From NCBI GenBank assembly GCA_016342455.1, contig JAEIOE010000024.1, positions 1-33,032 of the forward strand: DNA of 33,032 bases, in the 5' to 3' direction. The translations under genes were made by a program, and so were the position numbers. The notes under the pieces were generated by a model. It saw nothing but the letters and a program-made list of their open reading frames with translations. It searched no databases and was not told the origin of the DNA. This DNA is from Mycoplasmatota bacterium (GTDB taxonomy: Bacteria; Bacillota_I; Bacilli_A; Izemoplasmatales; Hujiaoplasmataceae). Below, in pieces: positions 1 to 33,032 of the stretch (position 1 is the first letter of the stretch; every line of letters starts with the position of its first letter).

Positions 1-90
1 CCTTTTTGTGTTTTTTGTTTTATGTAGTCAAATGTTTGATTTGATGTTTAATATATGTTCAAAGTGTCAAACTTGGGGTATATCAAGAAT

Positions 91-135
91 ACAAATAAAA
101 CACCGCGAATCTAATCGTGGTGTTTTTTTGTTTTA
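91..135 (-). terminator. Bidirectional intrinsic terminator
   Basis: A 10-bp stem at 99-108 and 115-124 (one G-U/A-C position) closes a 6-base loop. It has a T-run on the plus side (123-129) and a T-rich tract on the minus side. It sits just after the stop at 144 of the minus-strand membrane protein gene. It could also end a plus-strand transcript entering from the left. Bases 1-90 hold no feature I can support. Confidence 0.75.
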
Positions 136-143
136 AAAATTAT

Positions 144-1196
144 TTATTTATCCAATTCTTCTAATTCAGAAATTAACTCTGATTTTTTCATTTTGTAATA
201 TCCAGCAACGCCTTTTTCTCTACAAATATCTCTAAGTTCAGCTACGCTTAAACTAGATAAATCTTTTGCATCTTTTTTAACAACTTCATCTTCAAATAAT
301 TCTGTATCTAAAGTTTGCTCTTCAATTACTTCTACTTCATCAAGTTGATCTATTTGTAATGGTTCTTCTACAATTTCAACATCTTGAGGTTCAGAACTTG
401 CTTCTGCAAATACGTAATCTTCTACAGCTACAGAACCTTTAAACATCGCTTTTGATCTTATTGCAGTATGATGGTTTTTACCATTTGCAATTACTCTAGC
501 AAAACATTTATCCATTTCTTCTATGTTACCTACAGCTTTATAGTATAAAGCCATTCTGTAATTATAAACTAATCTAGTAGAAATATATCCATCTTCTCTC
601 GAAAAGTTTCTTTCAATTACTTCTCGATATCCTTCTGGATTCGTTTCTAAATTTTTCATCGCTAAAAGAATTTCTTGATAACTACTAGCAAAAGCAAAAT
701 ACTTCTTATTTATTCTAAGTTTCGCTGTTTCAATTCTTTCTAAGGCAATATCAAAATTTTCCATATCATTTAGTTCATAAGCTGCATAAGCAGTAAAAGC
801 ATGAATTAAAATATGATACACTTGATTCACTTTGTTCAGCTTAACCAAGTTTAACGTTTTGATTGCTTCATCATACATTGAATTGTAATAGTAACCCATA
901 CCTAAATAGATTCCTAATAATTGTTCTACTTGTTCTGTTGGAGCATTTTCATATTGCTCTTTAGCTAAAGATAATGCATTTTCAACATCTAAGTCATAGT
1001 CCACTAGCATATTAAACTTAGTTGAAAATCTTTGAAGTGGTGTAGTTATTTTATATCTGATATAGATATACCCCACCGATACTGCAACAAAAGCCCATAT
1101 CAAATATTGATTAAACCATATTGATATCGCTACGATTGCCGCTATTGCTGCAATTCCAAATACTATTAATGTCATTCTGTATTGTTTCTTATTCAT
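144..1196 (-). CDS. Membrane-anchored TPR-like protein with Rho_N/SAP-like C-terminal domain
   Basis: A 350-residue protein of unknown function. Two hydrophobic segments (about residues 9-27 and 31-47) anchor the N-terminus. Residues 65-260 are helical with TPR-like character (for example YLGMGYYYNSMYDEAIKTL). A strongly acidic linker follows (about 265-308). The last 40 residues (SLSVAELRDICREKG..., then KMKKSELISELEEL) resemble the small helical Rho_N/SAP fold, usually found in nucleic-acid-binding proteins. The start has a strong SD (GGGGAGG) inside the end of the upstream gene, one base from its stop, so translation is probably coupled. The domain calls come from sequence pattern; the function is unknown. 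An inside-facing scaffold that touches nucleic acid is possible but unproven. Confidence 0.75.
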   Translation of the reverse strand: MNKKQYRMTLIVFGIAAIAAIVAISIWFNQYLIWAFVAVSVGYIYIRYKITTPLQRFSTKFNMLVDYDLDVENALSLAKEQYENAPTEQVEQLLGIYLGMGYYYNSMYDEAIKTLNLVKLNKVNQVYHILIHAFTAYAAYELNDMENFDIALERIETAKLRINKKYFAFASSYQEILLAMKNLETNPEGYREVIERNFSREDGYISTRLVYNYRMALYYKAVGNIEEMDKCFARVIANGKNHHTAIRSKAMFKGSVAVEDYVFAEASSEPQDVEIVEEPLQIDQLDEVEVIEEQTLDTELFEDEVVKKDAKDLSSLSVAELRDICREKGVAGYYKMKKSELISELEELDK

Positions 1197-1197
1197 A

Positions 1198-1779
1198 TTA
1201 TATATCCTCCCCTATAACGAATTCGCTTTCCGAATACAAGTTAATTTCTAATGTTTCTGCTATATCCACAAAAATATCAATAATACTGTGGAAATTTAAT
1301 TTACTCACATCTATAATTTTGTGAACTTCACTATCAATATATAAATTGATAGTATCAGGCACCGCTTGCAAAGTGTCCATAATATTTTCTAAGTAATCTG
1401 TTAATTCATTGATCTTTTCTTCATTTAGTTTTAATTTGTTTTCTTTGATTTCATACCTGAGATCTTCTAGATATAGAATATATCCAATAACCATATCATA
1501 CTTCAAAAAAGCATGAAAATCTTTTTTAAATACTTTTTCTAAATAAATCTTACATACATCGACTTGAGAATGAAAATATTCTAATCCTACTTGAAATATT
1601 TTTACAATATCATCATTGAATTCTAAACCATTTTCTTCTGATTCGCTACTAAAAAAGTTTAAAACTTCATATAAAGGCATGATTCTTGTATACAATGATG
1701 AATCATGATTCTTTAAATGTAAGATAAAATTTTGATTCTCTTTCAACCAAGAATTATATTCTTTCACAATTTTTTCCAT
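1198..1779 (-). CDS. Hypothetical helical cytoplasmic protein
   Basis: A 193-residue protein I do not recognise. It has no signal peptide or membrane segment. The sequence is predicted mostly alpha-helical, with alternating charged and hydrophobic residues, and is acidic overall. The start is ATG with a TGAGGT Shine-Dalgarno at 1785-1790. It is the first gene of a two-gene unit with the membrane TPR-like protein downstream (1-bp gap), so the two products may work together. A TATAAT at 1796-1801, just after the aldolase terminator, is the probable promoter of the pair. No conserved catalytic motif is visible. Confidence 0.7.
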   Translation of the reverse strand: MEKIVKEYNSWLKENQNFILHLKNHDSSLYTRIMPLYEVLNFFSSESEENGLEFNDDIVKIFQVGLEYFHSQVDVCKIYLEKVFKKDFHAFLKYDMVIGYILYLEDLRYEIKENKLKLNEEKINELTDYLENIMDTLQAVPDTINLYIDSEVHKIIDVSKLNFHSIIDIFVDIAETLEINLYSESEFVIGEDI

Positions 1780-1795
1780 AATTTACCTCATGAAT

Positions 1796-1801
1796 ATTAT
1801 A
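1796..1801 (-). promoter_or_regulatory. Probable -10 element for the 1779-144 two-gene unit
   Basis: A perfect TATAAT on the minus strand lies 17 bases upstream of the start at 1779. No good -35 is visible; its place is taken by the arm of the aldolase terminator hairpin, so promoter and terminator are packed together. Confidence 0.45.
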
Positions 1802-1815
1802 CAACATTAAAAAAG

Positions 1816-1842
1816 AAAAACCACGATAAATATGTGGTTTTT
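1816..1842 (-). terminator. Intrinsic terminator after aldolase
   Basis: A 9-bp stem (1816-1824 with 1834-1842) with a 9-base loop is followed on the minus strand by a T-rich tract. It lies 18 bases after the aldolase stop. Confidence 0.75.
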
Positions 1843-1859
1843 ATATGATTTTTTTTTGA

Positions 1860-2726
1860 TTATCCTTTGTTAATAGAACCAAATATTTCCATTTTTTCTT
1901 TAACAGAGTCCTTAATAGCTTGACATCCAGGGGCTAATAGTTTTCTTGGATCGAATCCTTTTCCAACTAAATCCTTACCTTCTTCAATATATTTTCTTAC
2001 TGCTGCTGCAAATACTAATTGACATTCTGTGTTAACATTGATTTTTGAAACACCCATACCAATAGCTTTTTGAATCATTTCAGTAGGAATACCTGTTCCC
2101 CCATGTAATACTAATGGAGTATCTCCAGATATTTCATTAACTGCTGATAAAACTTCAAAGTTTAATCCAGCCCAGTTTGCAGGGTATTTACCATGAATAT
2201 TACCAATACCTGCAGCTAAGAAATCAACTCCAAGATCGTTAATCATTTTACATTCAAGTGGATCAGCAACTTCTCCGCCACCAATTACACCATCTTCTTC
2301 TCCACCAATAGCTCCAACTTCGGCTTCTAGTGAAATTCCTAATTTTTTTGTTTTAGCAACTAATTCTTTTGTTAATTTGATATTTTCATCAATTGGATAA
2401 TGTGAACCATCAAACATAATTGATGAGAATCCAGCTTCGATAGCTTTTAATGATCCTTCATAAGTTCCGTGGTCTAAGTGTAATGCTACAGGAACTGTAA
2501 TACCTAAAGTCTCAACCATAGCTTTCACCATGTCTGCTACTACTTTGAATCCCGTCATATATTTTGCTGCACCTTCAGATACACCTAAAATAACAGGTGA
2601 ATTTAATTCTTGTGCTGTTTGTAATACCGCTTTAGTCCATTCTAAATTGTTAATATTGAATTGCCCTACTGCATAACCATTTTGGTACGCTTTATCAAGC
2701 ATTACTTTTGCGCTAACTAGTGCCAT
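1860..2726 (-). CDS. fba: Class II fructose-bisphosphate aldolase
   Basis: Zinc-dependent aldolase that reversibly splits fructose 1,6-bisphosphate into dihydroxyacetone phosphate and glyceraldehyde 3-phosphate in glycolysis. The 288-residue length is normal for the Gram-positive type. Visible class II features are HLDHG (H83, D85, H86), the EAEVGAIGG segment (E134, E136), the glycine-rich loop GGGEVADP, H178 in GNIHGKYP, and the phosphate-binding LHGGTGIP (H208-G210). The start ATG has AAGGAGG at good spacing. The gene stands alone, with a near-consensus promoter at 2758-2786 and a terminator right after the stop. A related aldolase (tagatose-bisphosphate) is possible from sequence alone, but the Fba family pattern fits best. 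Confidence 0.95.
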   Translation of the reverse strand: MALVSAKVMLDKAYQNGYAVGQFNINNLEWTKAVLQTAQELNSPVILGVSEGAAKYMTGFKVVADMVKAMVETLGITVPVALHLDHGTYEGSLKAIEAGFSSIMFDGSHYPIDENIKLTKELVAKTKKLGISLEAEVGAIGGEEDGVIGGGEVADPLECKMINDLGVDFLAAGIGNIHGKYPANWAGLNFEVLSAVNEISGDTPLVLHGGTGIPTEMIQKAIGMGVSKINVNTECQLVFAAAVRKYIEEGKDLVGKGFDPRKLLAPGCQAIKDSVKEKMEIFGSINKG

Positions 2727-2757
2727 AGTAAATCCTCCTTATTCTTATTCCTCTATA

Positions 2758-2786
2758 ATTATACATTTATCTATATTAAATGTAAA
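2758..2786 (-). promoter_or_regulatory. Promoter of fba
   Basis: On the minus strand TTTACA (2781-2786) and TATAAT (2758-2763) are separated by 17 bases, a near-perfect sigma-A type promoter 31 bases upstream of the start codon. It lies between the carrier gene stop and fba, so fba does not depend on read-through. Confidence 0.8.
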
Positions 2787-2798
2787 GTTTTTTACTCG

Positions 2799-4232
2799 CT
2801 AATAACCAATATAAAATGCTAGTACTAATAGTGCTATTGTTAACAATAATGTTATTAGTTGTAATTTGTATGTCCACTTGAACCATTTACCGTAGCTAAC
2901 ATTAGCAATACTTAAGCCAATTAGTAAAACTCCATTAGTTGGAAAGATAACATTTGTGTAGCCATCTCCAAAAACAAAAGCTAGAATAGATAGTTCTTTT
3001 GATATGCCTATTAGCCCCACTAAAGGAATCAAAATCGGCATTATCAAGAATGCTTTAGCAGAAGCGGAACCAATGAAAAATTGGATAAATAATATCATTA
3101 AATAAATTCCTATAACAGCTAGAACTAAAGGTTTATCAATAAAGAATGTTTCTAGATAATATAAAATACTATCCATTATATTACCTTCTGAGATTATGTG
3201 TTTAACTGAAGTGGCCAAAATAATTAATAAAGCTGCTGGCAAAACACTTAAAATCCCTTTTAAGAATGTCTTAGAAACAAATTTGATATCCTTACTTACA
3301 AGATAACCTGATATAAATCCTCCGATTAAAAATGTAGCTGCCATTAGCGGTATTGTAGGAATCTCAATTCCTGCAAGCAATTGTAATAAACTAGCTCCAA
3401 CTATAACGACAATTAATATTACAAAAACTGTAGTATAAACCTTAAATATTTGATCTTCGTTGTCCACTTTAATAGTAGTGTCTATTTCAAAATCTTTATT
3501 CTTCTTTAAATCTTCTTCATATGTTAATGATTTTTTAGGATCAACTTCTAATTTTTTAGCATACCAAACTAAGAAAGATGATACTAAAAGATACATAATA
3601 ATAAAGACTCCTAACCTATATAAAACTCCTGAAAGAATATTGATTCCAGCAATTTCAGATGCAATTCCAACTGAAAATGGATTTGTGATTGCACTAGCAA
3701 AACCAAAGCCAGCAGCTAAAAGCGTCATTCCTAAAGCCAATAACGTATCATAGCCTAAAGAAAGAGATAATAAAATCATAATTGGAAGTAACGCTACAGA
3801 TTCTTCAAAAACTCCAAAAAATGCTCCAAACACCATGAAGATTAACACAATTAATCTAATCAGTATGTATTTCCTGTTTTGAAAGCGTAAGATTAGTTTT
3901 TTTATGATAACTGTTATTCCATTTGTTTTTTCCATAACCGTAAAGAATCCCCCAAGTACAAAAAGAAAAATACAAATCATAATAACTACAAATCCATCAG
4001 AACTTCCAAATATTTCTATTGGTGCAGTGAATAACTTATATATCGCTAATTTCCCTCCACTCAGAAACTCAAAAGATCCTGGAATAACATTTCCTGTAGT
4101 ATCTCTTAAATAAGCTCCTTGGGGAATTAAATAAGTAAGAATAAAAGCGACAACCATTAAAGATAATAAAATAATTAAAACACTAAAAAAACTCTTCTTA
4201 CTAATATTAATTAAATTCTTATTTTCATTCAT
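2799..4232 (-). CDS. YfcC/DcuC-family membrane carrier
   Basis: A 477-residue polytopic membrane protein with about 12 hydrophobic segments and the signature of the YfcC branch of the C4-dicarboxylate anaerobic carrier family (GMTLLAAGFGFASAITNPFS; later FGDGYTNVIFPTNGVLL). Family members move dicarboxylates, amino acids or peptides, or short-chain organic anions; the substrate here cannot be read from sequence. A hydrophilic charged loop (about residues 225-255) splits the protein into halves, as in the family. The start ATG follows AGAGGTAA. It lies alone between the tldE terminator and the fba promoter. The stop is TAG. Confidence 0.85.
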   Translation of the reverse strand: MNENKNLINISKKSFFSVLIILLSLMVVAFILTYLIPQGAYLRDTTGNVIPGSFEFLSGGKLAIYKLFTAPIEIFGSSDGFVVIMICIFLFVLGGFFTVMEKTNGITVIIKKLILRFQNRKYILIRLIVLIFMVFGAFFGVFEESVALLPIMILLSLSLGYDTLLALGMTLLAAGFGFASAITNPFSVGIASEIAGINILSGVLYRLGVFIIMYLLVSSFLVWYAKKLEVDPKKSLTYEEDLKKNKDFEIDTTIKVDNEDQIFKVYTTVFVILIVVIVGASLLQLLAGIEIPTIPLMAATFLIGGFISGYLVSKDIKFVSKTFLKGILSVLPAALLIILATSVKHIISEGNIMDSILYYLETFFIDKPLVLAVIGIYLMILFIQFFIGSASAKAFLIMPILIPLVGLIGISKELSILAFVFGDGYTNVIFPTNGVLLIGLSIANVSYGKWFKWTYKLQLITLLLTIALLVLAFYIGY

Positions 4233-4305
4233 AGAAATTACCTCTTACATAATATGATAACATAAAAAATAATGAATATATATACATCAAAAAGAAAAGA
4301 AAAAA

Positions 4306-4330
4306 AAAGGAATACACGAGGTATTCCTTT
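4306..4330 (-). terminator. Intrinsic terminator after tldE
   Basis: A perfect 10-bp stem (4306-4315 with 4321-4330) and 5-base loop is followed on the minus strand by a run of T. It lies 12 bases after the tldE stop and ends the tldD-tldE unit. Confidence 0.85.
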
Positions 4331-4342
4331 ATGTTATAAAAT

Positions 4343-5659
4343 TTAGTTTCCTGAAACAGGCATTGATTTAACTTTAATATATGGAGCGGTAATTCCATAA
4401 TAAGTCATTTTTGATTCACTACCCACTAATACAACATCTTTTAGCATTTGAATAAAGTTACCAGCAACAGTAATTAAAGCAACAGGTGCCCCAATTTTAC
4501 CATCATTGATTTGATATCCGGCAGCTTGTAATGAGAAATCACCACTAACAGGATTAGCTCCTGCGTGAGCTCCTTGAACATTAGTAATTAATAATCCTTT
4601 TTTACATGATTGAATCATTTCTTCTTTTGGCGTTACTCCAGATTCTATTTTCATATTTACTGAAGAAATTCCGCCACCAAATCCGTTACCAGTAGATTCA
4701 ATACCATCTACTTTAGCAGATACTAAGTTGTGAAGGTAAGTTTTCAATACACCTTTTTCAATTAAATATTTAAATTTTGTAGCTACACCTTCATCATCAA
4801 ATGAACGGCTACTAGCAGATTTTTTCATGAAAGGGTCGTCTACTACATTGATTAAACTAGATCCTACTGCTGTTCCTAGTTTTCCTTTTAGTAAAGAAAT
4901 ACCTTTTTGAACAGATCTTCCAGAAAATAACCCTTGGAAAGCTGAGAATAATGTAGCTAATGCTAAACCAGTAAATACTATTTCGTAATTTCCTGAGTCC
5001 ACAGGTTTTGCTCCTAAAGAATTTAGTGCATCTGTAGCAATTTCTTGAACCATTTCATCAATTTTATAGTCTTTAAAATCATTTGTTATTTGAACATCAA
5101 ATCCAACTCTTTGGTCTTCTCCATCATTAACAATAACTTCAGCCACAATATAACTTGCATTCGCTTTATTAAATAGTTTCAATCCTTTAGAGTTTTCTAA
5201 TAAAACACTATTTGTTGTTTCTGTATAACTAGTTTCTACATTCTTAACTTTTTCATCAAACGCATGAAATTTTGTATCTAATTCTTTCAATGTTTCAATT
5301 TTTTTAGCAACATCTAAGTTTGTTAATTCTTCATTATAAATGTCATCTAATTCTTTATACTCTTTATCGCCTTCATAGATAATCCCATCTTCTAATGAGT
5401 CGATTACTTTTGCGCTTGAAATAATGGTATCTACGATTTCATCAATTAGACTATCTTCTAGAACTTCTGTTCTATAAACACCCATTTTACCATTAAAAAT
5501 ACCTTTAACAGTTAAACTTGAGCTATCGGCTATTTCATATTTATCGACGTCGCCTTCAAATATTTGAACACTTAAGTTTGTAGTATTAGAAAAGTATACT
5601 TGAATATCTTGAATACCTTTTGCTTTTGCTACCGCAAATAATTTTTTAGTATCAATCAT
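4343..5659 (-). CDS. tldE: TldE/PmbA-type metalloprotease subunit
   Basis: A 438-residue non-catalytic partner of TldD. In characterised systems the TldD-TldE heterodimer is a zinc peptidase that trims unfolded peptides and matures some ribosomally made peptides such as microcin B17. This copy lacks an HExxxH motif, as expected for TldE. It carries the conserved family core, including SGDFSLQAAGYQINDGKIG near the C-terminus and the GNGFGGGISSVNMKIESG region. I chose the ATG at 5659 because GAGAGGTG lies 6 bases upstream and it follows the tldD stop by one base. A TTG start 24 bases further up would overlap tldD and has no better SD. Transcribed with tldD; a terminator follows. Confidence 0.9.
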   Translation of the reverse strand: MIDTKKLFAVAKAKGIQDIQVYFSNTTNLSVQIFEGDVDKYEIADSSSLTVKGIFNGKMGVYRTEVLEDSLIDEIVDTIISSAKVIDSLEDGIIYEGDKEYKELDDIYNEELTNLDVAKKIETLKELDTKFHAFDEKVKNVETSYTETTNSVLLENSKGLKLFNKANASYIVAEVIVNDGEDQRVGFDVQITNDFKDYKIDEMVQEIATDALNSLGAKPVDSGNYEIVFTGLALATLFSAFQGLFSGRSVQKGISLLKGKLGTAVGSSLINVVDDPFMKKSASSRSFDDEGVATKFKYLIEKGVLKTYLHNLVSAKVDGIESTGNGFGGGISSVNMKIESGVTPKEEMIQSCKKGLLITNVQGAHAGANPVSGDFSLQAAGYQINDGKIGAPVALITVAGNFIQMLKDVVLVGSESKMTYYGITAPYIKVKSMPVSGN

Positions 5660-5660
5660 C

Positions 5661-7058
5661 TTAGGCACCTCTCTTTCCACCAACAGTCACATCTATGACT
5701 CTTAGTGTTGGTTGTCCAACATCTGCAGGAATTGATCCAGAAACAGATCCACACATTCCTCTACCACAATCTAAATTATCAGCGACCATATCTATTTTAT
5801 TTAAGATATTTCCGCCATTACCTACGATTGAAGCTCCTCTAACTGGTTCAGCAATTTTACCGTCTCTAATCATGTAACCTTCCATTACAGCAAAGTTGAA
5901 GTCTCCGTTACCAGGATTAACAGATCCGCCGCCAAGTTTTCTAGCAAATAAACCATATTTAGTAGCAGCAATTATTTCTTCGAATTTAGATTTCCCATTG
6001 TCAATATATGTATTACTCATTCTTGAAGTTGGGGCGTATTTATAACTTTCTCTTCTCGAAGAACCTGTTGGTTCAGATTTCATTCTTCTACCATTGATTT
6101 TATCAATCATATATGATTTCAAAATACCATCTTTAATTAATACTCTTCTTTGTTGAGGATAACCTTCATCATCATAATTAGCTGATCCCCAAGCGTTTTC
6201 TATTGTTCCATCATCTATCGCCGTAACTACATCTGAAGCTACTTTTTTTCCCATTTTACCACAGAATACTGAACTGTCCTTAGCTACTGCTGTAGCTTCT
6301 AATGGATGTCCACAGGCTTCATGGAAAATAACTCCTCCAAATGCATTGTGAATGACAACTGGCATCACTCCGCTAGGACATTCTTCTGCGTTTAACATAG
6401 TAACAGCAATTCTAGCTGCTTCTCTACCTTGTTCTGCAACATCAATATCATTAAAGAAATACTCATAACCTTTTCCAGAACCTGGTCCATTTCCTCCAGT
6501 TTGCATAATACCTTCTTTATTCATAGCAACAGCATTAATATAGATTCTTACTCTTGTTCTATTTTCAGTAACGAATCTACCTTCTGAATTAGCAATCAAC
6601 ACATCTTGAGAACTGTCTAATAAATGTATCATTACTTGTGAAATGGCTTCATCATATTCATCTGTAGCTTTGTATGCTTTTTTAATCAAAGCAACTTTTT
6701 CTTCTAAAGTAACGTCAGTTGGTTTAATTTCTACCTTGTGTAAGTCACCAACTTCTAATTCCATAAGTGGTGTTCTTTTTGTTAATACCTCATCATTAAA
6801 TGATTTTGATAAGTCGTCAGCTAATTTTAATAAATCTTCTGGGTTATTATTATTCGTATAACCATAAACAACCTGGAATTTTTTTGCAAGTCTAATTCCA
6901 ACTCCAAACGATTTATTACTATTCACTTTTTCTAATCTCCCTGAAAGTGATTGTAATGCTGATGAGTTTTTGCTTTCAACAAAAACTTCAGCAAAATCTG
7001 CACCGCGTGATAATCCTGCATCTAACAGATTTTCAATCAATTTTTTTTCTAATAACAT
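5661..7058 (-). CDS. tldD: TldD zinc metalloprotease (catalytic subunit)
   Basis: The 465-residue catalytic subunit of the TldD-TldE peptidase. The zinc site is visible as HEACGH (H246, E247, H251), with a cysteine ligand candidate in GRGMCGS (C436) near the conserved PADVGQPTLRV end. Length and motif order match the family. It works in the cytoplasm with TldE, encoded one base downstream. No obvious peptide-precursor gene is next to it in this window, so a general peptide-degrading role is as likely as bacteriocin maturation. The start ATG has AGGAGGAGA in front. A candidate promoter lies at 7080-7107. Confidence 0.93.
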   Translation of the reverse strand: MLLEKKLIENLLDAGLSRGADFAEVFVESKNSSALQSLSGRLEKVNSNKSFGVGIRLAKKFQVVYGYTNNNNPEDLLKLADDLSKSFNDEVLTKRTPLMELEVGDLHKVEIKPTDVTLEEKVALIKKAYKATDEYDEAISQVMIHLLDSSQDVLIANSEGRFVTENRTRVRIYINAVAMNKEGIMQTGGNGPGSGKGYEYFFNDIDVAEQGREAARIAVTMLNAEECPSGVMPVVIHNAFGGVIFHEACGHPLEATAVAKDSSVFCGKMGKKVASDVVTAIDDGTIENAWGSANYDDEGYPQQRRVLIKDGILKSYMIDKINGRRMKSEPTGSSRRESYKYAPTSRMSNTYIDNGKSKFEEIIAATKYGLFARKLGGGSVNPGNGDFNFAVMEGYMIRDGKIAEPVRGASIVGNGGNILNKIDMVADNLDCGRGMCGSVSGSIPADVGQPTLRVIDVTVGGKRGA

Positions 7059-7079
7059 ATGTCTCCTCCTTAAATACTT

Positions 7080-7107
7080 TGTATAATAAATTTTATCATA
7101 ATATCAA
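7080..7107 (-). promoter_or_regulatory. Candidate tldD promoter
   Basis: TTGATA (7102-7107) and TATACA (7080-7085) on the minus strand are 16 bases apart, upstream of the tldD SD. The region is very AT-rich, so other pairings are possible. Confidence 0.5.
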
Positions 7108-7126
7108 ACAATTTTAAAGTAAAAGA

Positions 7127-7150
7127 GAGCGACTCCTTTTAAAGTCGCTC
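7127..7150 (-). terminator. Intrinsic terminator after M32 carboxypeptidase
   Basis: A perfect 8-bp GC-containing stem (7127-7134 with 7143-7150) and 8-base loop lies 10 bases after the stop of the carboxypeptidase. The minus-side U-tract is imperfect (TCTTTTACTTT). Confidence 0.7.
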
Positions 7151-7159
7151 ATTTTTATG

Positions 7160-8650
7160 CTATAAATACAATTTTGAGTATTTTTCCATCAAGAATTGCA
7201 CATAATACTTCGCATTAAATTCTTCGCCAGTAACATCTTCCAAAATTTCTTTTGGAGTTTTACTAGAACCAAATTTATGAATTCTTTCTTTTAGCCACTC
7301 ATTTACTTTCTCTAATTCATTATTTTTAATGATTTCATCTAAATCTAAATCTTTAATCATTGTGTAATAAATTTGAGCTGAGTATGCTGAACCTAAAGCG
7401 TATGTAGGGAAGTAACCTATCATACCACCACTCCAGTGTACGTCCTGTAATACTCCATCACTATCATTTTCTGGTCTAATACCTAAATATTGTTCCATTA
7501 AATCGTTCCAAAGTTCTGGTAATTCATCAACAGATACTTCACCAGCCATTATTTTTCTTTCAATATCGTATCTTAGCATGATATGTAATGGATAGGTTAA
7601 CTCATCGGCTTCTACTCTAATTAATGAAGCTTCTACAAAGTTAACTGCCCTATACATATCGTTCGCTGTTAAACCAACTGATTGCTCAGGAAATAGTTCT
7701 TTGAATTTATCAAAGTGAGTTTCCCAAAATGCTTCACTTCTACCAACAGTGTTTTCATAGAATCTAGATTGAGATTCGTGAATACCCATTGAAGTTCCAC
7801 CATTTAATAATGTATCATCAAATTCCGTTGATATTTGTTGTTCGTATGTTGCGTGACCTAATTCATGAATAGCTGCAAAAATGCTTGAGAATACGTAGTT
7901 TTCTAAATATCTTGTCGTGAATCTTACATCTTCAGGGGATGTATTCCAAGTAAATGGATGAACAGATTTTTTCATCAAACCACGATTTCTATTAAATTTC
8001 ATTACATCTATTAAATAGTCACAAAATTCCTCTTGTTTTTTAGGGTCATATGAATCATTTATAAATTTTTTATAATCATTTTTTGCTACTTTTAAAACTT
8101 TTTTAACAAAAGGCACTAAGTCTTTTTTTAATACAGTGAAAAATTCATCATATTCTTTTGTTGACATTCCTTCTTCAAAATCATCTAGTAAAGTATTATA
8201 AGGATCTTGATCTGGAGCATAATATAATGCGAATTTCTTCGTAAAATCAATAATTTGCTTAAGATTTTCTTTATATGAATTGTAATCATTATTTTTCTTA
8301 GCGTCTTCCCAAACTAGTTGAGACATTTGAATTAATTGCATAAATTCAACATACTCTTCTTCTGGAATGTTGATTATCTTATCTAAACTTTTTTTTGCTT
8401 TTTTAACTTCTCTTTGTAAATGGTCATCTAGTTCACTTAGATTATCGTATAACTCGTTGACAACTTCGATAGTTTCTTTAGCTGTTTCAATAGCAAATAA
8501 TTCTTTAGATAGAATACCCATCATCTCTGATCTTCTTTTAAAAGATTCTCTAGGGGCTTCAGTATTAGAATCCCAACCAACAATTGAAAAAACATAGTTA
8601 TAAGCTTTTATCTTCTTTAGAATTTCTCTGAACTTTTGTTCTAATTGCAT
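7160..8650 (-). CDS. M32-family metallocarboxypeptidase (Taq type)
   Basis: A 496-residue cytoplasmic zinc carboxypeptidase that removes C-terminal residues from peptides. All M32 signatures are present in order: HPFTWNT, the zinc motif HELGH (H262, E263, H266), HESQSRF carrying the third ligand Glu, LRYDIE, GVLQDVHW and GYFPTYALG. Length is normal. I start at ATG 8650, which has GAGGTG about 6 bases upstream; a GTG three codons earlier overlaps that SD and is less likely. The gene lies 43 bases downstream of the DUF4097-type gene with no terminator between, so part of its transcription may come from the padR unit. A TATAAT at 8671-8676 could give its own start. Confidence 0.92.
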   Translation of the reverse strand: MQLEQKFREILKKIKAYNYVFSIVGWDSNTEAPRESFKRRSEMMGILSKELFAIETAKETIEVVNELYDNLSELDDHLQREVKKAKKSLDKIINIPEEEYVEFMQLIQMSQLVWEDAKKNNDYNSYKENLKQIIDFTKKFALYYAPDQDPYNTLLDDFEEGMSTKEYDEFFTVLKKDLVPFVKKVLKVAKNDYKKFINDSYDPKKQEEFCDYLIDVMKFNRNRGLMKKSVHPFTWNTSPEDVRFTTRYLENYVFSSIFAAIHELGHATYEQQISTEFDDTLLNGGTSMGIHESQSRFYENTVGRSEAFWETHFDKFKELFPEQSVGLTANDMYRAVNFVEASLIRVEADELTYPLHIMLRYDIERKIMAGEVSVDELPELWNDLMEQYLGIRPENDSDGVLQDVHWSGGMIGYFPTYALGSAYSAQIYYTMIKDLDLDEIIKNNELEKVNEWLKERIHKFGSSKTPKEILEDVTGEEFNAKYYVQFLMEKYSKLYL

Positions 8651-8670
8651 TTCTCTCACCTCTTGTTTAT

Positions 8671-8676
8671 ATTATA
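8671..8676 (-). promoter_or_regulatory. Candidate -10 for the carboxypeptidase gene
   Basis: TATAAT on the minus strand 20 bases above the start codon, just after the stop of the upstream gene. No convincing -35 is seen. Confidence 0.35.
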
Positions 8677-8693
8677 CACCAAAAAGGATACAA

Positions 8694-9668
8694 TTATTCC
8701 TTCTTTTTCTTTAGGATAATATCAACATCTCCTGATAAACTTCTTTTATGAGTAACCTCAATAGGTCTACTAGAATCTGTATTAACAATTTTAATATCTC
8801 CTGATACAGAACTTAATGTAACTGTTTTTGGATAAAACTCTGTTGCTTTAATATCCCCAGATACTGTCTTAAGTGTAACATTTAAGCATTCTGAGTCCTT
8901 AATTCTTAAATCTCCACTTACTGAATTAACAAACATCTCACCCTTTGCTTTAAGATTTTCTATTTGCAAATCTCCACTAATAGTTGAAATTTTTATCTTG
9001 TCACAGTTTATAGTTTCAAGAGTTGAATCTCCATTAATAGAGTTGAATCTAAATTCTCCTGTTTTAATGTTCTTTAACTTTAAATCGCCGTTTTTAGTAT
9101 CTACTAATGTTTTCGCTGATAAAATATCATCAATTTTAGCGTCAGCGTTAATTAACTTCATCTCAAAGTCATTAATTTGTAGATTTTTTGGCAAAGTAAC
9201 TACAAATCTTCTATTTTTACTAAAGCCAAAATAACTTTTTCTTATTTCTTTCGGTGACTTCAAAATGAATGTATTTTTTTTATATTCTATTTGATATTTA
9301 TCAATATTTGTTATTCCAAAAAATTCAACAGTAATATTGTTTGAGTCATTTGATTGAACTGAAATATCTTCGTTAATCAATGCAATATTTACGTTGTAGT
9401 TTTCATCAATATTGTCAAAAACCATCATTTTTCCGTCTTGTTTCTTATGTTCTTTATCATCATCACTTTCGGATTCTGAAAATCCTGATAATTCTTCAGC
9501 TACAGTTTTTGGATCTCCAAATTTTGTATTCAATTCTTCGTCTGATAAACCGTCATTAATTGCTGCTTCAATCATTTCTTCATGGTCAGCTAATATTTCT
9601 TCTATTTCTTTTTCGTTAAGATTATTCTTTCTCAACTCTTCCTCTAAATCTTTCAAGTACTTCTTCAT
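8694..9668 (-). CDS. DUF1700/HAAS plus DUF4097 beta-repeat protein
   Basis: A 324-residue protein in two parts. Residues 1-66 are the helical DUF1700/HAAS-like module (KKYLKDLEEELRKNNL... EELNTKFGDPKTVAEEL). Residues from about 90 to 320 form a DUF4097-type beta-repeat domain, with repeated S-[VI]-S-G-D-[LI] turns (SISGD/SVSGD-like units at least five times). This family is almost always encoded beside a PadR regulator, as here: the padR stop lies 47 bases inside this gene. No signal peptide or membrane segment is visible, unlike many relatives that have a transmembrane stretch between the two parts. Its biochemical role is not established; envelope-stress sensing is often suggested. The start has GGGAGG at good spacing. 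Confidence 0.85.
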   Translation of the reverse strand: MKKYLKDLEEELRKNNLNEKEIEEILADHEEMIEAAINDGLSDEELNTKFGDPKTVAEELSGFSESESDDDKEHKKQDGKMMVFDNIDENYNVNIALINEDISVQSNDSNNITVEFFGITNIDKYQIEYKKNTFILKSPKEIRKSYFGFSKNRRFVVTLPKNLQINDFEMKLINADAKIDDILSAKTLVDTKNGDLKLKNIKTGEFRFNSINGDSTLETINCDKIKISTISGDLQIENLKAKGEMFVNSVSGDLRIKDSECLNVTLKTVSGDIKATEFYPKTVTLSSVSGDIKIVNTDSSRPIEVTHKRSLSGDVDIILKKKKE

Positions 9669-9987
9669 TCTTTTTTCCTCCCTTGTTTAATATAACATAT
9701 ACTCCACCTATAAATTGATCCCATTCATCTCTTAAACTAAGGTAATACTCAAACCCTTTTTTTGAGATATGGTAATACTTTCTAGGCGCTCCTGAACTCG
9801 ATTCTTTTAGATATGTCGTGAAATACCCTTCCTTGGTCAACCTACGCATAATTGGGTAGATTGTATTTTCATTGACATTTAAATGTTCTGATAAAGCTTT
9901 AATAATGCTATATCCATACATATCCTCAGGAATAAGCTCTTTTAATACGCATAATTCAATTATGCCTCTTTTGAATTGTGAATTCAT
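9622..9987 (-). CDS. PadR-family transcriptional regulator
   Basis: A 121-residue winged-helix regulator. The N-terminal PadR domain shows the pattern RGIIELCVLKELIPEDMYGY, the recognition region ENTIYPIMRRLTKEGY and the wing APRKYYHISKKG; a short C-terminal helix would form the dimer. PadR proteins repress their own operon and an adjacent effector gene. Its 3' end overlaps the DUF1700/DUF4097 gene by 47 bases, so the two are one unit. The promoter at 10007-10035 carries a perfect 14-bp palindrome in the spacer, a good candidate operator for autoregulation. SD AGGAGG is correctly placed. Confidence 0.9.
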   Translation of the reverse strand: MNSQFKRGIIELCVLKELIPEDMYGYSIIKALSEHLNVNENTIYPIMRRLTKEGYFTTYLKESSSGAPRKYYHISKKGFEYYLSLRDEWDQFIGGVYVILNKGGKKNEEVLERFRGRVEKE

Positions 9988-10006
9988 ATGCCCCTCCTAC
10001 CACAGC

Positions 10007-10035
10007 ATTATAACACAGTACTGTGTGTTGCACAA
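10007..10035 (-). promoter_or_regulatory. padR promoter with palindromic operator
   Basis: Minus strand: TTGTGC (10030-10035), 17-base spacer, TATAAT (10007-10012). The spacer is almost filled by the perfect inverted repeat ACACAGTACTGTGT (10013-10026). A dimeric repressor bound here would block RNA polymerase. Binding by the adjacent PadR protein is inferred. Confidence 0.7.
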
Positions 10036-10042
10036 TACCAAA

Positions 10043-10064
10043 TTAAAAAAAACACGTTTCCGTG

Positions 10065-10066
<2 letters not shown>
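10043..10066 (-). terminator. Intrinsic terminator of pyrG
   Basis: A 6-bp stem (10051-10056 with 10061-10066) with a GAAA loop on the minus strand, followed by a run of eight T. The stem overlaps the pyrG stop codon. Confidence 0.8.
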
Positions 10067-11733
<1,667 letters not shown>

Positions 11734-11738
11734 TTAAG

Positions 11739-11767
11739 ATTATATCAAATATTATATGAATTTGCAA
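11739..11767 (-). promoter_or_regulatory. pyrG promoter
   Basis: Minus strand TTGCAA (11762-11767), 17 bases, TATAAT (11739-11744) with an extended TGA just before it. Initiation would fall close to the AGAGCC segment of the leader. Confidence 0.75.
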
Positions 11768-11778
11768 TGTGGAAAAAA

Positions 11779-12417
11779 TTAATCTTCGTACATTTCTTCA
11801 TAATCATCCATATATTCGTTGTACTCTTCATCATCAAATTCATCAGACTCTTCTTCTTCGATAATTTCATCTATTTCTTCGCCTTCAACAACTTTTAAGT
11901 CTTCTTCATCTTCAATGTAGTCATCTTCGTCGTCATCTTCAACAAATGCATCGTATTCTGAATCTTCTTCATCTTCAACATCTATTTCTTCGTCGTCGTC
12001 TTCGATGTCATCTTCATTCACGTCAGCTTCATAGATACTTTCAGCTTCGTCATCGTCTTCTTCTTTATCTTTAATGTCATCGTCAATTGAATACTCATCA
12101 TTATTCTTTTCGTCTTCAAAAGTATTTAATTCGTCTTCATAATCAGGATACTCGTCGTAGTATGCTCCATCTTTGTCCCATAAATCAATCGTACGTCTAC
12201 CTTTAATATCCCATTCGTCATCTCCAACGTAGATAAACTTTGCGGAAGAAATAAAGTCAGTATATACTTGTGAAGTTATTTCTGCTTTTACTTCATCGCT
12301 AATGTGTTTTTCCGTACAAATTGTATCAAATAGTTCCACAAAAGTCATAGCTCTTTCGTGTTCAAAAATTATTTGATAAGCGAGTTCCATAATAGACATG
12401 TTTTTTCTATCTGTCAT
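11779..12417 (-). CDS. rpoE: DNA-directed RNA polymerase delta subunit
   Basis: A 212-residue protein with the two-part structure of RpoE of Gram-positive bacteria: an N-terminal winged-helix (HARE-HTH) domain at about residues 5-75 (MELAYQIIFEHERAMTFVELFD ... FIYVGDDEWDIKGR) and a very acidic Asp/Glu-rich tail from about 85 to the end. Delta improves RNA polymerase recycling and promoter specificity. The acidic tail is long and low in complexity. Its position upstream of pyrG is the conserved neighbourhood. It has a good promoter of its own; the SD (GGAATGG) is weak. Confidence 0.93.
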   Translation of the reverse strand: MTDRKNMSIMELAYQIIFEHERAMTFVELFDTICTEKHISDEVKAEITSQVYTDFISSAKFIYVGDDEWDIKGRRTIDLWDKDGAYYDEYPDYEDELNTFEDEKNNDEYSIDDDIKDKEEDDDEAESIYEADVNEDDIEDDDEEIDVEDEEDSEYDAFVEDDDEDDYIEDEEDLKVVEGEEIDEIIEEEESDEFDDEEYNEYMDDYEEMYED

Positions 12418-12486
12418 TTATACCATTCCATTCTGTTTTTCACCAAAATATTGGGTCTATTTTTAGTCTAATCTAATGCTTTACAT

Positions 12487-12515
12487 ATTATATATTAAAG
12501 TTATAAATATTACAA
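12487..12515 (-). promoter_or_regulatory. rpoE promoter
   Basis: Minus strand TTGTAA (12510-12515), 17 bases, TATAAT (12487-12492). The predicted 5' leader is about 60 bases. Confidence 0.7.
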
Positions 12516-12548
12516 GTGTGTTTTTCCAAAACTACGAATATGTTAATT

Positions 12549-14228
12549 TTAGAAATATTGATCATCGTGTGAAAATTCATCTGAAAGCACATTTATAGCC
12601 ATATTATTGCAATGGTCGCCAATTCTTTCTATATTAGACAATATATCTACATAGAATCCCGCTTCTGTTTCAACACATGAATTATCATTAATTCTCTGAA
12701 TATGGTTTTTACGATATTTTCTAGTTAATTTATCAATTTTATCTTCTCTTACATTTACTACTAAAGCTAATTCTTTATCCATATTCGTATAAGCTTTCAA
12801 TGATTCGTCTATTGATTGTCTAATTAAAGAGAATAATTCCTCTAATTCTTCATGAGCTTTTTCATGGAAAACCATTTTTTTCTCATGTCTTATTTCAAAG
12901 AATTCTAGTAAGTTATCTAAGTGGTCACCAATTCTTTCAATATCAGTAATTGTATCGATGTCTTTAGCTACTTGTTGAATTTGACTATCAGTTAAATCTT
13001 TTGCCCCTAGTAGAACTAAGTGATTATGAATCTTATCATCCATAGTATCTAGTAATTCTTCACACTGAGCAGCCATTTCTCTTTCTTTTTCATCCTTATG
13101 AAATCCATAGTTATACGTGAATTCTAACATTCCTCTAGCTACATTACCCATATTAGTTATTGCATCATTAACATTTAATAAAGCCAGATCGGCAGAAACT
13201 TCTAATAAGTTTTTATCTAGGATGATTTCATCCACTTCTATTTCGCCTTTGCTAGGAATGATCTTAGTAACCAACCAAACCATTTGCTTAATAAAGAAGT
13301 ATAGAACAAATACGTTTATTAAGTTGAAACAAACATGGGCTAATGAAATCGTTAGTTTATTTGTTAGGTAATTTGATATATGTAACACATCTTGAGCTAA
13401 CCAAGCAATCAGATTTGTATAAGGTCCTAATAGCAAAAAGAATATAATTGTTCCTATTGAATTAAACATTACATGAATCAAGGCAGTTCTTTTTGCAGAA
13501 GCTTGTCCACCAATTGATGCAAAGATAGATGTTACTGTTGTTCCTATATTATCACCAAGCACAATTGCGATAGCTCCAATTAATGGAACTCCGCCGTTAT
13601 TATACAACGCTTGTAAAATACCAATTGTAGCTGATGAAGATTGAATTACTGCGGTAGTACCAGCACCTGCTAATACACCAAGTATTGGATGAAGAGCAAC
13701 GCTTTCAATTAGATTAATAAACACATCTAATTCTGCGAGCAATTTCAGTGCGCCTCCCATGGTTTCTAAACCAAAGAATAGCATACCAAATCCTAATATT
13801 GCACTACCATAATTTTTAATTTTTTTCTTATGAACAAAGAAAATCAATGCCGCCCCTACAAACATCATAGGCATTGCGTAATCACCGATATTCGTTGCGA
13901 TTAATACTGAAGTTATCGTTGTCCCTATATTGGCACCAAAAATAACACCCACCGCTTGAGGTAAGGTCATTAACCCAGCTCTTACAAGACCAACTACTAA
14001 TGCGCTAGTTGCTGATGAAGATTGGATAATTGCTGTAATAAATATACCTACAAAAATTCCTTTTAGTGGTGTGTTTGTAGATTTTTCTAAAAACAACTTT
14101 AATCTCGAACCCGCTATCTTTTTTAAAGAATCACTCATCATGTTAATACCAAATAGGAAAATACCTAATCCCCCAAAGATATTAAAGATCGTTTCTTTCC
14201 AATCTATCGCTAACGTTAAATTAACCAT
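12549..14228 (-). CDS. Na+/phosphate cotransporter with PhoU-like domain
   Basis: A 559-residue inner-membrane protein of the NptA/YjbB type. Two inverted Na_Pi_cotrans repeats carry the signature QSSSAT (residues 69-74 and 196-201) and the paired GANIGTTITS / GDNIGTTVTS motifs. After the membrane part (ending about 330) comes a helical PhoU-like domain with two DIxxIERIGDH-type repeats (TDIERIGDHLDN and SNIERIGDHCNN). The protein imports, or in some relatives exports, phosphate coupled to sodium. A phosphate transporter would fit with DNA-derived phosphate use nearby, but this is only context. It has its own promoter and no clear terminator. Confidence 0.92.
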   Translation of the reverse strand: MVNLTLAIDWKETIFNIFGGLGIFLFGINMMSDSLKKIAGSRLKLFLEKSTNTPLKGIFVGIFITAIIQSSSATSALVVGLVRAGLMTLPQAVGVIFGANIGTTITSVLIATNIGDYAMPMMFVGAALIFFVHKKKIKNYGSAILGFGMLFFGLETMGGALKLLAELDVFINLIESVALHPILGVLAGAGTTAVIQSSSATIGILQALYNNGGVPLIGAIAIVLGDNIGTTVTSIFASIGGQASAKRTALIHVMFNSIGTIIFFLLLGPYTNLIAWLAQDVLHISNYLTNKLTISLAHVCFNLINVFVLYFFIKQMVWLVTKIIPSKGEIEVDEIILDKNLLEVSADLALLNVNDAITNMGNVARGMLEFTYNYGFHKDEKEREMAAQCEELLDTMDDKIHNHLVLLGAKDLTDSQIQQVAKDIDTITDIERIGDHLDNLLEFFEIRHEKKMVFHEKAHEELEELFSLIRQSIDESLKAYTNMDKELALVVNVREDKIDKLTRKYRKNHIQRINDNSCVETEAGFYVDILSNIERIGDHCNNMAINVLSDEFSHDDQYF

Positions 14229-14265
14229 ATTTTCTCCTTGTTGTTATTTTTCTTAAACCGGTATT

Positions 14266-14293
14266 ATTATATCAAATAAAAGAAAAATTACAA
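14266..14293 (-). promoter_or_regulatory. Promoter of the Na/Pi cotransporter gene
   Basis: Minus strand TTGTAA (14288-14293), 16 bases, TATAAT (14266-14271) preceded by TGA (extended -10). It lies between the DHH gene stop and this gene. Confidence 0.65.
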
Positions 14294-14300
14294 GCAAGAA

Positions 14301-15257
14301 CTAAACAAGAGTTTTTTTATAGTTTTTTACTAGTTCATCTGCGTCTTTTAACAACAATTCAACTCTGTTCCAATCACCTAAGTTAGCGCCACATGCTAGT
14401 TTGTGACCACCACCATCATATTTGTTAGCTAATTTATCAATTGCAGGTGCTCTAGAACGAAGTCTCCCCCTTACAATATTGTTTTCATATTCAGCGAATA
14501 ACATCCATACAGGACAATCATCCAATGTTGATAATTGATTTACTAATGAGCTTGCTTCTTCTAAAGTAACACCAAAATTTTCGATAATTTCAGGTCTCAT
14601 TTTAATGTAAGCTACTCCATTAGGAGTTTTTTCAAAGTTTTGTAATACATAACCTTGTAATTTCATTAAGCTTTCTGACTTAATATCCAATATATTAAGG
14701 ATATTTGTGAAATCTAATCCAAAATCAATAAGAAAGGCTACACATCTAAAGGTATCTCCTGTCACTGATCTATATTTAAATCTACCAGTATCCGTTACGA
14801 TACCTGTATATAAAGCTATCGCAGCCGTCATATTAAATTTCAATTCATTTTGGTATTCTAAGAAAAATTCTAATATAATTTGAGCGGTCGCTGGTCTTGT
14901 TGTATCAACATATTGAAAATCTCCATAATCTTGCACCGGAATATGATGATCAATTTTAATAACATAATCAGATAAAACGAATCTTTGATCCGCTACTCTT
15001 TCAGCGCTTGCTGTATCTACAACGATAGATAAAGCACCTTTATATTTTTCATCTGCTATTTCATCTACGTCTCCGATAAACTTAACATACTCAGCTGTTT
15101 CTCCAACAACATATACTTCTTTTCCTGGAAACGATTCTTTAATAATCTCTTTTAATCCAAAACCCGCACCATAACAATCTCCGTCAGGTCTCATGTGTTT
15201 ATGAATTATAATTGTGTTATATTCTTTTATTTTATTTAAAATGTGTAGTTTATCCAT
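14301..15257 (-). CDS. NrnA-like DHH/DHHA1 phosphoesterase (second of tandem pair)
   Basis: A 318-residue phosphoesterase of the bifunctional oligoribonuclease/pAp-phosphatase family. The manganese-binding DHH motifs are intact: HMRPDGDCYG (H21, D25, D27), VDTAS (D81), IDHH (D103-H105) and TDTGRF (D156). The DHHA1 substrate-binding loop DGGGHKLACG is at residues 281-290. Family members remove mononucleotides from 2-5-mer RNA or DNA fragments and hydrolyse pAp. It overlaps its upstream paralogue by 8 bp (ATGGATAA), so translation is coupled. The SD is GGAGG. Having two copies side by side hints at different substrates (short RNA, short DNA, pAp or a cyclic-dinucleotide product). Confidence 0.88.
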   Translation of the reverse strand: MDKLHILNKIKEYNTIIIHKHMRPDGDCYGAGFGLKEIIKESFPGKEVYVVGETAEYVKFIGDVDEIADEKYKGALSIVVDTASAERVADQRFVLSDYVIKIDHHIPVQDYGDFQYVDTTRPATAQIILEFFLEYQNELKFNMTAAIALYTGIVTDTGRFKYRSVTGDTFRCVAFLIDFGLDFTNILNILDIKSESLMKLQGYVLQNFEKTPNGVAYIKMRPEIIENFGVTLEEASSLVNQLSTLDDCPVWMLFAEYENNIVRGRLRSRAPAIDKLANKYDGGGHKLACGANLGDWNRVELLLKDADELVKNYKKTLV

Positions 15258-16194
15258 TGTTTTCCTCCAAAATTTTATCTAAATCACTTAATACTTTATC
15301 TGTGTCTTCCCAACTTTTTAATGTGCAGCCACAAGCCAACAAATGACCTCCACCGCCGTATTTTTTTGCGACACTTAGTACCGGTATACTTCTTGATCTG
15401 AGCTCACACATAATATTTGAGGTGTCTCTATCAATTGTGAAGTTAACCCACATCTTAACCTCGTCCATACCAGCCATTTGGTTCACTAAACCGCGACTAA
15501 CATAATAAGTGTCAAGATCATACTTATTTAGGAACTCAATATCATTTTTCCTATAAGCTACATTCTTTTCTGTATATTCAACGAGATTAAAGAATTCATT
15601 CTTAATCTGCTTTGACCTTCTTGGCTCTGAATACATATCATTATGTATTTGAGCGATGTCAGCACCGCTTTCAAGTAATATTGAAGCAATTCTAAATGTT
15701 TTAGCCGATGTGCTTGGATACATAAATCTTCCTGTATCTCCAATAATGCCCATATATAATGCTCTCGCTGATTCTTTATTAATAGGTATATTCTTTTCTA
15801 CTAAAAAATCCGCTACTATTTCAGAACACGATGATGCATCTTTAACTTGATAAGCTAAATCAAACGGAATATCAGGGTCATTCCTATGATGATCTATAAA
15901 TATTAGTTTACTATAATTTTTGTAAATTAAATCCTCAATAAGTGCTTTGGATACTGTATCCAAAATAATTAATAAAGATTTCTTATATACTTCTTCCGAT
16001 ACAATATCTAAATCTTGAAAACTATTCAGATTATTTGTATCCCCTATGGCATATATTTCCTTATTGGGATATTTTTCTTTTAATGCATAATATAAACCAA
16101 ATTGTGACCCATATGCATCTAAATCTGGGTTTTTATGTCTTGCTATAATTATTGTGCTATATTCTTCTATGTATTTTAAAATTTTATTTTTCAA
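15250..16194 (-). CDS. NrnA-like DHH/DHHA1 phosphoesterase (first of tandem pair)
   Basis: A 314-residue paralogue of the next gene, clearly diverged but with all motifs: RHKNPDLDAYGS (H20, D24, D26), LDTVS (D79), IDHH (D101-H103), GDTGRF (D153) and the DHHA1 glycine loop GGGGHLLACG. The expected activity is breakdown of very short oligonucleotides to mononucleotides in the cytoplasm. The start is TTG, chosen because GGAAGGTG lies 7 bases upstream and no ATG occurs before the first catalytic motif. Transcribed away from the endonuclease I gene across a 173-bp divergent promoter region. Confidence 0.87.
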   Translation of the reverse strand: MKNKILKYIEEYSTIIIARHKNPDLDAYGSQFGLYYALKEKYPNKEIYAIGDTNNLNSFQDLDIVSEEVYKKSLLIILDTVSKALIEDLIYKNYSKLIFIDHHRNDPDIPFDLAYQVKDASSCSEIVADFLVEKNIPINKESARALYMGIIGDTGRFMYPSTSAKTFRIASILLESGADIAQIHNDMYSEPRRSKQIKNEFFNLVEYTEKNVAYRKNDIEFLNKYDLDTYYVSRGLVNQMAGMDEVKMWVNFTIDRDTSNIMCELRSRSIPVLSVAKKYGGGGHLLACGCTLKSWEDTDKVLSDLDKILEENNG

Positions 16195-16218
16195 CTATTT
16201 TCACCTTCCTTAAAACAG

Positions 16219-16227
16219 AACATTATA
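16219..16227 (-). promoter_or_regulatory. -10 element of the nrnA-like pair
   Basis: On the minus strand TATAAT (16222-16227) is preceded by TGA, giving an extended -10; the -35 region is weak. It fires away from the plus-strand endonuclease promoter about 100 bases off. Confidence 0.5.
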
Positions 16228-16300
16228 TCACAATTGATGCCTAAATTCTATCTATTTGATTTATTAACAAGTAATTGCTTTATTTTCGCGTGATAAAACC

Positions 16301-16329
16301 TTTAAAAATGGTTTAATTTATGTTATAAT
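16301..16329 (+). promoter_or_regulatory. Candidate promoter of the first endonuclease I gene
   Basis: TATAAT at 16324-16329 with a weak TTTAAA at 16301-16306 (17-base spacing). The weak -35 lies inside a small inverted repeat (AAACC/GGTTT, 16296-16300 and 16310-16314), which could be an activator site or chance. Confidence 0.5.
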
Positions 16330-16367
16330 TACATCACTATTTTTTAAAATTTGACGGGAGAAATACA

Positions 16368-17507
16368 ATGCAAAATAAACTTAAAAAACTAGCGATATTT
16401 TTATTAGTAGCTTTAATGGCGATTATCGTTATTGGATGTGACAATTCAAATACAACAACCGAATTACAATCTACGGTAGGAATCACTACTTTACAAACAA
16501 CTTTAGAACAAACTACTGTACAAACCACTACTGAAGACGTGACTACCATTCAAACTACAACTGAAGATGTTACTACTCAACAAACTACTACAACCCAAAA
16601 TAGTGCCTATATTGGTATTGAAGTTACTGACATTACCCAAACTGAATATAATTTAGGAGAAGTGTTTAATTCTAATACTATTACTGTTTCGTTAGTTAGA
16701 GGAACAGAGGAAAGAGTATCACTTAACAGTGGAATATATAGTTTATCTGGATTTGACTCAAGTGTAGTTGGAGAACAAACACTTACAGTAAGTTATGTAA
16801 GTTTTACAACAACATTTACAGTAACAATTATAGATCCTAATCCTGACCCTGATCCTAATACAGATTTAGTGATTACAATGTCTTATTATTTCAGTGCACA
16901 AGATTTAGATGGTAGTGCCTTGTTTGATGAATTGACTTCAATCATTAATAATGGTTTTACTGGTGTTAGTTATGATGCTGCAAAATATGCTTTAGGAGAA
17001 TCAGATAAAGATCCAAATAACGCAAACAATATTATTCTTGTTTACTTAGGCACTTCAATTGATGCCTATAATCCAGACGGAAGTTGGACATACCCAGCCT
17101 GGAATAGAGAGCATGTTTGGCCGCAATCAGCTTTAGCTGGAGCATTTATGTCTGACCTTCAAAACTTAAAACCATCAGATGTTAACACAAATAGTTCTCG
17201 TGGTAATAAGTATTTTGACAACTATATGTCTTCAACCACTTGGGAACCAAGAGATGAAGTAAAAGGTGATATCGCAAGAATTATGTTATATATGATTACT
17301 AAATATACACAATTATCATTAGTAGATTCCGTACCTAATATTGGTAATGGCGAAATGGGGAAATTTTCAGTTCTGCTAGAATGGCACGAACAAGACCCTG
17401 TTGATGATTTTGAAAGAAATAGAAACAATGTAATTTATTCATATCAACATAATAGAAATCCTTACATTGATTACCCAGAATTCGTAGAAATGATTTGGGG
17501 AGAATAA
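16368..17507 (+). CDS. Endonuclease I-family lipoprotein (copy 1)
   Basis: A 379-residue secreted nuclease held on the membrane by lipid. The signal peptide ends in VIGC (C24). A Thr-rich linker (25-78) follows, with two 10-residue repeats encoded at 16521-16580. Next is an Ig-like (Big_3-type) domain at about 83-156, an Asp/Pro stretch (157-165), and the endonuclease I domain (about 168-376). The His-Me-finger motif is NREHVWPQS (H249 likely general base), followed by LKPSD, EPRDEVKGDIAR and NRNNVIYSYQHNRNP. Relatives (EndA, Vvn) cut DNA and RNA without sequence preference outside the cell. SD is GGGAG. It is monocistronic with its own promoter and terminator. Confidence 0.92.
   Translation: MQNKLKKLAIFLLVALMAIIVIGCDNSNTTTELQSTVGITTLQTTLEQTTVQTTTEDVTTIQTTTEDVTTQQTTTTQNSAYIGIEVTDITQTEYNLGEVFNSNTITVSLVRGTEERVSLNSGIYSLSGFDSSVVGEQTLTVSYVSFTTTFTVTIIDPNPDPDPNTDLVITMSYYFSAQDLDGSALFDELTSIINNGFTGVSYDAAKYALGESDKDPNNANNIILVYLGTSIDAYNPDGSWTYPAWNREHVWPQSALAGAFMSDLQNLKPSDVNTNSSRGNKYFDNYMSSTTWEPRDEVKGDIARIMLYMITKYTQLSLVDSVPNIGNGEMGKFSVLLEWHEQDPVDDFERNRNNVIYSYQHNRNPYIDYPEFVEMIWGE
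16521..16580 (+). repeat. Two 30-bp in-frame repeats in Thr-rich linker
   Basis: Two imperfect 30-base units (16521-16550, 16551-16580) encode QTTTEDVTTI and QTTTEDVTTQ in the lipoprotein linker of the first endonuclease. They could vary in number between strains. Confidence 0.75.
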
Positions 17508-17517
17508 AAACTATTAG

Positions 17518-17546
17518 GAAGTCAATCTAAATTGACTTCTTTTTTA
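17518..17546 (+). terminator. Intrinsic terminator between the two endonuclease genes
   Basis: A perfect 9-bp stem (17518-17526 with 17531-17539), 4-base loop and T-run, 11 bases after the first endonuclease stop. Confidence 0.85.
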
Positions 17547-17587
17547 TTGAAGGGATATAAAATAAATTTAAAAAAAGTGATACTTCA

Positions 17588-17596
17588 TGATATAAT
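17588..17596 (+). promoter_or_regulatory. Extended -10 of the second endonuclease I gene
   Basis: TGATATAAT at 17588-17596 after the upstream terminator; the -35 region is weak. It shows that the second nuclease gene has its own transcription start. Confidence 0.55.
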
Positions 17597-17631
17597 GATT
17601 AGACAAAATATAGAAGGAGATCATATAAAAA

Positions 17632-18756
17632 ATGGCAAGCAGATTAAGAAAGATTATAGCGTTACTATTAATAGTAATAGTTACCATTTCGATTGTTAGT
17701 TGTGATAAAACAGGAACTACTACAGCGACTGAAGTTACAACTCAACAAGAAACAACCTTACCGGCATCAACAACCAATACAGTAACCGTACCTACATCAA
17801 CAACTTATATTTCAACAACTTTTGAAATTACAACAACTAGGGAAATTATCGTATATACCGGCATTGAAGTCACAAAACAATATACTAGGTTCTTTGAAAT
17901 AGATGAAGCTTTTGATAACTCATCCTTTGAACTTGTTGCACATTTAAGTGACGGCTCTCAAGAAGTTATTTCTAGTGAGTTAATCAGAGTGCGTGGTTAT
18001 GATTCATCAACTGCGGGCGTTAAAAACTTATTTGTTACATTTGACCGATTCATAGTGGAATTATCTGTTATTGTTTTAAATGATTATGCGTTTGAAATAG
18101 ATATGGAATATTATGAAGATGCTATCAATTTAAAAGGCACTTATTTAAAAACTATTCTTAATAACATTATAAACGAAGGCTTCAATCCTCTCCTTTATGG
18201 ACAAGCACGAGATATTTTACAGGAATCTGATGAAGATCCAAGTAATCCTGATAACATTATGCTTGTATATACTGGATATTCAGTAGTTAGTACTTGGGAT
18301 GTCGGCGTGACTTGGAACAGAGAACATGTATGGCCTCAATCTAGATTAGGAGTTTCAGTTGGTTATCCAGATGACTTTGCAAGTATGGCGACAGACATAC
18401 ATAACTTGAAACCAAGTGACCCAGATGAAAATGCTTCAAGAAGTAATGATTACTTTAACACTATTGTAGGAAGTGATTTTTATGAACCAAGAGATGAAGT
18501 GAAGGGTGATATAGCACGTATTTTATTTTATATGACTACAATGTATCCTAGTCTTACATTAAATAATGACGAAACAACTTCATCAGCATACCTAACAATG
18601 GGAACTTTATCTGTATTACTTGAATGGAATCTTTTGGATCCAGTTGATGAATTCGAGATGAACCGTAATAATGTATTATATTCTTACCAAGGAAACCGTA
18701 ATCCATATATTGACTATCCTGGATTTGCTGATCTTATTTGGGGAGACATAGCTTAA
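17632..18756 (+). CDS. Endonuclease I-family lipoprotein (copy 2)
   Basis: A 374-residue paralogue of the preceding gene with the same layout: lipoprotein signal ending IVSC (C24), Thr-rich linker (about 27-70), Ig-like domain (about 76-148) and C-terminal endonuclease I domain. Catalytic motif TWNREHVWPQS (H232), then HNLKPSD, EPRDEVKGDIARI and NRNNVLYSYQGNRNPYIDYP. The Ig-like domains are more diverged than the nuclease domains, and the linker lacks the 10-residue repeats of copy 1. An AGAAGGAG SD lies 12 bases from the start, a little far. It ends at a terminator shared with the convergent giant LTD gene. Expected role: surface-bound, non-specific nuclease. Confidence 0.92.
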   Translation: MASRLRKIIALLLIVIVTISIVSCDKTGTTTATEVTTQQETTLPASTTNTVTVPTSTTYISTTFEITTTREIIVYTGIEVTKQYTRFFEIDEAFDNSSFELVAHLSDGSQEVISSELIRVRGYDSSTAGVKNLFVTFDRFIVELSVIVLNDYAFEIDMEYYEDAINLKGTYLKTILNNIINEGFNPLLYGQARDILQESDEDPSNPDNIMLVYTGYSVVSTWDVGVTWNREHVWPQSRLGVSVGYPDDFASMATDIHNLKPSDPDENASRSNDYFNTIVGSDFYEPRDEVKGDIARILFYMTTMYPSLTLNNDETTSSAYLTMGTLSVLLEWNLLDPVDEFEMNRNNVLYSYQGNRNPYIDYPGFADLIWGDIA

Positions 18757-18787
18757 TTAATTAGTATATTTGAATAAATACAAAAAA

Positions 18788-18812
18788 AAGGCATAGCTTA
18801 AAGCTACGCCTT
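18788..18812. terminator. Bidirectional terminator between convergent genes
   Basis: A 10-bp stem (18788-18797 with 18803-18812) with one A-C (plus) or G-U (minus) position is flanked by A-run and T-run on both sides. It separates the plus-strand nuclease gene from the minus-strand giant lipoprotein gene. Confidence 0.85.
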
Positions 18813-18848
18813 TTATATATTTTTTCAAATTATCTTTTAAAAAATATA

Positions 18849-21800
18849 TTAGTCAATCGTGTGAGTTCCTAAATCTGTCCAATCATCTTGAGTAACTTCT
18901 GTCCAATCATTAATATCAAATGTAGTTGAAGGTCCAGTTATGTTACTGTTTCTAATTAAAGTCATATCATCAATAACGTACTCGTTATTAGTATGTCCAA
19001 CGCTTAGAAGAATATCAATAATTACATCATTTTTTGTTAAAACAACACAATCATCTCCATTGAAATACGTTACTGTAGATGCTATATCTCCTGCATCAGT
19101 AATTGTAGCGACTGCTCCAGAATTATATACAACATATACTTCTCCAGGTGCTAAAGTTCCAGTTAATACTGTTGTATTCCCAGGTTCAGTTGCTCCATTA
19201 GAGTATAATACTACTTTATAAATTGATAAATCAATAGTTTCATTTGTAGGATTATATATTTCAAGATATTTATTACTTGAAGATCCATCAGCGTATTCAG
19301 ATATGAATAATTCTGTTGGTGCTGGAACGTCCATTGTATGAGTTCCTAAATCTGTCCAATCATCTTGAGTAACTTCTGTCCAATCATTAATATCAAATGT
19401 AGTTGAAGGTCCAGTTATGTTACTGTTTCTAATTAAAGTCATATCATCAATAACGTACTCGTTATTAGTATGTCCAACGCTTAGAAGAATATCAATAATT
19501 ACATCATTTTTTGTTAAAACAACACAATCATCTCCATTGAAATACGTTACTGTAGATGCTATATCTCCTGCATCAGTAATTGTAGCGACTGCTCCAGAAT
19601 TATATACAACATATACTTCTCCAGGTGCTAAAGTTCCAGTTAATACTGTTGTATTCCCAGGTTCAGTTGCTCCATTAGAGTATAATACTACTTTATAAAT
19701 TGATAAATCAATAGTTTCATTTGTAGGATTATATATTTCAAGATATTTATTACTTGAAGATCCATCAGCGTATTCAGATATGAATAAGTCGCTTACTGGT
19801 TCAACTACTGCCAAAGCGTCTACTGTAACTGCTATATCTACTGATACTGTAGTAGCCCCTTGCATTACTTCAATCGTTACTGTACCAACCGCTGCAACCG
19901 CAGGATTAGATAAGATGATTAAAGTTCCAGGAGTAGTAGTTTCATCAATATATGCCGTTATTTCAGCACTAACTGCTGTAACTGTAAATGTAGAACCATA
20001 TAATGCTGTTGGTAATACAAAATCTTCATCTAGTAATGTTAATGTTGCAGGTAATTGAGCAGCATCAGCATTTACTTTGTCAACTTCTCTTTGTTCGATT
20101 GTAACAACCTCAACTGAAAGGTCACTATTATAAAATTTACTAAATATAAATGTGAATTCTCCAGTCATGTCGCCTTCTTCAAATGCATCAAATACCCAAT
20201 CAGCAAAATTACTGCTGTGACCACTGATTTCGATTGAAGTTTCGCCAGTACCTCTTACGATAAACGTAGGATATCCACCAGCAGTTTTGAATTCAACGCT
20301 AGATATAGTAATTAATTTACCTGAATCTGCTGCTGTTAATGCGATAACTTGATCAGCTGTCATTAAAGTAGCTGTAACTGCGTTTGCAGAAGAAACAACT
20401 TTGACAACAACAGGATTCCAATCTAATTGTCTAACTCCACCAGAAGCTTCTAAAACACCAACAACAATTATTTCGTCACCTACAGCTAAATCTCCAAAAG
20501 TATTTCCAGAAATTTTAACACCAACACCGTTAGCGTCAGCTAAGTATAAAGCGTTGTATCCTTTTGCACTAACAACACCTTGAATATAAACTGTAACACC
20601 ATCCGCTACGTCCCATACGTCTGCAACAGTTTGAGTGTAAATTCCTGAGAAGTCAGTTGTAACTGTATATCCAGTAACCGCAACAGTAAAGTCTTTTGTT
20701 ACAGCAACTTCGGCACCTATAGTTAATGATGCTTGTAATACTACATCAGCGTCAGCTGCTGCAGCATCAAATACTAATGTTTTACCATCTACATCTAATG
20801 TAGCGGCTCCTGAAACTACAGTCCAAACGACTGTAGATCCAAGTTCACCCATAAGTGGTAATTCAACTGTTTGTTGTGCAAAAGCTGTTAATTCAACTTC
20901 TAAAGAAGCTTGATCAGCAGCTAATTTTTCAGCATCTGTCATTCCATCTAATGTGATAGCTACAACAACGTCTAACGTTGCAGCATTTAAAGTTAATGTA
21001 AATGTAACATTTCCAGTAACATCTCCGTTAGGTAATGTAACTGTTAAACTGTTACTTGCAGTTAAAGCGTCTACTAAATACGCTTGTAATTCTGTAGCAA
21101 TTGCAACTGTTGTTCCAGTAGCATATGCTAAATCAGGAAGCATATAATCAGTAGTTATAGTAACTGCTGCTTCAAATTTCGCTGCATCAACAGCTAATAA
21201 TTCAGCATCTGTATAAGGAGTACCTTCAGTAATAACTGTAGTATCTGTCATGAAGAAACGAGCTCCGTCGTACCAACCTAAACCGGCAGCTATTGTTACT
21301 TTATCTCCAACAGCAAGTCCGCTTAATGCAGCGGCTGCTGCAGTTGATAATGTAATTCTTGAATCCCATTTCATTTGAATAATAGCTCCGTCGCTAAGTC
21401 TAACGAATTCACCATAGAAGTTACCATATCCGCCATCATTAGCATCTACACTAAGAACATATAAATCAGTAAATTCAACTAACATATTTTGGTAATCTAT
21501 AAAGTCTGCTTCATCTACTGCATCTAAATTAGTTGCTGCAGGTAATGTTGATACTTCCACTAATGTTATAGTGTCAGGTGTAACTTGTAATAAACCGTGA
21601 TATGAAGCTCTATTACCTATAAGTTCTACTTTGTTACCAATATTTGCTTGTAAGAAAGTTTCTAAAGTAGTATTACTTGTATAAATTGAAATACCGCCAG
21701 TTGCATCTTGAATCATATAAGTATTATAGTATTCATCAGCAATAACAATACCTTGTATCATTACTTTTGTGCCATCAGCTAGTGCTTGTGCTTCGGCGGC

Positions 21801-23477
21801 TGTTGATAAAGGTAAAACCCCAACAGTTATAACAATTGTTTTTGTGTCTATTACTGAGCCTTTAGTCGCTGTAACTGTGATTGTTACATCTACTTGAGTA
21901 GTTAGGGTTGATAAATCAACCATACCAGTTGCAGGATCAATAACTACTGCATTATCAGAAGCAAATGTTAATGCAACACCATAAACTGATGCAAACATAT
22001 CTAATGTTGTGTTTTCAACTATTTCCGCAGGATACATAACAGAAGCTAATGCTGCAGCTACTGCTGTTGCGTCATCCGCGAATACAACAGAAAGATTTTC
22101 AGCTGTTCCAAAGAAGTTTGCATAGTAAACTGATTTGTCAGTTCTATATCCTTGAGTAAGAATAGTAAGAGTTACTTCTTTTTGATGTAATGTAGATAAA
22201 ACGTCCATATTAGATTTGTAATAAATCATAATACAATCGCCATTAGGTTGTGTTGCTCCATCAGCTAATGCAGCTGAGAAGTCATAATCTAAAGGTACTA
22301 AGAATACTGAATAGTTACCCCAATCTTCATTTACATAAATTTTAGCAGTTACTTCATAATATTCATATGCCCATGGGTTATCTGTTGAAGGTTGTGTTAA
22401 CCCAGAAATTAAAGCGATAAGTGAAGCTGGTGTATTTACAGGTGCTGCTACTGCGGCAACTGTTGAAGCAACAGCTACAAGTGGATGCTCAGTAGTTCCT
22501 TGTAATTGTGGAGAGTTATAATAATATGTAAATTCTCCTGTTACATCAATTACATCACCAACAGCTACTACGAATGTAGGGCTGTAAACATAAAGTAAAT
22601 CCGTTCCATCAGTGAAGAATACATTTCCACTGCTGTCTATGTCTGTTACTGTAACGCCAGTAATTTGAACATATTCACCTGCGCCAACTACTGCAGCTGC
22701 TGCAATTGTAGTTACAACTGTAGCAGCTTCAATTTTAGCGATTGTGAATACAACATCTTTTGTAAAGTCAACACCATTAATAGTGATTGTTGCAGTCATT
22801 GTAACAACTACATCAGCACCCATAGGTTGAACGATGTCACCATCTATTGATAAATTAGCAGGAAGAGATGAAGTCCATACAACTGTATAGTCTACGTCAT
22901 CTGCGTCTTTACCTGTAGTTAAGAATTCTAAAGTAGCTTCGTCTGCAACTGTCCATTTTTCTTTTGAAGGGAAAGCTGTAACAACTAAGAATACTTCGTT
23001 TGCTCTTTCTAAATCTGTTTTGTCAAGAGCTTTAACTGTTACGAAGAATCCATAACTTTCAGTGTCAGTACCATCTGTTACAGAAGCAGTTAATACAACT
23101 GTTTGATTTCCTGTTGTATAACTAGGTCTATGAATAGTACCATCATTTTCTAAATACGTTGCATTACTACTAGTCCAAGTGATCGCAAAATCACTAACTG
23201 TAGCAACCAAAGTCAAGTTTTCAGTAGCTAAGAAATTAACATCTTCTAACGTTGTTGCATATTGTGTTTTAAGATTGTCAATTAAAGTTGCTAAATCAAC
23301 AGGTGCTACTGTTGTAGGTGCCACAGTAGTCGGTGCTACTGTCGTAGGTGCTACAGTAGTTACTCCTGCAGTAGTTTGCGCTGCAGTTGTTGTTGCCGTT
23401 GTTGTAGTATCTTCTACACAAGCTACAAGGAATAATCCCAATAAAGCCATAAGTGCAATTCCAAATACTTTTCTCAT
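18849..23477 (-). CDS. Giant multidomain surface lipoprotein (Ig-like, OB-fold-like, two LTDs)
   Basis: A 1542-residue lipoprotein (lipobox LVAC, C20) with a linker holding four VAPTT units. About residues 60-250 hold two atrophied Ig-like domains. OB-fold-like stretches follow at about 268-335, 370-460, 571-640, 662-750, 962-1028 and 1050-1128, typified by VYIQGVVSAKGYNALYLAD and VGDEIIVVGVLE. These alternate with Ig-like segments (465-553, 765-938, 1135-1222). Two lamin-tail domains end the protein (about 1230-1382 and 1389-1542) and are almost identical. OB folds of this type and LTDs occur in secreted nucleases such as YhcR- and ExeM-like enzymes, but I see no catalytic domain. I infer a DNA-binding or adhesive surface protein. 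SD AAGGAGG, 12 bases from ATG. Confidence 0.85.
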   Translation of the reverse strand: MRKVFGIALMALLGLFLVACVEDTTTTATTTAAQTTAGVTTVAPTTVAPTTVAPTTVAPVDLATLIDNLKTQYATTLEDVNFLATENLTLVATVSDFAITWTSSNATYLENDGTIHRPSYTTGNQTVVLTASVTDGTDTESYGFFVTVKALDKTDLERANEVFLVVTAFPSKEKWTVADEATLEFLTTGKDADDVDYTVVWTSSLPANLSIDGDIVQPMGADVVVTMTATITINGVDFTKDVVFTIAKIEAATVVTTIAAAAVVGAGEYVQITGVTVTDIDSSGNVFFTDGTDLLYVYSPTFVVAVGDVIDVTGEFTYYYNSPQLQGTTEHPLVAVASTVAAVAAPVNTPASLIALISGLTQPSTDNPWAYEYYEVTAKIYVNEDWGNYSVFLVPLDYDFSAALADGATQPNGDCIMIYYKSNMDVLSTLHQKEVTLTILTQGYRTDKSVYYANFFGTAENLSVVFADDATAVAAALASVMYPAEIVENTTLDMFASVYGVALTFASDNAVVIDPATGMVDLSTLTTQVDVTITVTATKGSVIDTKTIVITVGVLPLSTAAEAQALADGTKVMIQGIVIADEYYNTYMIQDATGGISIYTSNTTLETFLQANIGNKVELIGNRASYHGLLQVTPDTITLVEVSTLPAATNLDAVDEADFIDYQNMLVEFTDLYVLSVDANDGGYGNFYGEFVRLSDGAIIQMKWDSRITLSTAAAAALSGLAVGDKVTIAAGLGWYDGARFFMTDTTVITEGTPYTDAELLAVDAAKFEAAVTITTDYMLPDLAYATGTTVAIATELQAYLVDALTASNSLTVTLPNGDVTGNVTFTLTLNAATLDVVVAITLDGMTDAEKLAADQASLEVELTAFAQQTVELPLMGELGSTVVWTVVSGAATLDVDGKTLVFDAAAADADVVLQASLTIGAEVAVTKDFTVAVTGYTVTTDFSGIYTQTVADVWDVADGVTVYIQGVVSAKGYNALYLADANGVGVKISGNTFGDLAVGDEIIVVGVLEASGGVRQLDWNPVVVKVVSSANAVTATLMTADQVIALTAADSGKLITISSVEFKTAGGYPTFIVRGTGETSIEISGHSSNFADWVFDAFEEGDMTGEFTFIFSKFYNSDLSVEVVTIEQREVDKVNADAAQLPATLTLLDEDFVLPTALYGSTFTVTAVSAEITAYIDETTTPGTLIILSNPAVAAVGTVTIEVMQGATTVSVDIAVTVDALAVVEPVSDLFISEYADGSSSNKYLEIYNPTNETIDLSIYKVVLYSNGATEPGNTTVLTGTLAPGEVYVVYNSGAVATITDAGDIASTVTYFNGDDCVVLTKNDVIIDILLSVGHTNNEYVIDDMTLIRNSNITGPSTTFDINDWTEVTQDDWTDLGTHTMDVPAPTELFISEYADGSSSNKYLEIYNPTNETIDLSIYKVVLYSNGATEPGNTTVLTGTLAPGEVYVVYNSGAVATITDAGDIASTVTYFNGDDCVVLTKNDVIIDILLSVGHTNNEYVIDDMTLIRNSNITGPSTTFDINDWTEVTQDDWTDLGTHTID
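18862..19310 (-). repeat. 449-bp direct repeat, copy 1 (second LTD)
   Basis: Identical by eye over 449 bases to 19339-19787 (offset 477 bases = 159 codons). It encodes the C-terminal lamin-tail domain of the giant lipoprotein. Confidence 0.93.
19339..19787 (-). repeat. 449-bp direct repeat, copy 2 (first LTD)
   Basis: The partner of 18862-19310. The identity includes synonymous positions, so duplication or gene conversion was recent. A 28-base spacer encoding the short linker MDVPAPTEL lies between the copies. Confidence 0.93.
23302..23361 (-). repeat. Four 15-bp repeats encoding VAPTT linker
   Basis: Four imperfect 15-base units in frame (23302, 23317, 23332, 23347) encode the Thr-Pro linker just after the lipobox of the giant lipoprotein. 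Confidence 0.85.
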
Positions 23478-23528
23478 AATCTTTTGTTTCCTCCTTATAA
23501 ATCTTCTTATTTTATTTTTTAAAAACTA

Positions 23529-23564
23529 AAAATCTAATTTAATACTCTTTCTGAGTTAGATTTT
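23529..23564 (-). terminator. Weak hairpin at 3' end of the binding-protein gene
   Basis: A 9-bp AT-rich stem (23529-23537 with 23556-23564) spans the end of the solute-binding lipoprotein gene and is followed on the minus strand by T-rich sequence. It may partly end transcription and lower expression of the giant gene. No promoter for the giant gene is clear in 23478-23533. Confidence 0.4.
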
Positions 23565-25399
23565 GCCGCCGCAATTGCGTTGTCAATAATCTCTTGTTTC
23601 GTTGTTCCTTCTAAAGCTCCAAGAATAACTCTTTCAAAAGCTACCTCAACTTCAGCTCTAGCATTTGATGAACCGATAAATGCTTGATCATAGAATAAAT
23701 AATCTGATTGAAGTGCAGCAGCATTTGCTGCTCTAGATTTCATTAAATCTTCACCAGCTAAATCATTTCCTGCAGCATCTTGACCTTGTCTAAATAATAC
23801 ATAAATTGGATCATCATAACAAGTGTTTCTTACAGGTGAATAACCAGTTTCTAAAGCAAAGTCTAATTGAACTTCCATAGAAGTTAAATATTTCAAGAAT
23901 AACCATGAAGCTAATTTTTCTTGGTCATCTCCAGCAGTAGTAATTGACATATTAGTTCCTTGTTGGATAGCTGTTCTTGATTCTGGCATATCTGCATTAT
24001 AAGGCATTGGTACTACACCAAATTCAAATACGAATTCGTTATCAACAACGTTAGGAGTATTATATCTTGCTCCACCAGTTGAACCAAACGTTACTGCTGT
24101 TTGTCCAGTTTTAAATGCATCTGATGCATATTCAATTCCCCAAATACCAGGTAATGTGAATGCAGTGTCTCTGTTATCAAAGAAATAACTCAACATAGAT
24201 CTTGTTCCATCATTGTCAAATAAAATTAAACCGTTTCTTGAAGAATCAATTCCTGTATATTCTCCACCCCATTGTCTCGTTAAAGTAATAAATGCATTTG
24301 CAGGTGAATCATAAGTAATAGGAACAAAGTTATCTTTAATAGCTTGAATTTCTGTAGCATCTTTATGTAAAGATATCGTAGATGATGAATTAAGTTTATT
24401 AGTAATACTTGTGATTACTTCATCTTTAATTAACATTAAATCATCCGCTATAGCAAATAACCCTTGCCAAGTTGTAGGAACTTCATCAATCACACCATCT
24501 TCAATTAACATATCAAACATCGTTTTGTTATAAATCATAACTTCAGTTGATTTGTTAAAAGGTAATGAATAATATTCACCATCTGGTGTATATTGTGAAT
24601 TTTCTTGTCTATAACTTAATAGTATATCTAAGAAAGATTCTGATTCTACATCATTATTGTATCCAAAAGTTGGATTTGAAATATATGGTGTAAGAGAAAT
24701 CAACGCTTGATTATCGATATACTCCATTACGTGGTCTGGATAGTTTTGAACGATATTAGGGATTTGTCCACCTCTAATAGCATTAATAACGTTTTGACGT
24801 AATTCATCATAATTGTTCCCGTTTTTAATAATATTCACTGTAACATTAGGATATAAAGCGGTAAACTCTGCAGCATAATCTGTTAAAGCGCCTTCAACAG
24901 TAGCTCCGTTTGAATGCCATAAATCAATAGTAATAGGATCAGAAGTTAAAGCAGTAGGAATAGTATAACCGTTTAAATCTTTTACAGTCAACACGATTTC
25001 TTCTGTAACAATATTTCCATCACTATCTACAGCGTAAGCGTAAATGGTATAAGTACCAACTCTAGTAGTTGTATACGCACCTTCCACTTGAATTTCTAAT
25101 TCGCCGTCTTCTGGGTCAATAGCTGTTGCTCCAGCTAATAAATCCAAAGTTTGTGAACCACGATAGTAAGTTTGTTTTGTAAACAGTCCTCTGAATAAAG
25201 GCATTTCTCCTGGGTCTTCTTCAGTGGTAGTTTGGATTTGTGTACCACCAGTTGTAACGTTGCTCAGCGTAGTTTCTGCTTGCGTAGTAGTCGCTTGATT
25301 CGTTGTCGTTGCTGTTGTTGATGCTTTATCACAACTAACTACAATGAATGCTGAGAAAATTAACATTACAATTGTTAAAAATTTCTTATTAAATTTCAT
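23534..25399 (-). CDS. ABC transporter solute-binding lipoprotein (CUT1-like)
   Basis: A 621-residue extracytoplasmic binding protein. The signal ends VVSC (C23), followed by a Thr-rich linker (24-62) and an Ig-like DUF5011-type module at about 66-140 (TAIDPEDGELEIQV ... VGTYTIYAYAVDSDGN). The extracellular solute-binding family 1 domain runs from about 155 to the end (ITIDLWHSNG at its start; later YSLPFNKSTEVMIYN and GTNMSITTAGDDQEKLASWLFLKYLTS). Such proteins usually bind sugars, oligosaccharides or glycerol phosphates. It belongs to the ABC set encoded upstream. The genes around it are nucleases and DNA-binding-like proteins, so a nucleic-acid-derived ligand is worth considering. SD AGGAGGAGGAG is very strong. 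The stop is TAG. Confidence 0.9.
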   Translation of the reverse strand: MKFNKKFLTIVMLIFSAFIVVSCDKASTTATTTNQATTTQAETTLSNVTTGGTQIQTTTEEDPGEMPLFRGLFTKQTYYRGSQTLDLLAGATAIDPEDGELEIQVEGAYTTTRVGTYTIYAYAVDSDGNIVTEEIVLTVKDLNGYTIPTALTSDPITIDLWHSNGATVEGALTDYAAEFTALYPNVTVNIIKNGNNYDELRQNVINAIRGGQIPNIVQNYPDHVMEYIDNQALISLTPYISNPTFGYNNDVESESFLDILLSYRQENSQYTPDGEYYSLPFNKSTEVMIYNKTMFDMLIEDGVIDEVPTTWQGLFAIADDLMLIKDEVITSITNKLNSSSTISLHKDATEIQAIKDNFVPITYDSPANAFITLTRQWGGEYTGIDSSRNGLILFDNDGTRSMLSYFFDNRDTAFTLPGIWGIEYASDAFKTGQTAVTFGSTGGARYNTPNVVDNEFVFEFGVVPMPYNADMPESRTAIQQGTNMSITTAGDDQEKLASWLFLKYLTSMEVQLDFALETGYSPVRNTCYDDPIYVLFRQGQDAAGNDLAGEDLMKSRAANAAALQSDYLFYDQAFIGSSNARAEVEVAFERVILGALEGTTKQEIIDNAIAAAKSNSERVLN

Positions 25400-25435
25400 A
25401 TTCTCCTCCTCCTAAATAATAAAGTCTTCATTTAT

Positions 25436-25441
25436 ATTATA
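25436..25441 (-). promoter_or_regulatory. Candidate -10 for the binding-protein gene
   Basis: TATAAT on the minus strand in the 105-base AT-rich gap upstream of the binding-protein gene; the -35 is not clear. An extra promoter would allow more binding protein than permease to be made, as is common. Confidence 0.4.
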
Positions 25442-25504
25442 ATATATTTCTATATATATTAAAGCCTTAAAAATTATAAAAAACTTTCTTTTCTAAATAT
25501 TTCT

Positions 25505-26050
25505 TTAAGATGCTTCGTCTACAACAATAATTTGTCCCGAAATTTGAGTCTGTGCTCCCTCTTCGTCTTGAACTACCATTGTAAAATTTAAATCTACTCC
25601 TAAAACTTGTACTAAGAAAATTTTTCCTGAATCATATACTTTGTTTCCGTCAACATCAGTTTTTGTCTCTCCGATGTATTCTAAATCTGCATCGTCAACT
25701 ACACCATCAAAATTCGCGTCATCTCCTTCTAGCCAAATAGCATAGAAAGATGTTATTTCAAAATTATCAGAAATATCGACATAATCTCTGTTTTGTCCCC
25801 AAATAACTCCCGTTTGATCATAATCAATAGCTATTATATGTTGATCATTAATAATGTTTTCAATCATATCATCCGGATGAAAGTCAGTTCCTTTTACGTG
25901 TTCATAAGTTATTGATTTTATTTTTACTAATTCTCCGTCAACCACTTGAACTATTTGTGGAGACATATTTTGTACGTCTTTACAACCAATCATAACTAAA
26001 GATAAACAAATCATTAAGACAAATATTCCAATTTTTTTAATTTTCATCAT
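25505..26050 (-). CDS. Small lipoprotein with EF-hand/dockerin-like loop
   Basis: A 181-residue lipoprotein, signal ending MIGC (C23). I do not recognise the family. It contains a calcium-loop-like segment DDANFDGVVDDADLEYIG (D-x-N-x-D-G pattern), as in EF-hands and dockerin repeats, and a second short Asp-rich stretch TDVDGNKVYDSG. The rest looks beta-rich and acidic. I start at ATG 26050, with AGAGGGGG 6 bases upstream; a longer reading into the permease gene has no SD. It lies 10 bases after the second permease gene, within the ABC unit, so it may help the binding protein or dock another surface protein. Function unknown. Confidence 0.75.
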   Translation of the reverse strand: MMKIKKIGIFVLMICLSLVMIGCKDVQNMSPQIVQVVDGELVKIKSITYEHVKGTDFHPDDMIENIINDQHIIAIDYDQTGVIWGQNRDYVDISDNFEITSFYAIWLEGDDANFDGVVDDADLEYIGETKTDVDGNKVYDSGKIFLVQVLGVDLNFTMVVQDEEGAQTQISGQIIVVDEAS

Positions 26051-26060
26051 ATTCCCCCTC

Positions 26061-27518
26061 TTAACCTTTAGTTCCTGATCTACCAATTCCATTCATAATG
26101 TATTTTCTAAACATGAAGAATACAACTAATAATGGGACTGTAACCAATGTAGATGCCGCAATTTGAAGGTTATACATAACTCGTCCATTATCCAGAACGA
26201 ATGCAGTATCTCTTAAGGCATTTGAAATTAACCAATAAGCCTGTCCTTCTTGACCACCAACACCTGTAATGATTCTTGGCCATATATATGCGTTCCATGA
26301 ACCAAATACATTAAGGATAGTAATAGTAAAGATTGTTGGAGAAGCGATAGGTACCATAACTCTCATCAAGAATTTTAAGTCACTACAGCCATCAACACGA
26401 GCTGCTTTATATAACGATTCTGGAACTTGTTTAAAGCTTTGTCTTAAGAAGAATATATACGATATGCTCGTAACGAATGGAAGTATCATAGCTAAGAAAT
26501 AGTTATTTTCTCCAGTAGGCATACCTACCCATCCAAATCCGTTCTTACTTACTGTAATAAAGTTAGTAATAATATATAATTCCCCAGGAATCATCATTGT
26601 CATAATTAGGATTGAGAATAATATCTCTCTCCCTTTGAATTCAATTCTAGCAAATGCATACGCAGCTAATACTGTTGTAAGAATAGTACCAGCTGTTGAG
26701 AATAATGCTACAATTACGGTATTTCTAATATATAAGCCAAAGTTAAGTTCTGTTAGTACAACTTTATAGTTAACCCAATTCATTCTTGAAATGCTAATAA
26801 AGAATTTTGGTGTAGCTGTAGTTGCCCCAGAGAAATCTTTTAACGAAGTAATTATCATCCAATAAAATGGAATAATGATAATTAAAGCCATAAACACTAA
26901 GAAAATATATGTAAATAACAATCTAAGTGCATTAGCAGCGTTTTGTCTTCTAATACTTGTTTTAATTGAAAGCGAGTATTCATCAAGACCTTCGGTATTT
27001 TCTTTTACTTTCTTTGTAAATAGTCTTTTAAAATAAGCTTTTACTGCGGGTACAATACTCTTTAAGAATTCTTTTGCATCGTAACCTTTTACAAATTTAA
27101 CTAATATAAACATGTTATATATTCTTAATCCAGCACTTATTGGATTAAATGATAGTAAATTAATAATACCTTGAAAGAATTTAGAACCGGCTACATAAGA
27201 ATCAACTTCATAAATAGTTCTTATCTTTACTTTCTTCAAGTTAATGAAAAACATCGGAACAGCAACAATTGTAAATACAACACTTAACGAAATGATTGTA
27301 TTCATTTGCCATTTATCAAGCGTTGAACCTAAAAATTGGTAGATTGGCTCCATGTATTGAAGAATATCCAAATCCATGCTTCCATTAACAACTTCTGGTA
27401 ATTCCAGTAATTTAAATAATATTAAGAAAAGAGAAATATAGATTACAATAGCTATAAAATCAACGAACAAAGTCCATCTTTCAAGCTTATTTGATTTTTC
27501 AAATAATTGTTTATTCAT
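26061..27518 (-). CDS. ABC transporter permease, MalG type, with long N-terminal extension
   Basis: A 485-residue inner-membrane permease of the carbohydrate CUT1 class. The MalG-like core occupies about residues 198-485 with six membrane segments. The EAA loop that contacts the ATPase is at about 368-393 (ESLYKAARVDGCSD ... MVPIASP). The first ~195 residues are an extra region with about two to three membrane segments (around 17-38, 74-93, 117-142) and a basic cytoplasmic stretch (160-192); usual MalG proteins are about 280 residues. The gene starts 15 bases after the MalF-type gene, with SD GGGGGAG. The substrate is not deducible from the sequence. Confidence 0.9.
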   Translation of the reverse strand: MNKQLFEKSNKLERWTLFVDFIAIVIYISLFLILFKLLELPEVVNGSMDLDILQYMEPIYQFLGSTLDKWQMNTIISLSVVFTIVAVPMFFINLKKVKIRTIYEVDSYVAGSKFFQGIINLLSFNPISAGLRIYNMFILVKFVKGYDAKEFLKSIVPAVKAYFKRLFTKKVKENTEGLDEYSLSIKTSIRRQNAANALRLLFTYIFLVFMALIIIIPFYWMIITSLKDFSGATTATPKFFISISRMNWVNYKVVLTELNFGLYIRNTVIVALFSTAGTILTTVLAAYAFARIEFKGREILFSILIMTMMIPGELYIITNFITVSKNGFGWVGMPTGENNYFLAMILPFVTSISYIFFLRQSFKQVPESLYKAARVDGCSDLKFLMRVMVPIASPTIFTITILNVFGSWNAYIWPRIITGVGGQEGQAYWLISNALRDTAFVLDNGRVMYNLQIAASTLVTVPLLVVFFMFRKYIMNGIGRSGTKG

Positions 27519-27533
27519 ATTATCACTCCCCCC

Positions 27534-28616
27534 TTAATAATGGACGCGTCTTTTGCTTGCTTGCATTTGAACTAATGTAAGCACCAAAATTATCGCGAAC
27601 AATATTAATGATCCGGCTGCGGCTACAGATAAATTACCTGCGTTACTTCCGTCAATGAATTGATAAATATACATTACAATTGATTGTAAGTTATAATCCA
27701 CACCAGCAGGAGCACCAGACACACCAAATAATGCAACAATCGAGTTATAGATCTTAAAAGCACCAATAACTGACGTTACTAAAATATAAAATATCATTGG
27801 TGAAATTAGCGGAACAGTGATTTTTGAGAATATTCTTCCTCTAGGAGTAGCGTCAATAGCTGCTGCCTGATAGTATTGTTTATCAATACCTTGAATACTC
27901 GTCAAGAACACCATAATTTTAAATGCTAATGTCGACCAAATACTATAAAAAATTAATACAAACATAGAGCGCCAATAAACTGCTCCACTCTCTACCCAAG
28001 AGAGTCCCTCTACATTCACTCCAAATAGGCCTAAAAATTGATTAACCAAACCACCATCCGTTCTAAACATATATGCAAATACTAACCCAATCGCAATTGT
28101 GTTAGTTACATAAGGTAAGAAATATATCGTTTGGAAAAAACTTTTTAAAGGTTTAATTGTATTTAGAGCTGCCGCAATAAATAAAGCGAGTAAAACTGAG
28201 ATAGGCACGCTGATGAAAACGATAATTAAAGTATTAATTACTGCACTTGAAGCTGTATGTGACGCTGGAACAATAAATGATTCATCAGTCAATACGGTAA
28301 TAAAATTCCCGAATATTGTATATCCTGTAACTGTTTCTGTAGTCATATTATAGTTTTGATAAACTACTAAAGCAAAAGAGTTAATGATTGGGTAGAATGT
28401 AAATACCATCAATACAATTAAAGCCGGTGACAGATATAACAAAGCTTTTGCCCAATTAGGAAATCTTGTTACAAAATTGATATTGTGCTTATCTAAAAAA
28501 TCGCCAAATCTATTTTTGATATTAGTAAACAAACGTCTAACATTCCAAAAGAATGTTTTTATCGCGTTTAAAATCTTACCAAAAAATGCTATGACGCTAT
28601 TTTTAAGATTAGCCAT
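27534..28616 (-). CDS. ABC transporter permease, MalF type
   Basis: A 360-residue inner-membrane permease partnering the MalG-type protein. A basic amphipathic N-terminus (1-50) precedes six membrane segments starting about residue 57. The EAA loop lies at about 248-273 (QYYQAAAIDATPRGRIFSKITVPLISP, where the Gly of the classical motif is replaced by Ala). Its start overlaps the ATPase gene's stop by 8 bp (ATGGCTAA), a sign of coupled translation and equal amounts. Family members import sugars or glycerol-3-phosphate-like molecules. Confidence 0.9.
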   Translation of the reverse strand: MANLKNSVIAFFGKILNAIKTFFWNVRRLFTNIKNRFGDFLDKHNINFVTRFPNWAKALLYLSPALIVLMVFTFYPIINSFALVVYQNYNMTTETVTGYTIFGNFITVLTDESFIVPASHTASSAVINTLIIVFISVPISVLLALFIAAALNTIKPLKSFFQTIYFLPYVTNTIAIGLVFAYMFRTDGGLVNQFLGLFGVNVEGLSWVESGAVYWRSMFVLIFYSIWSTLAFKIMVFLTSIQGIDKQYYQAAAIDATPRGRIFSKITVPLISPMIFYILVTSVIGAFKIYNSIVALFGVSGAPAGVDYNLQSIVMYIYQFIDGSNAGNLSVAAAGSLILFAIILVLTLVQMQASKRRVHY

Positions 28617-29667
28617 GGTTAACTACCTTTCCTGTTTCCTTATCAAATAGGTATATTCTACTTTCTTTAATTGACAAGTGAACAACTTTATCTTCACTGC
28701 TGATATCATCTGAATCAACTAAGGCTCTCACATTTTGACCATTAAAATCGAAATGCACCATTGTATCTCTACCAATATGGTAAATATCCTTAACGTCAAC
28801 ATCAAATCCCTCAGCAACAGCGCGGAAATTTTCAGGTCTCATACCAATATCATATAAGGCATCAGGAACTTTAATTTTCATGAATTTTTTATCATTTATC
28901 ATTAAATATCCTTTTTTAACTTCTGCTTCAAAAGTATTGATTGGTGGATTCCCTAAGAATTTACCAACAAATAAGTTTCCGGGATCTGTATACATTGATT
29001 GTGGAGAAGCATATTGTTGTTTAACTCCAAAATCAAGAACAACCATTTTATCTGAAATACTCATAGCCTCTTCTTGGTCATGGGTAACAAAAATAGTTGT
29101 AATTCCTGTTTCTCTTTGAATACGTTTAATTTCTTCACGCATTTGTAATCTAAGTCTTGCATCTAGATTAGATAAAGGTTCATCTAGAAGAAGTACTCTA
29201 GGTTTTTTAACAAGTGCTCTCGCAATTGCAACACGTTGTTGTTGACCACCAGATAATTGTGATGGTTTTCTATCCAACAACTCACCGATTCCAACAAGAT
29301 TAGCCATTTCTTTAACTCTTTTAATAGCTTCATCTTTAGGAACATCAAGGTTTTCAAGTGGGAATAAAATGTTATTAAACACTGTCATATGAGGATATAA
29401 TGCATAGTTTTGGAAAACTAAACCAATCCCTCTTTTTTCGGGTGCTAGCTTTGTAACATCATCATCTCCAAAGAAAATTTTCCCTGAAGTTGGTTTTTCT
29501 AATCCTGCGATCATAAATAATGTTGTAGATTTACCACAACCAGAAGGACCTAATAATCCTACTAATGTACCAGACTCAATCGTGATGTCTAGGTTTTTAA
29601 CAGCCGTAGTTTCAATCCCGGTTCTGTTAGTGAAAATTTTAGTCAAATTTTCTAGTCTTAATTCCAT
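28609..29667 (-). CDS. ABC transporter ATPase, MalK/UgpC/MsmX type
   Basis: A 352-residue ATPase energising the two permeases. Walker A GPSGCGKST (residues 40-48), Q-loop Q86, signature LSGGQQQR (138-145), Walker B VLLLDEP (158-164), D-loop SNLD and the switch H196 in VTHDQEEA. The C-terminal part (about 235-352) is a TOBE/MalK-like regulatory domain. All catalytic residues are intact. SD AGGAGGAAAG is close to ATG. The gene follows the bitopic membrane protein by 26 bases with no terminator, which ties the transporter to the thermonuclease unit. Confidence 0.93.
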   Translation of the reverse strand: MELRLENLTKIFTNRTGIETTAVKNLDITIESGTLVGLLGPSGCGKSTTLFMIAGLEKPTSGKIFFGDDDVTKLAPEKRGIGLVFQNYALYPHMTVFNNILFPLENLDVPKDEAIKRVKEMANLVGIGELLDRKPSQLSGGQQQRVAIARALVKKPRVLLLDEPLSNLDARLRLQMREEIKRIQRETGITTIFVTHDQEEAMSISDKMVVLDFGVKQQYASPQSMYTDPGNLFVGKFLGNPPINTFEAEVKKGYLMINDKKFMKIKVPDALYDIGMRPENFRAVAEGFDVDVKDIYHIGRDTMVHFDFNGQNVRALVDSDDISSEDKVVHLSIKESRIYLFDKETGKVVNHG

Positions 29668-29693
29668 TTAACTTTCCTCCTAAAATACCAAAA

Positions 29694-30488
29694 TTAATCT
29701 TTTTGATTAATTGAATGTCTTTTTTTCTTTTTAAAATATACTAGATACGTCGTAACGATTAATGTTGCGAAATAAATCCCCATTGCTATATAGAATATAT
29801 GTACATAATCATCTGCTACATGTGTTTGATTAGGATATATATTATTCAATGCCATATCACTTACATCATTTATATCTGGAATTCTTGTAAATTCATCATA
29901 AAAACTTTCTATATAGTCTTTAATAACGAAATCTGATTCTTCTATTGTAAACGCTGTGCTCATAATGTTTTGATCATCACTGCTTACAAGATAAATTCGG
30001 TCATAATTTCCAGCCATTACATCGTCTTTAGGTATATAAACATTGCCATATTCTTCATTTACTGCATTTAATAAAAATAAAGTTTTAAATCTTTGTAAAT
30101 TAATATCTATCGTTGCTTCGGTTGTTTGATTTTCCAAATATAGATAGTCAATAACAGAAAGATCTTCTGTTTCAGAATATATCAGTAAGTAAATGTATTC
30201 ATGAACGATTAGATTGTTATTATTATCAAAACTTGTTTTAGCCACTTCATAACCATATATTTCATAACCCTCAGCTACTATTTCTATAACTGGTTGATCG
30301 TTATGAAAATCAGGAATTGATGAATAAAAATAATAATACTTTGGTAATTCTGAACTTGTATCTGTAAGAGATTGTCCAAATACTTCTTCAACGTATTTAG
30401 ATAACATCAAATCTCTTGAATATGTAAATGCAAGCAGGAAAAACCCAACCGCAACTAACGAATACAGCATTCGTCCAAAAACTCTCAT
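29694..30488 (-). CDS. Bitopic membrane protein of unknown function
   Basis: A 264-residue protein I do not recognise. One membrane segment lies near the N-terminus (about 7-23) and one near the C-terminus (about 233-252), followed by a basic tail KKKKRHSINQKD. The ~210 residues between them would lie outside the cell and are acidic and Tyr-rich. Its ATG overlaps the thermonuclease gene stop by one base (TAATG), so translation is coupled. It is sandwiched between the nuclease and the ABC ATPase. A role in placing the nuclease next to the transporter is possible, but nothing in the sequence proves it. Confidence 0.8.
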   Translation of the reverse strand: MRVFGRMLYSLVAVGFFLLAFTYSRDLMLSKYVEEVFGQSLTDTSSELPKYYYFYSSIPDFHNDQPVIEIVAEGYEIYGYEVAKTSFDNNNNLIVHEYIYLLIYSETEDLSVIDYLYLENQTTEATIDINLQRFKTLFLLNAVNEEYGNVYIPKDDVMAGNYDRIYLVSSDDQNIMSTAFTIEESDFVIKDYIESFYDEFTRIPDINDVSDMALNNIYPNQTHVADDYVHIFYIAMGIYFATLIVTTYLVYFKKKKRHSINQKD

Positions 30489-32413
30489 TATTCGTGAACG
30501 CCTAATCCGTTATCACTAGCGAATCTTTCAGCTTCTTGGAACCACCTTACGATATATCTATTATTAAACGTTAATGTTGACTCTCCATAATAATTGTATG
30601 AGTAACCATTTAATACTAAATAATAGTTTAATAATACCCACCCAGTTAACGTTTCTGTTCTCATTACAGTTACACCATCACTAGCTTTAATATCTATGCT
30701 TAATACTTGAGTTCCTAAATCAACCCAAACTAATCCTAAATGTCTACCATAACCACCAGTATATCCGATATCGGGGTCACTTTGAATATAAATTCTTTCT
30801 GCACTATTAAGTATTAATGTTGTAAATGCTTTTCCTTCTAGTCCCCAGTCTTGTACGACAGGATAAGTTTCTGGTGTATCAACACCTAAGAACCTAACTC
30901 TATCGTCACCCATGAATCCGGGAGTGAAAGCTGCAGTATCTCCATCATTAATAGTTGATAAAGTAACTAAATCCATTCCTCCAAGAGGGTCATCGAATCC
31001 TCTTGTTGTAATATTTATAGTGATTTTTTCTGGCAATGCTATAGGATGAGTTCCTATTATTTCAATATAAGTTGGAATAAAGCCGTTCCATTGACTAAAA
31101 ATATAATCTCTAGTTCCAGTAACCACTGAAGAATTTCTGACAAAGATTTCGTTATCCATGATAAAGTCTTTGTTTCCTATATTATATATGCTATCAATAT
31201 ATGTACCATTTGAATAGCATATTTGAATCGTATCGTTTCCATCAAATCGTAAGTCTGCAGACGTTAAATCTGCCTTTACTAAGATATTTGCATTCGCGCT
31301 TGAATTAGCAATGACAAACGTTTCGCCAGGAGCTAATGTAACAGCTCCAAATTGAATTTGATAAGTCATATTTAATGATCCATTTGCGTAGATTGCCAAA
31401 TAATAGTCTGCTAAGTCAATATCTGAATCTGTTGCGTTAAAGATTTCTATTGCTTGATCACTAGTAGCATCTCCACCATCTACATATTTAGATATGATTA
31501 AACTAGTTGAATTGCTCGTAAATGTATTTTTATATAAAGTAACTGTTATACTTCCTTCATCGTAATAATCTCCAATACTCATATCTTTATAAGTAAAGAA
31601 AATATCTTCTGTAAAATTATCATCTATATGATAATCAAATGTATACAATATATTCAAATCAGTTAGAACTTCTTCAATTTCTTCTTTAATCATTCCTGAT
31701 AAATCCGGAAGTTGAGTTTGGTTATAACCTAAATAGATTGTTACTTTAAAAGTACTTGGAACTAAAGAGCCTATTACCAAAGAATCTCCATAGCCACTAA
31801 ATGTTTTATCTGGAACGGTATTATCTGTAATTACTTCCATTTTAAAACTAATACCTAGTTGTAACATCTCTGTAATTATTTCTTTATCTGTTTTACCAGT
31901 TAAATCAGGAAGTACATTTCTAGTTGTTGCTATATTAACAACAACTTCGTGATTATCACTATAAGTTGTTCCCACTTGATCATCGTTTGCATAACCTAAA
32001 AAGTTATCTTCTGTAACATCTTGATTTGTCACATATTTAAATGAAAAGTTAATACCTAAATCATTCAATATTGTAGTTATCTCTGATTTTGTAATTCCTG
32101 TTAACTCAGGTAATTCTGGGTAATTAATTGAAAAATATAATGTAATATCAACATTTTCTTCAACAGATGAACCGGCGATTAAATCATTTCCATATCTAAC
32201 AAATAAACCGTCTTCAATTGTTTCGCTTTCTTCATACAATACGTTCAAAATAACAGGAATTTCAGAAAATGCCTGTTGTGTTTCTTCTACTGTAAGTCCC
32301 AAAACGCTTGGTAAATCATAAGTATTAATTGTTGAAGACGTATCTTCTCCGCATGAAACAACAAATAAAAGTAATGTTGATAATAAAAATAATCTTATAA
32401 TCTTTTTAAACAT
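30488..32413 (-). CDS. Lipoprotein thermonuclease with four PASTA repeats and an LTD
   Basis: A 641-residue surface lipoprotein (VVSC, C21). Residues 31-298 form four PASTA-like repeats, each starting with a [LP]P-[DES]-LxG-type segment (LPSVLGLT, LPELTGIT, LPDLTGKT, LPDLSGMI). A lamin-tail domain follows at about 303-457 (AIEIFNATDSDIDLADYYL), related to the two LTDs of the giant lipoprotein. The C-terminal staphylococcal nuclease domain (about 462-641) has NDGDT, RVRFLGVDTPE (R507, D512, E515, matching the SNase Arg, Asp and Glu) and YGRHLGLVW (R557, second catalytic Arg). All key residues are present, so an active calcium-dependent DNA/RNA nuclease is expected. First gene of the nuclease-transporter unit; SD GAGGAG. 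Confidence 0.92.
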   Translation of the reverse strand: MFKKIIRLFLLSTLLLFVVSCGEDTSSTINTYDLPSVLGLTVEETQQAFSEIPVILNVLYEESETIEDGLFVRYGNDLIAGSSVEENVDITLYFSINYPELPELTGITKSEITTILNDLGINFSFKYVTNQDVTEDNFLGYANDDQVGTTYSDNHEVVVNIATTRNVLPDLTGKTDKEIITEMLQLGISFKMEVITDNTVPDKTFSGYGDSLVIGSLVPSTFKVTIYLGYNQTQLPDLSGMIKEEIEEVLTDLNILYTFDYHIDDNFTEDIFFTYKDMSIGDYYDEGSITVTLYKNTFTSNSTSLIISKYVDGGDATSDQAIEIFNATDSDIDLADYYLAIYANGSLNMTYQIQFGAVTLAPGETFVIANSSANANILVKADLTSADLRFDGNDTIQICYSNGTYIDSIYNIGNKDFIMDNEIFVRNSSVVTGTRDYIFSQWNGFIPTYIEIIGTHPIALPEKITINITTRGFDDPLGGMDLVTLSTINDGDTAAFTPGFMGDDRVRFLGVDTPETYPVVQDWGLEGKAFTTLILNSAERIYIQSDPDIGYTGGYGRHLGLVWVDLGTQVLSIDIKASDGVTVMRTETLTGWVLLNYYLVLNGYSYNYYGESTLTFNNRYIVRWFQEAERFASDNGLGVHE

Positions 32414-32460
32414 GTAAAAAACTCCTCTGTGTAATTATTAAATTGATACGGCTTTTTTAG

Positions 32461-32494
32461 AAAAAAAAAGGTAGCCAAAATATTGGTCAACCTT
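32461..32494 (-). terminator. Intrinsic terminator after the small membrane protein
   Basis: An interrupted stem (AAGGT/ACCTT outside, CCAA/TTGG inside, 32468-32494) overlaps the stop codon and is followed on the minus strand by nine T. It separates this gene from the thermonuclease unit. The 50 bases that remain before the thermonuclease show no clear promoter. Confidence 0.75.
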
Positions 32495-32810
32495 ATAAAA
32501 TTGTTTTAAATATTACACCAAGTAAACCTGTTACTTGGTCAATTATGCCTTGAATACTAATTATTCCTTGCATATCTAAAACATATACTATTCCACCTAA
32601 TATAGCTATTACTAAAAAAGCCTTGATGAATTTTTTCAAAAATGTGAATAACCCAACAAGTATAAAAATAATGGCTACTGCATAAATCACTAATTGCATC
32701 CAAGTTGCTTGAGTTTCAATCCAACTAAATCCTGAATTTACATAAGCTAGAACATCGTCGATAATCGTTAGATTATAGGTAACTATAGTTGCTAATGCTT
32801 TATATAACAT
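32493..32810 (-). CDS. Small two-helix membrane protein
   Basis: A 105-residue hydrophobic protein of unknown function, with two adjacent membrane segments (about 38-60 and 64-84) and amphipathic ends. No family is recognised. The ATG has AGGAGGGG 6 bases upstream. It is monocistronic, with a strong promoter at 32860-32888 and a terminator at the stop codon. Confidence 0.7.
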   Translation of the reverse strand: MLYKALATIVTYNLTIIDDVLAYVNSGFSWIETQATWMQLVIYAVAIIFILVGLFTFLKKFIKAFLVIAILGGIVYVLDMQGIISIQGIIDQVTGLLGVIFKTIL

Positions 32811-32854
32811 ATTATGCCCCTCCTATTAAAATGTAATACTTATAATATTATAAC

Positions 32855-32925
32855 ATATTAGTATAACAGGTTTAAGTGTTATTTTCAATTTTCTTTAAAA
32901 ACACACTTAAATTTCACACTAATAT
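32855..32925 (-). promoter_or_regulatory. Promoter within a nested inverted repeat
   Basis: Minus strand TTGAAA (32883-32888), 17 bases, TATACT (32860-32865). Around it are two nested perfect inverted repeats: outer ATATTAGT (32855-32862) with ACTAATAT (32918-32925), and inner TTTAAGTGT (32871-32879) with ACACTTAAA (32903-32911). The left arms cover the -10 and the spacer. Confidence 0.6.
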
Positions 32926-32964
32926 CTTATTGTTGTTTTTTACAATTTTTTTCGGTCCCGAGTT

Positions 32965-33032
32965 TTACAGTTGTAGTGCTAAGACATCTCCTTTGTAGAC
33001 CAAATAAATTTTTGGAAGCCTATTTGAGGGCT
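32965..33032 (-). CDS. 3' end of an unidentified gene, cut by window edge
   Basis: The last 21 codons of a minus-strand frame (ending IYLVYKGDVLALQL, stop TAA at 32965-32967) run off the right edge. The residues look protein-like, but the fragment is too short to name. The GC-richer inverted sequence TCGGTCCCGA right after it (32952-32961) and the compact end would suit the right end of an insertion sequence, though this is speculative. Confidence 0.35.
   Translation of the reverse strand, partial: PSNRLPKIYLVYKGDVLALQL

Follow-up and report, generated by a model that had tools for sequence, protein, structure and literature searches.

PASTA domains are best known from cell-wall sensing, and finding them in a genome often serves as an indication of wall biology. 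The repeats of wall-associated PASTAs have a canonical P-x-x-G motif in their C-terminal half. In kinases the PASTA arrays take the form of linear rods; muropeptide binding is not intrinsic to the domain and depends on local residues (PMC3601408). LTDs occur at the amino terminus of secreted DNases of the ExeM/Xds type, which combine LTD, OB and EEP domains with a C-terminal rhombosortase signal. Deletion of the LTD of ExeM slows DNA degradation and does not abolish it (PMC6085458). Loci for DNA degradation were described in 'Candidatus Izemoplasmatales' by Wasmund 2021 (PMC8289736) and by Zheng 2021 (PMC8397711), whose strain Xianfuyuplasma coldseepsis zrk13 degrades DNA, grows on DNA and induces such a cluster. 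These loci group extracellular nucleases including a thermonuclease, a giant LTD protein, ABC and phosphate transporters, and phosphodiesterases. PASTA is not mentioned in the main text of either paper, and the locus of zrk13 (genome G020) has a different SNase set from the one reported below.

The window analysed here, a stretch of 33,032 nucleotides taken as a whole, comes from a 2.43 Mb genome (97.8% complete) that belongs with 'Candidatus Izemoplasmatales' (Tenericutes). The named organisms closest to it are MAGs of 'Candidatus Izemoplasmatales'/Tenericutes and strain zrk2. The window holds a complete DNA-scavenging locus of the published Izemoplasma 'DNA-degradation locus' type, headed by a nuclease gene that corresponds exactly to one ORF (30488-32413, minus strand, 641 aa, ATG start). 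The encoded protein runs from a lipobox signal through four PASTA repeats and one LTD to a C-terminal SNase domain. This is the arrangement behind a lipid anchor proposed by the sequence-only reading, and it holds up in Pfam, in a profile built from the lineage's own PASTA repeats with which the copies were delimited, in the AlphaFold model and in the invariance of Cys21. The parts of the gene are:

32351..32413, minus strand: signal peptide and lipobox ...LLFVVS|C, aa 1-21 (sequence)
32120..32314, minus strand: PASTA repeat 1, the most diverged copy (lineage PASTA profile, E 1.6e-13)
31913..32113, minus strand: PASTA repeat 2 (lineage PASTA profile, E 6.7e-27; Pfam PASTA)
31715..31912, minus strand: PASTA repeat 3 (lineage PASTA profile, E 9.5e-25)
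31520..31711, minus strand: PASTA repeat 4 (lineage PASTA profile, E 8.4e-21)
31148..31507, minus strand: LTD, aa 303-422 (Pfam, E 1.2e-16; NCBIfam ExeM match; profile bounds)
30491..31033, minus strand: SNase domain, aa 461-641 (Pfam SNase; lineage profile; PDB alignment; Foldseek)

Pfam scores exceed the cut-offs for PASTA (41.5 bits vs 23.2), LTD (61.5 bits vs 34.3) and SNase (25.1 bits vs 21, E 2.5e-5). The SNase match is short because a lineage-specific insertion around aa 570-590 splits it; the C-terminal part of the domain is present. D490, D492, R507, E515 and R557 are invariant in a 42-member SNase alignment, D512 and T513 are nearly invariant in the PASTA-LTD-SNase sets, and in the alignment with staphylococcal nuclease the conserved residues fall on its DGDT, R, DTPE and YGR stretches. 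Compared with the PDB, the AlphaFold model (mean pLDDT 81.6) matches best S. aureus PrkC and M. tuberculosis PknB, in their PASTA regions, and then staphylococcal nuclease, to which the SNase part aligns in Foldseek with a TM (target) of ~0.8. The model, as a prediction, confirms the PASTA and SNase folds. A profile score over the curated cut-off, the OB fold and the catalytic and metal-binding residues assign the protein to the SNase family, with predicted nuclease activity. A signal peptide with a lipobox cysteine, invariant in 13/13 aligned orthologues, makes it a putative lipoprotein by the sequence criterion used for bacterial lipoproteins.

The protein shares its SNase domain and catalytic residues with the staphylococcal nuclease/thermonuclease family, from which it differs by the insertion in the C-terminal half, the LTD, the PASTA array and the lipid anchor. 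With the ExeM/Xds-type nucleases it has in common the plan of a secreted DNase with an LTD on the amino-terminal side, and the NCBIfam ExeM model (aa 22-161, E 3.4e-17) matches the LTD through its LTD part alone (61.8 of 1300 bits). However, the catalytic domain is SNase and not the EEP domain that defines ExeM/NucH members, and a lipid anchor and PASTA array are found in place of the C-terminal rhombosortase signal. The tandem, linear PASTA fold is that of PrkC, PknB and PASTA PBPs, whereas here there is no kinase or transpeptidase, no wall and no P-x-x-G motif, and the array carries a nuclease.

The nuclease gene is accompanied by the following genes:

29694..30488, minus strand: 264-aa protein with hydrophobic segments at both ends, a conserved partner (ORF, synteny)
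23534..29667, minus strand: ABC transporter with a UgpC-like ATPase, two permeases, a 195-aa protein and a solute-binding lipoprotein (Pfam, NCBIfam, synteny)
18849..23477, minus strand: giant secreted 1542-aa protein with aBig_2 repeats, an OB-type region and two C-terminal LTDs (Pfam, NCBIfam)
16368..18756, plus strand: two EndA-like Endonuclease_1 proteins with Big_3 domains
14301..16194, minus strand: two DHH/DHHA1 (NrnA-like) oligonucleotide phosphodiesterases (NCBIfam)
12549..14228, minus strand: Na/Pi cotransporter with PhoU domains

Secreted nucleases, a giant LTD protein, ABC and phosphate transporters and phosphodiesterases are thus co-located, as in the published loci, and relatives show the same succession of nuclease, 264-aa protein, ATPase, permeases, solute-binding protein (SBP) and giant protein. 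The gene of the 264-aa protein, which has no Pfam match, overlaps the nuclease stop codon by one base and stands next after the nuclease in each of the 11 orthologue loci that include flanking sequence. The 1542-aa giant is related to ExeM in its non-catalytic part, and neither Pfam nor NCBIfam finds an EEP nuclease domain in it. The kind of secreted nuclease and the type of locus are already known; what is new is a variant at the level of architecture. It brings an undescribed, predicted surface enzyme into the machinery with which abundant sediment bacteria scavenge DNA.

The genomes support a wall-less state of the host lineage, which the sequence-only reading had thought probable. PBP transpeptidase, FtsW/RodA and MraY were not found in the host genome and 20 relatives (21 genomes), in searches whose controls responded. 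The sole Mur-ligase-fold match of the host genome is a 419-aa FolC-like gene adjoining valS, as in the relative G002, and was rejected as evidence of a wall; there is no full peptidoglycan pathway. Hanks kinases are nearly absent. Microscopy of zrk13 agrees with the wall-less state (PMC8397711).

SNase genes are found in 74 of the 90 genomes of the order. By a hand tally combining the match places of the lineage PASTA profile with domain calls, the PASTA-LTD-SNase form occurs in 15/34 genomes of the family, counting a G022 copy broken by stops, and an SNase with one PASTA in 12/34. The G022 gene (L044:7205-8477) is split over frames and is either decayed or an assembly error. Among 395 genomes sampled from the class, the architecture appears outside the family in 14 genomes of two further families (f12 and f16), the named relatives carrying genes of this type being Acholeplasmatales. 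The combination, taken at first as an unusual one, is therefore family-wide and not a singular oddity; it is widespread among nucleases of Izemoplasmatales and Acholeplasmatales, although no description of PASTA, LTD and SNase together was found in the searchable literature. No transpeptidase was found in any of the 14 f12/f16 genomes and each has one or two Mur-ligase-fold genes, which indicates that they are wall-less too. A fifteenth outside copy lies on a 5-kb contig of the walled G209 and is 68% identical to the copy of the wall-less G098. A strict restriction to wall-less bacteria was rejected on account of this copy, which is a doubtful exception attributable to transfer or mis-binning. 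A further, non-exhaustive scan of the whole collection (84,980 genomes) relied on two SNase peptide patterns alone. The LTD form is a feature of wall-less lineages, with G209 as the one doubtful exception, and its carriers always encode it as a predicted secreted nuclease.

The SNase tree has two paralogue clades. All SNase domains of PASTA-LTD-SNase and LTD-SNase proteins fall in one supported clade, whose sister is formed by PASTA-SNase proteins without LTD and takes in copies from the walled family f10 (G146, G154). The f10 copies sit in the same kind of locus, in genomes that encode PBPs and carry 7-8 genes for Mur ligases; wall loss as such therefore did not produce the PASTA-SNase fusion. 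The walled f10 member G146 (Bacilli) encodes PASTA1-SNase and PASTA3-SNase proteins (L221:4791-5876 and 9308-10696) in a DNA-degradation locus near recA and rny.

Within the 34 family genomes the lineage profile places PASTA in SNase genes with few exceptions: one solute-binding protein (G007), the G022 gene pieces and a contig-edge fragment (G025). A match at G000:C35:74043 was discarded as chance, as it sits in a nucleotide-sugar dehydrogenase-like ORF. A whole wall-less lineage thus keeps PASTA almost solely on secreted nucleases and the domain persists without its supposed ligand, which makes the lineage a clean natural test of the role of PASTA where no peptidoglycan is made.

The repeats themselves differ from wall-associated PASTAs. 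Among 160 nuclease PASTA repeats, a set that includes some redundant copies of the same locus, F-x-x-Y is present in 151, and P-x-x-G stands at its wall-associated position in one. The division PBP of the walled G146, encoded beside murE, retains Q-S-P-Q-P-G (Q-S-P-x-P-G); the nuclease PASTAs of this genome have FIRY...AGD in place of this motif, and the nuclease PASTA profile does not match the PBP. F-x-x-Y repeats therefore mark a separate nuclease PASTA subfamily, judging by their motifs, even where a wall exists.

Building on the directly established domains, conserved catalytic residues, fold, wall-less genome and conserved locus, we privilege as quite probable the hypothesis that the 641-aa protein is a surface lipoprotein nuclease feeding on extracellular DNA, with a PASTA stalk, an accessory LTD and delivery of products to the co-encoded uptake system. 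A lipid-modified Cys21 would tether it to the single membrane of the wall-less cell and the four PASTA repeats would form an elongated stalk. The SNase domain, once exported, would cut environmental DNA with the LTD as an accessory domain beside it, as in ExeM-type nucleases. Other secreted nucleases could trim the products further for uptake by the co-encoded ABC transporter, while the NrnA-like enzymes would handle oligonucleotides and the Na/Pi transporter phosphate. By analogy with ExeM the role of the LTD is likely accessory; the domain may be involved in catalysis or in membrane association and not be a passive module.

The PASTA array is most likely a plain spacer or stalk. This is its simplest reading, favoured because copy number varies (2 to 5 in these nucleases), because aBig_2 or MBG modules occupy the same N-terminal place in some nucleases and can replace PASTA, and because known PASTA arrays are linear. 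The Cys-to-LTD distance ranges from 143 to 361 aa, and an offsetting of repeat number by linker length was rejected as the two do not correlate (Spearman -0.02). Two observations go against the stalk: total length is not constant, and the sequence conservation of repeats 2-4 in the orthologue alignment exceeds the needs of a passive spacer. A ligand or partner is thus possible. It could be that the F-x-x-Y PASTAs form a distinct subfamily whose ligand is not the cell's own peptidoglycan (for instance a protein partner, nucleic acid or debris of foreign walls), so that the array does more than space out the domains and takes part in the work of a DNA-feeding complex at the surface, a proposal that we consider rather unlikely.

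Among more specific versions, the array could dock a partner in a surface degradosome passing products to the transporter, the likeliest candidates being the ABC SBP and the 264-aa membrane protein, whose gene is translationally coupled to that of the nuclease. The constant place of the 264-aa gene after the nuclease speaks for such docking, with a 20% identical homologue found even beside the distant G209 copy, as does the SBP-SNase fusion encoded by zrk2. However, the number of repeats varies freely, and we consider this hypothetical interaction improbable. We give a similarly slim chance to an array that binds nucleic acid or helps to present DNA to the SNase domain. The near confinement of PASTA to nucleases in the family and the conservation of repeats 2-4 would fit it, but the repeats are strongly acidic (mean net charge -12.4 per 100 aa, with ~1% of the 160 not negative) and no DNA-binding PASTA was found in the literature searched. 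Net charge was rejected as a decisive test, since the SNase domains are acidic as well (-6.0 per 100 aa). The sequence-only reading had held that without a wall the repeats must serve as a stalk or bind something else, such as DNA: variable copy number and replacement by Ig-type modules fit the first part, and the second is unsupported, if by a weak test.

Even less probable is a binding of foreign peptidoglycan, by which the wall-less cell would attach to the DNA-rich remains of lysed walled bacteria. Kinase PASTAs can bind muropeptides and related PASTA-SNase proteins exist in the walled f10, but binding depends on local residues (PMC3601408), the nuclease repeats carry F-x-x-Y and almost never P-x-x-G, and in G146 Q-S-P-x-P-G is kept by the division PBP and not by the nuclease PASTAs. 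Sensing of the cell's own peptidoglycan is very unlikely, since the pathway is missing and PASTA has no such polymer to read; of two features expected of peptidoglycan-binding PASTA proteins, peptidoglycan in the organism is absent, and the P-x-x-G motif is nearly so among the nuclease repeats. A literature search for PASTA domains of Mollicutes that do not bind peptidoglycan returned nothing useful.

Two relatives show further gene arrangements. The cultured strain zrk2 (G023:C1), which also has an orthologue of the 641-aa nuclease (L089), encodes a 1318-aa secreted protein (L046:7812-11768) made up of cohesin, dockerin, ABC solute-binding, aBig_2 and SNase domains, bringing nuclease and uptake receptor together in a single chain. 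G003, of the same genus as the window, has the locus without PASTA4-LTD-SNase and carries instead an SNase with a single PASTA that belongs to the other paralogue clade (L042:8815-10296). The latter gene stands downstream of the SBP, so that two alternative locus layouts exist in one genus.
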